Assembly: GCA_026399475.1 (NCBI GenBank)
Contig: JAPLQY010000032.1
Location: forward strand, 1 to 64,000
DNA length: 64,000 nucleotides
Reading direction: 5' to 3'
Origin: Rhodocyclales bacterium
GTDB lineage: Bacteria; Pseudomonadota; Gammaproteobacteria; Burkholderiales; Rhodocyclaceae
Part shown: piece after piece, positions 1-64,000 of the stretch
Position numbering within the stretch: the stretch's first letter is position 1
Layout of the letters: every line of letters starts with the position of its first letter
The notes under the pieces: generated by a model
Seen by the model: the letters and a program-made list of their open reading frames with translations, nothing else
Databases searched by the model: none
Told to the model about the DNA's origin: nothing
Translations under genes and position numbers: made by a program

Positions 1-1
1 G

Positions 2-292
2 GAATACGACGCCACGGCCCTGATTGAATCACGCGGCTGGAAAGGGCCCTCTCTTCTGGTCGACCAAGGTACAAAAGACCAGTTTCTCGAGACCCAACTC
101 AAGCCGGAACTTCTGCGCGAAGCCTGCCAGCGCGCCGGCGTGCCGCTGGAACTGCGCCTGCGCGAGGGCTACGACCACAGCTATTTCTTCATTGCCAGCT
201 TCATCGAGGAGCATCTGCGTTTTCACGCCGGCAATCTTCTGAACGGCGGGGTTGCGCTCGACCCAATAAAGGAGCGGGCGGCCGTCACATAG
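2..292 (+). CDS. fghA: S-formylglutathione hydrolase, C-terminal part (5' end outside window)
   Basis: The frame is open from the first bases and ends at TAG, giving the last 96 residues. It is a cytosolic serine esterase (alpha/beta hydrolase, esterase D family) that hydrolyses S-formylglutathione to formate and glutathione, the last step of glutathione-linked formaldehyde oxidation. What can be seen is the family's C-terminal signature: a conserved Asp region (LLVDQGTKDQF) and the catalytic histidine in EGYDHSYFFIASFIEEH. The nucleophile elbow lies upstream of the window. The neighbouring gfa gene, on the opposite strand, acts earlier in the same pathway, which supports the call. A conserved-looking ending, so the gene seems intact at this side. 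Confidence 0.9.
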   Translation, partial: EYDATALIESRGWKGPSLLVDQGTKDQFLETQLKPELLREACQRAGVPLELRLREGYDHSYFFIASFIEEHLRFHAGNLLNGGVALDPIKERAAVT

Positions 293-358
293 CCTCGGAC
301 GGCTGCAGGCAAGGCCCGGTGCCGGGAGAGTTGGCGCCGGGCCCTGTCCGTTCGCGGT

Positions 359-931
359 CTACGCAGCGGCCCTGCTCTTGGCGACGTGGGTCGAGATCGC
401 ATCCATCAAGGGCGGCGACAGGCAGTCATAGGGCTCAAGACCCAATTGTTTCAGGCGCGCCCGAATCGCCGGCATCTGTGCCGGATCGGTGCCCGTCTCG
501 ATGATGGAGGAAACAAACGCGGCGAACTCGGGTGGCGACCAACCACGAACTTCAGAGAGTTCGGTATGAACGAAGTCGAGGCCGTAGAACGGGTGGGCCT
601 TGTTCTCGATCCGGCCGAACATGTGAACGCCGCAGCCGGTGCAGGCATGACGCTGAATCGTCGCGCTGGGGTCGACGATCTTCAACTTCTCTTCGTGAGC
701 AGTGACCTTGACTTTGTCACGCGAAACGACAGCGACCTGAGAAAACAAGGCGCCTTTGGGCTTCCAGCACTTGCTGCAGCCACAGGCATGGTTGTGTGCG
801 GTCTGTGCGCTGATCGTTACTTCGACACGATCTGAAGGGCACTTGCAACGCAGTACTCCCCCTTCAAACCCCGGAAGCGCCGACATTATCCCGGCGTCGA
901 TCGACGGGTGAATCATTACAGTATTGCTCAT
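359..931 (-). CDS. gfa: Glutathione-dependent formaldehyde-activating enzyme (S-(hydroxymethyl)glutathione synthase)
   Basis: A 190-residue member of the GFA zinc-protein family, proposed to promote condensation of formaldehyde with glutathione. Cysteine motifs that bind zinc in this family are visible: CKC near residue 28, [10 protein letters not shown], and [14 protein letters not shown] further on. The reading frame stays open to about 1093, but I chose the ATG at 931: a very strong ribosome site (GGGGAGGAGG) lies just before it and the protein from there has the normal family length, while the upstream residues look non-coding. It converges on fghA; the two probably form a formaldehyde detoxification pair, useful when methoxylated aromatics such as ferulate or vanillate are demethylated. 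Confidence 0.88.
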
Positions 932-1309
932 GAATCGTTTCCTCCTCCCCTTTGGGGGTGCGGTGGCCAAAGGACTTTCGCCCCAGGACATTCGTGTGCC
1001 ATCCATCGGGAACGTAATGCGCTGTTCCCTCCTTACGCAGCAGCGCCGAAGAGGTTGCTTTCCGGTCGCGACAAGTGCCATTGCTGCCTTCACTTGCTTA
1101 GCGAAAAATAAACCGGCCGACTCGTTGGGGCAATCAGGATGAATACCTAGAAAGATGGAGGTTGTCCCTGACTGCCTCAGAAAACTTGGTTACAGCTGGT
1201 CTCTACAAGGATTGGGAAGGCTCAGCTAACCTTGCTGTGCCGACGAGGCACAAAAGAACCAGCGTCAAACTGAATTGCACAAAGTCGGCACTGGCGATAC
1301 GGCGATTCT
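932..1309. other. Intergenic region between gfa and pobA; possible structured gfa leader
   Basis: No convincing gene. On the gfa (minus) strand the 5' leader can fold: a 6-bp hairpin with arms 1019-1024 and 1041-1046 (GCGCTG/CAGCGC) lies about 90 nt before the start codon. I compared it by eye with glycine and other common riboswitch cores and found no match. The remainder (about 1100-1309) shows nothing recognisable. Confidence 0.3.
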
Positions 1310-1360
1310 TCAATCCTCGAACGGCAGCCCCACATCGTTCTCCGCCAGCGCTCGGCCTGC
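1310..1360 (-). pseudogene. Orphan copy of a PobA C-terminal tail
   Basis: About 31 bases past the pobA stop codon, the same strand encodes ALAENDVGLPFED followed by TGA. PobA itself ends in [11 protein letters not shown] then a stop. The echo looks like the last codons of a second pobA copy, left after a duplication or recombination. It has no start codon and could not be expressed alone. That it is a remnant is inference from an 11-residue match with one mismatch; the frame and the stop position agree with the family's normal ending. Confidence 0.55.
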
Positions 1361-1390
1361 CGACCCGGCGCAAGTGCCGGGCTTTCGGAC

Positions 1391-2578
<1,188 letters not shown>

Positions 2579-3418
2579 CTAAATGGCTTCCATGGCCAGC
2601 AGGCCGGACGCCGTGTTGGAAATCGGGATGTGGTAATTGGCATGCACCTTGGTCACTTCGCCCGGCAGTGCGCCGCGCGCCGTCAGCCAGTTGAGCAGTT
2701 CGACGCCCTGGGTGCCGGTCAGCTCGACCAGGTCGGCAATGGAGTAGCGCGTTACCCACAGCGGATCGGTGATGAGCTTTTCCATGAACATATGATCGAA
2801 TTCCTTGTTGATGAAACCGGCACGCTGGCCGTCGAGCTGATGCGAAAGGCCACCGGTGCCGATCACCACGACGCGCGCGTCGCTGTCCCAGGATTCGACG
2901 GCGCGGCCGATCGCCTGGCCGAACTTGAAGCAGCGCGCCGCCGTCGGCAGCGGGAACTGCACCGTATTGACGCAGACCGGTACGGTGCGCACCGGGCAGC
3001 TTTTCTGCTTCGGCCAGAACAGTTCCAGAGGCAGTGTGAATGCATGGTCGACCAGCATTTCCTGGCAGGTCACGATGTCGAATTCGGCCTCGACCAGCGA
3101 ATCGATCATGTGCCAGGAGAGATCCAGCTCGCCGCGATAGGGCGGCAGGGTCGGGATGCCCCAGCCCTCGTCGGCGTTGCTGTACTCGGCCGCCGCGCCC
3201 ACCGCGAAGGTCGGCATCTTGTCGAGGAAAAAGTTCAGCCCATGGTCGTTGTAGATCACCACGGCGACGTCCGGCTTGACCTTGGCCAGCCAGTCGTGGA
3301 CCGGCGGAAAGCCGTCGAAGAAGGGCTTCCAGTAGGGGTCCTGCTGCAGGTTGTTGGCGATGGCACGGCCGATGTAGGGCACGTGGGTGACGTTGATGCC
3401 GCCGACGATCTTGGCCAT
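2579..3418 (-). CDS. Class III extradiol dioxygenase beta subunit, LigB type (divergent paralogue)
   Basis: A 279-residue catalytic subunit of the protocatechuate 4,5-dioxygenase family. Iron ligands expected from the LigB structure are present: His12 (INVTHVPY), His59 (IYNDHG) and the glutamate in GVELLNWL; the catalytic histidine lies in GTGGLSHQLDG. Its start overlaps the stop of the alpha-subunit gene by one base (TAATG), so the pair is translationally coupled. It differs clearly in sequence from the second beta subunit in this operon (5741-6595), which suggests another substrate such as gallate or 3-O-methylgallate, or a redundant protocatechuate enzyme. Family assignment is secure; the exact substrate is not. 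Confidence 0.85.
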   Translation of the reverse strand: MAKIVGGINVTHVPYIGRAIANNLQQDPYWKPFFDGFPPVHDWLAKVKPDVAVVIYNDHGLNFFLDKMPTFAVGAAAEYSNADEGWGIPTLPPYRGELDLSWHMIDSLVEAEFDIVTCQEMLVDHAFTLPLELFWPKQKSCPVRTVPVCVNTVQFPLPTAARCFKFGQAIGRAVESWDSDARVVVIGTGGLSHQLDGQRAGFINKEFDHMFMEKLITDPLWVTRYSIADLVELTGTQGVELLNWLTARGALPGEVTKVHANYHIPISNTASGLLAMEAI

Positions 3419-3774
3419 TATTTTCTCCCCGCTTCTACCAGCCTGGCCTTGAATTCATCCTTGGTGACGCCGGTCTGCTGGGCGCCGATATTCTGCATGT
3501 CGAGCCCGAAAATGCCGCCCAGCTTGGCCAGGTAGTAGGCGTTGCCGCCGGCCGCGAGCATGTCCAGCACCTGCAGGCTCAGCACGGCCTTCTGCTGCTG
3601 CGCATTGAGGCCGAACTTGTCGCAATAGGCTTCCTTGTCCTTGAGGAACTCGGCGCGGTTCTCGGCCGAGTTGAAGGAAAAGCACATCTTGTTCAGCGCG
3701 TAACCCTTGCGCGCCTGTTCGCCGTCGAACATCGTGGTGCCGGGGATCACGCGCTTCTGCTTGCCGGTATTCAT
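3418..3774 (-). CDS. Class III extradiol dioxygenase alpha subunit, LigA type (divergent)
   Basis: A 118-residue small subunit that pairs with the LigB-type protein encoded directly downstream. The LigA pattern is visible: IPGTTMFDGEQARKGYALNK near the N terminus, SAENRAEF, then GGNAYYLAKLGGIFG. It is about 30 residues shorter than the second alpha subunit of the operon (6597-7040) and lacks that protein's GRSVEGNR tail, so the two pairs are not recent duplicates. In LigAB the alpha subunit caps the active site and helps to position the substrate; the different loop here may change specificity (inference). Confidence 0.82.
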   Translation of the reverse strand: MNTGKQKRVIPGTTMFDGEQARKGYALNKMCFSFNSAENRAEFLKDKEAYCDKFGLNAQQQKAVLSLQVLDMLAAGGNAYYLAKLGGIFGLDMQNIGAQQTGVTKDEFKARLVEAGRK

Positions 3775-3790
3775 GTCCTGCCTCCTGTTT

Positions 3791-4787
3791 TCAATTCTGG
3801 AAAATTTCGGTATCGATTTCCTGCTGGGTGGCCGCGTTGTAGCGCGGCCCCGTCACGGTCTGCTGGTTGATCAGTTTGTTCAGCCGTTCAACCAAGCTTT
3901 GATCGAGTTTCACCGATGCTGCCCCGGCGTTTTCGTCGAGATGCGCGAGGCTGCGGGTGCCGAAAATCGGAATGATGTCCTCGCCCTGTGCCTGCAGCCA
4001 GGCCAGCGCCAACTGGGCCGGCGTACAGCCGAACGCGCTGGCGATGCGCAGGTACTCGGGCAGCAGTTCAAGGTTCTTTACGTAGTTGTCCGCATCGAAG
4101 CGCGGCATCTGGCGGCGGATGTCCTTTGCCTCGAGTTGTGTCTCGGGGTCGCTCAGCTTGCCGGTGAGGAAGGCGCGCGCCAGCGGGCTGAAGGCGACGA
4201 AGGCCACGCCAAGTTCGCGGCAGGCGGCGAGCGTGGCGATTTCAGGCTCGCGCGTCCATAGCGAGTATTCGGACTGCAACACGGTGATCGGATGCACGGC
4301 ATGCGCTCGCCGCAGCGTCGCCGCCGACACTTCGGAGAGGCCGATGGTCTTGACCTTGCCGGCGCGCACCAGGTCGGCCAGCGCGCCGATGCTGTCCTCG
4401 ATCGGCACCTGCTTGTCCCAGCGGTGCAGGTAGTAGAGGTCGATGACATCGGTCTGCAGGCGCTGCAGGCTCTCCTCGCAGTTGCGCTTAAGGGCCTCCG
4501 GCCGGCCGTCGATCACGCGGCGGCCCGAGACACCGGCCATGCCGCCCTTGCTGGCCAGCACGACCTTCTGCCGGTACGGCTTCAGCACGCGGCCGACCAG
4601 GGTCTCGTTGGCGCCGAAACCATACAGCGCCGCGGTGTCGAAGAAATTGATTCCGAGGTCAAGCGCGCGCAGCAGCAGCGCCTCTGCGGCCTCGGGCGCG
4701 GGCGGCGTACCGTAGGCATGGCTGAGGTTCATGCATCCGAGCCCGAGGGCCGCGACCGTGAAGGGGCCGAGGCGGCGCTGTTGCATT

Positions 4788-4795
<8 letters not shown>
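3791..4795 (-). CDS. Aldo/keto reductase
   Basis: A 334-residue NADPH-dependent oxidoreductase with the AKR (beta/alpha)8 barrel. The catalytic tetrad is visible: Asp and Tyr in NFFDTAALYG, Lys in VVLASKGG, His in LYYLHRWD; the cofactor loop FGTRSLAHLDEN lies near the C terminus. The start overlaps the end of ligC by 8 bases and the gene is followed by ligA after 16 bases, so it is embedded in the protocatechuate operon. Its substrate is unknown. It may reduce an aromatic aldehyde or a semialdehyde side product; it is not a known core enzyme of the 4,5-cleavage pathway. Confidence 0.85.
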
Positions 4796-7040
<2,245 letters not shown>

Positions 7041-7041
7041 G

Positions 7042-8346
7042 TCAGGCCTTTCGCGAATGTCCGTTGAGAACGCGCGCCAACTGTTCTTCGTCGAGGGCGC
7101 CCTCCCATTTCGAGACCACAATGGTTGCCACTGCATTGCCGATCAGGTTGGTGGGCACCAGGCCTTCCGCCAGCAGGCGATGGACGCCGAGGATCAGCGC
7201 GACGCTGGTGACCGGAATCGTGCCGACCGTGGACAACGTCGCGGCGAGTACCACGAAGGCGGCGCCGGCCACCCCTGCCGCGCCCTTCGAGGTGAGCAGC
7301 AATACCGCCAAAAGGCCGAGTTGCTGGTAGAGGTCGAGCGGGGTGTTGGTGGCCTGCGCCAGAAACACGGTGACTGCAGCGAGGTAGAGGCAGGTGCCGT
7401 CGAGGTTGAACGAATAGCCGGTCGGAATGACCAGGCCGACGACGCTGGGCTTGCATCCGCATGCTTCGAGCTTTTCGATCATTCTCGGCAGAACGACTTC
7501 CGACGACGTCGTCGCCAGGCAGATCAATATCTCTTCCCAGATGTACCGCACCAGCTTCAGCAGGCTGAAGCCGCACACCCGGCAGATCGGAGCGAGGATG
7601 AAGAGGATGAAGACCAGGCAGGTCACGTAGAAACAAACGAGCAGGTTTCCCAGTGAGACCAGCGTACCTGCACCGTACTTGCCTACGGTAAAGGCTATCG
7701 CGCCGAATGCACCGACGGGCGCGGCCCACATGACGATCGCCACGGCGCCGAACAGCATTCTGGAGATGGTATCGAGGATGTCGATCAGGGGCCTAGCCGA
7801 GTCTCCAAGCGCGGTCAGCACCGCGCCGAACAGCACGGAGAGGAACAGCACTTGCAGGATGTTGCCTTCGGCCAGCGAGCCGACCACTGTTCCCGGAATG
7901 ATGTTCATCAGGAATGGCACCACCCCCTGCGTCTGCGTCTGGGCGATGTAGCCCTTCACCGAGCCGGCGTCGAGCGACGCGGCACTGATGTTCATCCCGG
8001 CGCCGGGCTGCCACAGATTCACCATGAGCAGGCCGAGGATCAGCGCGATGGTCGTCAGCACCTCGAAATAGATCAGGGCCTTGATCGCCACCCGGCCGAC
8101 CCGCGTCATGTCGTTCATCTTGGCGATGCCGAGCACCACGGTGCAGAAGATGATCGGCGCGATCAGCATGCGGATCATCTTGATGAAGGCATCGCCCAGG
8201 GGCTGCATGGCCGTGCCGGTCTGCGGCGCGAAATGCCCGACGAGGATGCCGATCACCATCGCGATCAGCACCTGGATCCAGAGCGTGAGATACCAGGGGC
8301 GACGCTTTGCGGCAGGCGGCGAAAGTGTTGCGGCGGAGGCGGTCAT
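7042..8346 (-). CDS. Dicarboxylate/cation symporter (DctA/DAACS family)
   Basis: A 434-residue inner-membrane carrier with about eight hydrophobic segments and re-entrant loops. Family signatures include SSEVVLPRMIEKLE (serine-rich HP1 loop), PTGYSFNLDGTCLYLA (the NxDG substrate/sodium site) and TSKGAAGVAGAAFVVL (HP2). DctA proteins import C4-dicarboxylates; placed between the ligI-like amidohydrolase and pmdA, this one may instead take up a pathway acid such as 2-pyrone-4,6-dicarboxylate or 4-oxalomesaconate (inference). No protocatechuate MFS permease (PmdK/PcaK type) is seen in this cluster, so an aromatic acid substrate is also possible. Confidence 0.88.
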   Translation of the reverse strand: MTASAATLSPPAAKRRPWYLTLWIQVLIAMVIGILVGHFAPQTGTAMQPLGDAFIKMIRMLIAPIIFCTVVLGIAKMNDMTRVGRVAIKALIYFEVLTTIALILGLLMVNLWQPGAGMNISAASLDAGSVKGYIAQTQTQGVVPFLMNIIPGTVVGSLAEGNILQVLFLSVLFGAVLTALGDSARPLIDILDTISRMLFGAVAIVMWAAPVGAFGAIAFTVGKYGAGTLVSLGNLLVCFYVTCLVFILFILAPICRVCGFSLLKLVRYIWEEILICLATTSSEVVLPRMIEKLEACGCKPSVVGLVIPTGYSFNLDGTCLYLAAVTVFLAQATNTPLDLYQQLGLLAVLLLTSKGAAGVAGAAFVVLAATLSTVGTIPVTSVALILGVHRLLAEGLVPTNLIGNAVATIVVSKWEGALDEEQLARVLNGHSRKA

Positions 8347-8362
8347 CGGGCTATCCCTGCTC

Positions 8363-9340
8363 TCAGGCTTCGAACTGATACAGGCGCATCGGGTTGTCGA
8401 CCAGGATCTGCTTCTGGGTCCCGGCGTCCGGCGCGAACATGGGAATCAGATCGACGAGATCGCCGTCGTTGGGCATGGTCTTCACATTGGGATGCGGCCA
8501 ATCGCTTCCCCATACCAGCCGGTCCGCCGCCGTCTCGACCAGCCGCCGGGCAAAGGGTACGGCATCGTGGAAGGGGGCTCCGGTGGACGAGACGCGGTCG
8601 GCGCCGCTGAGTTTGACGTAGCATTTCTTGTCGCGCTGGAGCAGGTCCACCAGGATCTTGAATGGCTTCTGCTCCAGGCCGTCCTTGGCCGGCACGCGCC
8701 CCATGTGGTCGATGATGTAGGGCAGCGGCAGGCCGTCCAGCAGCGGGTAGAAGTCGGGCAGGTCCTTGGCGTCGAAATGCAGGACGACGTGCCAGCCGAG
8801 GCGGGCCGCGCGCTTGACGCTGCGGTCGAAGACGGCCATGTCCGGGAAGCCGCCGAGATGCTTGACGAAGTTGAAGCGGCAGCCGCGGATGCCGGCCTTG
8901 TGCAGCGCATCCAATTCGGTGTCGGAGACCCGGTCGTCGATGTTGACGACGCCGCGATAACGTCCGTCGCTGGCGGTGATCGCATCCACCGCGACCCGGG
9001 CGTCGATGTCGTAGAGGCTCGGATTGACGATGACCGCGCGCTCGATGCCCATCCTGGCATGAACTTCGCGGAAGTCGTCGAGCCCTGCATCGAAGGGCGT
9101 ATAGCTGCGCTTCGGCGAGTAGGGATAACGTGCCGCGGGGCCGAAAATGTGGCAATGCGTGTCGATCGATCCGGGCGGCGCCTTGAAGCCAGGAATCTTC
9201 GTGTTGCGGTCGGGTGCGAGGCCCGAAGGCGTCAGCTTTTTCGCGTCGTCCGCGCCGTCCGCGGCACGGACGCCTGTGGCGGTCGCGAGCGTCGCACCGG
9301 CTACGCCGGCCATCCGGGTCAGGGCTTCTCTTCGCTTCAT
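8363..9340 (-). CDS. Amidohydrolase 2 family protein with Tat-like signal, LigI relative
   Basis: A 325-residue metal-dependent hydrolase of the LigI family. The N terminus MKRREALTRMAGVAGATLATA carries a twin arginine followed by a hydrophobic stretch and an AxA-like site near residue 27, which suggests export by Tat. The metal motif SIDTHCHIFGPA (His62, His64), IDHMGR and VWGSDWPHPN match LigI. Its start overlaps the ligI stop by 4 bases (ATGA). It is clearly a paralogue of the ligI product next door but probably periplasmic, so it may hydrolyse an extracellular lactone related to 2-pyrone-4,6-dicarboxylate. 4-Sulfomuconolactone hydrolases belong to the same family, so the substrate remains open. 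Confidence 0.78.
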   Translation of the reverse strand: MKRREALTRMAGVAGATLATATGVRAADGADDAKKLTPSGLAPDRNTKIPGFKAPPGSIDTHCHIFGPAARYPYSPKRSYTPFDAGLDDFREVHARMGIERAVIVNPSLYDIDARVAVDAITASDGRYRGVVNIDDRVSDTELDALHKAGIRGCRFNFVKHLGGFPDMAVFDRSVKRAARLGWHVVLHFDAKDLPDFYPLLDGLPLPYIIDHMGRVPAKDGLEQKPFKILVDLLQRDKKCYVKLSGADRVSSTGAPFHDAVPFARRLVETAADRLVWGSDWPHPNVKTMPNDGDLVDLIPMFAPDAGTQKQILVDNPMRLYQFEA

Positions 9341-10266
9341 TTGATTTCCTCCGGCCAGTACAGCCGCATGGGGTTGTCGACCAGCAGCTTGCGCTGCAAT
9401 TCGGGCGTCGTGGCGATATGCGGAATGAAATCGACCAGCAGGCCATCGTCAGGCATGTGGTCCTTGAGGTTGGGGTGCGGCCAGTCGGTGCCCCACAGCA
9501 CGCGGTCGGGAAAGGTCTCGACGATGCGTCGCGCGAACGGCACCACGTCTCGATATGCACCATGTTCCAAACCCGGCTCGCCGTTCAGCGCTTTCGGCCC
9601 GGTGAGCGAAAGGCGCTCGGGGCAGCTGACCTTGCTCCAGACATTCGGGTATTCGCGCATGAACCTGACGAAGAGTTCGAACTCGGGCCCGTCGACGGGC
9701 TTGCTCACATCCGGGCGGCCCATGTGGTCGACCACGATGGTGGTGGGCAGCGCAGTGAAGAAGTCCCACAGTTCGGGCAGGTCGACCGCTTCGAAATAGA
9801 TCACCACGTGCCAGCCCAGCGGCGCAATGCGCGCAGCGATTTCCATCAGCTCGTCCCTCGGCGTGAAATCCACCAGGCGCTTGACGAAGTTGAAGCGCAC
9901 GCCGCGCACACCGGCGGCGTGCATGGCTTGCAGTTCACTGTCGGTCACCGTGCGGCGCACCGTGGCGATGCCGCGGGCCTTGCCGTTCGAATGAATCAGT
10001 GCATCGACCATGGCGCGGTTGTCGGCGCCGTGGCAGGTGGCCTGCACCACCACGTTGCGGGCGAAGCCGAGGTGATCGCGCAGCGCATAGAGCTGGTGCT
10101 TCGACGCATCGCAGGGCGTGTACTTGCGTTCCGCCGCATAGGGGAATTCGGCACCGGGCCCGAAGACGTGGCAATGCGCGTCGACACTGCCGGCCGGCAG
10201 CTTGAAGCGCGGTTTGGAGGGACCCGAATACCAGTCGAGCCAGCCGGGAGTTTTCTGAAATTCCAT
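9337..10266 (-). CDS. ligI: 2-pyrone-4,6-dicarboxylate hydrolase
   Basis: A 309-residue amidohydrolase-superfamily enzyme that opens 2-pyrone-4,6-dicarboxylate to 4-oxalomesaconate. Motifs: SVDAHCHVFGPGAEFPYA (His31, His33), FNFVKRL, VDHMGRPD, and LWGTDWPHPN with the catalytic Asp. I start it at the ATG at 10266 (MEFQKTPGW), the normal LigI start; the upstream 50 codons of open frame overlap the preceding gene and look like shadow. It follows the DUF1932 dehydrogenase after 2 bases. Confidence 0.92.
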   Translation of the reverse strand: MEFQKTPGWLDWYSGPSKPRFKLPAGSVDAHCHVFGPGAEFPYAAERKYTPCDASKHQLYALRDHLGFARNVVVQATCHGADNRAMVDALIHSNGKARGIATVRRTVTDSELQAMHAAGVRGVRFNFVKRLVDFTPRDELMEIAARIAPLGWHVVIYFEAVDLPELWDFFTALPTTIVVDHMGRPDVSKPVDGPEFELFVRFMREYPNVWSKVSCPERLSLTGPKALNGEPGLEHGAYRDVVPFARRIVETFPDRVLWGTDWPHPNLKDHMPDDGLLVDFIPHIATTPELQRKLLVDNPMRLYWPEEIK

Positions 10267-10268
10267 GT

Positions 10269-11192
10269 CTATTTCACCTTGGCCAGGATGCGATCGGCCT
10301 CGACGCGCCAGTCGGCACTGCGGGCAAACTCCTTGCTGCCCTTCTTGCCGAACACGCCCTCGTCGGTCAGGTCGGCGACCCAGGCCTGGCGCTCGGCCGT
10401 GCCCTGCGCCGACCACGGCGTGAGGCCGATCTCGCGCACCGTCGCCGCCACTTCTCGCACTTCCTCGCTGCGGCGGCGGCCGTGCTCGATGACGCGCTGG
10501 AAGAAGTACGCGCCCTGTTTCTCCCAGTCGATGCCGGGAAAGGTTTCATAAAGCGAAGCGAGTACCTGGTCCTCGACGCCATAGGCGCGCGCCGCGGTGA
10601 AGCTTTCGATGACCATGCTTTCCAGCCCTTTGATCATCACGCTGCGGCACATCTTGGTTGCGGAAGCGACGCCGAGTTTTTCGCTGGCAACCTTGGTCCG
10701 GAAGCCGAGCGCGCAGAGCAGCGGCGCCAGTTCAGCGGCGCTGGCCCCGCCCAGCAGCAGCGGCACGCGAATCCGATGGGGCGGGATTGAAGTCATCACC
10801 GCGCCTTCGACGTAGCGCCCGCCGGCGGCATCGACAATGCCGGCGGCCTTGATCTTGGCGCCGGGCGAAGCCGAGTTGAAGTCGAGGAACCATGCGCCGG
10901 GCTTGAGAGTCGGTGCTGAGGATACGGCGGCCGCGACGGTCTGGTCGGCGGTGACGGCGGAAATCACCAGATCGGCGGCTCGCGCCAGGAAGGCATGGCC
11001 GGTCATGGGGCGCACGCCGTATTGCGCCGCATGCGCCAGCAGCGGCGCGTCGTCGGCCGTACCGAACTTGATGTCGTAGGTCAGGAGGTTCCCGACGCCG
11101 CGCGCGCGCAGGTCCTCGGCGAGGATGCGCCCGACCTCGCCGTAACCGACGAGGCCGATGGACCATTGCAGCGGATCGGCCGGCAGGCTCAT
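10269..11192 (-). CDS. NAD(P)-dependent dehydrogenase, NAD-binding plus DUF1932 domains
   Basis: A 307-residue protein of the 6-phosphogluconate/beta-hydroxyacid dehydrogenase fold. The N-terminal Rossmann motif is LVGYGEVGRILAEDL; the C-terminal half (about residues 190-260) fits the DUF1932 helical domain found in such proteins. It begins inside the stop codon of ligK (TGATG, one base shared) and is followed closely by ligI, so it is cotranscribed with core pathway genes. Its reaction is not established. Since no 4-oxalomesaconate tautomerase of the GalD/LigU (PrpF-like) type is seen in the operon, a role around 4-oxalomesaconate or 4-carboxy-4-hydroxy-2-oxoadipate is worth considering, but this is a guess. 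Confidence 0.8.
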   Translation of the reverse strand: MSLPADPLQWSIGLVGYGEVGRILAEDLRARGVGNLLTYDIKFGTADDAPLLAHAAQYGVRPMTGHAFLARAADLVISAVTADQTVAAAVSSAPTLKPGAWFLDFNSASPGAKIKAAGIVDAAGGRYVEGAVMTSIPPHRIRVPLLLGGASAAELAPLLCALGFRTKVASEKLGVASATKMCRSVMIKGLESMVIESFTAARAYGVEDQVLASLYETFPGIDWEKQGAYFFQRVIEHGRRRSEEVREVAATVREIGLTPWSAQGTAERQAWVADLTDEGVFGKKGSKEFARSADWRVEADRILAKVK

Positions 11193-11875
11193 CAGTCGAT
11201 GTACCTGAGGCCGGCCTTGGCCAATGCCTCGCGCATGCTGTACATGTCGAGGCCGAGTTCGCCGGCAGCGAAGCGGGCGCGCTTGGAGGTCTCGTTGTTC
11301 TCACGCGTCTCGGCGGCATCGGCCACCTGTTGCGCGATTGCAGCCGGCACCACCACCACGCCGTCGTCGTCGGCGATGACCACGTCGCCGGGATTGACCA
11401 GCGCACCGGCGCAGACAACGGGAATGTTCACCGAACCGAGCGTGGCCTTGATCGTGCCCTTGGCACTGATGGCGCGCGAGAACACCGGGAAGTCCATCGC
11501 CGTCAGATCCTTCACGTCGCGAACGCCGGCATCGATGATCAGGCCCTTGCCGCCGCGGGCGCGGAAACTCGTCGCCAGCAGATCGCCGAAGAAGCCGTCT
11601 TCGTTGTCACTGATGCAGGCGGCGACGATGACGTCGCCTTCCCTGAGCTGTTCGGCCGCGACGTGCATCATCCAGTTGTCGCCCGGCTGCAGCAGCACGG
11701 TGACGGCCGCGCCGCAAACGTAGGCACCGGTGTAGATCGGTCGCATGTAGGGTTTCATCAGGCCGACGCGGCCCATCGCCTCGTGGATGGTCGCCACACC
11801 GAAGCGCGACAGCTTGTCGACGGCTGCACGGTCGGCGCGAACGATGTTGCGTTTGACGATGCCGAGATTGTTCAT
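11192..11875 (-). CDS. ligK: 4-carboxy-4-hydroxy-2-oxoadipate aldolase / oxaloacetate decarboxylase
   Basis: A 227-residue class II pyruvate aldolase of the HMG/CHA family (RraA-like fold). It splits 4-carboxy-4-hydroxy-2-oxoadipate into pyruvate and oxaloacetate and usually also decarboxylates oxaloacetate. Family features: [11 protein letters not shown] at the start, [26 protein letters not shown], and the metal and substrate site around [12 protein letters not shown] and [17 protein letters not shown] second ATG six bases upstream (11881) is possible. The Shine-Dalgarno site GGAGGGAGG before it sits inside a hairpin (11884-11914), discussed separately. Confidence 0.92.
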
Positions 11876-11883
11876 GCTCATCA

Positions 11884-11914
11884 GGCCTCCCTCCGGGCCG
11901 CCCCAAGGGAGGCC
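11884..11914 (-). promoter_or_regulatory. Hairpin covering the ligK ribosome-binding site
   Basis: Perfect 9-bp arms, 11884-11892 and 11906-11914 (GGCCTCCCT/AGGGAGGCC), with a 13-base loop, directly upstream of the ligK start. In the mRNA the purine-rich arm is also the Shine-Dalgarno sequence, so folding would mask it. A second short GC hairpin (CCCCTCGGGG, about 11919-11930) follows. Similar CCCCTCGGGG-type intergenic repeats occur at 37560 and 39650, so this may equally be a widespread GC-rich intergenic repeat. Confidence 0.5.
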
Positions 11915-11963
11915 TGCGCCCCCTCGGGGGGCAACGAACGAATGTGAGTGTGGGGGTACATAA

Positions 11964-12992
11964 CTATTTTCCTTTTGCCTTGAGCGCCGCATCGAGGCGC
12001 GGATAGACGCGGCGCGCGTTGCCTTCGTAGACCTTGTAGCGGTCGTCCGCACTCAGATTGAGTGTGGCCTCGATGTAACGTTTGGTGTCGTCGAAATTGA
12101 AACCAGTCTCGGGATCGATGCCCTTGACGGCGCCGATCATTTCCGAGGCGAACAGGATGTTCTTCACCGGGATCACGCGGGTCATGAGATCGATGCCGGG
12201 CTGGTGATAGACGCAGGTGTCGAAGTAGATGTTGTTGAGCAGGTGGTCCTTCAGCAGCGGCTTCTTCAGCTCCTGCGCCAGGCCGCGGTAACGTCCCCAG
12301 TGGTAGGGTGCGGCGCCACCGCCGTGCGGAATGACGAACTTGAGCTCCGGGAAATCCTTGAACAAGTCGCCCTGGATGAGTTGCATCACGGCCGTGGTGT
12401 CGGCGTTGATGTAGTGCGCGCCGGTGGTATGGAAGCAGGCGTTGCAGGAGGTCGAGACGTGGATCATGGCCGGGATGCCGTACTCGACCATCTTTTCGTA
12501 GACGGGATACCAGTGCCGGTCGTAGAGCGGCGGCGAAGTCCAGTGGCCGCCCGAGGGATCGGGATTCAGGTTGATGCCGACGAAGCCGTATTCCTTCACG
12601 CATTTTTCCAGCTCCGGGATGCAGGTGCGCGGATCGACGCCGGGTGACTGCGGCAGCATTGCCGCGCCGATGAAGTTGTCGGGAAAGAGTTGCGCAACGC
12701 GATGGCACAGCTCGTTGCAGATCGCCGCCCAGGTGCTGCTGACGTTGAAGTCGCCGATGTGGTGAGCCATGAAGCTGGCACGCGGCGAGAAGATGGTCAG
12801 GTCGGAGCCGCGCTCCTGCATCTTCTTCAGCTGGTTGGTCACTATCGTCTCGCGCAACTCGTCGTCGCTGATCTTCAGCTCGGAAACCTTTGGCATCAGC
12901 GTCGGATCCTTGATGCCGGCGATCTGGCGGTTGCGCCATTCTTCCAGCGCCTTGGGCGCGGTGGTGTAGTGGCCGTGGATGTCGATGATCAT
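11964..12992 (-). CDS. ligJ: 4-oxalomesaconate hydratase
   Basis: A 342-residue metal-dependent amidohydrolase-fold protein that adds water to 4-oxalomesaconate to form 4-carboxy-4-hydroxy-2-oxoadipate. Features: the N-terminal metal motif [13 protein letters not shown] (His6, His8), [13 protein letters not shown], and [19 protein letters not shown], all typical of LigJ/PmdE. I start at ATG 12992, since MIIDIHGHY is the family start and the 53 upstream codons read into the previous gene. It lies between the substrate-binding-like gene and ligK, in pathway context. Confidence 0.92.
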
Positions 12993-13012
12993 TGATGGAC
13001 TCCTGAGAACTG

Positions 13013-13714
13013 TTATGCCGGTTCCATACCGTGGCGCCGCTTGGCGTCGGTAGCAGCGGGCGAATGCATGAAGCCGAGCAAGGTACGCACGGCTTCGGGC
13101 TGAGCCGAGACCGCACAGATGCCGCCGGAAAAAGTGGTGACGATCTCGCAACCCGCCGGCATGGTGCCGAGCACCTCGATGCCGGGCTGGTTCGCCATTT
13201 CGCTGTATTGCTGGAAGCCGAGCTCGACCTCGCCATTGGCTACCAGTTGGCCCACCGGAATGCCGGGCGGCGCCTGCACGATGCGGCTACGCACGGCATC
13301 GGCAATGCCCCAGCGTTCGAACAGCTTGAGCAAGGCCGCGCCGCTCGGCCCGGTCGAATAGCCCAGCGTGCGCGCCGCCAGTACGGCGCCCCGCAATGCG
13401 TCTTCGGAAGCGATGTCGGGTCGCACGCTGCCTTCGCGCACGGCGATCGCCACGCCCGAGCGCACCAGGTCGGTCCTGCTGCCGGCGACCACGCGCCCGG
13501 CGGCCACCAGCTTGTCGATGGCATCGGCGGCAAGCACCACCACATCGAAGGGCTCGCCAGCCTGCACCCGCTTCGCCGCGTCGACGCCGCCCACCGACTC
13601 GAAGTCGACCTCAGTGGCAACACCTGCGCCGCTCTGCTGCTGGTATGCGTCGGCGAGTTCGGCCAGCAACTGCCGTGTCGCCATCGAGGAAATGCCTGAG
13701 ATCGGAGTGCCCAT
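13013..13714 (-). CDS. ModA-like substrate-binding-domain protein without signal peptide
   Basis: A 233-residue protein with the type 2 periplasmic-binding fold seen in molybdate-binding proteins (about residues 15-215; for example VDFESVGGVDAAKRVQAGEPFDVVVLAADAI cut by normal strand spacing, then GIPVGQLVANGEVELGFQQYSE). The N terminus MGTPISGISSMATRQLLAEL has no secretion signal, so it is probably cytosolic. It is the first gene of the lig/pmd run, 20 bases before ligJ. Related genes accompany aromatic acid operons in betaproteobacteria, but I know of no proven function; ligand sensing or an enzyme role such as isomerase are both unproven. Confidence 0.7.
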   Translation of the reverse strand: MGTPISGISSMATRQLLAELADAYQQQSGAGVATEVDFESVGGVDAAKRVQAGEPFDVVVLAADAIDKLVAAGRVVAGSRTDLVRSGVAIAVREGSVRPDIASEDALRGAVLAARTLGYSTGPSGAALLKLFERWGIADAVRSRIVQAPPGIPVGQLVANGEVELGFQQYSEMANQPGIEVLGTMPAGCEIVTTFSGGICAVSAQPEAVRTLLGFMHSPAATDAKRRHGMEPA

Positions 13715-14038
13715 GACGGCATTCTGGCAAATGCGGAATGGCGGGCCAAGCCGGTGCCGCCACTACTAGCTATCGCGTTTTGTTATGGGCGCGTTCATTT
13801 TCCGCGGGCCTCGCAAGCGACCCCGGCGAAGTCCATAGGAGTTTGCCGCTCGTGACAATCACAGACGCGACTTCCGCTATGTGCCCATTGCGGACTAATG
13901 ACTTTTTCATGGGCAATGACGGCTATAGGGGATGCATCCTTTTTAGGAGGCTTTCCGCCAGGGTCTGCTCCACCCCCGAAACCGGCCAGTCGCAATTTTC
14001 TGATCCAAGACTCGCTTGAGGCTCTGCTTACAAATACC
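13715..14038. other. Intergenic region upstream of the lig/pmd operon
   Basis: About 320 bases without a credible gene; short frames on both strands lack ribosome sites and family features. It must hold the promoter of the minus-strand lig run. A 7-bp inverted repeat TGCCCAT/ATGGGCA separated by about 20 bases (around 13881-13915) could be a regulator site, but no regulator gene for this operon is adjacent. Confidence 0.3.
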
Positions 14039-14458
14039 TCACCGAGTCCGATGTAGGATTCTTCGCAAACGCGCTACTAATTCGCGCCTATTGCAGGACT
14101 TCAAAAGATAGTCGTCGGCACCCAGTTCAAGCATCACAATGGCATCAATCTCGCTCATTTGGGCGCTAAGCACCACTACAGGCACATCTTTCTGCCTGCG
14201 AATCTTGCGCAACACTTCAAATCCGCTTGATCCTGCGAGTTCGTTGTCAGCAAGGATCACGAGATCGTATTTGCCTCTGATCGCATCGAGCCAACCTTGG
14301 TGGGCTTTCGGCACAAAGCTGACGACGAAGCCTTGCTCCTGAAGATAGTGGGACAGTGTCTGACAATACTCGGGGTCGTCATCGACTAGCAGTAGTTGTG
14401 GCGCGTGCTTCAAGGAATCCCTTCGTCCGAGAGAACATTGGAGTGCATCCCAATTCAA
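14039..14458 (-). CDS. Receiver-only response regulator
   Basis: A 139-residue protein consisting of one CheY-like receiver domain: acidic pocket LLLVDDDPEY, phospho-acceptor Asp in VILADNELAG, Ser in VVVLSAQM, and the conserved Lys in GADDYLLKSCNRREL (the usual Pro after Lys is Ser). It ends at LRRILHRTR, just where an OmpR-type linker would lead into a DNA-binding domain, so it is either a stand-alone receiver or a truncated OmpR-family regulator. No kinase is immediately adjacent; the nearest is at 17996-19819, which already has an NtrC-type partner. The ATG has a poor ribosome site and a slightly later start is possible. Confidence 0.72.
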   Translation of the reverse strand: MNWDALQCSLGRRDSLKHAPQLLLVDDDPEYCQTLSHYLQEQGFVVSFVPKAHQGWLDAIRGKYDLVILADNELAGSSGFEVLRKIRRQKDVPVVVLSAQMSEIDAIVMLELGADDYLLKSCNRRELVARLRRILHRTR

Positions 14459-14508
14459 CTTAGCGCTATCGAAAACGATGTACTGCGCGATTCAGCACTA
14501 CGCAAATA

Positions 14509-14544
14509 AAGCAAAAGCTGCCGGCTAACCGACAGCTTTTGCTT
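14509..14544 (-). terminator. Terminator of the multiheme cytochrome gene
   Basis: A perfect 12-bp inverted repeat (AAGCAAAAGCTG / CAGCTTTTGCTT, arms 14509-14520 and 14533-14544) with a 12-base loop lies 15 bases after the cytochrome stop codon. On the minus strand it is followed by TTTATTTG. A rho-independent terminator isolating the cytochrome gene from the receiver gene is the simplest reading. Confidence 0.75.
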
Positions 14545-14559
14545 GCTACAAAGTACGTG

Positions 14560-16476
14560 CTACAGATTCTTCGTGTCGTGGCAGGCCGCACCGCATTGGT
14601 TGGTGTAAGGAATCGGCATGGCCTTGCCCGGCTCGACGCCCTTGACACCCTTGTTGTCCTTGCGCGGGACGTCATAGACGTGCGAGCTGATGTCGTTGAC
14701 CCAGTAGTTCTTGCCATCCTTGCCGAGCATGCCCTTGCCGAAGCCGGCGCCGGTCTGCGCGGTCTTGGTGTTGTGGCAGTCGGAACAACTGATCTTGGTC
14801 ACGTCCACCGTGCACTTGGCTTTGTCCGCGAGATGTTCCTTCATGTCCTTGCGGTTCTCGTGACAAGCCGTGCACACCTCGGTCGTCTTCGGATCGTGCT
14901 TCAACTGGTGCAGCGACTTGCCATTGCCATGCGGGTCGTGGCAGTCCGAACAGGCCACCAGTTGGGTGCCGTTGCGATACTTCTTGGCCTTGATCAGGTC
15001 CGAGTAGGGCTGGTGGTGACCTTTGGAATGCAAACCGTCCGCCCAGAAGTCGGTGTCGGCACCGTCGGCCCGGGTGGTGTATTCCGTTAGGAAGCGGTTG
15101 CGCGAGGTGCCCGGCAACATCATCTTGTTGTCCTTGTTGACCGGCTGGTCGTTCTTCAGGAAACCCTGGGGCCGACTGTGGCACTGCCCGCACAACACAT
15201 CGGCACGTTCCGCCGAAAGCTTGTTGGGGCTGACGATGGTGGCCGGCATGTCGATCTCTTTTGCCTTGTCGTGAACGGAACCGGGACCATGGCAGGTTTC
15301 GCAGCCTAGGTTGAGCTCGTTGGGCTTGCCGTCGCCGTCGATGTCCATTTCGCCGTTGCGATCATTGGCGGAACCGGCGATGTAGTCGCCCTTGGCATTC
15401 TTGGCCAACGTGTAGCCGGCGTAATGGCAGGACGCGCATTCCTTGTCGAAGGACTTGCCCGGCGGCGGATCGATCAGTTTCTTGGCTTCCTCGTTATAGA
15501 ACCAGTCGGCGTGGTAGTCGCGCCAGGGCTTGCGGGTACGATCGGCAAAGCTGTCATCGCCGTTCTGGTTGAACTGGACGAAGGGGAATAGGTTAGCGCC
15601 GACGCGCACCAGATAGCGCTGCTTGTAGAGTCCGCCGCCGTAGGTCATATCGACCGTATAGGTACGTGGCTTGTCCGCAGCGTCACGCAGATTTTCGGTG
15701 CGCAGCTTGAGTTTGCCGTCGCTGTCCTTGTAGAAGTTCGCGGTGAAGCTTGCCGACGCTGCATCGGCCGGCGCCTTGGTGGCGATCTGGTACTTGTCGA
15801 AGCCGCGGCCCTTGTCGAAACCGTAGAACCAGAACTTGGTGCCGGCCATGAGCTTGTCCAGGCCCTTGTTGAACTCGGGGAAGCGCGAATGGTCCTGCAG
15901 CTTGCTCGGCTTACCAATCACGGTCATGCCCAGCCGGTGCAGGGTCTTGGTGATGTGCTTCTGATCTTCGTGGCATTCGATGCAGGCCGAACTGCCGATG
16001 TATTTGGCATCCGGCGGCACGTTCCCGGATATCTTGATCAGCATCGGCGCAGCACCCAGTTCATCGGTCCCCAGGGACTTGCGCGACTTGTCGCCACCCG
16101 GCAGGTACTTGCTGGTGGCCGGTTCGACATAAACGAAGTATTTGCCGCCAGGAACGTCGGCAAAGCTGAACTCGCCATTGTCATTGGTCTTCGCGTTCAG
16201 GTAGCGCCCGCGGTTGGCAGCCAGGCTGTCTTCCAGCGGTTCGTCGTTCGGCGAATCCGCCTTGACCTCGATCGGTGTCTTGCCCATCGTGGCGACGTCG
16301 GTGGCGGGGATCAGCCAAACTGTAGCGTTGGGTACCTTGAGGAAAGTTTCCTTGCTGCCGTCCTCGACTACGCCCTTGAATGGAGCGTTCGGGTATGTCT
16401 TGACCCCGCCGGTACAGCCGTAGATCAGGAACACGGATGCCAGCGCCAACAGGCTGCCGAAAATTGTTTTTTTCAT
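14560..16476 (-). CDS. Lipoprotein multiheme c-type cytochrome (eight heme motifs)
   Basis: A 638-residue exported electron-transfer protein. The N terminus MKKTIFGSLLALASVFLIYGC has a lipobox (LIYGC, lipidated Cys21). Residues about 30-155 resemble a carboxypeptidase-regulatory-like beta-sandwich (NDNGEFSFADVPGGKYFVYV). Seven CxxCH motifs begin at Cys165, 347, 392, 429, 509, 535 and 564, and an eighth is CX3CH (CGAACH, Cys628) close to the C terminus. The third is in GCETCHGPGSVH, the signature of cytochrome c554/DmsE-like proteins. The ATG at 16476 has AAGGGG before it. It is monocistronic, with a sigma-54 promoter (16519-16533) and terminator, next to an NtrC-type two-component system. Role: probably electron transfer in the periplasm or on a membrane surface; the acceptor is unknown. 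Confidence 0.88.
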   Translation of the reverse strand: MKKTIFGSLLALASVFLIYGCTGGVKTYPNAPFKGVVEDGSKETFLKVPNATVWLIPATDVATMGKTPIEVKADSPNDEPLEDSLAANRGRYLNAKTNDNGEFSFADVPGGKYFVYVEPATSKYLPGGDKSRKSLGTDELGAAPMLIKISGNVPPDAKYIGSSACIECHEDQKHITKTLHRLGMTVIGKPSKLQDHSRFPEFNKGLDKLMAGTKFWFYGFDKGRGFDKYQIATKAPADAASASFTANFYKDSDGKLKLRTENLRDAADKPRTYTVDMTYGGGLYKQRYLVRVGANLFPFVQFNQNGDDSFADRTRKPWRDYHADWFYNEEAKKLIDPPPGKSFDKECASCHYAGYTLAKNAKGDYIAGSANDRNGEMDIDGDGKPNELNLGCETCHGPGSVHDKAKEIDMPATIVSPNKLSAERADVLCGQCHSRPQGFLKNDQPVNKDNKMMLPGTSRNRFLTEYTTRADGADTDFWADGLHSKGHHQPYSDLIKAKKYRNGTQLVACSDCHDPHGNGKSLHQLKHDPKTTEVCTACHENRKDMKEHLADKAKCTVDVTKISCSDCHNTKTAQTGAGFGKGMLGKDGKNYWVNDISSHVYDVPRKDNKGVKGVEPGKAMPIPYTNQCGAACHDTKNL

Positions 16477-16518
16477 GATGATCCCCTTATTTGTGTAAAC
16501 CCAGCTACTGCTGGTCAC

Positions 16519-16533
16519 GCAATGTTCGTACCA
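16519..16533 (-). promoter_or_regulatory. Sigma-54 (-24/-12) promoter of the cytochrome gene
   Basis: The minus strand reads TGGTACGAACATTGC here. GG and GC are separated by exactly 10 bases, and it matches the consensus TGGCACG-N4-TTGC at all but one fixed position. It lies about 43 bases before the cytochrome ATG, leaving room for a short leader. The neighbouring response regulator has the GAFTGA motif required to activate sigma-54 polymerase. Confidence 0.78.
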
Positions 16534-16604
16534 CAACGCCTTGCGCTTATGACCGTCGTTTGGGCAGGAGATATGAAGATGTATTGCCTGATGAGTGTCG
16601 CGAT

Positions 16605-16634
16605 TTAGTGACAGGTGTCACTTATCAGTGACAG
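16605..16634. promoter_or_regulatory. Inverted repeat, likely activator site upstream of the cytochrome promoter
   Basis: GTGACA-GG-TGTCAC (16608-16621) is a perfect dyad within TTAGTGACAGGTGTCACTTA, followed by another half-site GTGACAG (16628-16634). It lies about 75-100 bases upstream of the -24 element, the usual distance for an enhancer of a sigma-54 activator, and overlaps the stop codon of the response regulator gene. A very similar dyad occurs upstream of the sensor kinase gene (19890-19912). Confidence 0.65.
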
Positions 16635-17994
16635 CTCCCCAGCGCTTCATCCGTACGTACAGGTTCTGTCGGGGGATCCCGCTGAGACGTGCCGCTTCGG
16701 ATATGTTGCCCGCTGCAGCATCGAGCAGGCGCTGAAAATAATCACGTTCGAAATCAACCCTGGCGTCCTGATAACTCAGCGCTGCGATCATTGCAGGAGT
16801 GGTAGCGTCTTGGGCGCTGGCTACAGGCTTGCCGTCCGGAAACAGGTGCAGGGTATCGATCGGGCCGCCGGTATGGAGTGCCACCGCACGCTCGATGCAG
16901 TGCTGCAGTTGGCGCACGTTGCCCTCCCAGCGGCAGCTTTCAAGCGCTTGCAGGGCGACGGGCGTCAGCGGGCCGCAGCTCTTGCCGAATTTCGCGCTGT
17001 AAAAATCCAGGAAATGCGTGGCCAGCGGCACGATGTCGCCGGCACGCTCGCGCAGCGGCGGCATGGTCACCGAGACCACGGCGATACGGTAATACAGGTC
17101 TTCGCGAAACCGCCCGGCCTTGACCTCGGCCAGCAGCGGCCGGTTGGTGGCGCAGATCAGGCGAAAATCGGCACGGCGTGCCTGGGTGCTGCCGATGCGG
17201 GTGAAGCTGTGGTCCTGCAGCACGCGCAGCAGGCTGCTCTGCAGCTTGGCGCTCATGTCGGCGATTTCGTCGAGGAACAGGTTGCCACCGTCGGCCTTCT
17301 CGAAGTAGCCGGCATTGGCCTGGCCGGCGCCGGTGAAGGCGCCTTTTTCATGGCCGAACAGCAGGCTTTCGAGCAGGGATTCCGCCAGTCCGCCGCAATT
17401 GACCTCGAGGAAAGGCTTGGTGGCGCGCGGACTCAGGGCATGGACCATCCTGGCGGCAAGCTCCTTGCCGGTGCCGCTTTCCCCTTCGAGCAGGACCGTG
17501 GTGTCGAGGCCGGCGACTTGGCGGATCTGGCCGAGGACTCTTTCCATCGCGGGCGACTGGCCGATCATGTCCGCTGCGCCCGATTCGCCGGACAAGCGGG
17601 CGCGCAGGCCATGGATCTCGCGGTAGGCGCGATCGAGTTCCAGCGCCTTGCCGATCACCGCCTCCAGCGCTTCAAGGTCTTCGAATGGCTTGGTCTGATA
17701 ATCGAAGACGCCTTCGCGCACCGCCGCCACGGCATCGCGCACGTCGGCGAAGCCGGTCATCAGTATGCCGACCAGATGCGGCCGGCGCGCGCGAAACTCG
17801 CGCAGCAGGTCGATGCCGTTGTCGCTGGGCAGGCGCTGGTCCATCAGCACCAGGTTGAAATCCTCAGCGGCGAACAGGCGGCGTGCCTCGGCGCCATCGG
17901 CGGCCAGGCTCACCTGCGCCGTTTTGGCCAGCAAGTGTTCGAACAGGATGCGGGTGTGGCGATCATCGTCGACCACGAGGATTTTTGGCAGCAT
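16618..17994 (-). CDS. Sigma-54-dependent response regulator (NtrC family)
   Basis: A 458-residue cytosolic transcription activator. Receiver domain 1-120 with phospho-acceptor Asp52 ([13 protein letters not shown]) and Lys102; AAA+ domain with Walker A GESGTGKE (171-178), the sigma-54 contact loop GAFTGA (218-223) and Walker B LFLDEI (239-244); C-terminal Fis-type helix-turn-helix ([21 protein letters not shown]). It starts 1 base after the kinase stop codon, so the two are coupled. The likely target is the adjacent multiheme cytochrome gene, which has both a -24/-12 promoter and a dyad upstream. Start [11 protein letters not shown] is chosen because the family begins there; the longer open frame overlaps the kinase gene. 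Confidence 0.93.
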
Positions 17995-17995
17995 C

Positions 17996-19819
17996 TCAGG
18001 CAGCGTCGTGTTTATGGTCGGGTGAGTCGTGCAATGAACCTGGCAGGGTATCGGGCAACGAACTTGGCAATGAATCAGGCAACCAGATCGCAATTCGCGT
18101 GCCACGCCCCGGCTCGCTGCTGACATTGACCTGCCCGTCGTGCAGCAGTGCGACGTGCTGGACGACGGGCAGGCCGAGGCCGGTGCCGTCGCTATGCGTG
18201 GTGTAGAAGGGCACGAAGATCTTTTCCAGCACATCGGGCGGCATGCCGCGGCCATGATCGCTGACGGCCAGCGACCAGCCCGCCACGCCCCGCGCCGGAT
18301 CGTCCTCGCGCGCCAGGCTGATGACGATGGCGCTGCCGTCGGTGGTGGCCTGGGCGGCATTGACCAGCAGGTTGAACAAGGCGTGGCGCAGCAGGATCGG
18401 ATCAATGGTCAGCACCACAGCTTCGTTCGGCAGATTCAGTTCGACCGGCAGGTGCTTGTTCTCGGTCTGGCGAAAAAGGAGCACCGTGTCCTCGATCAGC
18501 GCCGCCATCTGCGTCGGTTTGCTTTCGAAGGATGAGACCTTGGAAAACGCCAGCATGCGCTTGACGAAGGCGCGACAGTCTTCGCCGGAACTGCGAATCT
18601 CACCCAGCAGTTCGCGCGTGCGCACCGGATCGTCGACTCCGCGTTCGGCAAGTTGCGCCAGGTTGACCACGCCGACCAGCGGATTGTTCAACTGGTGGGC
18701 GATGCTGCCGACCATGGTGCCCAGCGCCGAGAGTTTTTCGAGCTGCAGGATGCGGCCATATTCGGCGTTGAAGCGCAGCAACTGGTGTTCGAGGTCGTGC
18801 TGGCGCCGGTAGTCGCGCTCGACGCGGTCGAGTGCAAGGTAGAACACCCCGAGTACGCCGATCGCCAACAGCAGGCTGATCGTCGTGACGGCGACGATGG
18901 ACCAGTTGAAGGTGGATTTCAGTGCACTGATGTCGCGGATCACCACCAGGTCGCCGATGTGGCGCTGGCCGGCGTCCCTTAGCGGCACGGCGGCCAGGTG
19001 CAGCGAGCGCCCTTGGTCGTCGATCTCCGCAGTGCGGCCGGCGAGCAAACGCTGCAGGGTGGAGTCGTCCAGCGCCGCGGGCAGCTGGTCCGTGGTCTGC
19101 GCCAGTGATACGTGGCTGGCAAAGCGCTCCCACGTTCCCGTGCGTTTCATCAAGGTCTGGCCGCGCTGCCATTGCTGCAGCGACACCAGGCGTTTATCGA
19201 CCAGCACCAGCATGTCCACCGCCAGGCCCTCGCGAATCTCCCTAATCAGGTGCTCGATTTCTTCGCCAATTTCGAGGTAGCCGATGACGAGGCCGTCGCT
19301 GCGCCAGGGCATCACCAGACGCAGCGTGAGCGTCCCCAGCGATCCCAGCTCCAGGCCGTGCACCGCATCCTGGCTGTCCCTCGCCTTGATCGTCGTTAGC
19401 CGGTCGATCTCGTCGCCGTACTCGTCGGGGCTGTGGAAGCGGTAGAGGTTGATCAGGTCCTGGCCGGTGAAATACAGGTGGGTGATGTGGTGCTTGTCGC
19501 GCAGGTTGGCGAACAGGGGATTCAGTTGCTGCGAAAGTGACGCGCGGTCCAGATCGCGGAGGGCGCGTTCGATGGACGGGTTGGTCATCATCGCGCGCAT
19601 TGTCGCGATCATCAGGTTGGTGTCCTTGTCCAGCTTCTGCAGGAACAGCTTTTCCACGGCGGCGGTGCGCTCGGCGATATCCTGGTCGCGGATGTCGGCC
19701 TCGACCCACAAGGCGGCAGTCGCGAACACGCCCATGATGAAGATAAGCACGAGAGCGAGCGGAGCGATGAAGCGTGCCTTGACGCGGCGGGGTTGCTTGG
19801 GCTGAGTGACTGAATTCAT
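17996..19819 (-). CDS. Membrane sensor histidine kinase of the NtrB/DctB type
   Basis: A 607-residue inner-membrane kinase. Transmembrane helix 1 spans about 18-38; a periplasmic region of roughly 265 residues (Cache-like, about 40-300) follows; helix 2 is at about 305-329. The phospho-acceptor is His375 in GSIAHQLNNPL, followed by N (LLRHALFNLLVNAAQAT), G1 (VSDHGRGMPP), F (IFVPFYTTHSDG) and G2 (GTGLGLPVV) boxes. The C-terminal tail has a degenerate short repeat (LPSSLPDTLPGSLHD). The signal is unknown; a small periplasmic ligand is likely from the domain layout. Start ATG 19819 (MNSVTQPKQPRR) gives the first helix in the normal place. Confidence 0.9.
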   Translation of the reverse strand: MNSVTQPKQPRRVKARFIAPLALVLIFIMGVFATAALWVEADIRDQDIAERTAAVEKLFLQKLDKDTNLMIATMRAMMTNPSIERALRDLDRASLSQQLNPLFANLRDKHHITHLYFTGQDLINLYRFHSPDEYGDEIDRLTTIKARDSQDAVHGLELGSLGTLTLRLVMPWRSDGLVIGYLEIGEEIEHLIREIREGLAVDMLVLVDKRLVSLQQWQRGQTLMKRTGTWERFASHVSLAQTTDQLPAALDDSTLQRLLAGRTAEIDDQGRSLHLAAVPLRDAGQRHIGDLVVIRDISALKSTFNWSIVAVTTISLLLAIGVLGVFYLALDRVERDYRRQHDLEHQLLRFNAEYGRILQLEKLSALGTMVGSIAHQLNNPLVGVVNLAQLAERGVDDPVRTRELLGEIRSSGEDCRAFVKRMLAFSKVSSFESKPTQMAALIEDTVLLFRQTENKHLPVELNLPNEAVVLTIDPILLRHALFNLLVNAAQATTDGSAIVISLAREDDPARGVAGWSLAVSDHGRGMPPDVLEKIFVPFYTTHSDGTGLGLPVVQHVALLHDGQVNVSSEPGRGTRIAIWLPDSLPSSLPDTLPGSLHDSPDHKHDAA

Positions 19820-20113
19820 GAATAGCAAGTCTGCTCCTGACTTGTACTGGTGACAACCTAACCTGGAGCCTTCCTCAAATAGCTGAGACTTAGTGTCACC
19901 CTGTGCCACTAACTCAGTCTGCGTCGTTGAGCTGCCAAAGTGGCGAGATCTCGCCGCCAAACTTTCCATGAAGGAATGGAACCTGACTACGAAAACGTGG
20001 ATTCTGGGATTGCCTAGGACTGCCCATGAACGATTTTACGCAGTGGTTACCCCGCCCGGAAACGGCCGCACGAATCCCGTAAGGAGAAGCACGTGCAGCC
20101 GATACTCAGGCGG
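19820..20113. other. Intergenic region between sensor kinase and integrase remnant
   Basis: No credible gene. It holds the operator-like dyad at 19890-19912 and a perfect 14-bp palindrome GGCGAGATCTCGCC at 19942-19955, both upstream of the kinase gene. I see no clear -24/-12 element for the kinase operon. Confidence 0.35.
19890..19912. promoter_or_regulatory. Inverted repeat upstream of the sensor kinase gene
   Basis: TTAGTGTCAC-CCT-GTGCCACTAA: 9 of 10 positions pair, and CTGAG/CTCAG flanks extend the symmetry. The half-site TTAGTGNCAC is the same as in the dyad upstream of the cytochrome promoter (16605-16625), so one regulator, most simply the response regulator encoded here, may bind both sites and autoregulate. 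Confidence 0.6.
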
Positions 20114-20191
20114 CTAGATTTCGGTCTGCTCCGAGATCTCCAGCGCGTCATCTACCTCGATCCCGAGGTATCGCACAGTGCTTTCGAGCTT
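20114..20191 (-). pseudogene. C-terminal fragment of an interrupted tyrosine integrase
   Basis: The minus strand reads KLESTVRYLGIEVDDALEI then SEQTEI and TAG. This is the normal end of the integrase whose N-terminal part lies at 23609-24152 and ends at LLGHSKL; the catalytic Tyr is in this piece (TVRYLG). Joining the two across one copy of CGAGCTT restores a continuous frame (LLGHSKLESTVRYLG). The gene has therefore been split by the RIT element between them. Confidence 0.85.
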
Positions 20192-20214
20192 ATGTACTGC
20201 AGTACATAAGCTCG
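20185..20214. repeat. 30-bp perfect palindrome at the left RIT junction
   Basis: Arms CGAGCTTATGTACTG and its exact complement meet at the centre. The outer left 7 bases belong to the integrase target, the outer right 7 (AAGCTCG) are the start of the terminal inverted repeat. The 16 central bases are absent from the right end, so the left end carries extra material. Confidence 0.8.
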
Positions 20215-20242
20215 ACTATGTCCCGCACCGGACTATGTCCCG
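20208..20242 (+). repeat. Left terminal inverted repeat of the RIT element
   Basis: Begins AAGCTCGACTATGTCCCG and contains two direct copies of GGACTATGTCCCG/CGACTATGTCCCG. It matches the inverse of 23581-23615 at 32 of 35 positions; the three differences lie together between the two inner copies. Confidence 0.85.
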
Positions 20243-20339
20243 AGCGTACTTGACGCCCTGATCTACCGTGGGCTGGCGACGATTTCGCTGAACATTGTCA
20301 TCCTCTTTGCCGGGCAATTCCGCCCGCAAGGAGATCATC

Positions 20340-21587
20340 ATGGAGCATTCCTACGACATAGCCGATGCGCGGGTCCGCGCGATCGGCGGCACGTCTGCTG
20401 AGCACCTCGTCGCGTTCGTAACCTGGCTGGGAAGCCAACAATACTCGTCGGGCTACGCCTGTATTGTGGCGAGACACGCATTGGCCTTTGGCCGATGGTG
20501 CGAAGGGCGTCGTATTGACGTTGAAGCACTGACTGACGACGACATCACACGATTTCAGCGCAGTCGCGCCCGGCGTCGCTCACGACGCCCTGAGACGCGC
20601 CGCCAGGAGCGACAAGCATTGACCCTGCTGCTTCTCTTTCTGCGTGAGCAAGGGCTCTGCGCTGCTGCTGCGTCATGCACGACAGATGTCGACCGCGTCA
20701 CCGCCGACTTCGCGCAACACCTACAACGCAATCAAGGGCTGGCGGCGGCCACCGTTGACACCTACACGAGGGTGGCCCGACAGTTCCTGGTCTGGCGCTT
20801 TGGGCAAGCAGAGATCTGCCTGCATGACCTTCGTCCGAGCGACCCTATCGCGTTCATTCGACAGGAGTCGAGGCGCATGGCACCCCCAGCCGTGAAGGTT
20901 GTTGCCAATGCGCTGAGGTCCTTCCTGCGCTTCTGCGAGTTTCGTGGCGAGGTCCCCGCCGGACTCGGCGGCAGCGTACCGTCCGTCGCCACCTGGACGA
21001 CCACGCCGCCGATTCCGAAGGCGATCGCTGCCGAGCACGCACAGCGCGCCATCGACAGCTGCAACCGATTGACTGCGGTCGGACTCCGTGATCGTGCTGT
21101 ACTGCTGCTTCTGGCACGCCTCGGGCTGCGCGCCTGCGAGATCATCAGACTGACTCTGGACGACATCGACTGGGACCAAGCGCAACTGCGCATTCACGGC
21201 AAGGGGGGCCGGCAGGGCCTGCTGCCACTGCCCGCCGATGTTGGCACTGCCATTGCCGCATATCTGCAGCACGGTCGACCGACCTGTGGGGACCGGCACC
21301 TCTTCCTTCGCTCCATGGCGCCGATCCGCGGTCTGCTGGCCGGATCCGACGGCGTGGGTTCAATCGTCCGCTACGCACTTAAGCGGGCCAAGGCCGACGC
21401 ACCGCATCGTGGCTCGCATCAGTTCCGACATGCCTTGGCCGCTCACATGCTGCGGCAAGGCGCGTCGCTGCCCGAGATCGGCCAGGTGCTGCGCCACCGC
21501 AGCCCGCAGACCACCAGCATCTACGCCAAGGTGGATCTGGACGCGCTGCGGACCGTGGTCATGGCCTGGCCCGGGAGTGCGCGATGA
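20340..21587 (+). CDS. ritA: RIT tyrosine recombinase A
   Basis: A 415-residue site-specific recombinase, first of the trio. An N-terminal SAM-like core-binding domain (about 110-210) precedes the catalytic domain: first Arg in GLRACEIIRLTLDDID, HxxR in HQFRHALAAHML, and His then the Tyr nucleophile in LRHRSPQTTSIYAKVD. I start at ATG 20340, preceded by AAGGAG, not at the upstream in-frame ATG. The stop overlaps the ritB start (ATGA). All three RIT proteins are thought to act together in transposition of the element; the individual roles are not resolved. Confidence 0.88.
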   Translation: MEHSYDIADARVRAIGGTSAEHLVAFVTWLGSQQYSSGYACIVARHALAFGRWCEGRRIDVEALTDDDITRFQRSRARRRSRRPETRRQERQALTLLLLFLREQGLCAAAASCTTDVDRVTADFAQHLQRNQGLAAATVDTYTRVARQFLVWRFGQAEICLHDLRPSDPIAFIRQESRRMAPPAVKVVANALRSFLRFCEFRGEVPAGLGGSVPSVATWTTTPPIPKAIAAEHAQRAIDSCNRLTAVGLRDRAVLLLLARLGLRACEIIRLTLDDIDWDQAQLRIHGKGGRQGLLPLPADVGTAIAAYLQHGRPTCGDRHLFLRSMAPIRGLLAGSDGVGSIVRYALKRAKADAPHRGSHQFRHALAAHMLRQGASLPEIGQVLRHRSPQTTSIYAKVDLDALRTVVMAWPGSAR

Positions 21588-22522
21588 ACACCTTGCGCGA
21601 AGCCCTGCAGGAATACGTCGAACTGCGCCGGGGGCTGGGCTACAAAATGCACGACGAAGGGCTGTTGTTGCCGCGGTTCGTCAGCTTCATGGAAGAGCAC
21701 TGCGCCGAACACATCAGCGTCCGACTGGCGGTTGAGTGGGCTCAAGGTGCACCAGTACAACCCGCCGAGTGGGCCCGACGGCTTTGCTTCGTGCGCGGCT
21801 TCGCCCGCCATCGCAGCGCCACCGACAGTCGCACGGAGATACCTCCGATCGGCCTATTGCCACACCGATCCACGCGCGCCAGACCGCACATGTACACCGA
21901 GGACGAGATCAGGCGCCTGTTGGATGCGGCGTTGGAACTTCCTGTGGCTTGGCCGTCGACGCCGCTGCGCCCGTGGGTGTTCCACGGCCTGATCGGCCTA
22001 CTCAGTGTGACGGGCATGCGCCTGTCCGAAGCGCTGAATCTCAAGCTTGCCGACGTCGACCTAACGCAGGCGGTGCTGACGATTCGTGGCGCCAAGTTCG
22101 GCCAGTGGCGGTTGGTGCCGATCCATCCGTCTACCAGCGCGATCCTGGCCGATTACATCGAACGACGCACGAAGTTCTTCTGCCACCCGGTTTCCACCTA
22201 TCTGTTCGTCTCGCGTCGTGGCACTCGCCTCGACGGTGGTCATGTTCATCGTACCTTCTACACGCTGTCACGGGCCACAGGCTTGCGTGCGGTGGGTTCG
22301 AGCAAGGGGCCGCGGCTGCACGACTTCAGGCATCGCTTCGCCGTTCAGACGTTGATACGCTGGTACCAGACGAGCAAGGAACCTGGGCGCGAGATGCCGT
22401 TGCTGTCGACCTACCTCGGGCATGTCTGCATATCCGGCACCTACTGGTACCTGAGCGCCAACCCCGAGTTGATGGCCCAAGCGATGGCCCGGCTGGAGCG
22501 GCGCTGGGGAGAGTCGTCATGA
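21584..22522 (+). CDS. ritB: RIT tyrosine recombinase B
   Basis: A 312-residue tyrosine recombinase, middle gene of the trio, overlapping both neighbours by 4 bases (ATGA at each junction), which implies translational coupling and a fixed ratio. Catalytic residues: Arg in GMRLSEALNLKLADVD, HxxR in HDFRHRFAVQTLI, then His and the Tyr region in LGHVCISGTYWYLS. It begins MNTLREALQEYVELRRGLGYK, the typical start of this subfamily. Confidence 0.88.
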   Translation: MNTLREALQEYVELRRGLGYKMHDEGLLLPRFVSFMEEHCAEHISVRLAVEWAQGAPVQPAEWARRLCFVRGFARHRSATDSRTEIPPIGLLPHRSTRARPHMYTEDEIRRLLDAALELPVAWPSTPLRPWVFHGLIGLLSVTGMRLSEALNLKLADVDLTQAVLTIRGAKFGQWRLVPIHPSTSAILADYIERRTKFFCHPVSTYLFVSRRGTRLDGGHVHRTFYTLSRATGLRAVGSSKGPRLHDFRHRFAVQTLIRWYQTSKEPGREMPLLSTYLGHVCISGTYWYLSANPELMAQAMARLERRWGESS

Positions 22523-23517
22523 GTGGCCAACCCAACTTCGGTGCTCTCCTGGAGCGGTTCTTCACCCAGCGCCTGATGCAGCAGCGCCGGGCCAGTGCGC
22601 ACACGATTGCCTCGTACCGCGACACCTTCAAGATGCTGCTGCAATTCGTGCAGGGGCGTCTGAGCAAAGCGCCTTCGGACCTGGCGCTGGACGACATTGA
22701 TGCGCCGCTGGTGATGGCTTTCCTTGACGAGATGGAACGGGCACGCGGCATCACTGCCCGCACGCGCAACCTGCGCTTGACGGCTGTGCACTCATTCTTC
22801 CGCTTTGCGGCCTTCGAGGCGCCGACGCACTCGGCGCAGATCCAGCGCGTTCTGGCCATTCCGGCCAAGCGGTTCACGCGTACGCTAGTGCCATTCCTCA
22901 GCCGACAGGAAGTCGACGCGCTGCTGGCTGCGCCGGATCAGCGAAGCTGGTCGGGTCGCCGTGATCACGCATTGCTGCTACTGGCTGTGCAGACCGGGTT
23001 GAGGCTGTCGGAGCTGACAAGCCTGCAGCATGAGGATCTGCACGTCGGCGTTGGTGCCCACGTTCGGGTCATCGGCAAGGGACGCAAAGAGCGGTGCACG
23101 CCACTGACCAAGAATACGCGCGCAGTGCTGGCCGCGTGGGCACGAGAGCCGCTGCTGACCCAGGGCCAACCGTTGTTCCCCAACGCACGCGGTGGCAATC
23201 TAAGTTCCCACGGCGTGCACTACCTGCTCAACAAGCACGTCAGAACGGCCGCTGTGAAGTGCTCGTCACTGAACAGCAAACGTGTGAGCCCGCACGTGTT
23301 GAGGCACACGACGGCTATGGACTTGCTGCAAGAGGGCGTTGAGCAAGCGAACATCGCGATGTGGCTCGGGCATGAGTCGATCGAGACGACGCAGATCTAT
23401 CTGGATGCCGACTTGGCGATGAAGCAGGCCGTTCTCGACAAGACGACGCCACCAGAGGGCAAACCCGGCCGGTATCGGCCCGATGATCCGCTACTCGCGT
23501 TCCTCAAGTGCTTGTAG
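22519..23517 (+). CDS. ritC: RIT tyrosine recombinase C
   Basis: A 332-residue tyrosine recombinase, last of the trio. N-terminal core-binding domain (about 10-105), then catalytic motifs GLRLSELTSLQHEDL (Arg), GKGRKERCTPL (beta-hairpin Lys), HVLRHTTAMDLLQEG (HxxR), WLGHESIETTQIYLDAD (His and Tyr nucleophile). The true start is ATG 22519, overlapping the ritB stop; the same frame is open far upstream inside ritB, but that stretch is shadow. The gene ends 64 bases before the right inverted repeat. Confidence 0.88.
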   Translation: MSGQPNFGALLERFFTQRLMQQRRASAHTIASYRDTFKMLLQFVQGRLSKAPSDLALDDIDAPLVMAFLDEMERARGITARTRNLRLTAVHSFFRFAAFEAPTHSAQIQRVLAIPAKRFTRTLVPFLSRQEVDALLAAPDQRSWSGRRDHALLLLAVQTGLRLSELTSLQHEDLHVGVGAHVRVIGKGRKERCTPLTKNTRAVLAAWAREPLLTQGQPLFPNARGGNLSSHGVHYLLNKHVRTAAVKCSSLNSKRVSPHVLRHTTAMDLLQEGVEQANIAMWLGHESIETTQIYLDADLAMKQAVLDKTTPPEGKPGRYRPDDPLLAFLKCL

Positions 23518-23580
23518 CGCAGCCACCTATGTCCCGCGAAGTGCATGTGCATGCCCGGCCATCGGCGTTTGCATGGGCTG

Positions 23581-23615
23581 CGGGACATAGTCCGACTCGG
23601 GACATAGTCGAGCTT
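23581..23615 (-). repeat. Right terminal inverted repeat of the RIT element
   Basis: Inverse of the left repeat (32 of 35). Its last 7 bases, CGAGCTT, also serve as the target repeat and as part of the integrase reading frame. Just inside, CTATGTCCCGC at 23527-23537 pairs with GCGGGACATAG at 23580-23590 to form a larger hairpin, so the right end carries three copies of the core motif. Confidence 0.82.
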
Positions 23616-24152
23616 GCTATGACCAAGCAAGAGTTGAACAGCCCGCAGGTTTTTCGTGCGTCTGTAGATCAGTGTTGCCTTGGTCCGCCGCATTGTGTGC
23701 GTGCCGTAGACCGTCGGATCGAGTCCGATGGCGGCAACCCACTGATGCACGATACGGGCGTACTGCCGCGTCGAAACATGAGCAGACTTGGTGAGGCGAC
23801 TCGGAAACAGGCATTGCTCCGGTTTCAATTTCGCCTTCTCGATCCACGCTGTGACGGCGGCCCGCGTCGGCTCCGTCAGCTCGAACTGCACTGGCCGTTG
23901 CGTTTTTCGCTGTACGACCATCGCACGTGCCAAAACCTTGCTGCCGTGTGTGATGTCCCGAACATGCAGATTAACCAGGTCGCAACCCCGCAGCTTGCTG
24001 TCTATCGCGAGGTTGAACATCGCAAGGTCTCGAACCTGATGTTCGTTCTGAAGTTGAATTCGGATTGCCCAGATGTCCTTCGGCTTCAGCGGTGGTTTCT
24101 GACCTACCAGCTTGCCTTTGTTCCAGGGTTCCCAGTGACGAGTAGATTCCAT
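23609..24152 (-). pseudogene. N-terminal part of tyrosine integrase, disrupted by the RIT element
   Basis: From MESTRHWEPWNKGKLVG at 24152, about 181 residues are intact, ending at LLLGHSKL. The catalytic domain is recognisable: Arg in DSKLRGCDLVNLHVRDI, HTMRRTKATLIYRR (HxxR), and LLLGHSKL before the break. Downstream the frame runs on into RIT DNA (DYVPSRTMSRSP) and is meaningless. The missing Tyr-bearing end is at 20114-20191. This type of about 205-residue integrase is common in proteobacterial mobile DNA; its own element cannot be delimited here. Confidence 0.85.
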
Positions 24153-24327
24153 GACAGACTCCTTCGTTGTTGATCGGAGTCTGATTGTTCTACTTCTAAG
24201 CGACGGGCGGTTATCGGATTGGATGCTGGGTGCGTACAATCGGCAATCAGCAGCCTATCAACCGGCCGAACCGAATGGCCATTCTCATTGGGTTTGCCGA
24301 CATCAGACGCTTGTGATCGGCCTCACT

Positions 24328-24363
24328 TTGCTTGCCCATCGAGACACGGGGATGGGCAAGCAA
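24328..24363 (-). terminator. Inverted repeat after pckG
   Basis: Perfect 13-bp arms TTGCTTGCCCATC / GATGGGCAAGCAA (24328-24340, 24351-24363), starting 5 bases after the pckG stop. There is no U-run, so a hairpin that protects the 3' end or terminates weakly is as likely as a classic terminator. Confidence 0.6.
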
Positions 24364-24367
24364 GTTC

Positions 24368-26212
<1,845 letters not shown>

Positions 26213-26922
26213 GGCTGGGCTAACTCCTTGGGGATTGATAGTGCGACGAGAAAATAGTGTTTAGGTGAAATCGATTGGACCCGGCATCCAACGATCGCAG
26301 GCCAGAATCCCACGTCGAAATGCGCCGCAATCGTGTTGGTCGCGAGACCTGAATCATCACTGACAGCTGGCACCCGCTCACAGTCCAGATCATTGAAGTG
26401 CCAATTGTTAGGCATCGCAGACTTCTAGCACTATGGCCATGCCGGTATCCCCAGCCGCACAACCTGTAAATAGGCCATAGCCACCCGAGTTCCTCGATCA
26501 GTTCGATGATGGCGCGCGTGCCCATCGGTGCCTGCGGATGTCCGATGGCTGCTGGCTATTATTTGCCTGTCGTCGAGCATCACGATGAATCCTTGCCCAA
26601 AGACCCAACATGGAGACACAAAAAGTAGCGGCAAGTAAGCCGACAATCCACAAATGGGTCAGCATTTTGCGAAACACTATTTGCATGCGAATGTTCTTCT
26701 CATACCCTTCTGAACCTGGGGTTTCATTTGGAGGAAACCCTTGAATACTTCACTTTGACCCGCCGATAGCCCCGGATAGACTTCGGACAGAGTATTGACA
26801 TCCACTCGCCGCCCCAGCTATTGCTGCTTCAGCGCGTGATGAGTGTAAAAAGAGCGAGCAGCGCCCGCTGTAAAGAAGTTTTTGCCGTGGCTCTACCTTC
26901 AGGGAAGGTCTCTCCTCCCTCC
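26213..26922. other. 710-base intergenic stretch between pckG and the Pal-like gene
   Basis: Contains the pckG promoter region and no certain gene. Base composition is clearly more AT-rich than the catabolic operons. One short frame with a membrane segment (26498-26686) is listed separately; the others lack ribosome sites and family resemblance. Confidence 0.4.
26498..26686 (-). CDS. Possible small single-span membrane protein
   Basis: Sixty-two codons starting MQIVFRKML, with one clear hydrophobic segment (LWIVGLLAATFCVSMLGLW) and a basic tail. A weak GAGAAG precedes the ATG. I recognise no family; it may be fortuitous. The membrane helix and the gene desert around it are the only support. 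Confidence 0.25.
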   Translation of the reverse strand: MQIVFRKMLTHLWIVGLLAATFCVSMLGLWARIHRDARRQANNSQQPSDIRRHRWARAPSSN

Positions 26923-27450
26923 CTATTTCAATTTGTAGGTGAAATCCACTCGCCGGTTTTCGGCCCAACACTTTTCTTCATGGCAATGCGCGCGCGGCTT
27001 TTCCTTGCCGATACTGATCGCTTCGATCTTGTCAGCCGGAACGCCCAGTGTGTTCAATGACCTCGCTACGGCCTCAGCGCGCTTTTGCCCGAGGGCCAGG
27101 TTGTACTCCCTGCTGCCCCGCTCATCGGCATTGCCTTCCACGACAACCGTTCCCCGCCCAATCTTGTTGAGCACCCCCGCGTGCGCTTGAATCGACGGCT
27201 GGTACTTCGCCTGTATGGTGAAGTCGTCGTACGCGAAATAGATGCTTTGGCCTTCGACACCTTTAACAAGACGACCAAGTTTCTGAGACTCGGTTTCCTG
27301 AGCCGTGCTGGCGGTAACTGCTTGAACTGCCGCGGCGGGACGAATTGGTGCCGGCTCGTTTTTGTCCACAGTAGATTCCTGCTGGGGCGTGTTGGAACAT
27401 CCCGCAAGTACGGCTAACGCTAAAGCAAGCAGGGACAATTTGCCGTTCAT
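26923..27450 (-). CDS. Pal-like OmpA-family lipoprotein
   Basis: A 175-residue outer-membrane lipoprotein. Signal peptide MNGKLSLLALALAVLAGC with lipobox LAGC; C-terminal OmpA domain (about 65-175) with IYFAYDDFTI, VVEGNADERGSREYNLALGQKRAEAV and AENRRVDFTYKLK, the peptidoglycan-binding pattern of Pal. In Tol-Pal systems pal sits next to tolB and ybgF; here it is the last gene after a SulP/Nudix/spermidine-synthase-like run, so it is probably an additional paralogue and not the cell-division Pal. I start at ATG 27450; upstream residues in frame lack a signal. Confidence 0.85.
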   Translation of the reverse strand: MNGKLSLLALALAVLAGCSNTPQQESTVDKNEPAPIRPAAAVQAVTASTAQETESQKLGRLVKGVEGQSIYFAYDDFTIQAKYQPSIQAHAGVLNKIGRGTVVVEGNADERGSREYNLALGQKRAEAVARSLNTLGVPADKIEAISIGKEKPRAHCHEEKCWAENRRVDFTYKLK

Positions 27451-27484
27451 TTTGTTACCTTTCGGAGAAAGAAATGGAAATCGA

Positions 27485-28414
27485 TCATCGGGTGAACTTT
27501 GCCAATTTGTAGTTGCCCTCGTGGCGCGAGGCACGCTCCAACAACTGCACTAGCGAGGGGAAATCGAGCTGATACTGAGCTCGCAATTCCTTGGCGCGAG
27601 ACCGCAGGTCGCGCCAATTGGGTTCGAATCGAGAATTCTTGAAGCCAAAAAGAATGTGGTTGCCGTCGGCGCTGACCGGTATCACCCGTGTCTGTTGATC
27701 AAAAACGGTCTGCGCGTCGGCGATTAGAGCCGTGTAGTGCGTCTTGTCACCTGCCAGATTCATCACGAAAACGCCATTGGGCGCAAGCCGATTCCAAGCC
27801 GCGTGCAGGAAGGATCGATTCGCAATCGACTTGGCCAGACCCTTGGCATCGAACGCGTCGACCAGCAGAACATCAACAGGATCCCCCGGTTCAGCAACGT
27901 ATTCAGCACCATCACCGCAAATGACGCTGAAACGATCATCGTCATTTGGAATCATGAAATGCTCCCGCAGGGCAATCACGTGCGGATCGATTTCCACCAC
28001 CGATATTTGTGTTTTTTGCAGATGCCGATAGCAATACTTGGCCAGTGATCCGCCACCGAGTCCAAGCAGAATGATGTGCGCCGGGCGTGGCTGAAATAGC
28101 AGGAACCCCATCATTTTTATTGTGTAGCGCAGATCAAGAGCATCCGGTTCGCCAATACGCATCACGCTTTGAACGTAAGCGGGACTGAAGTGTAGATAAC
28201 GCAACTGCCCATCTTCAAAAATATAGGGCTTGAGGTAGGTACCATCCAGCATGCTTTCAACAATTGGAAGGGGCGAGACGTCGCTGGGTTCCATCATGCG
28301 GAGCAATCCATGGTCGGCATTGAATGGATTGGTCACGGTGAACAAATCAACGGTGGGGCTCGCCGTACGCTCGGGAGGTGGCGCTCCCATGGTGGGGAAT
28401 AGAGTTCGTTTCAT
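27485..28414 (-). CDS. Spermidine-synthase-like methyltransferase-fold protein
   Basis: A 309-residue soluble protein of the polyamine synthase fold. Visible: LRYLHFSPAYVQSVM, the nucleotide-binding core HIILLGLGGGSLAKYC with the acidic residue in ISVVEIDPHVIAL, GDGAEYV, and LLVDAFDAKG. True SpeE proteins carry a catalytic Asp pair and decarboxylated SAM site; this group usually lacks proof of polyamine activity. The start overlaps the Nudix stop by 4 bases (ATGA) and the Pal-like gene follows after 34 bases, so the genes are cotranscribed. Reaction unknown. Confidence 0.78.
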   Translation of the reverse strand: MKRTLFPTMGAPPPERTASPTVDLFTVTNPFNADHGLLRMMEPSDVSPLPIVESMLDGTYLKPYIFEDGQLRYLHFSPAYVQSVMRIGEPDALDLRYTIKMMGFLLFQPRPAHIILLGLGGGSLAKYCYRHLQKTQISVVEIDPHVIALREHFMIPNDDDRFSVICGDGAEYVAEPGDPVDVLLVDAFDAKGLAKSIANRSFLHAAWNRLAPNGVFVMNLAGDKTHYTALIADAQTVFDQQTRVIPVSADGNHILFGFKNSRFEPNWRDLRSRAKELRAQYQLDFPSLVQLLERASRHEGNYKLAKFTR

Positions 28415-28944
28415 TGGGGATAGAAGTGCCTGACGAGATCGAGCGGGTAGCGAACGCCGCGCAGATGGTCTTCGATGCAGGCGAGTACAAAGGGACTGCG
28501 GTGACGGATTGCTTGGGTCATCGCTTGCCCATGGGTCAGCCATGTCACGCGAACGATATTCTGGTCGCGAGGCAAGCCGTCTCCCATGTCTTCAATGGGC
28601 CCGGTAAACGCCAGTCGCAGAAAGCGGGTCGCTTGCTTCTGCGAATACCAGTCGTAGATGCCGACAAGGTATTGAGGCACAAAACGGACGCCGGACTCCT
28701 CCAGGGTTTCACGGATGGCGCCTTCAGTGACGGTTTCGTCGACCTCCAGTCGTCCTGCCGGTTGATTCAGGCAAAGCACCCCGTCTACTTTCTCCTCGAT
28801 CAGCAAAAAACGCCCTCCTGATTCAAGGACGCTTGCAACGATAATTTGGGTCGGTAGAGCCGTTTCCAGTAGAGGTGCCGGTTCCTCGGCAATTCCGAAG
28901 TAGCGGCGAGTAGCTCTCAAAAGGCTATGGACGTTTAGTTTCAT
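28411..28944 (-). CDS. Nudix hydrolase
   Basis: A 177-residue protein with a complete Nudix box, GRLEVDETVTEGAI followed by RETLEESGV, which fits GX5EX7REUXEEXGU except for a Thr at one hydrophobic position. Surrounding residues (LCLNQPAGRLE, DWYSQKQATRFLRLAF, TWLTHGQAM) resemble NudJ-type phosphatases that act on thiamine or nucleoside pyrophosphates. It starts 7 bases after the SulP stop and overlaps the next gene. Substrate unproven. An upstream ATG (28995) would overlap the SulP gene; I prefer 28944. Confidence 0.85.
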   Translation of the reverse strand: MKLNVHSLLRATRRYFGIAEEPAPLLETALPTQIIVASVLESGGRFLLIEEKVDGVLCLNQPAGRLEVDETVTEGAIRETLEESGVRFVPQYLVGIYDWYSQKQATRFLRLAFTGPIEDMGDGLPRDQNIVRVTWLTHGQAMTQAIRHRSPFVLACIEDHLRGVRYPLDLVRHFYPQ

Positions 28945-28951
28945 GATCCGA

Positions 28952-30595
28952 TCAAGTATCAGCGCGCGGCGCTGGGGCCGCGACCAGAAAGTCATTTAGT
29001 GCAGGAAAAATGTTGGCCGCGCCAAACGCATCAATGACCCCGGCCCGGGCCAGCTTCTTCCTTACATTGCCGCGCATTTCGACGATCACCAGGCGAGTAG
29101 CGTGATTTTCGCAATCCTCGACCAGATCACTGAGGGCCTGGATACCCGTAGCATCAACAAAGGGCACGCGGCCCAGCCGCAGCACAATGGTGTCGGCATG
29201 GCTTTGAATCGATTCCAGAGTTCGCTCGAGTTTTTCTGCAGCGCCAAAGAAGAACGGGCCATCGATGCTGTAAATCAGTGTGCCATCGGAAACAGGCAAT
29301 CTTTGCTCGGCCGAAGGTGCGATTTCCTGGGGATCATGCTCCTGGACTTCAACAGACTGTGCCATGCGCCGCATAAACAGCAACGCGGCAAGGACTACAC
29401 CGACATTCACGGCGATGACGAGATCGCTAAATACTGTCAGGGTGAATGTGATGAGCAGAATGGCTACATCGGGACGCGGTGCCTTCCGCGCAAGGTGCAG
29501 GAAATGGTGCAGTTCGCTCATGTTAAAGGCCACAACAAACAGGATCGCCGCCAGCGTACATAGCGGGATGTATGCAGCTAGCGGGGCCAGCACCAGGACG
29601 ATCAGGATAAGCGTAATGGAATGCACAATTCCGGCCAACGGGCTGGTAGCGCCGTTGCGGATATTGGTTGCTGTCCGGGCAATCGCGCCAGTTGAAGCAA
29701 AGCCGCCAAACAATGGGGCAGCAATGTTGGCTATACCCTGACCAATCAGTTCCTGATTGGAATCATGACGGGTACCCGCCATGCCATCCGCCACCACGGC
29801 CGAGAGGAGCGACTCGATTGCCCCCAAAAGCGCGATAGTAAAAGCGGGTCCGATCAAGTGCACCACGTCGGAGAAATGAATTTCGGGAAACGCGAAGCTT
29901 GGTAGGGTTTGGGGTAAACCACCAAACGCGCTGCCAATGGTAGCAACGCCATCGAATTTGAATGTGGCCTGGAGCAAAGTTACGGCGACCATAGCCACCA
30001 AGGGGCCCGGAACGCGCCTGAGAATTTTTGGCGAAACGATAAGCAAGGCAAGACTAAGCGCGGCCAAGCCGGTCGTCGGCAGATGCAGCGATGGAGCCGC
30101 ATCAACTAGCTGAGCCAGCTTTTCGTGAAAATGCTCGGCACCGCCTTTTGGCTTCAATCCAAAAAAATCGGTCCACTGTCCAACCCAGATGATGACGCCA
30201 ATACCTGTGGTGAAGCCGACGATCACGGGCTCCGGAATGTACTTGATCACCGAGCCCATCCGCGTCAGACCCATCGCGACCAGGATTACGCCAGCCATCA
30301 AGGTGGCAATCTGAAGTCCGGTTATCCCGTACTTTGCGGTGATGCCTGACAGGATCACGATGAATGCCCCAGTCGGGCCGGCAATCTGCATCCGGCTGCC
30401 GCCAAATGCGGAGGTAAGAAAGCCAGCCACGATGGCCGTATAGAGCCCTTGCTCCGGCTTTGCTCCCGATGCAATGGCAAACGCCATGGCAAGAGGTAAT
30501 GCCACCACGCCCACGATGATTCCCGCGATGATGTTTTTTCCCCACTGGGAGGGTTTCAGCAATCCCGCCCGCTGTGCTTCAAACAAGGCGATCAA
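28952..30595 (-). CDS. SulP-family anion transporter with C-terminal STAS domain
   Basis: About 547 residues: a multi-span membrane domain (IIAGIIVGVVALPLAMAFAIASG, GPTGAFIVILSGI, EPVIVGFTTGIGVIIW, QELIGQGIANIAAPLFGGFASTG) and a STAS domain (about 430-540; FVDATGIQALSDLVED, LARAGVIDAFG). SulP carriers move sulfate, bicarbonate or dicarboxylates. I choose the TTG at 30595 as the start: GGAGAG lies 5 bases before it, whereas the ATG at 30652 precedes a terminator-like hairpin (30614-30638), so translation from there would cross it. First of four cotranscribed minus-strand genes. Confidence 0.85.
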   Translation of the reverse strand: MIALFEAQRAGLLKPSQWGKNIIAGIIVGVVALPLAMAFAIASGAKPEQGLYTAIVAGFLTSAFGGSRMQIAGPTGAFIVILSGITAKYGITGLQIATLMAGVILVAMGLTRMGSVIKYIPEPVIVGFTTGIGVIIWVGQWTDFFGLKPKGGAEHFHEKLAQLVDAAPSLHLPTTGLAALSLALLIVSPKILRRVPGPLVAMVAVTLLQATFKFDGVATIGSAFGGLPQTLPSFAFPEIHFSDVVHLIGPAFTIALLGAIESLLSAVVADGMAGTRHDSNQELIGQGIANIAAPLFGGFASTGAIARTATNIRNGATSPLAGIVHSITLILIVLVLAPLAAYIPLCTLAAILFVVAFNMSELHHFLHLARKAPRPDVAILLITFTLTVFSDLVIAVNVGVVLAALLFMRRMAQSVEVQEHDPQEIAPSAEQRLPVSDGTLIYSIDGPFFFGAAEKLERTLESIQSHADTIVLRLGRVPFVDATGIQALSDLVEDCENHATRLVIVEMRGNVRKKLARAGVIDAFGAANIFPALNDFLVAAPAPRADT

Positions 30596-30604
30596 GCGGC
30601 TCTC

Positions 30605-30638
30605 CAAAAAAGTGCCCTGCCCGGGAGTCGGGCAGGGC
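30605..30638 (-). terminator. Terminator-like hairpin in the SulP leader (attenuator)
   Basis: Arms GCCCTGCCCG (30614-30623) and CGGGCAGGGC (30629-30638) with a 5-base loop; on the minus strand the stem is followed by ACTTTTTT. It lies directly before the likely TTG start of the transporter gene and after its promoter, the place for transcription attenuation. Confidence 0.7.
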
Positions 30639-30689
30639 CCAAGGCAAGCCATCCCGCCAAAGGGGAATCGAGAGAGATGGCCGGCTGCG

Positions 30690-30733
30690 CCAAAGACACG
30701 ACGGGATGCAGCGATAGCGAGGTTTGTCTTTGG
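30690..30733 (-). promoter_or_regulatory. Candidate leader RNA element upstream of the SulP attenuator
   Basis: A 9-bp stem, CCAAAGACA/TGTCTTTGG (30690-30698 and 30725-30733), encloses 26 bases including CCTCGCTATCGCTGCATCCC. A TATAAT hexamer on the minus strand at 30756-30761 would place the transcript start just before the stem. A structured aptamer-like domain followed by a terminator fits a riboswitch or protein-binding leader. I could not match it to a known class. Confidence 0.45.
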
Positions 30734-30898
30734 TCACACATAATAGATTAATTTGATTATAATAGAACACACATCATTTGTACAGCTTCTCTTGGTTAGC
30801 AGACCAAACTCCGGTGCTGTTGCTGACAGTGTTTGCCTTAGCAGTGCCGCTGCCCTTCAACATCGTTACGTTCCCGTCACCCTTACCTCCCCTATCGC

Positions 30899-31372
30899 AT
30901 GGAAGCTATTGCAAAAATAACCATTCAGCGTCACGACTGCGACCAGGGGGCTTTGGAAAGCCGCATCCCCCCCGCCCAGATACTCCAGTGCTTTCGCGTG
31001 CTCGGTGGAAATGCCCACGCCGCAGGAAAGCTTTGTCGCAAGCGGCTGGAGTCGAGCGTGGTTCCGCCCGTGGTTGCGCTGACTTTGGAGCATTTGAAAT
31101 CTATCAAGGCCGCCCATATCGCCGTTTGCGCCGAAGTAAGTCACACTTGCGAAATCATGAGGCGCGACCTCTACTTATGTGGCATAAACGACGAGAACCG
31201 AGAGAAGATTCGATCCAGCGGCTTGTTGGAGGAAATCGGTCCACGCAATATCTTTTCCAGCGTGGCCGCCTTGCTGGAAAACTATTCCGCAATTCCTCGC
31301 AACGTTCGAATCACCAAAGCAAGTCCATCGCAAACGAGGGAAATGCAGGATTCAAATAACGCGCCAGACTAA
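30899..31372 (+). CDS. Small protein with a STAS-like domain
   Basis: A 157-residue frame divergent from the SulP gene. Residues about 55-130 look like a STAS domain: VVALTLEHLKSIKAAHIAVCAEV, then RRDLYLCGINDENREKIRSSG and LLEEIGPRNIFSSVAALLENY, the pattern seen at the end of SulP STAS modules and anti-anti-sigma factors. The phosphorylatable Ser/Thr after the aspartate-type turn is not clear. No good ribosome site is seen. It may be a free STAS regulator of the transporter or a decayed piece of a larger STAS protein. No membrane segments. Confidence 0.5.
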   Translation: MEAIAKITIQRHDCDQGALESRIPPAQILQCFRVLGGNAHAAGKLCRKRLESSVVPPVVALTLEHLKSIKAAHIAVCAEVSHTCEIMRRDLYLCGINDENREKIRSSGLLEEIGPRNIFSSVAALLENYSAIPRNVRITKASPSQTREMQDSNNAPD

Positions 31373-31436
31373 AGGGCCGCAAGTCCGATAAGATGCAGCG
31401 CGACCAGCCGAATTACCTATTTAGGCAACTGAATCG

Positions 31437-31631
31437 ATGGAAAACCGAACTGCCCGACTGACTATACTGATCGACCCGGACAAGAAAAAACTGTTCGAGG
31501 AGATCTGTAGTGCCAAAGACCTCACCTCATCGCAGGTGGTGCGTCAGTTGATTCGTCAATACATCGTGGATAACGCCGGTAACCGCGAACTGCCTGAGTG
31601 GCTAAGCTCGAATGTGGCTCGGTCGGAATAG
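31437..31631 (+). CDS. Small ribbon-helix-helix protein
   Basis: Sixty-four residues: MENRTARLTILIDPDKKKLF, then EEICSAKDLTSSQVVRQLIRQYIVDN. A basic beta strand followed by two helices with the SSQVVRQLIRQY pattern matches CopG/Arc-type DNA-binding proteins. No toxin gene follows, so it is not an obvious antitoxin. It lies 64 bases after the STAS-like gene, in an AT-richer patch. Confidence 0.62.
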   Translation: MENRTARLTILIDPDKKKLFEEICSAKDLTSSQVVRQLIRQYIVDNAGNRELPEWLSSNVARSE

Positions 31632-32102
31632 CTCATCCTGACCCGAGATGAGGCCGAAGCGCTGCTAATTGCTCGATACGATTGGATCGATAGATTCCGT
31701 TTCGAGAACTGTTATCGCAGAATGATAAGCAGACCGGATCGGATAATTTCCACGTCATACAATACCTTATCCAATGCGCCCAAGTGACCGTGGCTTCTAG
31801 CTCAAGCATTTCGGTTGCACCCCAACTCCTGCGCGAAGCGCATAACATCACCCTGAGTTGGAGATGAGGCAGCCGTTCGTGGATTGCCGAGAAGATTGGC
31901 GTTCTCGTTTCTGAGCGGCTGCTTCACCTCCAGCACCGGACGGTGGCCCCAAGCATCCCCTGTCAAGGTGGACAAGTACAAGCGGTCATTCAATAGTTCA
32001 TGGTTTCAGGGACGCCAATGTCCCTTCATGGCCGAAAGCAGAAATTCTACCCATCGTGCCGTATGCCTTTGTCGACCAAGAAGCAGTAACGCGCGCCTAA
32101 AG
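31632..32102. other. Intergenic region without recognisable features
   Basis: About 470 bases between the ribbon-helix-helix gene and the LysR gene. Short frames on both strands show no family resemblance or ribosome sites, and I see no tRNA or clear terminator. Confidence 0.35.
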
Positions 32103-33065
32103 CTATCGGGTCTTGCTACGCGTGCGACTGACCGTCGGTGATGGCATGGGCTCCGCCGCCGCCAAAATCAGCTCGCGCAGCAGGCGCAGCACGTGCCGGG
32201 TCAAGGGCGTCGCCGGTTTGTGCGCAGACACGGCGAGGCACAGGGTGCTGGTGAGGCTCGGCTCGACCAGCTTGCGCAGCACGAAAGCCTCGGGCTGGCC
32301 CGAGGCCACCAGCGCGGTGGGCGTCAATATGGCGTGGCCGTGGCCGCCGCGCACCAGTTCCAGGATGGACTGCACGCTGGAGATTTCCAGCGCGATATTC
32401 AGCTTGTGACCGGTCAGCGCGGCCTGCGTTTCCAGCAGCTTGCGGATGGCATGGCTGCGTTCGGGCAGGATCAGCGGCAGACGCGCGAGTTCGGCCAGCG
32501 TTACCGTGCCGCCAGCGGTGGCTTTCTTCTTCGCCCCTCCAGTGCCGATAGCGGCCGGGCTGACGACGCCGAGCGGCTCGTCGAGCACCGGCGTGACTTC
32601 GATGGCCGCCTGCGATTCCGGGTTGTGCAGCAGGCCGACGTCGACCCGCCCGGTCGCTATCCATTCCGCCAGGTGCGCGGACAAGCCCTCGACAATGGCC
32701 AGCCGCGCCTTGGGCAGGCTGCGGCGGAAGGCCTCGACCAGGGGCGGCGTAAGCAGCCGGCCCATGCTTGGCGGCAAGCCGATGACGATGCGCCCGGCGG
32801 GCTCGTCGCGCGCCGCCTCGATGTCCTCGGTGGCGCGCGCCACCAGTTGCAGGATGCCGACGCTGTGGTCGAACAGGCGCTGCCCGACTTCGGTGAGCAC
32901 CACGCCGCGGCCATTGCGCGTCAGCAGGTTAACGTGGAGGTCGGTTTCAAGCAGGCGCACCTGGCGCGACAGGGCCGGCTGGGCGATGTTGAGGATCATC
33001 GCCGCCTTGCTGAAGCTGCCCAGCTCGGCGACGCGCACGAAGTATTCGAGTTGCTTGAGGTTCAT
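32103..33065 (-). CDS. LysR-family transcriptional regulator
   Basis: A 320-residue regulator: N-terminal winged helix-turn-helix (MNLKQLEYFVRVAELGSFSKAA, LNIAQPALSRQVRLLE) and a two-lobed effector domain (about 90-300). The sequence resembles the Nac/Cbl-like and BenM-like groups; the effector is unknown. It is transcribed in the same direction as, and 43 bases after, the acyl-CoA dehydrogenase gene at the tail of the hydroxycinnamate-type operon, so it may be cotranscribed. Start MNLKQLEYF is the family start; upstream in-frame residues overlap the preceding gene. Confidence 0.88.
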   Translation of the reverse strand: MNLKQLEYFVRVAELGSFSKAAMILNIAQPALSRQVRLLETDLHVNLLTRNGRGVVLTEVGQRLFDHSVGILQLVARATEDIEAARDEPAGRIVIGLPPSMGRLLTPPLVEAFRRSLPKARLAIVEGLSAHLAEWIATGRVDVGLLHNPESQAAIEVTPVLDEPLGVVSPAAIGTGGAKKKATAGGTVTLAELARLPLILPERSHAIRKLLETQAALTGHKLNIALEISSVQSILELVRGGHGHAILTPTALVASGQPEAFVLRKLVEPSLTSTLCLAVSAHKPATPLTRHVLRLLRELILAAAEPMPSPTVSRTRSKTR

Positions 33066-33108
33066 GGAGCCACCACGTGCAGGGACGATGTCCCTGGAGG
33101 CACCCATT

Positions 33109-34911
33109 CTAAGCCAGCGCGAACTCGCTCTCGGCCACCGTGTCGCCAGCACCGACTATTGCTGCTGACAAGGACAAAGCTTGCACGCCGAGGGCGTGGG
33201 CGTGAAACCGGGCGAGCTCGACAAGGCCGCGCAAGTAATCGGCGCTGTAGGCCTCTGCCGCTGCGTGCCTCGCCGCAGCGAGCGCGACGCGCGCCAGTTG
33301 CCAGCTGCCGCAGACCGTCCCCAGCAGGTGCAGGAAAGGCACGGCGCCGGCCAGCACGGCGGCGAGGTGATCCTTGCCATTGGCGAGGATCCAGTCAAGC
33401 GTGCGCTCCAGCGCGGCGATGTCTTCCTCGAGCCGGCCGGCCAGCGACTTCAGATTTTCGACCGCCGCGAGTTCCTTTGCGACACTGCGCATTTCGACGA
33501 TCAGTTCGCGCAGCGTGGCGCCGTTCTCGCGCAATACCTTGCGGCCGACCAGGTCGTTGGCCTGGATGCCGGTGGTGCCTTCGTAGATGGTGATGATGCG
33601 CGCGTCGCGGTAGTGCTGGGCGATGCCGGTCTCTTCGACGAAACCCATGCCGCCATGCACCTGGATCGCGTCGTAGCAGACCTGCTGGCACAGCTCGGTG
33701 CTCCAGCCCTTGACCACCGGCATCAGCAGGTCGACGTAGCGTCGGGCCTTGTCGGCGGTGGCCTTGTCAGTGGAGTGGCGCGCGACATCGAACCATCCGG
33801 CCGCCGTATAGGCCAGCGCGCGCGCGGCCATGATGCGCGCACGCATGGTCATCAGCATGCGCTTGACGTCGGGGTGATTGATGATCGGTATGCCTGCCGC
33901 ACCAGAAACTGCGTCGCGGCCCTGCACGCGATCCTTCGCGAAGGCCAGCGCCTGCTGGTAGGCGCGCTCGCCGATGCCTATGCCCTGCACACCGACGCCG
34001 AAGCGCGCCTCGTTCATCATGATGAACATGTATTCGAGGCCGCGGTTGGCTTCGCCGATGATCCAGCCTGTCGCTCCGCCGCTTTTTTCACCATTGTCGC
34101 CGAAGCTCATGGCGCAGGTCGGGCTGCCATGGATGCCGAGCTTGTGCTCGAGGCCGACGCAGCGCACGTCGTTCTGCGCGCCGGGGCTGCCATCGGCATT
34201 GACCAGGAACTTCGGCACCAGGAACATCGAGATGCCCTTCACGCCCGGTGGCGCATCGGGCAGGCGGGCCAGCACCAGATGCACGATGTTCGGCGTGATT
34301 TCGTGGTCGCCGTAGGAGATGAAAATCTTCTGCCCGCTGAGGCGATAGCTGCCGTCGGCCTGCGGCTCGGCGCGGGTGCGGATCGCGGCAAGGTCGGAGC
34401 CGGCCTGCGGCTCGGTGAGGTTCATGGTGCCGCCCCACTCGCCCGTCACCAGCTTTTCGAGATAGGTGGCCTTCAGTTCGTCGCTGGCGGCGAGCAGGAC
34501 GGCTTCCGCTTCGCCGGTGTTGAGTTGCGGCAGCATGGTGAAGGCGGTGTTGGCCGAGAACCACATTTCCCAGACCGGCGTCGCGACGCATTTGGGCAGG
34601 CCCTGGCCGCCGTAGTCGGGCGAGAGGCCGAGGCCGACCCAGCCGCCTTCGGCGAAAGCCTTGTAGGCTTCGCTCCAGCCTTGCGGGGTGATCACCTTGC
34701 CGTCTTCGAGGCGGCAGCTTTCACGGTCGCCGACGCGGTTGAGCGGCGCCAGCACCCCGGCGGCAAAGCGGCCGGCCTCTTCGAGTACGGCGGCGACCGT
34801 ATCGGGCGTCGCGTCGCCGCAACCGGGCAGTTGCGCGATGGCGGCGAGCCCCGTCACTTCCTGCAGCAGGAAGTGCATGTCGGTCAGCGGGGCGGCGTAG
34901 TTCAAGACCAT
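33109..34911 (-). CDS. Acyl-CoA dehydrogenase (large DmdC/FadE-like type)
   Basis: A 600-residue FAD enzyme, longer than the classic 380-residue acyl-CoA dehydrogenases because of N- and C-terminal additions, as in DmdC-type proteins. Motifs: TMNLTEPQAGSDLAAIRT, KIFISYGDHE, QVHGGMGFVEETGIAQHYRDARI, and the catalytic Glu region ITIYEGTTGIQANDLVGRK. It overlaps the upstream thioesterase gene by 10 bases. In this operon it could desaturate the side chain of a phenylpropanoyl-CoA (for example dihydroferuloyl-CoA) to the cinnamoyl-CoA that the crotonase hydrates; substrate unproven. Confidence 0.9.
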   Translation of the reverse strand: MVLNYAAPLTDMHFLLQEVTGLAAIAQLPGCGDATPDTVAAVLEEAGRFAAGVLAPLNRVGDRESCRLEDGKVITPQGWSEAYKAFAEGGWVGLGLSPDYGGQGLPKCVATPVWEMWFSANTAFTMLPQLNTGEAEAVLLAASDELKATYLEKLVTGEWGGTMNLTEPQAGSDLAAIRTRAEPQADGSYRLSGQKIFISYGDHEITPNIVHLVLARLPDAPPGVKGISMFLVPKFLVNADGSPGAQNDVRCVGLEHKLGIHGSPTCAMSFGDNGEKSGGATGWIIGEANRGLEYMFIMMNEARFGVGVQGIGIGERAYQQALAFAKDRVQGRDAVSGAAGIPIINHPDVKRMLMTMRARIMAARALAYTAAGWFDVARHSTDKATADKARRYVDLLMPVVKGWSTELCQQVCYDAIQVHGGMGFVEETGIAQHYRDARIITIYEGTTGIQANDLVGRKVLRENGATLRELIVEMRSVAKELAAVENLKSLAGRLEEDIAALERTLDWILANGKDHLAAVLAGAVPFLHLLGTVCGSWQLARVALAAARHAAAEAYSADYLRGLVELARFHAHALGVQALSLSAAIVGAGDTVAESEFALA

Positions 34912-35321
34912 TGCTCCAGCAGGTAAGCGGGAATGCTGACCGCCTTGATGCGTTTCGGATCCGCCGGGTCCTCGATGGCGAAAATGCGCTTCTCCTGCCC
35001 CTCAACCAGCACGGTCGCGCCGCGGCGAATCACGTGCTTCAGCGTGAAGCTCTTGCCCGCTATTTCGGCGACGCTGGTATCGACCTCGATGGTCTCGGGA
35101 TAGGTGGCGGAACTGACGAACTTCGCCGACGCGTCGAGCAGCGGCGCGCCGATGATGCCCGACTCGGCCTTGGTCTGGCGCCAGCTCTCGATGCCGCAGG
35201 CATTGAAGAAATGCAGTGCCGCGATGTCCATCCACTTGAAGTAGTTCGGATAGAAGACGATCTGGGCCGGATCGCAATCGCCGAATTCGATGCGAAAAGT
35301 GGAGGTGTGGCTGCGGGGCAT
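34902..35321 (-). CDS. Acyl-CoA thioesterase, 4-hydroxybenzoyl-CoA thioesterase type (copy 1)
   Basis: A 139-residue single hotdog-fold protein. The active-site run FGDCDPAQIVFYPNYFKWMD is the signature of the 4-hydroxybenzoyl-CoA thioesterase family, with the catalytic Asp in DPAQIVFYPN. In a CoA-dependent hydroxycinnamate pathway it would release 4-hydroxybenzoate or vanillate from its CoA ester, or recycle CoA. It is homologous to the next gene upstream (35344-35763), so the two arose by tandem duplication. Confidence 0.87.
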   Translation of the reverse strand: MPRSHTSTFRIEFGDCDPAQIVFYPNYFKWMDIAALHFFNACGIESWRQTKAESGIIGAPLLDASAKFVSSATYPETIEVDTSVAEIAGKSFTLKHVIRRGATVLVEGQEKRIFAIEDPADPKRIKAVSIPAYLLEQWS

Positions 35322-35343
35322 GGTCTGTTACCGGGATGACGTG

Positions 35344-35763
35344 CTATTCGCAGAGTGCGCGAATCTCGGGCGGAATGGGGACGGCGCGGATGCGTGTCGG
35401 ATGTTCGGGGTCCATGATGGCAAAGACGCGGATGTCCTCGCCTTCGGCCAGCACCGTATCGCCGCGGCGCGCGACGTGGCGCATGACGAAGCTCTTGGTG
35501 CGCCACTCCTCGACCCAGCTTTCGATCTCGACGTCCTCGCCGTAGGTGGCGGAACTGAGGAAGGTCGCGGTGGCCTTGACCAGCGGCGTGCCAATGATGC
35601 CGCCCTTCTGCGCGGTGTCGCGCCAGGGCGGCACGCCGCAGGCGACGAAGAACTCGAAGCCGCTGGTGTCGAACCACTTGAAGTAGTTGGCGAAGAAGAC
35701 GATCTGGGCCGGATCGCAGTCGGCGAAGGCAATGCGGTGCTTGTGGAATGTGCTGCGGCGCAT
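35344..35763 (-). CDS. Acyl-CoA thioesterase, 4-hydroxybenzoyl-CoA thioesterase type (copy 2)
   Basis: Also 139 residues and the same fold: FADCDPAQIVFFANYFKWFD matches copy 1 closely in the active-site helix, while the C-terminal half has diverged (GEDVEIESWVEEWRTKSF against ETIEVDTSVAEIAGKSF). Both keep the catalytic Asp. The divergence suggests different acyl groups. Gap of 22 bases to copy 1; a deleted SDR remnant lies 17 bases upstream. Confidence 0.87.
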   Translation of the reverse strand: MRRSTFHKHRIAFADCDPAQIVFFANYFKWFDTSGFEFFVACGVPPWRDTAQKGGIIGTPLVKATATFLSSATYGEDVEIESWVEEWRTKSFVMRHVARRGDTVLAEGEDIRVFAIMDPEHPTRIRAVPIPPEIRALCE

Positions 35764-35780
35764 GGTGGCTGGGCTCAGGA

Positions 35781-35843
35781 CTATTTCGGGGCGCGGCGCA
35801 AGGCGCCGCCGGTGACGATGAAGGTGGAATTGTCGAATTTCAT
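35781..35843 (-). pseudogene. Internally deleted short-chain dehydrogenase remnant
   Basis: Twenty codons: MKFDNSTFIVTGGALRRAPK then TAG. MKFDNSTFIVTGG is the start of a type II 3-hydroxyacyl-CoA dehydrogenase (SDR; normally continuing SGLG), and GALRRAPK is like the end of the same family (normally near DGALRMAPK). So only the first 13 and last 7 or so codons remain, joined in frame at GGC-GGC-GCC, as if the middle had been lost by recombination. It keeps its operon position: its ATG overlaps the stop of the amidohydrolase gene (ATGA). No enzyme activity is possible. Confidence 0.68.
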
Positions 35844-36712
35844 GATGGTTGGTCCAGTTTCAGGAGGCGGATGGCGTTCTGCTTGAGGATCAGCGGCTTC
35901 ACCGAATCCTTGAAGCCGGCCTGCTCGAAATCCTCGAGCCAGCGATCGGGCGCGATGAGCGGGAAATCGGTGCCGAACAGCATGCGGTCCTTGAGCAGGG
36001 TATTGGCGTATTGCACCAGTTGCGGCGGAAAGTACTTCGGCGACCAGCCGGACAGGTCGATCCAGACATTGGGCTTGTGCAGGCAGACCGAGAGCGCCTC
36101 GTCCTGCCACGGCCACGAAGGATGGGCGATGACGATCTGCATGTCGGGGAAGTCCACCGCGACGCCGTCGAGCAGCATCGGGTTCGATGTCTCCAGACGC
36201 AGTCCGCCGCCGCCGCGCATGCCGCTGCCCATGCCTGAGTGACCGCTGTGAAAGATGGCCGGCAGCTGGTACTCGGCAATCACCTCATAGAGCGGCCAGG
36301 CCATGCGGTCCTGCGGGTTGAAGCCCTGCACCGTGGGATGGAACTTGAAGCCCTTGACCCCGTAATCCTCGATCAGCTTGCGCGCTTCGCGTGCGCCCAT
36401 GCGGCCCTTGTGCGGGTCGATGCTGGCGAAGGCGATCATCATGTCGCTGTTCTTCTGCGCGGCCTCGGCGACTTCCTCGTTGGGGATGCGCCGGTTGCCG
36501 ATGTGCGACTCCGAATCGACGGTGAACATCACCAGGCCGATCTTGCGCTCGCGGTAGTAGGCGATGGTCTCGTCTATGGTCGGCCGGTGGGCGTTCTTGA
36601 AATACTTGTCGGCGGCGCGCTCGTAGGGCTCGAAGTGGAAGTCCTTGGGCTGGCAGCAGGAAACTTCGGCGTGGGTGTGGGTGTCGATGGCGACCAGTTC
36701 GTCGAGGTTCAC
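35840..36712 (-). CDS. Amidohydrolase-family protein of the hydroxycinnamate-type operon
   Basis: A 290-residue metal-dependent hydrolase (amidohydrolase 2). Metal motif AIDTHTHAEV (His12, His14), GFKFHPTVQGFNP, HSGHSG, IVIAHPSWPWQDEAL and MLFGTDFPLIAP with the final Asp. In actinobacterial p-hydroxycinnamate pathways (cou type) an amidohydrolase cleaves the beta-keto-acyl-CoA to 4-hydroxybenzoate and acetyl-CoA; the neighbours here (CoA ligase, crotonase, SDR remnant, MarR) are the same set, so this role is plausible by context. It follows the crotonase with a 4-base overlap. Confidence 0.8.
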   Translation of the reverse strand: MNLDELVAIDTHTHAEVSCCQPKDFHFEPYERAADKYFKNAHRPTIDETIAYYRERKIGLVMFTVDSESHIGNRRIPNEEVAEAAQKNSDMMIAFASIDPHKGRMGAREARKLIEDYGVKGFKFHPTVQGFNPQDRMAWPLYEVIAEYQLPAIFHSGHSGMGSGMRGGGGLRLETSNPMLLDGVAVDFPDMQIVIAHPSWPWQDEALSVCLHKPNVWIDLSGWSPKYFPPQLVQYANTLLKDRMLFGTDFPLIAPDRWLEDFEQAGFKDSVKPLILKQNAIRLLKLDQPS

Positions 36713-37479
36713 TTTTGAGGGCCTTTGCCTTTTCGATCCAGGAACTGGCCGATGCGGGCGACCACCTCGGGGCCGGTCTGGGCGACGGCCGCCATCAGCG
36801 ACTCGACGTAGAGGCCGTCGTCAGACGACATGCTGCTGATGCGCTGGATCGTGGTGACCATGGCGTAGTTGGCCAGCGGCGCGTTCTCGGCGATGCGGCT
36901 GGCGAGTTCCTGCGCCTTGGCCATGCCCTCGCCCTTGCACACCAGATAGTGCGACAGGCCCAGCGCCTGGCCTTCCTCGGCGCCGTAGATGCGCCCGGTC
37001 AGCATCATCTCGGCCATGCGACCGGGGCCGATGATGCGCGAGACGCGCACCGAGGCACCGCCGCCGACGTAAATGCCGTGGCGGCCTTCCGGCAGCTGGT
37101 ACATGACATTGGATTCGGCGACGCGGACATGGGTCGAGGTGGCCAGTTCCAGCCCGCCGCCGATCACGGCGCCGTGCAATACGGCGACCACCGGGATGCC
37201 GGTCTGGTGGATCTTGCTGAAGACGCGGTGCCAACCTTGCGAATGCAGCATGACGCCCGAGGGTTCGCGGTGCTGGTGCTCGGAGAGGTCCAGCCCGGCG
37301 CAGAAATGGTCGCCGGCGCCGGCCAGGACCACCACGCGAGTCTCGGCGGGACGCGCGTCCCAGGCTTTCTCCAGCGCTTCGAGGAGGCGATCGCTGATCG
37401 CGTTGCGCTTGGCCGGACGGTTCAGGGTAATGGTATAGACCAGGCCATCGAGCGAGTGTGTTACGAGTTTGTCGGTCAC
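36709..37479 (-). CDS. Enoyl-CoA hydratase/isomerase (crotonase family)
   Basis: A 256-residue crotonase-fold protein. Oxyanion-hole segments are visible: GDHFCAGLDLSEHQ and HGAVIGGGLELATSTHVRVAE, followed by LPEGRHGIYVGGGASVRVSRIIG. Within this cluster the expected reaction is hydration of a 4-hydroxycinnamoyl-CoA to the 3-hydroxyacyl-CoA; an Ech-type hydratase/lyase giving an aromatic aldehyde is the alternative, but no vanillin dehydrogenase gene is adjacent. An intergenic repeat (37536-37678) lies in its upstream region. Confidence 0.87.
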   Translation of the reverse strand: MTDKLVTHSLDGLVYTITLNRPAKRNAISDRLLEALEKAWDARPAETRVVVLAGAGDHFCAGLDLSEHQHREPSGVMLHSQGWHRVFSKIHQTGIPVVAVLHGAVIGGGLELATSTHVRVAESNVMYQLPEGRHGIYVGGGASVRVSRIIGPGRMAEMMLTGRIYGAEEGQALGLSHYLVCKGEGMAKAQELASRIAENAPLANYAMVTTIQRISSMSSDDGLYVESLMAAVAQTGPEVVARIGQFLDRKGKGPQK

Positions 37480-37535
37480 TGCGTGTTCCTTTGAAGCATT
37501 AACGGAAACATCTGGATCGGAGTCCCCTACAACCG

Positions 37536-37678
37536 ACGTGCACAGCGCGCCGATCAGTGACCCCCCGTGAGGGGGGAAGGGGGGCGGGCGAATAAAGATT
37601 TTTAGTTACGGCCGTTGCGCTTAACGCCGATGAAGCCGGCGTTAGCCTCCACTGAAACTTCGTTTTCGCGTGTTTCAT
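37536..37678. repeat. Intergenic repeat, copy A
   Basis: About 143 bases, closely similar to 39622-39765. Shared blocks, in order: ACGTGCRCAGCRCGCC, a GC hairpin CCCCCCGYGAGGGGGG followed by AAGGGGGGCGGGCG, TTTTAGTTACGGCCG, TGCGCTTAAC, and CCTCCACTGAAACTTCG ending TTTTCGCGTGTTTCAT. It lies 5' of the crotonase gene and 3' of the CoA ligase gene. No known repeat family recognised. Confidence 0.8.
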
Positions 37679-37720
37679 TCTCGGCGCCTGGCGCTCGGCG
37701 TAAACAAGCGTAAACACGCA

Positions 37721-39571
37721 TCAGATGAAAATTACGCTGGAATCGGGCGCATCGGAATGCAGCTCGAGCACGCGGTCGGCGCGGCGCGTCAGCACCGCGC
37801 GCTGGTTGATATAGCCCTTGTCGGTCATCTCACCGGCCTCGCTCGAGGGCGGTTCGGCCAACAGCAAAGCGCGCGCCGGGTAGGTCGAAGAGCCGCCACC
37901 CTGCTGCTTCAGGCGCATCAGACCTTCGCGCAGGCGCTCCTTGATCGCCGGATGGCCGATCACGGCGTCGACCGGAGCGTCGTCGCCGAGGCCGGTGATG
38001 CGACGGCATTCGGCGATGTTGGGAAACACCAGAAAGCCGATGTCGTCCTTGTCGTGACCGGTGACGACGATGTCCTGCGCCACGGGCGAGAGCGCGCTGA
38101 TGCCGGCGACGCGGATGCTGCCGACATGGACCCAGGTGCCCGAAAGCAGCTTGAAATCCTCGGCGACGCGACCGTCGAACAGCAGGCCTTGTTCGGGCCG
38201 GGCCGGATCGACGAAGGACACGGCGTCGCCGATCATGTAGTAGCCCTCGTCGTCGAAGGCCTTGGCGGTCAGCTCGGGCTGTTTCCAGTAACCGGGAAAG
38301 AGGTTCGGTCCCTTGACGCGGACTTCGAGCTTGTCGGCCACCGGCACGAGCTTCAGCGTGGTGCCCGGGATCGGCACGCCGATCACACCCGAGCGGACTG
38401 CCTGGAAATGACAGTCGGTGCAGGCCGGCGCCGTCTCGGTCGAACCCCAGGAGGACAGCATGACTACCGGGTGGCCGAGCTCCATCACGGCGAGCCGTTC
38501 CAGTTCGTCCCAGGTCGATTGGGGCAAGGCTGCCCCGGCGTAGAAAATGATCTGCAGGCGCGAGAAGAAACTCTTGCGCAGCGCGGCGTCGTCGCGCAGC
38601 TTGGCCACCAGCAACGCGTAGGCCAGCGGCACGCTGAAATAGATGGTGGGCGAAACATCGGTGAGGTTCTTCACCGTCTTCGGCAGCAGGGCCGGCAGCG
38701 GCTTGCCGTCGTCGATATAGAGGCTGCCGCCGAAGCGCACCACCTTGTTGAAGTTGTGGCTGCCGCCGAAGACATGGCTCCACGGCAGCCAGTCGACGAT
38801 CACCGGCTTCTGCCGGTTGAGGAAGGGCCAGATCACCGATTTCATTTCGGCGTTGGAACACATCATGCGCTGCGTCGTGATGACGGCCTTGGGCGCGCCG
38901 ACGGAACCGGAGGTGAACAGGAACTTGGCGATGGTGTCGGGAGTCAGGGCATTGAACGCGGCCTTGACCGCGGTCGCATCGACGGCGGTATTTTCGATGT
39001 CGGCGAACGCCAGCGTGCCGGCTTGGGGCTGACTGCGGCTGCCGGCCACGACGACGGCGTCGTGCAGGTGCGCCACGGCATTGATCGCCGGCATGAAGCG
39101 CTCGATGGTGTCGGCGAAGATCACGCCGGGGCGAAGCAATTCGACATTGGCCTTGAGCTTGGCGAAGTCCTTGGAGAGCAGAGAGTTGCCCGGCGAAACG
39201 GGACTGATCGGCACGCCGGCGTGCAGGCAGGCCAGCATCAGCAAAGCGTGTTCGATGCCGTTGTCGGACAGCACCAGCACCGGCCGCTCGGGCGAGAGCT
39301 TCTGCCCGAGCAGCCAGGTAGCGATGCGATAGACGCGCGCAAGAGCTTCGCTGTAAGTCACCTTGACCCACTCGCCATCCGCGCCCCGTTCAGCGATCAG
39401 GATGGCATCCGGCGTCTCGGTCGCCCAGCGTTCCAGCCATTCGCCGGAACAGCGTGCGTAGTCGGGCAGGGCCAGCGCCGAGCGGAACAGGCGGCTGCCG
39501 TCCGGCCGGGCTTCGAGTATCACGGCCGGATCGACAAACAGCTCGGCCGGCTTGCGGGCAATGGTGCTCAT
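37721..39571 (-). CDS. Feruloyl-CoA-synthetase-like acyl-CoA ligase
   Basis: A 616-residue ANL-superfamily enzyme that would activate ferulate, p-coumarate or a similar acid with ATP and CoA. AMP-binding motif FLFTSGSVGAPKAVITTQRMM, YSEALARVYRIATWL, SWGSTETAP, and the hinge region LLFDGRVAEDFKLLSGTWV. The length and the ITTQRMMCSN stretch are typical of feruloyl-CoA synthetases. It heads the catabolic half of the operon, after a solute-binding protein gene; both flanking gaps contain copies of the same intergenic repeat. Confidence 0.82.
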   Translation of the reverse strand: MSTIARKPAELFVDPAVILEARPDGSRLFRSALALPDYARCSGEWLERWATETPDAILIAERGADGEWVKVTYSEALARVYRIATWLLGQKLSPERPVLVLSDNGIEHALLMLACLHAGVPISPVSPGNSLLSKDFAKLKANVELLRPGVIFADTIERFMPAINAVAHLHDAVVVAGSRSQPQAGTLAFADIENTAVDATAVKAAFNALTPDTIAKFLFTSGSVGAPKAVITTQRMMCSNAEMKSVIWPFLNRQKPVIVDWLPWSHVFGGSHNFNKVVRFGGSLYIDDGKPLPALLPKTVKNLTDVSPTIYFSVPLAYALLVAKLRDDAALRKSFFSRLQIIFYAGAALPQSTWDELERLAVMELGHPVVMLSSWGSTETAPACTDCHFQAVRSGVIGVPIPGTTLKLVPVADKLEVRVKGPNLFPGYWKQPELTAKAFDDEGYYMIGDAVSFVDPARPEQGLLFDGRVAEDFKLLSGTWVHVGSIRVAGISALSPVAQDIVVTGHDKDDIGFLVFPNIAECRRITGLGDDAPVDAVIGHPAIKERLREGLMRLKQQGGGSSTYPARALLLAEPPSSEAGEMTDKGYINQRAVLTRRADRVLELHSDAPDSSVIFI

Positions 39572-39621
39572 GCAAAGCTCCTAATAACGTGAACTACTTT
39601 GTGCGGAGCCCCCCGCGATAA

Positions 39622-39765
39622 ACGTGCGCAGCACGCCGAGCAGTAACCCCCCGCGAGGGGGGAAGGGGGGCGGGCGAACAATTGGCTTTTAGTTACGGCC
39701 GCTGCGCTTAACACCGATAATGCCGGCATTAGCCTCCACTGAAACTTCGTTTTCGCGTGTTTCAT
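39622..39765. repeat. Intergenic repeat, copy B
   Basis: About 144 bases, matching copy A (37536-37678) block by block. It lies 5' of the CoA ligase gene and 3' of the binding-protein gene. On the minus strand both copies begin ATGAAACACGCGAAAACG; a 27-codon frame there is partly conserved (MKHAKTKFQWRL) but differs later, so coding is doubtful. Confidence 0.8.
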
Positions 39766-39804
39766 CTTCTGTGCATGACGCTGTGCGCGATGAGTGTTAA
39801 CGGC

Positions 39805-40953
39805 TTACTTGGAAATGACCTTGAAGGCGCCGTTCTGCACCTGCAGCAGGACGCGACCGCGGGCATCGTGACCGTTGTGGTTGGTCGGGCTCATGTTGAA
39901 CACGCCATGCACGCCGGCCACTTCCTTTTCGCTCTCCATTGCATCACGCAGTGCGGCGCGGAACTCGGCCGTGCCGGGCTTGGCCTTCTTCAGAGCGACC
40001 GGGATGGCACGCGAGGCGATTTGCCATGCATCCCACATATGGCCGCCAAAGGAGGACAGCGAACCGGCACCAAACTTGGCTTCGTAGAGCTTGGCGTACT
40101 CACCGCCGACTTTCTTCGAGGGATGCGAATCAGGCAACTGCGACCACTCGATCAGCGGACCGGCGACGATGATGCCGTTTTCGACGTTCTTGCCGCCGAT
40201 CTTGAGGAAGGCCGGCGACGGGGCGCCGTGGGTCTGGTAGATCTGGCCCTTGTAACCGCGTTCGGTCAGGGCGCTGTGCGGCATCGCGGCCGGGGCACCG
40301 GAGGCGACGACGATCACGGCGTCGGGCTTGGCCGCCATGACCTTGACCACCTGGCCGGTAACCGACGTGTCGGTGCGGGCGAAACCCTCGATCGGACCGA
40401 AGTTGATGCCGTACTTGCCGACAGACGCCTGCAGCGCCTTGATCCAGACTTCGCCATAGGCATCCGGGTGATAGCCGATGAATGCCAGTGTCTTGACGTT
40501 GTGTGCCTTGGCATGTTCTAGGATGGCTTCGGCCATCAGGCCGATACCCTGCGGCATGGTGAAGGTCCATTTGAACTTTTCGCCATCGGCCGGATTCGGC
40601 GCCAGGGCGATCAGCGGCGTCTTCGATTCGGCGGCGGCACCCGCCGCAGCCATGACGTTGGGGGTGATCGAGCCCGCGATCAGCAAGTCGACCTTGCTTT
40701 CGTTGATCAGCTTGGACGCGTTCTTCGCCGCAGCGGTCGGATCGGTCGCTTCGTCGAGCACGATCCAGTTGATCTTCTCGCCCGCGATGCTGTTCGGCAG
40801 CAGTTCGGTGGTGTTCTTCTGCGGGCCGCCGAGTACGGCCGCGGAGCCGGTGGCGGAAACGCTGACGCCAATGTTGATGTCGGCCAGAGCGCTGCCTGCG
40901 CCGATCAGCGACAGGGCAATTACCAGGGGCTTGATGGACAGTTTGGTTTTCAT
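39805..40953 (-). CDS. ABC transporter substrate-binding protein (LIV type)
   Basis: A 382-residue periplasmic binding protein. Signal peptide MKTKLSIKPLVIALSLIGAG with cleavage after ALA; type 1 periplasmic-binding fold follows (INIGVSVSATGSAAVLGGPQ). Ligand is probably an aromatic acid, since it is encoded between the LIV permease/ATPase genes and a feruloyl-CoA-synthetase-like gene. The ATG at 40953 has a strong GAGGAG site. Confidence 0.88.
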   Translation of the reverse strand: MKTKLSIKPLVIALSLIGAGSALADINIGVSVSATGSAAVLGGPQKNTTELLPNSIAGEKINWIVLDEATDPTAAAKNASKLINESKVDLLIAGSITPNVMAAAGAAAESKTPLIALAPNPADGEKFKWTFTMPQGIGLMAEAILEHAKAHNVKTLAFIGYHPDAYGEVWIKALQASVGKYGINFGPIEGFARTDTSVTGQVVKVMAAKPDAVIVVASGAPAAMPHSALTERGYKGQIYQTHGAPSPAFLKIGGKNVENGIIVAGPLIEWSQLPDSHPSKKVGGEYAKLYEAKFGAGSLSSFGGHMWDAWQIASRAIPVALKKAKPGTAEFRAALRDAMESEKEVAGVHGVFNMSPTNHNGHDARGRVLLQVQNGAFKVISK

Positions 40954-41028
40954 GCATTCTCCTCGTGTTGTTGGTCTGAATTGGTACAACTTGATTGACC
41001 TGCGGGTGATGATGGTTTGCGAACCGGG

Positions 41029-41775
41029 TCAGGCGGCGATGGAATGACTGCCGCCCAGACCGAGATAACTCTCGATCACGCGCGGATCGTTGATCAGGAC
41101 TTTGGCGTCGTTTTCCACCGCCACGCTGCCATTCTCCAACACATAGCCGTAGTCGGCTACCTGCAGTGCAGCACGGGCATTCTGTTCGACGAGCAGGACG
41201 GACACGCCCATGCTCTTCATCTGAACGACGATGCGCAGGATTTCCTTGACGATCAGCGGTGCCAGGCCGAGGCTGGGTTCGTCCAGCATCAGCAGCTTGG
41301 GCTTGGCCATCAGGGCGCGGCCCATGGCCAGCATCTGCCGCTCGCCGCCGGAAAGGGTGCCTGCCTGCTGTTCCTTGCGTTGCTCCAGGCGCGGGAAAAT
41401 CTCGAACACTTCGGCCATGGTCTTGGCGTGGTCGCGTGCGCCGCGTCGATGGCGGGCGAAGGCGCCGAGCAGCAGGTTGTCGGCCACCGACATGGTGCCG
41501 AACAATTCACGCTTTTCCGGCACCAGCACCAGTCCGCGGCCGACCAGGGCGTCCACCGAGGTGGTGCCGCGCGTCGCGCTGCCCTGGTACTTCACTTCGC
41601 CGCGCGCAGGCAGGAGGCCCATCAGTGCCGAGAGCAAGGTGGTCTTGCCGGCGCCGTTGGGGCCGATCACGGTGACGATCTCGCCTTCGCGGATGCGGAT
41701 GCTGACCTTGTGGATCGCCTCGACGCGACCGTAGTTTACGCAGAGGTCGGTGGTTTCAAGCAGCGTTGGCTTCAT
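41029..41775 (-). CDS. LIV-type ABC transporter ATP-binding protein (LivF-like)
   Basis: A 248-residue ATPase: Walker A GPNGAGKTT, LSGGERQMLAMGRALM signature, Walker B LLMLDEPSLGLAP, and the H-loop region LLVEQNARAAL. It powers import with the LivH-type and fused LivM-LivG-type proteins encoded upstream. The segment 41776-41902 between it and the fusion gene is non-coding and includes a 15-bp near-tandem repeat (ACRCCCCCGCTCGCT). Confidence 0.92.
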   Translation of the reverse strand: MKPTLLETTDLCVNYGRVEAIHKVSIRIREGEIVTVIGPNGAGKTTLLSALMGLLPARGEVKYQGSATRGTTSVDALVGRGLVLVPEKRELFGTMSVADNLLLGAFARHRRGARDHAKTMAEVFEIFPRLEQRKEQQAGTLSGGERQMLAMGRALMAKPKLLMLDEPSLGLAPLIVKEILRIVVQMKSMGVSVLLVEQNARAALQVADYGYVLENGSVAVENDAKVLINDPRVIESYLGLGGSHSIAA

Positions 41776-41902
41776 ACGGCCGCCTCCGATCCGTTGTCGA
41801 TAGCTCTTCCATCGCCCCGTCGGCGGCTGGAAGCATTCGCGGACGCTACGCCCCCGCTCGCTACACCCCCGCTCGCTGCGCTCACGGGTCCCCCTCCGCT
41901 GC

Positions 41903-43675
41903 TCATGCTTCTACCCCGCCCAAATAAGCTTCGAGCACTTTCGGATTGGTCTGGATTTCCTGCGGCAGGCCTTCGGCCAGATGCTCGCCGAACTCCATCA
42001 CCACCACGCGGTCGGCCAGGCCCATGACGAAATCCATGTCATGTTCGACCAGCAGGATGGCCATGCCCTCGGCTCGCAGCTTCGCCAGCAGTTCCGCAAG
42101 CGCTTTCTTCTCCAGATGGCGCAAGCCGGCCGCCGGCTCGTCGAGCAGCAGCAGGGTCGGGTCGCTGCACAGGGCGCGGGCGATTTCCACGATGCGCTGC
42201 TTGCCCAGCGGCAGGCTGCCGGCGGCGTCGAACAGATGCTCGCCCAGGCCGCAACGCTGCAACTGGTGCGCGGCTTCCCACAGCAGGCGGCGCTCTTCCT
42301 CGCGATCGAGGCGCCAGGCCGATTGCACGAAGTTCTTGCGGCCGCGCAGGTGGGCGCCGATGGCTGCATTCTCGAGGACGGTCATGTCCTGGTTGAGGCG
42401 CACGTGCTGAAACGTGCGGCTCATGCCAAGTTTGGCGATTTCGCGCGAATTCAAGGCGTCGATGCGCTGGCCCATGAAGCGGATCTCGCCTGTCGTCGGC
42501 GGATTGACGCCAGAAATGCAGTTGAACAGCGTGCTCTTGCCGGCGCCATTGGGCCCGATCAGGGCCATGACTTCGCCGGCCCTGACGCTCAGGCTCATGC
42601 TGTTGTTGGCCACCAGGCCGCCGAAGCGCTTGGTCACCTTGACCACCTTGAGCACCTCGCTGCCGCATGCCAGCACGTCGCGCCGCGGCAGCGGCAGGGC
42701 GGGTTCAACGGTTTTCACCTGCTCGCGTTGCGGTATGAAGCGCATCAGGATCGGCCACAGGCCGTCGCGCGCGCGATGCAGGACGAGTATGGTGAGCAGG
42801 CCGAACACCACCATCTCGAAGTTGCCGGCGACACCGAGCAGTTTCGGCAGCACGTCCTGCAGCCATTCTTTCAGGAAGGTCACGGCGGTGGCGCCGAACA
42901 CTGCGCCCCAGACAGCGGCCGCGCCGCCGAGCACCGCCATGAACAGGTACTCGATGCCGTGGCCGAGCGAAAACGGTGTCGGATTGACGAAGCGCTGCAG
43001 GTGGGCATAGAGCCAGCCCGATACGCAGGCGAACTGGGCCGCGATCATGAACAGCACCATGCGGTACCAGAGCGTATTGATGCCCATCGCCTCGGTCATG
43101 GTCATGCTGCGCAGGCAGCGCATGGCCCGGCCTTCACGCGAATCCAGCATGTTCTGGGTAGTGACGATGGCCGCCAGCAGGGTCGCCCAGATCACATAGA
43201 AGAAGCCGCGGCTGGAGCCGAGTTCTAGACCGAACAGATCCACTGGCGGAATGCCGTCGATGCCGCCGTGGCCGCCCAGGGCTTCGAGGTTGCCGAACAG
43301 GAAGTAGAGCGAAATGCCCCAGGCGATGGTGCCCAGGGGCAGGAAATGCCCCGACAGGCGCAGCGTGATGAAACCCAGCGCCAGCGACACGGCCGTGGTG
43401 ATGGCCATGCCGACGATCAGCGTGCCCCAGGGCGACATGCCGTGGCGCGTGGTGAGGTAGGCCGTGGCATAGGCGCCGAGGCCGACGAAGGCCGCCTGGC
43501 CGAAGGAAGTGAGGCCGCCGATGCCGGTGAGCAGCACCAGGCCCAGCGCTACCAGGGCGTAGAGGCCGATGTAATTGACCAGGGTGACGGTGAATTGGGC
43601 GGCGAACACAGGCACCAGCGAGAGCGCCAGCAGGAAGCCGATCAGGGCGCGCGAAGGCGTAATCATCGGCATCAT
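41903..43675 (-). CDS. Fused LIV-type permease and ATP-binding protein (LivM-LivG)
   Basis: About 590 residues. The N-terminal half (to about 320) is a LivM-type permease with eight or so membrane helices (GLYALVALGLVLLTGIGGLTSFGQAA, HGIEYLFMAVLGGAAAVWGAVFGA). The C-terminal half (about 340-590) is a complete LivG-type ATPase: GPNGAGKST, FNCISG, LPLGKQRIVEIARAL signature region, LLLDEPAAGL, LLVEHDMD. In most LIV systems, including the second one in this window, these are two genes. I start at ATG 43675, one base after the livH stop with GAGGA upstream; ATG 43702 is also possible. Confidence 0.88.
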   Translation of the reverse strand: MMPMITPSRALIGFLLALSLVPVFAAQFTVTLVNYIGLYALVALGLVLLTGIGGLTSFGQAAFVGLGAYATAYLTTRHGMSPWGTLIVGMAITTAVSLALGFITLRLSGHFLPLGTIAWGISLYFLFGNLEALGGHGGIDGIPPVDLFGLELGSSRGFFYVIWATLLAAIVTTQNMLDSREGRAMRCLRSMTMTEAMGINTLWYRMVLFMIAAQFACVSGWLYAHLQRFVNPTPFSLGHGIEYLFMAVLGGAAAVWGAVFGATAVTFLKEWLQDVLPKLLGVAGNFEMVVFGLLTILVLHRARDGLWPILMRFIPQREQVKTVEPALPLPRRDVLACGSEVLKVVKVTKRFGGLVANNSMSLSVRAGEVMALIGPNGAGKSTLFNCISGVNPPTTGEIRFMGQRIDALNSREIAKLGMSRTFQHVRLNQDMTVLENAAIGAHLRGRKNFVQSAWRLDREEERRLLWEAAHQLQRCGLGEHLFDAAGSLPLGKQRIVEIARALCSDPTLLLLDEPAAGLRHLEKKALAELLAKLRAEGMAILLVEHDMDFVMGLADRVVVMEFGEHLAEGLPQEIQTNPKVLEAYLGGVEA

Positions 43676-43676
43676 G

Positions 43677-44720
43677 TCAGTGATCGTCCTCATCTTCGAC
43701 ATGGTGCTTGGTCAGCGACTGCCACAGCAGCACCGGGATGATCAGCGTGAACACGATGACCTCCTTGTAGGCCGAGGCATAGAACGAGGAATAAGATTCG
43801 AGCAGGCCGACCAGGATCGCCCCGGCCGCCGCCAGCGGGTAGGACGCAAGGCCGCCGATGATGGCGCCGACGAAGCCCTTGAGGCCGATCAGGAAGCCTG
43901 TGTCGTAATAGATGGTGGTGATCGGGGCGATGAGGATGCCGGAGAAGGCGCCGACCAGCGCCGCCAGCGTGAAACAGAGCTTGCCCGCGAGATCGGCGGA
44001 AATGCCCATCAGGCGCGCGCCGGTGCGATTGATGGCGGTGGCGCGCAAGGCCTTGCCATAGATCGAACGTTCGAAGAACAGCGCCAGGCCGGCGATGAGG
44101 GCTGCAGCGATGCCGACGATCCACACCGTCTGGAACTGGATGTAGGTAGCACCGAGATTGATGCCACCGTCAGTGAAGGCCGGCGTCCTGCCGCCTTCCG
44201 CGCCGAAGAAATACAGGCCGAGGCCGACCAGCACGAAATGCACGGCGACCGCGACGATCAGGAGCAGCAGGACCGTGGCTTCCGCCACGGGCTGGAAGGC
44301 AAGGCGATAGATCTGCGGTCCGAGCGGCACGACGAAGGCCAGCGCGATCGCCACCTGCAGCGGATAGGCCAGGCTCTTGAGCGGCAGATAATGCACCGCG
44401 ACAACGGCCAGGATCGGCAGCACGGCATTCTTGAAAATGATCATCGGCAGCCGCGAAGCGGCTTCCTCGCGCAGCGCCCCGACGCTGTCGACTATCGCGA
44501 CTGCAATCCCCAGCATGACCACCAGCCACATGGTCGGCGGCAAAAACCCGGCATTGATGGCAGCCATGGAGAGCGCGCCGTAGGCGACGAACTCGCCCTG
44601 CGGAATGAAGATGACGCGAGTGACGGCAAACACCAGCACCAGCGCCAGCGATAACAGGGCATAGATCGCGCCATTGGTGATGCCATCCTGGACCAGAACG
44701 AGGGCGACATTTAAGTCCAC
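43677..44720 (-). CDS. LIV-type ABC transporter permease (LivH-like)
   Basis: A 347-residue membrane protein with about eight hydrophobic helices; the family core GAIYALLSLALVLVFAVTRVIFIPQGEFV and the LivH motif around GLKGFVGAIIGGLASYPLAAAGAILVG are visible. It is longer than the usual 290 because of an insertion of about 50 residues in the middle (FAEGGRTPAF region). The start is GTG; no strong ribosome site is seen. It is the first gene of the 12-kb minus-strand operon, with MarR-type sites in the divergent promoter region. Confidence 0.87.
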   Translation of the reverse strand: MDLNVALVLVQDGITNGAIYALLSLALVLVFAVTRVIFIPQGEFVAYGALSMAAINAGFLPPTMWLVVMLGIAVAIVDSVGALREEAASRLPMIIFKNAVLPILAVVAVHYLPLKSLAYPLQVAIALAFVVPLGPQIYRLAFQPVAEATVLLLLIVAVAVHFVLVGLGLYFFGAEGGRTPAFTDGGINLGATYIQFQTVWIVGIAAALIAGLALFFERSIYGKALRATAINRTGARLMGISADLAGKLCFTLAALVGAFSGILIAPITTIYYDTGFLIGLKGFVGAIIGGLASYPLAAAGAILVGLLESYSSFYASAYKEVIVFTLIIPVLLWQSLTKHHVEDEDDH

Positions 44721-44903
44721 GTCGACGCCCGATCAGTTCGAAGGGCAGCGCGACGGCGCGGCCGTCGCGTTTGGCGAAATCTGCAACATCTCTCCTCCGT
44801 ATTCTGTGTCCTCGCGGTGCTTCGTCCGGTGACAGCTTGTTGCGTCTTGCGGACAGCGAGTGAGAAGCGGATTCTGACGACGCAGCGTGTCGAAGTCAAC
44901 CTG

Positions 44904-45023
44904 TTTTATATCGAACTATTAAATTCTAATGAAAAGAAGTTAACTCTAATATTATGATTCGCAATGATAATTGTGCGTTGCGGCAATAAGTTTGTCGTCG
45001 AAAGCCACTTGTTCGATATAAAA
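44904..45023. promoter_or_regulatory. Divergent promoter region with paired MarR-type operator sites
   Basis: TTTTATATCGAAC (44904-44916) and its exact inverse GTTCGATATAAAA (45011-45023) bracket the gap between livH and the MarR gene. One lies close to each start. The AT-rich segment between them (44917-45010) must contain the promoters. Same 11-bp core again at 46437-46447. Confidence 0.65.
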
Positions 45024-45062
45024 TCAAAAGGAAAGCTGAACAAACACACCTGCCTGACGATC

Positions 45063-45512
45063 ATGCCCGCCAATCGCAAGACCCCTGCCATCGGTTGTCT
45101 TTCCAGCCACGTCGGCTTCCATTTGCGCCTCGCGCAGCTGGCGGTGTTCGAGGCTTTCGCCAGCCGTCTCGGTGAGATAGATGTCACGCCGGCGATCTTT
45201 TCCGTGCTCGAAGTGCTGCACCAGAACGACGGCATCACCCAGTCGAAACTGGCGGCGGCGGTCAGGCTCGAACGTTCCTCGGTGGTGCCGCTGCTGGACA
45301 AGCTGGCCAAGCGCGGCCTGGTCGAGCGCCGCGCCTCGACGACCGACCGCCGCCACAATCATCTGCATCTCACCGACGCCGGACGCGACTTGCTGGCCGA
45401 GGCAATTCACCGCGCCAGCCTGCACGAAAAGGAAGTCTGCAAGCCTTTCACGATCGCCGAAAAGAAGCTGCTGCTGGAACTGCTGAGCCGCTTCAGGCTG
45501 CCGAAGGCCTAG
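45063..45512 (+). CDS. MarR-family transcriptional regulator
   Basis: A 149-residue winged-helix regulator. The recognition region GITQSKLAAAVRLERSSVVPLLDKLAKRG and the wing RRASTTDRRHNHLHLTDAG are typical. It is divergent from the LIV/CoA-pathway operon. MarR proteins such as CouR, FerR and PhdR repress hydroxycinnamate genes and are released by the CoA thioesters; by context this one likely does the same (inference). I use ATG 45063; an open frame extends to 44964, but it runs over the operator. Confidence 0.85.
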   Translation: MPANRKTPAIGCLSSHVGFHLRLAQLAVFEAFASRLGEIDVTPAIFSVLEVLHQNDGITQSKLAAAVRLERSSVVPLLDKLAKRGLVERRASTTDRRHNHLHLTDAGRDLLAEAIHRASLHEKEVCKPFTIAEKKLLLELLSRFRLPKA

Positions 45513-46408
45513 TCATTCCCCGTCAGCAGGCGCAACACCAGGCGACGCAGCCAGCGGTTGCCTTCGTCGTGGTGGTAGCGTTCGTGCCAGTGCTGCTTGA
45601 CCTCGTATTCCGGCAACGGGAACGGCACCGGAAAAATGCGAAAGGCGCCGCGCCCCTGCAGCACGTCACTCAGGCGTCGGGGAATGGTCAGCAGCAGGTC
45701 GGTGTGCTCGATGACGAATGCGGCACCGAGAAAACTGGGGATCTTCAGGACGATGCGGCGCTTGATGCCCTGGCGGCCAATCTCGCGTTCGATGATGGAC
45801 GGCGCCGAACCGGATGAACTGATCACCACGTGGTCTTCGGCCTCGAATTGCGCAAGGCTGAGCTCGTCGGTGATGCGCGGATGATCGCGCCCCACCATGC
45901 AGACGAAGCTCTGCATGAACAATGTCTGCTGGTAGAAGCCCGCTTCCAGTTGCGGGATGAAGCCCAGCGCCAGGTCCGCTTCGCCGCTTTCGAGCAGGCG
46001 CGCGGTGTCGGCGGACAAGGGCATGATCTCGATGCGCAAGCCGGGCGCTGTCACCCGCAGCGTTTCCCACAAGCGGGGCAGCAGGACAAGTTGGCTGATG
46101 TCGGTCATGCAGATGCGGAATGTGCGTTCCGACGTGGTCGGATCGAATTCGTTGCGATGGCCCAGCACCTGGTCGAGCGCCTCGAGCACGGTGCGCACCG
46201 GCCGCACCAGGCCTTCGCTGAAGGGCGTCGGCTCCATGCCGTTCGAGGTTCGCACGAAGAGTGGGTCGCCGAAATGATGGCGCAGTTTTGACAATGCCAC
46301 GCTCACCGCCGGCTGGCCCATGTCGAGCGCCTCGGCTGCGTCCGTCACGCTGCGGGACTTGTAGATTTCATTGAATACCGCCAGCAGGCGGGTGTCGATC
46401 GAGTTCAT
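45509..46408 (-). CDS. LysR-family transcriptional regulator, divergent from the gentisate operon
   Basis: A 299-residue regulator: helix-turn-helix in SVTDAAEALDMGQPAVSVALSKLRHHFGDPLF, effector domain about 90-295. The D-P-L-F-V-R-T ending of the DNA-binding part places it near NahR/NodD/DntR-type regulators, which respond to aromatic acids such as salicylate. It faces the gentisate genes and probably activates them. Its stop overlaps the convergent MarR stop by 4 bases. Confidence 0.88.
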   Translation of the reverse strand: MNSIDTRLLAVFNEIYKSRSVTDAAEALDMGQPAVSVALSKLRHHFGDPLFVRTSNGMEPTPFSEGLVRPVRTVLEALDQVLGHRNEFDPTTSERTFRICMTDISQLVLLPRLWETLRVTAPGLRIEIMPLSADTARLLESGEADLALGFIPQLEAGFYQQTLFMQSFVCMVGRDHPRITDELSLAQFEAEDHVVISSSGSAPSIIEREIGRQGIKRRIVLKIPSFLGAAFVIEHTDLLLTIPRRLSDVLQGRGAFRIFPVPFPLPEYEVKQHWHERYHHDEGNRWLRRLVLRLLTGND

Positions 46409-46436
46409 CGCGAGCCATTATTCGGATTTGAAATAC

Positions 46437-46447
46437 TTTATATCGAA
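46437..46447. promoter_or_regulatory. Third copy of the TTTATATCGAA motif
   Basis: Identical 11-mer to the core of the two sites near the MarR gene, located between the LysR gene (start 46408) and the gentisate dioxygenase gene (start 46575). It suggests that the MarR regulator, or cross-talk with it, also touches this promoter. Confidence 0.55.
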
Positions 46448-46574
46448 AATGACGGATTTACAGCAATCTGTCCGGCCCCTAGGATTCATCCCATCGCAGG
46501 AATACGACACCCGACCGCAGGCGGCCATTCCGGTTCGACGGACGGCAGGGGTCAAGCACGGAGGAGCAAGCGTC

Positions 46575-47612
46575 ATGAATGAACTCGGTCGCCTCGAGGA
46601 TCTCCCGGAAGACTACCGCGCGGAACTGACCGCGCAAAACCTGGTGCCGCTGTGGCCCAGCCTGCGTGCGGTGCTGCCCCCAGGCAAGCCGGCGATCAAG
46701 ACCAGGCCCACCTTCTGGCCCTACCAGCCCATGCGGCCGCTGCTGATGCGTTCGGGCGAGCTGACGCCGATGGAAAAGGCGGAACGCCGCGTGCTGGTGC
46801 TGGCCAACCCCGGCCACGGCCTGGAGAAGATGCAGGCCAGTTCCACGATTTACCTCGGCATGCAGCTGCTGCAGCCGGGCGAATGGGCGCCGGCCCACCG
46901 CCACACACCCAACGCCGTGCGCATGATCGTCGAAGGCGAAGGCGCCTACACCACGATCGACGGCGAGAAATGCCCGATGCATCGCGGCGACCTGATCCTG
47001 ACGCCGACCGGCATGTGGCACGAGCACGGCCACGACGGCAACGAGCCCGTGGTCTGGCTCGACGTGCTGGACCTGCCCATTGTCTATTACTGCGAGGCCT
47101 CCTACGTCACCGAGGGCAAGGCCCAGACGGTCACCGCCGAGGGCATCGACCGTGCTTACCAGCGCGGCGGCGTAGTGCCGGCGCCGATGTTCGCGCGCAG
47201 CGGACAAACCTTCCCCATGCTGCGCTACCCCTGGGCCGAGGTGCGCAAAACCCTGGAAGCCATCGCCGCGACCCAGCCGGAGATCGAAGCGGTGCAGGTC
47301 GCCTACGTCAATCCGGAAAACGGCCACGACTGCCAGCGCATCCTCGGCTACTCGGCCCTGATGCTGCGTCCCGGCGAGCGCCTGGAATTGCCGGCGCGCT
47401 CCACCGCCATGGTGTTCCACCAGATCGAGGGCGGTACCGAAGTCACCGGCGCCGGGCAGAGCTTCCGTCTGGCCGATGCCGACACCTGCTGCATCCCGGG
47501 CTACGAGACTATCGTGTTGAAGAACCTCGTCGCCGATCGCCCCTCCTTCGTCTTCATCGCCGACGACTCGCCCTTGCAGAAGAAGCTCGGCGTCTACGAA
47601 GTACGCAACTGA
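46575..47612 (+). CDS. Gentisate 1,2-dioxygenase
   Basis: A 345-residue bicupin Fe(II) enzyme that cleaves gentisate to maleylpyruvate. The N-terminal cupin has the metal motif PAHRHTPNAVRMIVEGEGAY and later GDLILTPTGMWHEHGHDG; the C-terminal cupin (about 230-340) has lost most metal ligands, as is usual in this family. Start at ATG 46575 with GGAG upstream; the frame open from 46371 covers the promoter. First gene of the gentisate operon. Confidence 0.92.
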   Translation: MNELGRLEDLPEDYRAELTAQNLVPLWPSLRAVLPPGKPAIKTRPTFWPYQPMRPLLMRSGELTPMEKAERRVLVLANPGHGLEKMQASSTIYLGMQLLQPGEWAPAHRHTPNAVRMIVEGEGAYTTIDGEKCPMHRGDLILTPTGMWHEHGHDGNEPVVWLDVLDLPIVYYCEASYVTEGKAQTVTAEGIDRAYQRGGVVPAPMFARSGQTFPMLRYPWAEVRKTLEAIAATQPEIEAVQVAYVNPENGHDCQRILGYSALMLRPGERLELPARSTAMVFHQIEGGTEVTGAGQSFRLADADTCCIPGYETIVLKNLVADRPSFVFIADDSPLQKKLGVYEVRN

Positions 47613-47624
47613 AAAGGGATACAC

Positions 47625-48335
47625 ATGTCCTCTGCCAACTACGTCTTTACCCCTCCGGCCACGCCTTCCCTGCCGGTGAGTGGCAACAGCGCCCGCTTCC
47701 CCGTCAACCGCATTTTCTGCGTCGGGCGCAACTACCACGCCCATGCTGTCGAGATGGGGCGCCCGGTGGACAAGGCGACGATGAAGCCCTTCTACTTCAC
47801 CAAGTCGCCGTCCGCCCTGGTCGAATCCGGCGCCACCGTGCCCTACCCGACCGGCACCGGCAATTACCACTACGAGATGGAACTGGTGGTGGCGATCGGC
47901 GCCCCCGGCTTCCGCGTCAGCGAAGCTGATGCCCCGCGCCTGATCTACGGCTATGCGGCCGGCCTCGACATGACGCGGCGCGACCTGCAGCTGGTAGCGC
48001 GCGACCAGGGACGTCCCTGGGATCTGGGCAAGGACTTCGAGAAATCGGCCGTGTGCACTCCCATCCTGCCGATCGGCGATCTGGGCGTGCTGAAGAGCGG
48101 CGCGATCAACTTGCAGGTCAATGGCGAAACCAGGCAGACCGCCGATCTTTCCCAGCTGATCTGGAACATCCCCGAACTGCTGGCGGATCTCTCGCAGTTC
48201 TACCACCTCGAGCCCGGCGACATCATCTACACCGGTACGCCCGAGGGCGTCGGCCCGGTCAAGTCGGGTGACCGCATCAGCGGCCACATAGACCGCGTCG
48301 GTGACGTCGCGCTCGTCATCGGTCAAGCCGAATGA
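47625..48335 (+). CDS. Fumarylpyruvate hydrolase (FAH family)
   Basis: A 236-residue FAH-fold enzyme that hydrolyses fumarylpyruvate to fumarate and pyruvate, the last step of the gentisate pathway. Metal-binding acidic residues in NYHYEMELVVAIG, then GYAAGLDMTRRDLQ and YTGTPEGVGPVKSGD, are characteristic. It lies 12 bases after the dioxygenase gene. Confidence 0.92.
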   Translation: MSSANYVFTPPATPSLPVSGNSARFPVNRIFCVGRNYHAHAVEMGRPVDKATMKPFYFTKSPSALVESGATVPYPTGTGNYHYEMELVVAIGAPGFRVSEADAPRLIYGYAAGLDMTRRDLQLVARDQGRPWDLGKDFEKSAVCTPILPIGDLGVLKSGAINLQVNGETRQTADLSQLIWNIPELLADLSQFYHLEPGDIIYTGTPEGVGPVKSGDRISGHIDRVGDVALVIGQAE

Positions 48336-48384
48336 GTCCGCCCGAGCGTCGACGCCCGGCCAGACCACACAGAGGAGAACCAGA

Positions 48385-49575
48385 ATGACTCAACAACTTC
48401 CCGTGCTCGTTGCCGGTGGCGGCATCGGCGGCCTTGCCGCCGCACTGTCACTGGTGCGCCAGGGTTTCGCCGTGACCGTGCTGGAGCAGGCGGCGGAGAT
48501 CGGCGAAATCGGTGCCGGCATTCAGCTTGGCCCCAACGCCTTCCATGCCTTCGACGCGCTCGGCGTCGGCGACAAAACCCGCAACCGCGCCGTATTCACC
48601 GACTACATGGTGATGCACGACGCGATCGACGAATACCAGGTCGGCAGGATCCCTACCGACGAGAACTTCCGCAAGCGCTTCGGCAATCCCTACGCGGTGA
48701 TCCATCGCCAGGACATCCACTACTCGCTGCTGGAAGGCGCGCAGGAAACCGGCAAGGTCGAATTCCACACCAGTTGCCGGGTCGAGAGCATCGAACAGAA
48801 TGCCGACAGCGTTACCGTGACCTGCGGCAACGGCAAGACCTTCACCGGCCAGGCCCTGATCGGCGCCGACGGCGTGCGCTCGGTGGTACGCGCCCAGTAC
48901 GTCAATGACCCGCCGCGTGTCACCGGCCATGTGGTGTATCGCGCCGTGGTGGACGAAAAGGATTTCCCGGACAACCTCAAGTGGAATGCCGCCAGCATCT
49001 GGGTCGGCCCCAACTGCCACCTGGTTCATTATCCCTTGCGCGGTGGCAAGGAATACAACGTGGTGGTCACCTTCCACAGCCGCAACAAGGAGGAATGGGG
49101 TGTCACCGAGGGCAGCGCCGAGGAGGTGCAGAGCTATTTCCAGGACATCTGCCCCAAGGCGCGCCAGCTGATCATGCTGCCCAGGAGCTGGAAGCGCTGG
49201 GCCACGGCCGACCGCGAACCGATCCCGCAATGGACCTTCGGCCGCGCCACGCTGCTCGGCGATGCCGCCCACCCGACCACCCAGTACATGGCGCAGGGCG
49301 CCTGCATGGCACTGGAAGATGCGGTGACCCTGGGTGAGGCGCTGCGCGTCTGCAACAAGGACTGGAACCAGGCGCTCGACCTCTACCAGCGTTCGCGCAT
49401 CACGCGTACCGCGCGCATCGTGCTCTCGGGCCGCGAAATGGGCCGCATCTACCACGCCAAGGGTGTCGAACGCCTGGTGCGCAATTCGCTCTGGAAGGGC
49501 CGCACGGCGGAGCGCTTCTATGACGCGATGGAGTGGCTCTACGGCTGGAACGTCGGCAATTGCCTGGCGGCCTGA
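48385..49575 (+). CDS. 3-hydroxybenzoate 6-monooxygenase
   Basis: A 396-residue FAD monooxygenase converting 3-hydroxybenzoate to gentisate with NADH and O2. Motifs: VAGGGIGGLAAALSLVRQG (GxGxxG), LIGADGVRSVVR (DG), TLLGDAAHPTTQYMAQGACMALEDA (GD). The last motif is typical of 3-hydroxybenzoate 6-hydroxylase (the salicylate hydroxylases are close relatives, so that remains the alternative). Start ATG 48385 with GAGGAG; upstream in-frame residues overlap the hydrolase gene. Confidence 0.9.
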   Translation: MTQQLPVLVAGGGIGGLAAALSLVRQGFAVTVLEQAAEIGEIGAGIQLGPNAFHAFDALGVGDKTRNRAVFTDYMVMHDAIDEYQVGRIPTDENFRKRFGNPYAVIHRQDIHYSLLEGAQETGKVEFHTSCRVESIEQNADSVTVTCGNGKTFTGQALIGADGVRSVVRAQYVNDPPRVTGHVVYRAVVDEKDFPDNLKWNAASIWVGPNCHLVHYPLRGGKEYNVVVTFHSRNKEEWGVTEGSAEEVQSYFQDICPKARQLIMLPRSWKRWATADREPIPQWTFGRATLLGDAAHPTTQYMAQGACMALEDAVTLGEALRVCNKDWNQALDLYQRSRITRTARIVLSGREMGRIYHAKGVERLVRNSLWKGRTAERFYDAMEWLYGWNVGNCLAA

Positions 49576-49589
49576 GGCAGCGAACGACA

Positions 49590-50240
49590 ATGCAGCTTTA
49601 CAACTTCTTCCGCAGCGGTACCTCGCACCGCCTGCGCATCGTGCTGAACCTGAAGGGACTGGCCTACGACTACGTGGCGGTCGACCTGCGCACCGAGGAA
49701 CATCTCGGCGCGGCCTTCAAGGCGCTCAACCCGCAGGGCCTGGTGCCGGCGCTGGCCGACGGCGACCTGGTCCTGACCCAGTCACCGGCGATCATCGAGT
49801 GGCTGGAGGAGCGTTACCCGACGCCGCCCCTGCTGCCCGCCGGCCGCGAAGACCGGGCGCGGGTCAGGGCACTGGCGGCGGTCGTCGGCTGCGACATCCA
49901 CCCGGTCAACAACCGGCGCATCCTCGAATACCTGCGCAAGACCTTGGGCTGCGACGAAGCGGCGGTCAATGCCTGGTGTGCGACCTGGATCAATGCCGGT
50001 TTCGAGGCGCTGGAAATCATGCTGGCCGCCGACGGGGCCCGCGGCGCCTTCTGCTTCGGCAACGCCCCGACCCTGGCCGATGCCTACCTCGTGCCGCAGG
50101 TCGAAAGCGCCCGCCGCTTCAACGTCGATCTGGCGCCGTTTCCGAACATCCTTGCCATCGACAGCGCCTGCTCCCAACTGGACACCTTCCGCCGCGCCGC
50201 GCCCGCCCTGCAGCCGGATGCACCGCGCGCCGGCCCATAA
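49590..50240 (+). CDS. Maleylpyruvate isomerase (zeta-class GST)
   Basis: A 216-residue glutathione transferase-fold isomerase that turns maleylpyruvate into fumarylpyruvate. Active-site motif FFRSGTSHRLRIVLNLKG, with Ser and the SHRxRI run typical of NagL/zeta-GST; LTQSPAIIEWLEERYP binds glutathione; C-terminal helical domain with TLADAYLVPQV. Fourth and last gene of the gentisate operon, 14 bases after the hydroxylase. A weak hairpin (CCCGA/TCGGG, 50269-50284) may end the transcript. Confidence 0.9.
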   Translation: MQLYNFFRSGTSHRLRIVLNLKGLAYDYVAVDLRTEEHLGAAFKALNPQGLVPALADGDLVLTQSPAIIEWLEERYPTPPLLPAGREDRARVRALAAVVGCDIHPVNNRRILEYLRKTLGCDEAAVNAWCATWINAGFEALEIMLAADGARGAFCFGNAPTLADAYLVPQVESARRFNVDLAPFPNILAIDSACSQLDTFRRAAPALQPDAPRAGP

Positions 50241-50418
50241 CAGAAAGCGATAGCTACTAGTCCTGAAGCCCGATTGCTCTCGGGTTCAATAAATTGCACT
50301 ATTCACGCTGCGCGAGATTGAGATGTTCAGGTTCGTGTATGGGCAGCACGATTCATTCAATCACCGGCGAGACCCGGTGCCCTGCGCCGCAGGGTAGACA
50401 ACCATAAGGAGACTCAAC

Positions 50419-51591
50419 ATGCAGCATCTGAAGAAAACCCTGATCACCGCAACTTTTGCGCTGGCGACATCCTTTGCGGCGCAGGCCGCCGACCCGATCA
50501 AGATCGGCCTCGTCCTGCCCATGACCGGCCCCTTCGCCGCCTACGGCAAGCAGATCGAGCATGGCGTCAAGCTCTACCTCAGCACCAACGGCGACACTTT
50601 CGGCGGACGCAAGGTCGAGTTGATCATCAAGGACGACAGCCCCGGCACGGCCGGTGACGTCAGCAAGCGCCTGGCCCAGGAACTGGTGGTCAAGGACAAG
50701 GTGGACATCCTGGCCGGCTTCGGCCTGACGCCCTCGGCCTTCGCTGTGGCGCCGGTCGCCACCGAAGCGAAAAAGCCCATGGTGGTCATGAATGCCGCCA
50801 CCTCGGCGGTCACCACCAAGTCGAATTACCTCGTTCGCACGTCGATGACACTGCCGCAAATCACCGCGCCGATCGCGAGCTGGGCAGCCAAAAACAAGAT
50901 CAAGAAGGTATTCACTCTGGTCGCCGACTACGGCCCCGGGCACGATGCCGAAGGCCAGTTCAAGAAGACCTTCACCGCCGCCGGCGGTGAAATCGTCGGC
51001 GAGGTGCGCGCACCGGTGAAGAACCCCGACTTCGCGCCCTTCCTGCAGAAGATCAAGGACACCAAGCCTGATGCCGTGTTCATCTTCCTGCCGCCGGGCG
51101 CAGAAACCATCGCCTTCATGAAGGGCTTCACCGAGCGCGGCCTCACGGCAGCAGGCATCAGGCTGATCGGCACCGGCGACCTGCCCGACGAGGACATCCT
51201 CGAAGCCATCGGCGATGCGGCCCTCGGCCTGATCACTTCCTTCCACTATTCCGAAGCCCACAAATCGGCGGAGAACAAGGCCTACACGGAAGCCTATTAC
51301 AAGGCCTACCCGAAGGACCGGCCGAACTTCATGTCGATGGGCGGCTATGACGGCATGCACCTGATCGCCGAAGTGCTGAAGAAGACCGGCGGCAACGCCG
51401 ACGCCGAGAAGTTCGTCGAAGCTGCCAAGGGCATGAAGTGGACCAGCCCGCGCGGCCCGGTCAGCATCGACCCCGCCACCCGCGACATCGTCCAGACCAT
51501 CTACATCCGCAAGGTCGAGCGCGTCGCCGGCAAGCTGCAGAACGTCGAGTTCGACCAGGTCGCCGACTTCAAGGATCCGGGCAAGCAGTAA
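50419..51591 (+). CDS. LIV-type ABC transporter substrate-binding protein
   Basis: A 390-residue periplasmic protein; signal peptide MQHLKKTLITATFALATSF with cleavage after AQA, then the type 1 fold (IKIGLVLPMTGPFAAYGKQIEHG). It is first gene of a complete five-gene LIV operon right after the gentisate operon, so the ligand is likely 3-hydroxybenzoate or a related aromatic acid. AAGGAG precedes the ATG. Confidence 0.9.
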   Translation: MQHLKKTLITATFALATSFAAQAADPIKIGLVLPMTGPFAAYGKQIEHGVKLYLSTNGDTFGGRKVELIIKDDSPGTAGDVSKRLAQELVVKDKVDILAGFGLTPSAFAVAPVATEAKKPMVVMNAATSAVTTKSNYLVRTSMTLPQITAPIASWAAKNKIKKVFTLVADYGPGHDAEGQFKKTFTAAGGEIVGEVRAPVKNPDFAPFLQKIKDTKPDAVFIFLPPGAETIAFMKGFTERGLTAAGIRLIGTGDLPDEDILEAIGDAALGLITSFHYSEAHKSAENKAYTEAYYKAYPKDRPNFMSMGGYDGMHLIAEVLKKTGGNADAEKFVEAAKGMKWTSPRGPVSIDPATRDIVQTIYIRKVERVAGKLQNVEFDQVADFKDPGKQ

Positions 51592-51654
51592 GTCACCCGG
51601 CCCGACGGAAGCGCTGGCCGCCTCCGTCGGGCTCCCCAAATCCCGGAGAACCCC

Positions 51655-52512
51655 ATGACAGTCGTCTTCGATGGCATCGCCTCGGGCCTGCTGCTGTTCC
51701 TGATCAGTGTCGGCCTGTCGGTCACGCTCGGCCTGATGAATTTCGTGAACCTGGCCCACGGCTCCTTCGCCATGCTCGGCGGCTATGTCTGCGTGGTCCT
51801 CCTCAACCGTTACGGCGTGCCCTTCCTCGCCGCCCTGCCGGTGGTGACGCTGGCCTCGGCGCTGGCCGGCGTGGTCCTCGAACGAACTCTTTACCGGCGC
51901 CTGTACGGCGCATCTCACCTCGACCAGGTGCTGTTTTCCATCGGCCTGGTGTTCATGTCGATTTCCATCGCCCATTTTTTCTTCGGCGCCCAGCAGCAAC
52001 CGCTGCAGTTGCCGCCGATGCTGTCCGGCCAGTTCAACCTGCCCGGCGTCGATGTCGGCGTTTATCGCCTGTTCCTGATCGTGGTCGGCGTGACCATCGC
52101 CATCGCCCTGCAATGGATGATCGCCGGCACCCGTTTCGGCGCCCGGTTGCGCGCCTCGGTCGACAACCCGCGCACCGCGCGCGGACTGGGCATCGACGTC
52201 GATCGCGTGTTCGTCCTCACCTTCGCCCTCGGTTCCGGCCTGGCCGGCCTCGGCGGCGCGCTGGGCGTGGAGATGCTCGGCCTCGATCCGGAATTCCCGG
52301 TCAAGTACATCGTCTATTTCCTGATTGTCGTTGCCGTCGGCGGCAGCGGCAACATCAAGGGCTCTCTGTACGCCTCGCTGATCATCGGCATCTGCGATGT
52401 GGCCGGCAAGTACTACATCCCGCAGGTCGGCGCCTTCGTGATCTACGCGGTCATGGTGGTGACGCTGATCTTCCGCCCCCAGGGGCTGTTCGGCCGGACC
52501 GCGGCGAAATAG
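51655..52512 (+). CDS. LIV-type ABC transporter permease (LivH-like)
   Basis: A 285-residue inner-membrane permease of normal LivH length; GLMNFVNLAHGSFAMLGGY, the EAA-like loop GARLRASVDNPRTARGLGID, and VAVGGSGNIKGSLYASLIIG are visible. Partner of the permease encoded 7 bases downstream. Confidence 0.92.
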   Translation: MTVVFDGIASGLLLFLISVGLSVTLGLMNFVNLAHGSFAMLGGYVCVVLLNRYGVPFLAALPVVTLASALAGVVLERTLYRRLYGASHLDQVLFSIGLVFMSISIAHFFFGAQQQPLQLPPMLSGQFNLPGVDVGVYRLFLIVVGVTIAIALQWMIAGTRFGARLRASVDNPRTARGLGIDVDRVFVLTFALGSGLAGLGGALGVEMLGLDPEFPVKYIVYFLIVVAVGGSGNIKGSLYASLIIGICDVAGKYYIPQVGAFVIYAVMVVTLIFRPQGLFGRTAAK

Positions 52513-52519
52513 AGACTCC

Positions 52520-53515
52520 ATGACTACGCCAACGATTCCCGGATTCGACGCGGGTCCGCTGCGCAACATGGCGCGCTGGAAACGCGTCGAATATGCATTC
52601 TGGATTATTCCGGTGCTCGGCTATTTCGCCTTCGGCGAGCAGCTTTCCCTGCTCAGCCAGATTGCCATCACCGCCTTGTTCGCGCTCTCGCTAGACATCG
52701 TCCTCGGCTACGCCGGCATCGTCTCGCTGGGCCATGCCGCGTTCTTCGGCATCGGCGCCTACGCAGCGGGCCTGATGGCGACGCACGGCTGGAACGACCC
52801 GCTGCTCGGACTGCTCGGCGCCGGGCTGATCGCGGCTGCGGCCGGCTTCATCTCCAGTTTCCTGGTGCTGCGCGGCAGCGACCTGACGCGATTGATGGTG
52901 ACCCTCGGCGTCGCGCTGATGCTGTTCGAACTGGCCAACAAGCTGACCAGCATCACCGGCGGCGTCGATGGGTTGCAGGGCATCGAGATGAAGCCCATCT
53001 TCGGCATGTTCTCCTTCGACCTGTATGGCAAGACCGCCTACATTTACAGCGTGGCCGTGCTGTTCGTGCTGTTCTGGATCGCCCGCCGCATCGTGCATTC
53101 CCCTTTCGGCCTCAGCCTGCGCGGCATCCGTCTGAACGTGCTGCGCATGCCCGCACTCGGCGCGCCGGTCAATGCGCGCCTGGTCGGTGCCTACACCATC
53201 GGCGCGGCCTATGCCGGCATCGCCGGCGCGCTGCTGACGCAGACCACGCAATTCGTCTCGATCGACGCGCTGAGCTTTTCACGATCCGCCGAACTGCTGT
53301 TGATCCTGGTGCTGGGCGGCACCGGCAGCCTTTACGGTGCGTTGATCGGCACGGTCGTGTTCATGACCGCCCACCACCTGCTGTCGGGAATCAACCCGCA
53401 GTACTGGCAGTTCTGGCTGGGCATGCTGCTGGTGCTGGTGGTCCTGTTCGCGCGCGACGGCGTCATGGGCGGCCTGCGTGCCATCGGCCGCCGCCTGCCG
53501 GGAGCGGGCAAATGA
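52520..53515 (+). CDS. LIV-type ABC transporter permease (LivM-like)
   Basis: A 331-residue inner-membrane permease: LGYAGIVSLGHAAFFGIGAYAAGL, SLRGIRLNVLRMPALG (EAA-like loop) and LLILVLGGTGSLYGALIGTV. Its end overlaps livG by 4 bases (ATGA). Unlike the other system in this window, permease and ATPase are separate genes here. Confidence 0.92.
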   Translation: MTTPTIPGFDAGPLRNMARWKRVEYAFWIIPVLGYFAFGEQLSLLSQIAITALFALSLDIVLGYAGIVSLGHAAFFGIGAYAAGLMATHGWNDPLLGLLGAGLIAAAAGFISSFLVLRGSDLTRLMVTLGVALMLFELANKLTSITGGVDGLQGIEMKPIFGMFSFDLYGKTAYIYSVAVLFVLFWIARRIVHSPFGLSLRGIRLNVLRMPALGAPVNARLVGAYTIGAAYAGIAGALLTQTTQFVSIDALSFSRSAELLLILVLGGTGSLYGALIGTVVFMTAHHLLSGINPQYWQFWLGMLLVLVVLFARDGVMGGLRAIGRRLPGAGK

Positions 53516-54264
53516 GCCACGCACTGCAGACCAGCCACCTGGTGAAGCGCTTCGGCGGCTTCGTCGCGACCAGCGACGTCACATTGAACGTCGCCGCCGG
53601 CGCGCGCCACGCCCTGATCGGGCCCAACGGCGCCGGCAAAACCACGCTGATCAACCTGCTCACAGGCTTCCTCGAGCCCAGCGAGGGCGCGGTGATCCTC
53701 AAGGGCGAGGATGTCACCCGCCTCGCGCAGCACCAGCGCGTCAAGCGCGGCCTGGCGCGGACCTTCCAGATCAACCGCCTGTTCGCCGACATGAGCGTGC
53801 TGGAATCCGTCACGCTCGCGGTGTGCGAACGGCGCGGCATCGGCTCGCGCTGGTGGAACCCGGTCGGCAGCCATGTCGAGGCCATCGACGAAGCGGCGGC
53901 CCTGCTGCTGCAATTGCGCCTGATCGATGTCGCCCATCACCAGACAAAAAGCTTGGCTTACGGCAGGCAGCGCCTGATCGAAATCGCCCTGGCGCTGGCG
54001 GCGAAACCCACGGTGCTGCTGCTCGACGAACCGGCCGCCGGCGTGCCGACCAGCGAAAGCCGCGAACTGTTCGAAACCATCGCACAACTGCCGCGCGAGG
54101 TGACCATCCTGCTGATCGAACACGACATGGACCTGGTGTTCCGCTTTGCCGACCGCATCTCGGTGCTGGTCGGCGGCGCTCTGGTGGCCGAGGACACGCC
54201 CGAGGTGATCGCCAGGGACAAGCGCGTCAAGGAAGTCTATCTGGGGGAGGCGCTCGATGGCTGA
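53512..54264 (+). CDS. LIV-type ABC transporter ATP-binding protein (LivG-like)
   Basis: A 250-residue ATPase: GPNGAGKTTLINLLTGF, signature LAYGRQRLIEIALALA, Walker B VLLLDEPAAGVPTSE, H-loop LLIEHDMDLVF. It overlaps the next ATPase gene by 8 bases. Confidence 0.92.
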   Translation: MSHALQTSHLVKRFGGFVATSDVTLNVAAGARHALIGPNGAGKTTLINLLTGFLEPSEGAVILKGEDVTRLAQHQRVKRGLARTFQINRLFADMSVLESVTLAVCERRGIGSRWWNPVGSHVEAIDEAAALLLQLRLIDVAHHQTKSLAYGRQRLIEIALALAAKPTVLLLDEPAAGVPTSESRELFETIAQLPREVTILLIEHDMDLVFRFADRISVLVGGALVAEDTPEVIARDKRVKEVYLGEALDG

Positions 54265-54964
54265 GTTGCTCAATCTCGAAGGAGTCTGGGCCGGCTACGG
54301 CGATGCCGTGGTGCTGGAAGACATTTCCTTCTCGCTCGAGGCCGGCGGCAGCCTGGCGCTGCTGGGCCGCAACGGCATGGGCAAGACCACGCTGCTGTCC
54401 ACCCTGATGGGTGCCACCCGCTTCAAATCCGGCAAGATGAGTTTCGACGGCCGCGACCTCGCGGTGGTACCCGGCCATCGCCGGGCGCAGCTCGGCCTCG
54501 GCTGGGTGCCGCAGGAACGAGACATCTTCCCGTCGCTGACCGTCGAGGAAAACCTCACCGTGGTGGCGCGTCCCGGACCCTGGGACGTCAAGCGCGCCTA
54601 CGAGATGTTTCCGCGCCTGGCGGAACGCCGCGGCAACATGGGCAACCAGCTCTCGGGCGGCGAGCAGCAAATGCTGGCCCTGGCGCGCGCCCTGGTGCTG
54701 AACCCGAAGCTGCTGCTGCTCGACGAACCGCTGGAGGGACTGGCGCCGCTGATCGTGCAGGACCTGCTGCGCATCATCGGCCGCATGGTCGCTTCCGGCG
54801 ACATGGCGATCATCCTGGTCGAACAGCACGCCCACCAGATACTGCCCCTGACCCGCCATGCGCTGGTGCTCGAGCGCGGCCGCGTGGTGTACTCGGGCGC
54901 GAGTGAAGCCCTGCGCGCGGATCGCGACCAGCTCGACAAGTGGCTGGGCGTCGGCGCCCACTGA
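54257..54964 (+). CDS. LIV-type ABC transporter ATP-binding protein (LivF-like)
   Basis: A 235-residue ATPase: GRNGMGKTTLLSTLMG (Met in place of the usual Ala in Walker A, as often in LivF), LSGGEQQMLALARALV, LLLLDEPLEGLAP, ILVEQHAHQ. Last gene of the second LIV importer; a hemerythrin gene follows after 29 bases and may be cotranscribed. Confidence 0.92.
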   Translation: MAELLNLEGVWAGYGDAVVLEDISFSLEAGGSLALLGRNGMGKTTLLSTLMGATRFKSGKMSFDGRDLAVVPGHRRAQLGLGWVPQERDIFPSLTVEENLTVVARPGPWDVKRAYEMFPRLAERRGNMGNQLSGGEQQMLALARALVLNPKLLLLDEPLEGLAPLIVQDLLRIIGRMVASGDMAIILVEQHAHQILPLTRHALVLERGRVVYSGASEALRADRDQLDKWLGVGAH

Positions 54965-54993
54965 ACGGCGGCCCGCGACAACAAAGGAAGGCA

Positions 54994-55566
54994 ATGAAAT
55001 CCATAGACATCATCCACGGCGAACACCGCGCACTCGCTTCCGTACTGCAGGCCTTGCGCTTCGTCGTTGGCGAAATCCGTACCGGCAAGCTGCAGGTGGA
55101 CTTCCGCCTGCTGGCATCGATGGTCGACTACATCACGCAAGTGCCGGACAAGGTGCACCACCCCAAGGAGGACAACTACCTGTTCCCCAAAATGCGCATC
55201 CGCTCCCCCGCGGCGGGACCGCTGATCGACATTCTTGAAAAGCAGCATGCCGAGGGCTACCGGATGACCGTCGAACTGCTGCAGTCACTGATCCACTACC
55301 AGAGCATGGGCGTCGCCGGCTTCGCCGCCTTCGATGCGGTGGTCCAGCGCTACCTGGATTTCAGCTGGGCGCACCTCAACCAGGAGGAAGGCGAACTCCT
55401 GCCGCTGGCGCGCGAGGCGTTGACCGCCGAGGACTGGCAGGAGATCGATGCCGCCTTTGCCGCCAACTTCGATCCGTATTCGGGTGAGGAAGGCGAGTTC
55501 GAGGACCTCTTCGGCAGGATCGTCAATATGACGCCGGCACCTTACGGTCTGGGTTCCGCGCGCTGA
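54994..55566 (+). CDS. Hemerythrin-like protein
   Basis: A 190-residue cytosolic protein of the HHE/hemerythrin fold. Diiron ligand motifs: HGEHRAL, DKVHHPKEDNYLFPKM, EKQHAEG, and HLNQEEGELLPLA. Proteins of this type bind O2 or handle iron or NO. Encoded right after the LIV operon (AAAGGAAG site) and 2 bases before the N-acetyltransferase gene; next to several O2-dependent dioxygenases, oxygen or iron supply is a possible role but unproven. Confidence 0.87.
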   Translation: MKSIDIIHGEHRALASVLQALRFVVGEIRTGKLQVDFRLLASMVDYITQVPDKVHHPKEDNYLFPKMRIRSPAAGPLIDILEKQHAEGYRMTVELLQSLIHYQSMGVAGFAAFDAVVQRYLDFSWAHLNQEEGELLPLAREALTAEDWQEIDAAFAANFDPYSGEEGEFEDLFGRIVNMTPAPYGLGSAR

Positions 55567-55568
55567 CC

Positions 55569-56363
55569 GTGCTCGACCTGCCGGCCTACCTGCGCCGCGT
55601 CGGCTACCAGGGCGCCGTCGAACCGACGCGCCGCGCGCTGAACGCCCTGCACCTGGCGCACGCCACGCACATCCCTTTCGAAAACCTCGACATCCTGCTC
55701 GGCCGGGAGATCGCGCTCGATCTGTCCAGCATCCAGGCCAAGCTGGTCGGTCAGCATCGTGGCGGCTACTGCTTTGAACACAACCTGCTGTTTGCCGCGG
55801 TCCTGCGCGAGTTCGGCTTCGAGCCGACCCTGCTGGCGGCGCGCGTCCGCCATCGCACCACCGCCATCCTGCCGCGCACCCATATGCTGCTGCTGGTGGA
55901 AGCCGAAGGAAGTCGCTGGCTGGCCGATGTCGGCTTCGGCGGCGAGGGTTTGCTGCTGCCGGTGCCGTTCGGGTCCGGCGGGGAGGTCAAGCACTACGCC
56001 TGGACCTACCGCGTGATCGAGGAAGCCGGCTCATCCACATGGGTCCTGCAATCGCGCCGCAACGATGCCTGGCTGGACTTGTACGCGTTTTCGCTGGAGC
56101 CGCAGCACGCCGTCGATTACGAGATCGCCAACCATTACATGTCGACACATCCGAACTCGCGTTTCGTGCAAACCCTGACGGTGCAGTTGCCGGGTCCGGA
56201 GAAGAGGGTGATTCTGCGCAACCGCGAGCTCATCGAGGATCGCGGAGAGGCTGTCGCCGAGCGTACGCTGACCGACGATGAGGAACTGTTGCAAATTCTG
56301 CAGCAGACTTTCGGTCTTTGTTTTCCACCGGGAACACGGTTTCGCTACCGCAGCGCCACCTGA
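55569..56363 (+). CDS. Arylamine N-acetyltransferase
   Basis: A 264-residue acetyl-CoA-dependent enzyme. The catalytic triad is visible: Cys in HRGGYCFEHN, His in ILPRTHMLLLV, Asp in WLADVGFGGEG; IPFENLDILLGREI near residue 36 is also a family hallmark. The start is GTG, overlapping nothing and 2 bases after the hemerythrin stop. It would acetylate aromatic amines or hydrazines, fitting the aromatic lifestyle. Confidence 0.92.
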   Translation: MLDLPAYLRRVGYQGAVEPTRRALNALHLAHATHIPFENLDILLGREIALDLSSIQAKLVGQHRGGYCFEHNLLFAAVLREFGFEPTLLAARVRHRTTAILPRTHMLLLVEAEGSRWLADVGFGGEGLLLPVPFGSGGEVKHYAWTYRVIEEAGSSTWVLQSRRNDAWLDLYAFSLEPQHAVDYEIANHYMSTHPNSRFVQTLTVQLPGPEKRVILRNRELIEDRGEAVAERTLTDDEELLQILQQTFGLCFPPGTRFRYRSAT

Positions 56364-56442
56364 GGATTCATCTGCGTCTTTCTCGTGACTTGACTCAAGG
56401 GGGCGTTCGTCGCTTGCCGCCTTGACGATCCTGATTCCTCGC

Positions 56443-57129
56443 TCAGCGACTGGCCATGGCTTCGACAAGCTGTTTCAGTGTCGCCATTTCGGCTTCGAGC
56501 CCGGCTACCCGCTGTTCGAGCTGACTCAGTCGGCCAGTCGCTGCCTGCCCGCGCTCTCCCGGGCCGGCCAAACCAGTTGCGGTCTCAGGCTCATCGGCGC
56601 CGTCGGTGTCGCCGACAAGCTCGCCGCTGAACAAATGGACGTAGCGCGATTCGCGTTTGCCCGGCTCGCGCGACAGGCGAACCACGTAAGGGCCGTCTTC
56701 GCGCCGGGCGAGCTGGCCCAGCACCGTTTCCACCTCCGTCACATCGCCAAACCGGCACAGCCGGCTGGCATGGCTGCGCAGTTCTCCTGGCGTCTGCGGT
56801 CCGCGCAGGAAGAGTTCGCAGACCACGGCGAGTTCCTGCGGCGAGAATTTCAGCGTGCCGTAATTGGTATTGCAGAAACGATGCTGGAACTTGGGTACAC
56901 GACTGCCGAAGCCGCCCTGTTCGTTGACGAAGAACTTCCTGACGAGCGTATCGACCACCTGCTGCACGCTGACCTCGTCCAGGTCCAGCACCGGGTCGCG
57001 GTTGCTGCGCTGGTTGCAGGCGTTGGTCAGCGCGTTGAGCGACAGCGGATACTGCTCGGGCGTGGTGATTTCCTTTTCTATCAGGCAGCCGATGACGCGG
57101 GTTTCGTGTAGCGTGAGTTCGATGTTCAT
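56443..57129 (-). CDS. YceH/DUF480 family protein
   Basis: A 228-residue protein with two winged-helix-like repeats: [28 protein letters not shown] and LSPQ-type second repeat [23 protein letters not shown]. It ends in a short coiled coil ([25 protein letters not shown]). Widely conserved in proteobacteria; function unknown. Convergent with the N-acetyltransferase gene. Confidence 0.9.
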
Positions 57130-57148
57130 GCCTTGGCTCCGGCCGGGA

Positions 57149-58222
57149 TCATGAGCTTGTCATGGTCGGGTAGTCGGTATAGCCTTCGGGCCCGGGGCTG
57201 TAGAACTTCATCGGGTTGGGCTTGTTCAGTGCAGCGCCTGCCCTGATCCGGGCCGGCAGGTCGGGATTGGCAAGGAAGCTGGTGCCAAAGGCAACCGCGT
57301 CGACCTTGCCTGCGGCCACTGCCTCGGCAGCCTCGGCGGGCGTATAGCCCATGTTGGCCACCAGCACGCCTTTGTAATTCGCCCGAATTGGTGTCATGAC
57401 ATCGCCCTTTTGCTGCCCGAAGAAGTCACTGCGCATGGCGTGCAGATAGGCCAGCTTGAAATCGTTGAGGCGGCCGGCAAGCCAGCTTGCCAGGCCGATC
57501 GGATCGCTGTCGATCATGCTGTTGTAGCTGTTGAGCGGCGAAATGCGCAGCCCGACCCGATCGCTGCCCCAGACGCCGCTGACGGCATCGAGCACCTCGA
57601 ACATCAGCCGCGCCCGGTTTTCCGGCGAGCCGCCGTAAGGGCCGCCACGCCTGTTGGCGCCGTCACGCAGGAATTCGTCCAGCAGGTAGCCGTTGGCGCC
57701 ATGCACCTCGACGCCGTCGAAGCCTGCCGCCTTGGCATTCTCGGCGGCCTTTCTGAATCCGGCGACGATGGACGGCAATTCGTCATCGCGCAGTTCGCGC
57801 GGCATGACATAGGGCTGCTTGCCCTGCGGCGTCTGCACTTCGTCTCCGGTAATGGCAATCGGGCTGGGTGCCACCGGCTGCGCGCCATCGTTGAGCAGTG
57901 GATGGCAGGCTCGTCCGCCATGCCAGATCTGGAGGAAGATCCGTCCTCCTGCAGCATGAACGGCATCGGTGCTCAGCTTCCAGGCGGCGACCTGGGCGGC
58001 GGAGTAGATGCCGGGCTCGTGCCAGAACGAGGAGTTGCCCGCCATGGCCATGGTAGCTTCGGCAACGATCATTCCGGCGCTGGCACGCTGGGCATAGTAT
58101 TCAGCCATCAAGGTGGTCGGCATATGCTCGGCACCGGCACGGCAGCGGGTCAGCGGTGCCATGAAGATGCGATTCGGCGCAGTTGTTGCCCCGAGTTGGA
58201 GAGGGCTGAAGAGTGAGGTCAT
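57149..58222 (-). CDS. Old Yellow Enzyme family alkene reductase (NemA-like)
   Basis: A 357-residue FMN-dependent ene-reductase. Motifs: [22 protein letters not shown], the substrate-binding His pair around [28 protein letters not shown] and [16 protein letters not shown]. It reduces activated C=C bonds of unsaturated aldehydes, maleimides or nitro compounds with NADPH. ATG 58222 gives the normal N terminus. Same strand as yceH, 19 bases upstream of it. Confidence 0.92.
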
Positions 58223-58353
58223 TGGGCGGGACTCGTGAAATTGGAGCGTCAGGATACTAGTGCTCGCGGCATTTGAGTAAAGTCTGTCATGCGGCGCCAG
58301 CATGCCGCTTTACCCCGACGCTACAATGCTTTTTGCTTTCCCCGGAACCCATC

Positions 58354-60096
<1,743 letters not shown>

Positions 60097-60172
60097 GGAG
60101 GGGACTGCAAGCGGCCGGTCCCCGCCGCGCTATGATCTCTGCCGGAATGCACTGAAAAATGGAGAACCGGAC

Positions 60173-60451
60173 ATGACCAACAGGATTTACGTGGCGGCGT
60201 CGGAGGTGCGGGTGCACGATCACATCTATAACGGTACCGGGACCAATGCCCATCCCACCTTCGCCTGGGAAACCGTCACCGAAGTGCGCAACGAGGACGG
60301 CCTGATCCTGTTGATCACCGGCAACAAAAAAGGGCCACACGGTGAATTCTGGCTCGAAGCCGACGAACAGATCGAGGTGATCCGCTATCCCGGACCAGCC
60401 GCAGCGGAAACCCCGCCGGCGAAAGCCAACGGCAAACACGGACACTCATGA
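60173..60451 (+). CDS. Small hypothetical protein
   Basis: Ninety-two residues, start with GGAGAACCGGAC ahead of the ATG. The sequence (RIYVAASEVRVHDHIYN, FAWETVTEVRNEDGLILLITG) looks like a compact beta-rich domain with an Ala/Lys-rich tail. I recognise no family. It overlaps the YkgJ-type gene by 4 bases and so starts a chain of small coupled genes. Confidence 0.65.
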   Translation: MTNRIYVAASEVRVHDHIYNGTGTNAHPTFAWETVTEVRNEDGLILLITGNKKGPHGEFWLEADEQIEVIRYPGPAAAETPPAKANGKHGHS

Positions 60452-60789
60452 TGTCTCTGAACATCAGTGCAGGAAGTGCCATGGGCGACATGGACTACGA
60501 CCCGGCCATTTCCTGCGCCAGCTGCGAGGCCTGTTGTTGCAGGCTCGAGGTTTTGCTGATGGGCGATGATGACATACCGGTAGAACTGACCTTGCAGGAT
60601 CGGTGGGGCGGATGGGTGATGCTGCGCCTCGACGATGGATGGTGCGCGGCCCTGGATCGGGACAGCATGAAGTGCACCATCTACGACGACCGGCCGGGCG
60701 TATGCCGCGACTATCAGGTGGGTGCAAGCGAATGCATCGGCGAGCGATCCCGGCTTCCCGGACACCGGCCGAAACAAGGAAATGCATGA
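60448..60789 (+). CDS. YkgJ-family cysteine cluster protein
   Basis: A 113-residue protein with the CxxCxxCCC cluster ([14 protein letters not shown]) and the later [14 protein letters not shown], the pattern of the YkgJ/UPF0153 family, which binds zinc or iron. Function unknown. It is coupled by ATGA at both ends. An in-frame ATG at 60481 would remove 11 residues and is also possible. Confidence 0.82.
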
Positions 60790-61055
60790 AGCAAGAAGCA
60801 CAGCCTGGCAATCCACTCCATGGCATCACGCTGGAAACGATACTGAACGAACTGGTGGCGCGCCATGGCTGGGATGAACTGGGGCGGCAGATCGTTATCC
60901 GCTGTTTCACGCACGAACCCAGCATTGCCTCGAGCCTCAAATTCCTGCGCCGCACACCGTGGGCACGGCAGCAGGTAGAGTCGCTGTATCTGCGCAGGGT
61001 GCAGCGGAAGCCAGCCCAAATTGGCCGCGCGACAACAGGAAACGGAAGTGATTGA
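60786..61055 (+). CDS. VF530-type DNA-binding protein (DUF2132)
   Basis: An 89-residue protein matching the VF530 family: [56 protein letters not shown]. The family is thought to bind DNA. I start at ATG 60786, overlapping the YkgJ stop; residues further upstream in this frame are shadow. Confidence 0.82.
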
Positions 61056-61057
61056 AT

Positions 61058-61255
61058 ATGACTTATGAAGAACATCTCGACGAAGTAGCCACTCTCCTTA
61101 CCGAAGAATTCGACATGAGCGACGAGACGGCGATCCAGATGGTGATGCGCGCCCAGGCCGATGATTTTTTCAGCGGACACGACGACGACCCGTCAATCTG
61201 CACGCTGGAACGTGCTCACCAGGACGCGAAAACCGTTTTCAGGAAGTACAAATAG
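61058..61255 (+). CDS. Small acidic hypothetical protein
   Basis: Sixty-five residues, mainly helical and acidic (MTYEEHLDEVATLLTEEF, AIQMVMRAQADDFFSGHDDD). Start ATG 61058 with GGAAG nine bases before it; a TTG at 61052 overlapping the VF530 stop is an alternative. No family recognised; the operon position suggests a partner of the neighbouring small genes. Confidence 0.6.
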   Translation: MTYEEHLDEVATLLTEEFDMSDETAIQMVMRAQADDFFSGHDDDPSICTLERAHQDAKTVFRKYK

Positions 61256-61312
61256 GTTTCGCGCCGGACGCTCGCAGCCAGCAGGCGTCGATCCAACCTG
61301 AATCGGAAGCCA

Positions 61313-61705
61313 ATGACTACGCCAGCCAAAACTGCGGCAAAAACAGTGCCGAAACCCAAAGCCAGGGCTACCAGGGCGGAACCCTTTCTGCGTTTCCATC
61401 ACTCGGACAGATTGCGGGCCAAAACGCTTGCGGTGCTCACCGCGCTGGAGCAGGCGGCCGATCCTGAGCAGCATCGCGAGACCCTGGCTGATCTGGTGGT
61501 GGAACTCACCGAGAGCGGCATGGATTACTACTACTTGAGAGCGCTCAAGCTTGCCAAGGCAGGCTTTCTCGTCGAGCAGTCGGCACGTCTCGCGATGTCC
61601 GGTGCCGTCAAGCTCATCGGTTCCGTGAGCCGCAAGTTCATTGTGCGCATGGATGCGGCTCAGCTTCTCGTCGTCTCTCACCACATTCGCGAGCTGATGG
61701 TATGA
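61313..61705 (+). CDS. Hypothetical protein with basic N terminus
   Basis: A 130-residue protein: a Lys/Ala/Pro-rich start (MTTPAKTAAKTVPKPKARAT) as in histone-like or phasin-like proteins, then a helical core (TLAVLTALEQAADPEQHRET, GMDYYYLRALKLAKAGFLVEQ). It overlaps the flavin reductase gene by 4 bases (ATGA). I recognise no family; DNA or polymer-granule association is a guess from composition. Confidence 0.65.
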   Translation: MTTPAKTAAKTVPKPKARATRAEPFLRFHHSDRLRAKTLAVLTALEQAADPEQHRETLADLVVELTESGMDYYYLRALKLAKAGFLVEQSARLAMSGAVKLIGSVSRKFIVRMDAAQLLVVSHHIRELMV

Positions 61706-62238
61706 CCATGCGCTCCTATCCCCTGTCAAAGGTCTACGGTCTGCTCGAACCGGGACCGGTAGTGCTGCTCACCACGGCGCACAAGGGCAAGGCCAACGTG
61801 ATGGCCATGTCATGGCACACGATGATGGAGTTCGAGCCGCCGCTGGTGGGTTGCGTTGTCAGTGGCCGCGATTTCAGCTTCACTGCGCTGAAGGCAACCC
61901 GGCAATGCGTGCTCGGCATTCCGACGGCGGAACTGGCGACGAAGGTGGTGGATTGCGGCAATACCTCCGGCCGGCGCACGGACAAGTTCGAGGCCGTCGG
62001 CCTGACGCCACTACCCGCAACGATGATCGATGCCCCGCTGATCGCCGAGTGCTACGCCAACCTGGAGTGCCGGGTGGTCGATACGCGACTGGTGAACCGC
62101 TACAACTTCTTCGTGCTCGAGGTGCAGAAGGCCTGGATCGACCCGTCCCGCAAGGATCCGCGCACCCTCCACCACCGGGGGCGGGGCGCCTTCATGGTGG
62201 CCGGCGAGACGATCAGGCTGCCATCGAAGATGAAGTAA
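61702..62238 (+). CDS. Flavin reductase family protein
   Basis: A 178-residue FMN-binding split-barrel protein. Motifs VVLLTTAHKGKANVMAMSWHTMMEFEPPLVGCVV (here in overlapping strands), and DCGNTSGRRTDKFEAVGLT are those of the flavin reductase group. It could supply reduced flavin to a monooxygenase, but no partner is adjacent; many members act as NADH:FMN reductases. Confidence 0.85.
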   Translation: MTMRSYPLSKVYGLLEPGPVVLLTTAHKGKANVMAMSWHTMMEFEPPLVGCVVSGRDFSFTALKATRQCVLGIPTAELATKVVDCGNTSGRRTDKFEAVGLTPLPATMIDAPLIAECYANLECRVVDTRLVNRYNFFVLEVQKAWIDPSRKDPRTLHHRGRGAFMVAGETIRLPSKMK

Positions 62239-62294
62239 GCCGCGCCTGTGTCGAGGCATATACTGGCTGACAAGGCAATGTTAAAGGAGGCGAT

Positions 62295-62594
62295 ATGCTT
62301 TGGAGATTGAATGTCATTATCATTTTTGTCCTGTTTGGAAGCCTCGCTGATGCCGGCGCACAGCCGACGCGCGAGGCAGCAGGTGGTGAGTTGCTGTATT
62401 CAACGTATTGCATCGCCTGCCACAACGCCCAGCTTCATTGGCGGGACAAGAAACTTGCCGCGGACTGGACAAGCCTGCAGGCGGAGGTGAATCGCTGGCA
62501 AGGGATTTCAGGGCTGGGGTGGAGTGAGGACGACGTTGCCGCGGTGGCGCGCTATCTGAATCGTCTTCACTACCGCTACCCCGCCCCGGAGTGA
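62295..62594 (+). CDS. Small monoheme c-type cytochrome-like protein
   Basis: Ninety-nine residues with a signal peptide (MLWRLNVIIIFVLFGSLADAGA) and one heme motif, CIACH (YSTYCIACHNAQLHWRD). It lacks an obvious axial Met, so heme coordination may be His/other. Periplasmic electron carrier or remnant cytochrome domain; lies 15 bases before the P-ATPase gene but a functional link is unlikely. Confidence 0.8.
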   Translation: MLWRLNVIIIFVLFGSLADAGAQPTREAAGGELLYSTYCIACHNAQLHWRDKKLAADWTSLQAEVNRWQGISGLGWSEDDVAAVARYLNRLHYRYPAPE

Positions 62595-62609
62595 CCGGAG
62601 GAGCCTGAA

Positions 62610-64000
62610 ATGCCGATGGATTCGGCGCTTCGGCCCTGGTGGCTCGAGCCACTATCGGCGGACGCTGAAGAAGGGGTTGTCGGAGGAAAGGGCCTGTCAG
62701 GTGTCGAGGCCAAAGCCCGGCTTGCCCGGTTCGGCCCCAATCGATTCCGTGAACGGCAGGAGAAGTCCTTGCTGTTCCAGTACCTCACCCGCTTCAAGAA
62801 CCCGCTCGTAATCATTCTTCTTGTTGCCAGTGCGGTTTCGGCATTTACCGGGGAGGTCACGAACTTCCTCATCATCAGCTTCATTGTTCTGCTGAGCGTT
62901 ACGCTGGACTTTGTCCAGGAGTACCGCGCCAACGCGGCTGCGGAAAAGTTAAGGCTGTCGGTTTCGGTAAGAGCCAGCGTAATGCGCGATGGCCAGCCGC
63001 TCGAGATTCCGGTGACCCAGGTAGTGCCCGGCGACCTGGTGCTGCTTTCCGCCGGGGATTTGATTCCGGCAGACGGAAGAGTGCTCGAAGCCCATGATTT
63101 CTTCGTCAAGCAGGCGCTGCTGACGGGCGAGTCCTACCCCGTGGAAAAGCGACCAGCCATCTTGCCCGACAGTGCCACTGACATACAGGAGGCAAGCAAC
63201 GCGGTGTTCATGGGCACATCGGTCATCAGCGGCACTGCTCGAATGCGGGTATTCAAGACGGGAGCCGCCACTGCAATTGGAGAAATCGCCGACAGCGTTT
63301 CGCGCTCGGCCGGACCGACGTCATTCGAGATCGGCACACGGCGCTTCGGCATGCTGATCATGCGCTTGACGATCCTGATGGTGATGTTCGTGCTGCTCGT
63401 GAATACTTTTTTTCACAAGCCGTGGCTGGAGTCCTTTCTGTTTGCCGTGGCGCTGGCTGTCGGCCTGACGCCGGAATTGCTGCCCATGGTGGTTTCAGTG
63501 ACGCTGTCGCGCGGTGCGCTGCGCATGGCGAGGAAGCACATGATCGTCAAGCGACTGGCGGCGATCCAGGATCTGGGCTCGATGGATGTCCTGTGCACGG
63601 ACAAGACGGGGACCCTGACCGAAGCGAAAATCCGCATGGAGCGACATGTCGATGCGGATGGCCGGCCCAGCGAACGGGTACTGGAGCTTGCCTATCTCAA
63701 CAGCTTCTTCGAGACCGGCGTAAGGAACCCGCTCGACGAAGCCATCCTGAACCACCAGCACATTGATGTAGGCAACTGGAAGAAGGTCGACGAGGTTCCC
63801 TTCGACTTCGAGCGTCGTCGTGTATCCGTGCTGATCGATAACGGCGAAACGCGATGGCTGGTAGTCAAAGGTGCGCCTGACGAGATCCTGGGCCTATGCA
63901 CGCACTTCGAAGGCGAGGGCGTTGAACTCCAGCGCCCCGTCGATGAAGCCGCCCTGTCCGGCATTCGCGCGCAATATCACGCGCTGGAAGAAGACGGCTT
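62610..64000 (+). CDS. Magnesium-type P-ATPase, N-terminal part (3' end outside window)
   Basis: The frame is open to the end of the window (463 codons). Features: TGES (172-175) in the actuator domain, GLTPELLPMVVSVTLSRGA (M4, with the PELLP typical of MgtA/MgtB) and the phosphorylation motif DKTGT at Asp331. The nucleotide-binding domain starts with FDFERRRVSVLID. It probably imports magnesium across the inner membrane; a closely related type III ATPase is the alternative. GGAGGAG precedes the ATG. Confidence 0.88.
   Translation, partial: MPMDSALRPWWLEPLSADAEEGVVGGKGLSGVEAKARLARFGPNRFRERQEKSLLFQYLTRFKNPLVIILLVASAVSAFTGEVTNFLIISFIVLLSVTLDFVQEYRANAAAEKLRLSVSVRASVMRDGQPLEIPVTQVVPGDLVLLSAGDLIPADGRVLEAHDFFVKQALLTGESYPVEKRPAILPDSATDIQEASNAVFMGTSVISGTARMRVFKTGAATAIGEIADSVSRSAGPTSFEIGTRRFGMLIMRLTILMVMFVLLVNTFFHKPWLESFLFAVALAVGLTPELLPMVVSVTLSRGALRMARKHMIVKRLAAIQDLGSMDVLCTDKTGTLTEAKIRMERHVDADGRPSERVLELAYLNSFFETGVRNPLDEAILNHQHIDVGNWKKVDEVPFDFERRRVSVLIDNGETRWLVVKGAPDEILGLCTHFEGEGVELQRPVDEAALSGIRAQYHALEEDG

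Follow-up and report, generated by a model that had tools for sequence, protein, structure and literature searches.

Three adjacent genes, all on the reverse strand at positions 14560-19819 of the window (the whole 64,000-nucleotide stretch of DNA from a Rhodocyclales bacterium that was analyzed), encode an octaheme c-type cytochrome, an NtrC-type response regulator and a sensor histidine kinase with a dCache_3 periplasmic sensor (Table 1). The kinase stop codon and the regulator ATG are separated by 1 bp on the same strand, and kinase homologs with the same sensor adjoin regulators of the same clade (defined below) in other genomes; the two proteins presumably constitute a cognate pair. The Pfam domains and the adjacency bear out the NtrC-type kinase/regulator pair that a first-pass annotation of this DNA had described, and the GAFTGA motif that it had assigned to the regulator is readable in the translation of the AAA+ domain. 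Going by sequence, the regulator can be predicted to act in the NtrC manner: a receiver, an AAA+ domain with GAFTGA, a Fis-type helix-turn-helix, an adjoining kinase, a palindromic enhancer and a -24/-12 site are all present, and rpoN was found in the source genome. The terminator-like hairpin that follows the cytochrome gene (fold of 14495-14570, reverse strand, -34.4 kcal/mol, z = -4.57) suggests a one-gene transcript. The earlier statement that nothing else lies among these parts holds within the interval; a lone single-domain response regulator (14039-14458) is located past the hairpin. An AGGxGAT-like stretch precedes the ATG not only in the window but also in many homologous cytochrome genes. 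In a separate comparison, an anti-phage library yielded no matches to three recombinases and a neighboring ORF.

Table 1. Features of the control region and genes described in the text, with window coordinates
Feature	Position	Strand	Details
Terminator-like hairpin	14509..14544	-	16-bp stem, 4-nt loop; directly 3' of cytochrome stop codon
Octaheme c-type cytochrome lipoprotein	14560..16476	-	638 aa; lipobox-type Cys21, heme motifs
Ribosome-binding region	16477..16488	-	AAGGGGATCATC; precedes cytochrome ATG
Sigma-54 type -24/-12 promoter (predicted)	16518..16533	-	TGGTACGAACATTGCG; TGGTACG-AACA-TTGCG, 2 mismatches to TGGCACGN4TTGCW
Enhancer box 2 (predicted)	16596..16613	-	TGTCACTAAATCGCGACA; TGTCAC-N6-GTGACA, 1 mismatch; 20 bp from box 1
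Enhancer box 1 (predicted)	16616..16633	-	TGTCACTGATAAGTGACA; TGTCAC-N6-GTGACA, perfect 6-bp arms; overlaps regulator stop codon
NtrC-type response regulator	16618..17994	-	458 aa; Pfam Response_reg PF00072, Sigma54_activat PF00158, HTH_8 PF02954
Sensor histidine kinase	17996..19819	-	607 aa; Pfam dCache_3 periplasmic sensor, HisKA, HATPase_c

The cytochrome combines an N-terminal beta-sandwich (residues about 31-150) with seven CxxCH motifs and one CxxxCH motif (CGAACH), at positions 165, 347, 392, 429, 509, 535, 564 and 628. The eighth site reads as a standard CxxCH in the three aligned Nitrospirae homologs, which makes eight the right count, and the initial description of a lipoprotein with eight heme motifs stands. 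Ten histidines outside the motifs are invariant among 20 aligned sequences. The protein scored under the curated cut-offs of two families, namely the DmsE-type decaheme family TIGR03508 (49.8 bits, cut-off 192.2) and the GSU2203 family NF041028 (66 bits, cut-off 325). In the AlphaFold model, the heme region is poorly predicted (mean pLDDT 50), and the only Foldseek match with E < 0.001, 3qec (PA1324), is of the N-terminal beta-sandwich type, for which reasons the attempt to derive a function from the predicted structure was dropped.

The predicted promoter ends 41 nt 5' of the cytochrome ATG. Matches to the -24/-12 pattern with at most two mismatches number 19 in the window against 15.6 expected, so that the match alone is weak; when the 160 nt preceding the cytochrome gene were shuffled 300 times, however, only 1% of the shuffles matched the pattern as well as the native sequence does. 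Upstream of the promoter, we detected a tandem enhancer of 38 bp (16596-16633) that is absent from the first-pass annotation. A pattern of one and a half boxes, with up to two mismatches, matches the window only at this tandem enhancer, once per strand, with 0.01 matches expected. Box 1 overlaps regulator codons; box 2 and the promoter are non-coding at the window locus. Within the kinase gene, a sigma-54-like word (18104-18089, one mismatch) that recurs in many relatives was not counted as a part of the system: it recurs at kinase codons (G-T-R-I-A in the window), where coding constraint and function could not be told apart.

A scan of genome contigs for the cytochrome identified 24 loci, which come from Rhodocyclales or Sulfuritalea, Betaproteobacteria, Polaromonas, Rhodoferax, Burkholderiales, Ramlibacter, Chromatiaceae, Nitrospirae and Desulfobulbaceae. 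Immediately before the cytochrome, 10 of these encode a regulator (71-91% identity) and a same-sensor kinase (51-88% across its sensor), so the neighborhood survey that had been proposed at the outset does find the cytochrome beside the pair. Three more loci (L022, L025 and L026), in one of which a porin gene intervenes, have a clade regulator of about 55-57% identity together with a different kinase or none detected; in two Nitrospirae loci, the regulator is only 38-39% identical; and in the remaining nine, no such regulator was found in the available DNA, which in four cases comprises less than 1.2 kb upstream. Two other recurrent neighbors were considered as partners and rejected. The first, a DNA polymerase III alpha-like gene, adjoins the kinase in L007, L009 and L011, but it is also found beside other pairs and directly beside octaheme genes that lack the pair (L004 and L008, which have no kinase, regulator, enhancer or promoter). 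Clustering detected the families of a tungsten-type aldehyde oxidoreductase and a molybdate-type ABC transporter only in the Rhodoferax/Polaromonas loci, which was interpreted as lineage synteny.

Promoter and enhancer were compared across 31 cytochrome loci, namely the window, 23 of the 24 scan loci (L019, which starts inside the gene, was left out) and 7 from other genomes, with L009/L061 and L012/L063 each counted once as the same contigs. The loci counted as unlinked include L005 and L010, with only 245 and 963 nt upstream, respectively, L020 and L023, with the 38-39% regulators, and L026, where the sigma-54 site precedes the porin gene. A sigma-54 site (at most three mismatches, within 160 nt) is present at 18/18 linked vs 2/13 unlinked loci (Fisher test, 9e-7), and an enhancer box (at most two mismatches, within 320 nt) at 16/18 vs 0/13 (5e-7); both values ignore relatedness and overstate certainty because the loci share ancestry, and the linked and unlinked loci differ in the box-1 stretch for a second reason, namely that box 1 overlaps regulator codons. 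The two unlinked loci with a sigma-54 site are L059, a second cytochrome copy in a genome that also has the linked form, and the Nitrospirae locus L023 with its distant regulator. Individual sigma-54 matches at two or three mismatches are weak, and the -24/-12 promoter proposed at first for the window becomes convincing by this comparison. Helical phasing of the enhancer-promoter distances was not significant (p = 0.09, seven distance classes).

The kinase sensor has some match in 69 of 297 genomes of the family and a match of 57-100% identity in 23, and in these 23 the gene behind the regulator varies. An octaheme cytochrome follows in five (G000, G069, G117, G256 and G270, the last truncated by a contig end), an EB_dh-type heme protein comes first in 11, a heptaheme cytochrome comes first in five (L110, L113, L115, L117 and L118), and the contig ends before the cargo in two (L104 and L108); one locus with a 37% identical sensor and no clade regulator (L122) is outside this tally. 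The EB_dh-type proteins consist of 438-484 aa with one CxxCH; the three that were tested (L105, L112 and L121) belong to PF09459 according to Pfam, and by BLAST the other ten are 42-86% identical to the L105 protein. In nine of the 11 genomes, the EB_dh gene is followed by a monoheme cytochrome gene and then by a gene for a protein of approximately 660 aa that contains eight CxxCH motifs and a b-type membrane part; in the other two (L112 and L121), a tetraheme gene follows. The L112 locus additionally encodes a second kinase of the same family between the regulator and the EB_dh gene. Behind the heptaheme cytochrome, all five genomes encode cytochrome b and an EB_dh protein of a second kind. 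The layout, which had been supposed to belong to one cytochrome, thus does not: other heme-protein genes follow the regulator in 16 of the 23 same-sensor genomes, and contigs end in two more.

Among 45 regulators that we tabulated, 40 form the clade (at least 54% identity) and five are distant (about 38-40%). In 953,143 bases, a search for paired boxes at a distance of 20 bp, with at most 6 of 24 mismatches, yielded 38 matches, of which 37 are at the ends of clade-regulator genes and one lies in L112 before the EB_dh gene; five mononucleotide shuffles of the same bases yielded none. The tandem enhancer accordingly accompanies 37/40 clade regulators (it was not found at L025, L026 and L080) vs 0/5 distant ones. 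A sigma-54 match with at most three mismatches lies within 400 nt downstream of 39/40 clade regulators, the exception (L104) having only 59 nt there, and of one of the five distant regulators (L023). In a tree of 42 regulators (outgroup L020 and L023; the second L006 regulator and both L059 regulators left out), L104 and L108, with their cargo off the contig, were unlabeled and L026 and L065 were labeled octaheme. Across the 30 same-sensor rows, six changes among the three cargo types are required, where two would suffice; the octaheme label alone changes three times, at least two of these changes being forced by starred branches, and across all 38 rows with known cargo it changes five times, at least three forced. 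A higher count (seven changes, at least five forced) was discarded as too high, since it assigned variant loci and truncated contigs to the non-octaheme state. The direction of cargo change is not readable from the tree, and some of the changes may be losses.

Taken together, the cargo tally and the changes on the tree point to a sigma-54 control cassette with exchangeable heme-protein cargo. At the level of sequence, the parts, their order, the enhancer and its conservation, and the differing cargoes are evident, and we consider it likely that the locus represents a conserved betaproteobacterial control cassette, composed of kinase, regulator, tandem enhancer and sigma-54 promoter, that is joined to an exchangeable heme-protein operon, here an octaheme lipoprotein predicted to be transcribed alone. 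Under this model, the dCache_3 kinase would sense a periplasmic condition and phosphorylate the regulator; we infer that the regulator would then bind both enhancer boxes and loop to the RNA polymerase-sigma-54 complex about 100 bp downstream, where it would open the promoter for transcription of the octaheme lipoprotein gene alone.

The likely partners of the octaheme protein can be sought in its neighborhoods. The original description of the cytochrome as a single electron carrier applies to the window locus, where no electron-partner genes were found beside the octaheme copy, but not to G069, where genes for a monoheme cytochrome and then for a multiheme c/cytochrome b membrane protein follow the octaheme gene. 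A contig of the same assembly (C17), which might be a contaminant (assembly contamination 9%), carries a second, contig-cut octaheme gene that is 76% identical and is followed by the same two kinds of partner gene; on another contig (C106), both kinds adjoin a molybdopterin oxidoreductase-like gene (identified by eye). Between these partner proteins and those of the L105 EB_dh protein, identity is 53-62%; therefore, the octaheme and EB_dh proteins have neighbors of the same kind. The multiheme c/cytochrome b partner in G069 and C17 resembles, in its domain plan, CbcL of Geobacter sulfurreducens, a likeness that concerns the partner only; CbcL combines nine periplasmic c hemes with a membrane b-type domain and, according to the available part of the source, is associated with low-potential reduction of Fe(III) and electrodes (PMC9129911). 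The octaheme cargo is most likely a terminal electron-transfer lipoprotein here, probably located in the outer membrane. The neighborhoods suggest a route in which electrons would pass from the quinone pool to the membrane multiheme c/cytochrome b protein, then to the small monoheme cytochrome, the presumably lipidated octaheme protein and finally an acceptor.

More broadly, we lean toward the view that betaproteobacteria re-use a fixed sigma-54 "cartridge" with at least three heme cargoes, namely the octaheme lipoprotein, EB_dh with monoheme and multiheme c/b proteins, and the heptaheme cytochrome with cytochrome b and the other EB_dh protein. Different lineages would then respond to one sensed condition with alternative terminal electron-transfer proteins, and the octaheme lipoprotein would be an uncharacterized terminal redox protein for that condition.

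Alternatively, the octaheme protein could be an enzyme, namely a terminal reductase that is related to the NrfA/OcwA lineage and binds its substrate at a heme, and the kinase would sense this substrate; we regard this as possible but doubtful. High conservation is compatible with catalysis, the window cytochrome being 57% identical to a Desulfobulbaceae homolog, with many non-heme residues invariant. A search of the cytochrome profile against solved structures gave 6i5b as the best match (526 aa, E = 5.7e-10, best stretch residues 389-570), followed by two NrfA chains (E = 6e-4 and 8e-4). The 6i5b entry, labeled "uncharacterized protein" in the structure listing, we take to be the nonaheme terminal reductase OcwA of Thermincola, in which case its heme number differs from that of the window cytochrome. 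However, all these matches cover the protein only in part and no confident fold was predicted; furthermore, all eight motifs end in histidine, and with the ten additional invariant histidines, each of the eight hemes could have bis-His ligation and be six-coordinate. The possible all-bis-His ligation favors a carrier over an open-heme enzyme.

A second alternative is that the regulator serves a wider regulon, for example in general electron-acceptor or redox control, with the adjacent cytochrome being one target of several, so that the term cassette would overstate the self-containment of the system. The cassette reading, and with it the early suggestion that the two-component system is dedicated to the cytochrome, fits the fact that the 4.2 Mb assembly contains an exact enhancer match at the window locus and nowhere else. 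Single boxes with at most one mismatch occur at five places in this assembly (G000), two of them at the cassette and three elsewhere, vs two in the control. The wider regulon draws on G069, with five such boxes, one of them at its own cassette, vs one in the reversed control; on the second octaheme copy of this genome (L059), which has a sigma-54 site without an adjacent clade regulator, but also without the enhancer; on the copy on C17, whose upstream region is beyond the contig edge; and on weaker boxes, which would escape the scan. Nevertheless, off-cassette near-matches in eight other genomes (4 vs 1 in the control for G069, 1 vs 0 in G073, 2 vs 2 in G137, 0 vs 0 in G193, 1 vs 1 in G289, 1 vs 1 in G048, 2 vs 5 in G100 and 1 vs 0 in G046) exceed the control in G069, G073 and G046 and are at or under it in the other five. 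Ten of these 12 near-matches were followed up (one each in G137 and G100 was left out): all are in open frames of at least 200 codons, with no second box 20 bp away (at least 7 of 24 mismatches) and no sigma-54 match (at most two mismatches) within 300 nt. These observations slightly lowered an already low estimate for the wider regulon, which we now consider unlikely.

Finally, a chance neighborhood, in which an ordinary orphan two-component system precedes an unrelated cytochrome and is kept there by slow genome change, appears highly improbable: sigma-54-like words are indeed common in GC-rich DNA, and the DNA polymerase III alpha-like gene is likewise common to several relatives without a functional reason, but the gene order is kept across the Rhodocyclales and Rhodoferax/Polaromonas loci despite differing outer neighbors, the enhancer and promoter co-occur with linkage, and the loci without the pair, L004 and L008, are also without both.

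The first-pass annotation knew of no named system with this layout. This holds insofar as the orientation of the genes differs from that in two described systems, ohcBAC with its regulator DVU3142 and pcrPSR, but both of these are close in kind. The second of them is known from Azospira, which, like Dechloromonas, also belongs to Rhodocyclales. In the perchlorate reduction island of Azospira and its relatives, as described in the available portions of two papers, the kinase PcrS and the response regulator PcrR are proposed to control a respiratory operon together with RpoN, which is the point of resemblance to the window cassette; in contrast to the latter, a third protein, PcrP, participates, and the target is perchlorate reductase (PMC5845722, PMC4623255). 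In addition, pcrS and pcrR are, in the main group, on different strands (PMC4623255, available part), whereas the window kinase and regulator genes lie on the same strand, 1 bp apart. In Desulfovibrio vulgaris, the sigma-54 activator DVU3142 is encoded next to the ohcBAC octaheme operon and is predicted, according to the part of the source at hand, to control it via conserved sites and a sigma-54 promoter; one genome without two of the three ohc cargo genes retains control of the third (PMC4641369). The likeness to the window cassette, an adjacent sigma-54 activator of an octaheme cytochrome, is drawn at the level of control layout. In the same portion of that paper, DVU3142 is placed among one-component activators, is divergently transcribed and has no kinase, whereas the window regulator has a receiver domain and is on the same strand as its target; the ohcBAC cargo also includes the membrane partners OhcB and OhcC (PMC4641369). 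The available parts of these three papers contain no mention of a tandem box for DVU3142 or PcrPSR (PMC4641369, PMC5845722, PMC4623255), nor, for PcrPSR, of any enhancer (PMC5845722, PMC4623255).

Given these nearest systems in kind, control of a cytochrome operon by a neighboring sigma-54 regulator is already known, and the new part is the conserved cartridge with exchanged cargo. Titles and abstract openings among the matches listed by a literature search contain no account of the cassette or of the octaheme family, which is not proof of absence. BccR is a sigma-54 regulator of cbcBA in Geobacter; the name was not found in part of the matches listed by the same search. The word "cytochrome" does not occur in the available part of PMC12316311.

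With a sensor in common, different heme proteins are predicted to respond to the same signal, which provides a handle on unassigned multiheme cytochromes, the functions of which are hard to predict. The 38-bp tandem enhancer can serve as a search tag by which further members may be recognized with no need for homology of the cargo. If the sensor ligand were identified even once, many uncharacterized electron-transfer operons of groundwater and sediment bacteria would be placed in a physiological context.

Directly upstream of the cassette kinase lies a repeat-bounded segment made up of a recombinase trio, which, judging by its appearance, we take to be a recombinase-in-trio (RIT) element. One end of this element falls within an integrase-like ORF, which may have been interrupted by it. 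Past the terminator-like hairpin of the octaheme cytochrome gene, there is a gene for a response regulator that lacks an output domain. Additionally, the 3'-terminal part of the kinase gene contains a near-perfect sigma-54 word that lies upstream of the regulator gene and was found at the corresponding place in many relatives; this recurrence may reflect either a coding constraint or an internal promoter.

Features of the window and of the compared loci
Location	Feature	Coordinates	Strand	Remarks
Window	Tyrosine recombinase 1	20295-21587		three consecutive genes
Window	Tyrosine recombinase 2	21584-22522
Window	Tyrosine recombinase 3	22519-23517
Window	Inverted repeats flanking the trio	20208-20242, 23581-23615		35 nt each, 91% complementary
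Window	Putative RIT element	20208-23615
Window	Integrase-like ORF	23397-24239	-	assigned by eye
Window	Single-domain response regulator	14039-14458	-	139 aa
Window	Sigma-54 word	18089-18104	-
L057 (contig C17)	Second octaheme gene	10054-11394		same assembly (G000)
L080 (contig C63)	Locus with paralogous kinase-regulator pair	8226-15090		same assembly (G000)
L026	Variant order	5415-7908
L023	Nitrospirae cluster	6779-20341

The same assembly encodes a second octaheme gene (76% identity), which is cut off by the end of its contig and is followed by two further genes, one for a monoheme cytochrome and one for a multiheme c/b membrane protein; it may represent a real paralogue or sequence from a contaminating strain. 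A paralogous kinase-regulator pair, with a regulator 56% identical to that of the window, was detected on another contig, and the tandem-enhancer scan showed that the tandem box is absent at this regulator. The pair adjoins genes for a porin-like protein and an EB_dh heme protein, with a DNA polymerase III alpha-like gene as a further neighbor.

In six Rhodoferax, Polaromonas and Burkholderiales loci (L013-L018), genes upstream of the kinase code for a GAF-HTH_8 regulator and for an ABC transporter of the molybdate type, and in five of these, the octaheme gene is followed by a ferredoxin gene and by one for an aldehyde oxidoreductase of the tungsten type (neighbors assigned by gene-family clustering, with Pfam on L015). 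The Nitrospirae cluster encompasses a kinase, a distant regulator and an octaheme gene, together with a second pair of kinase and receiver. It also contains four additional cytochrome genes of the multiheme type, with Pfam applied to two of them. In L026, the sigma-54 site is followed by a porin gene and then by the octaheme gene, an order hinting at a porin-cytochrome pairing.
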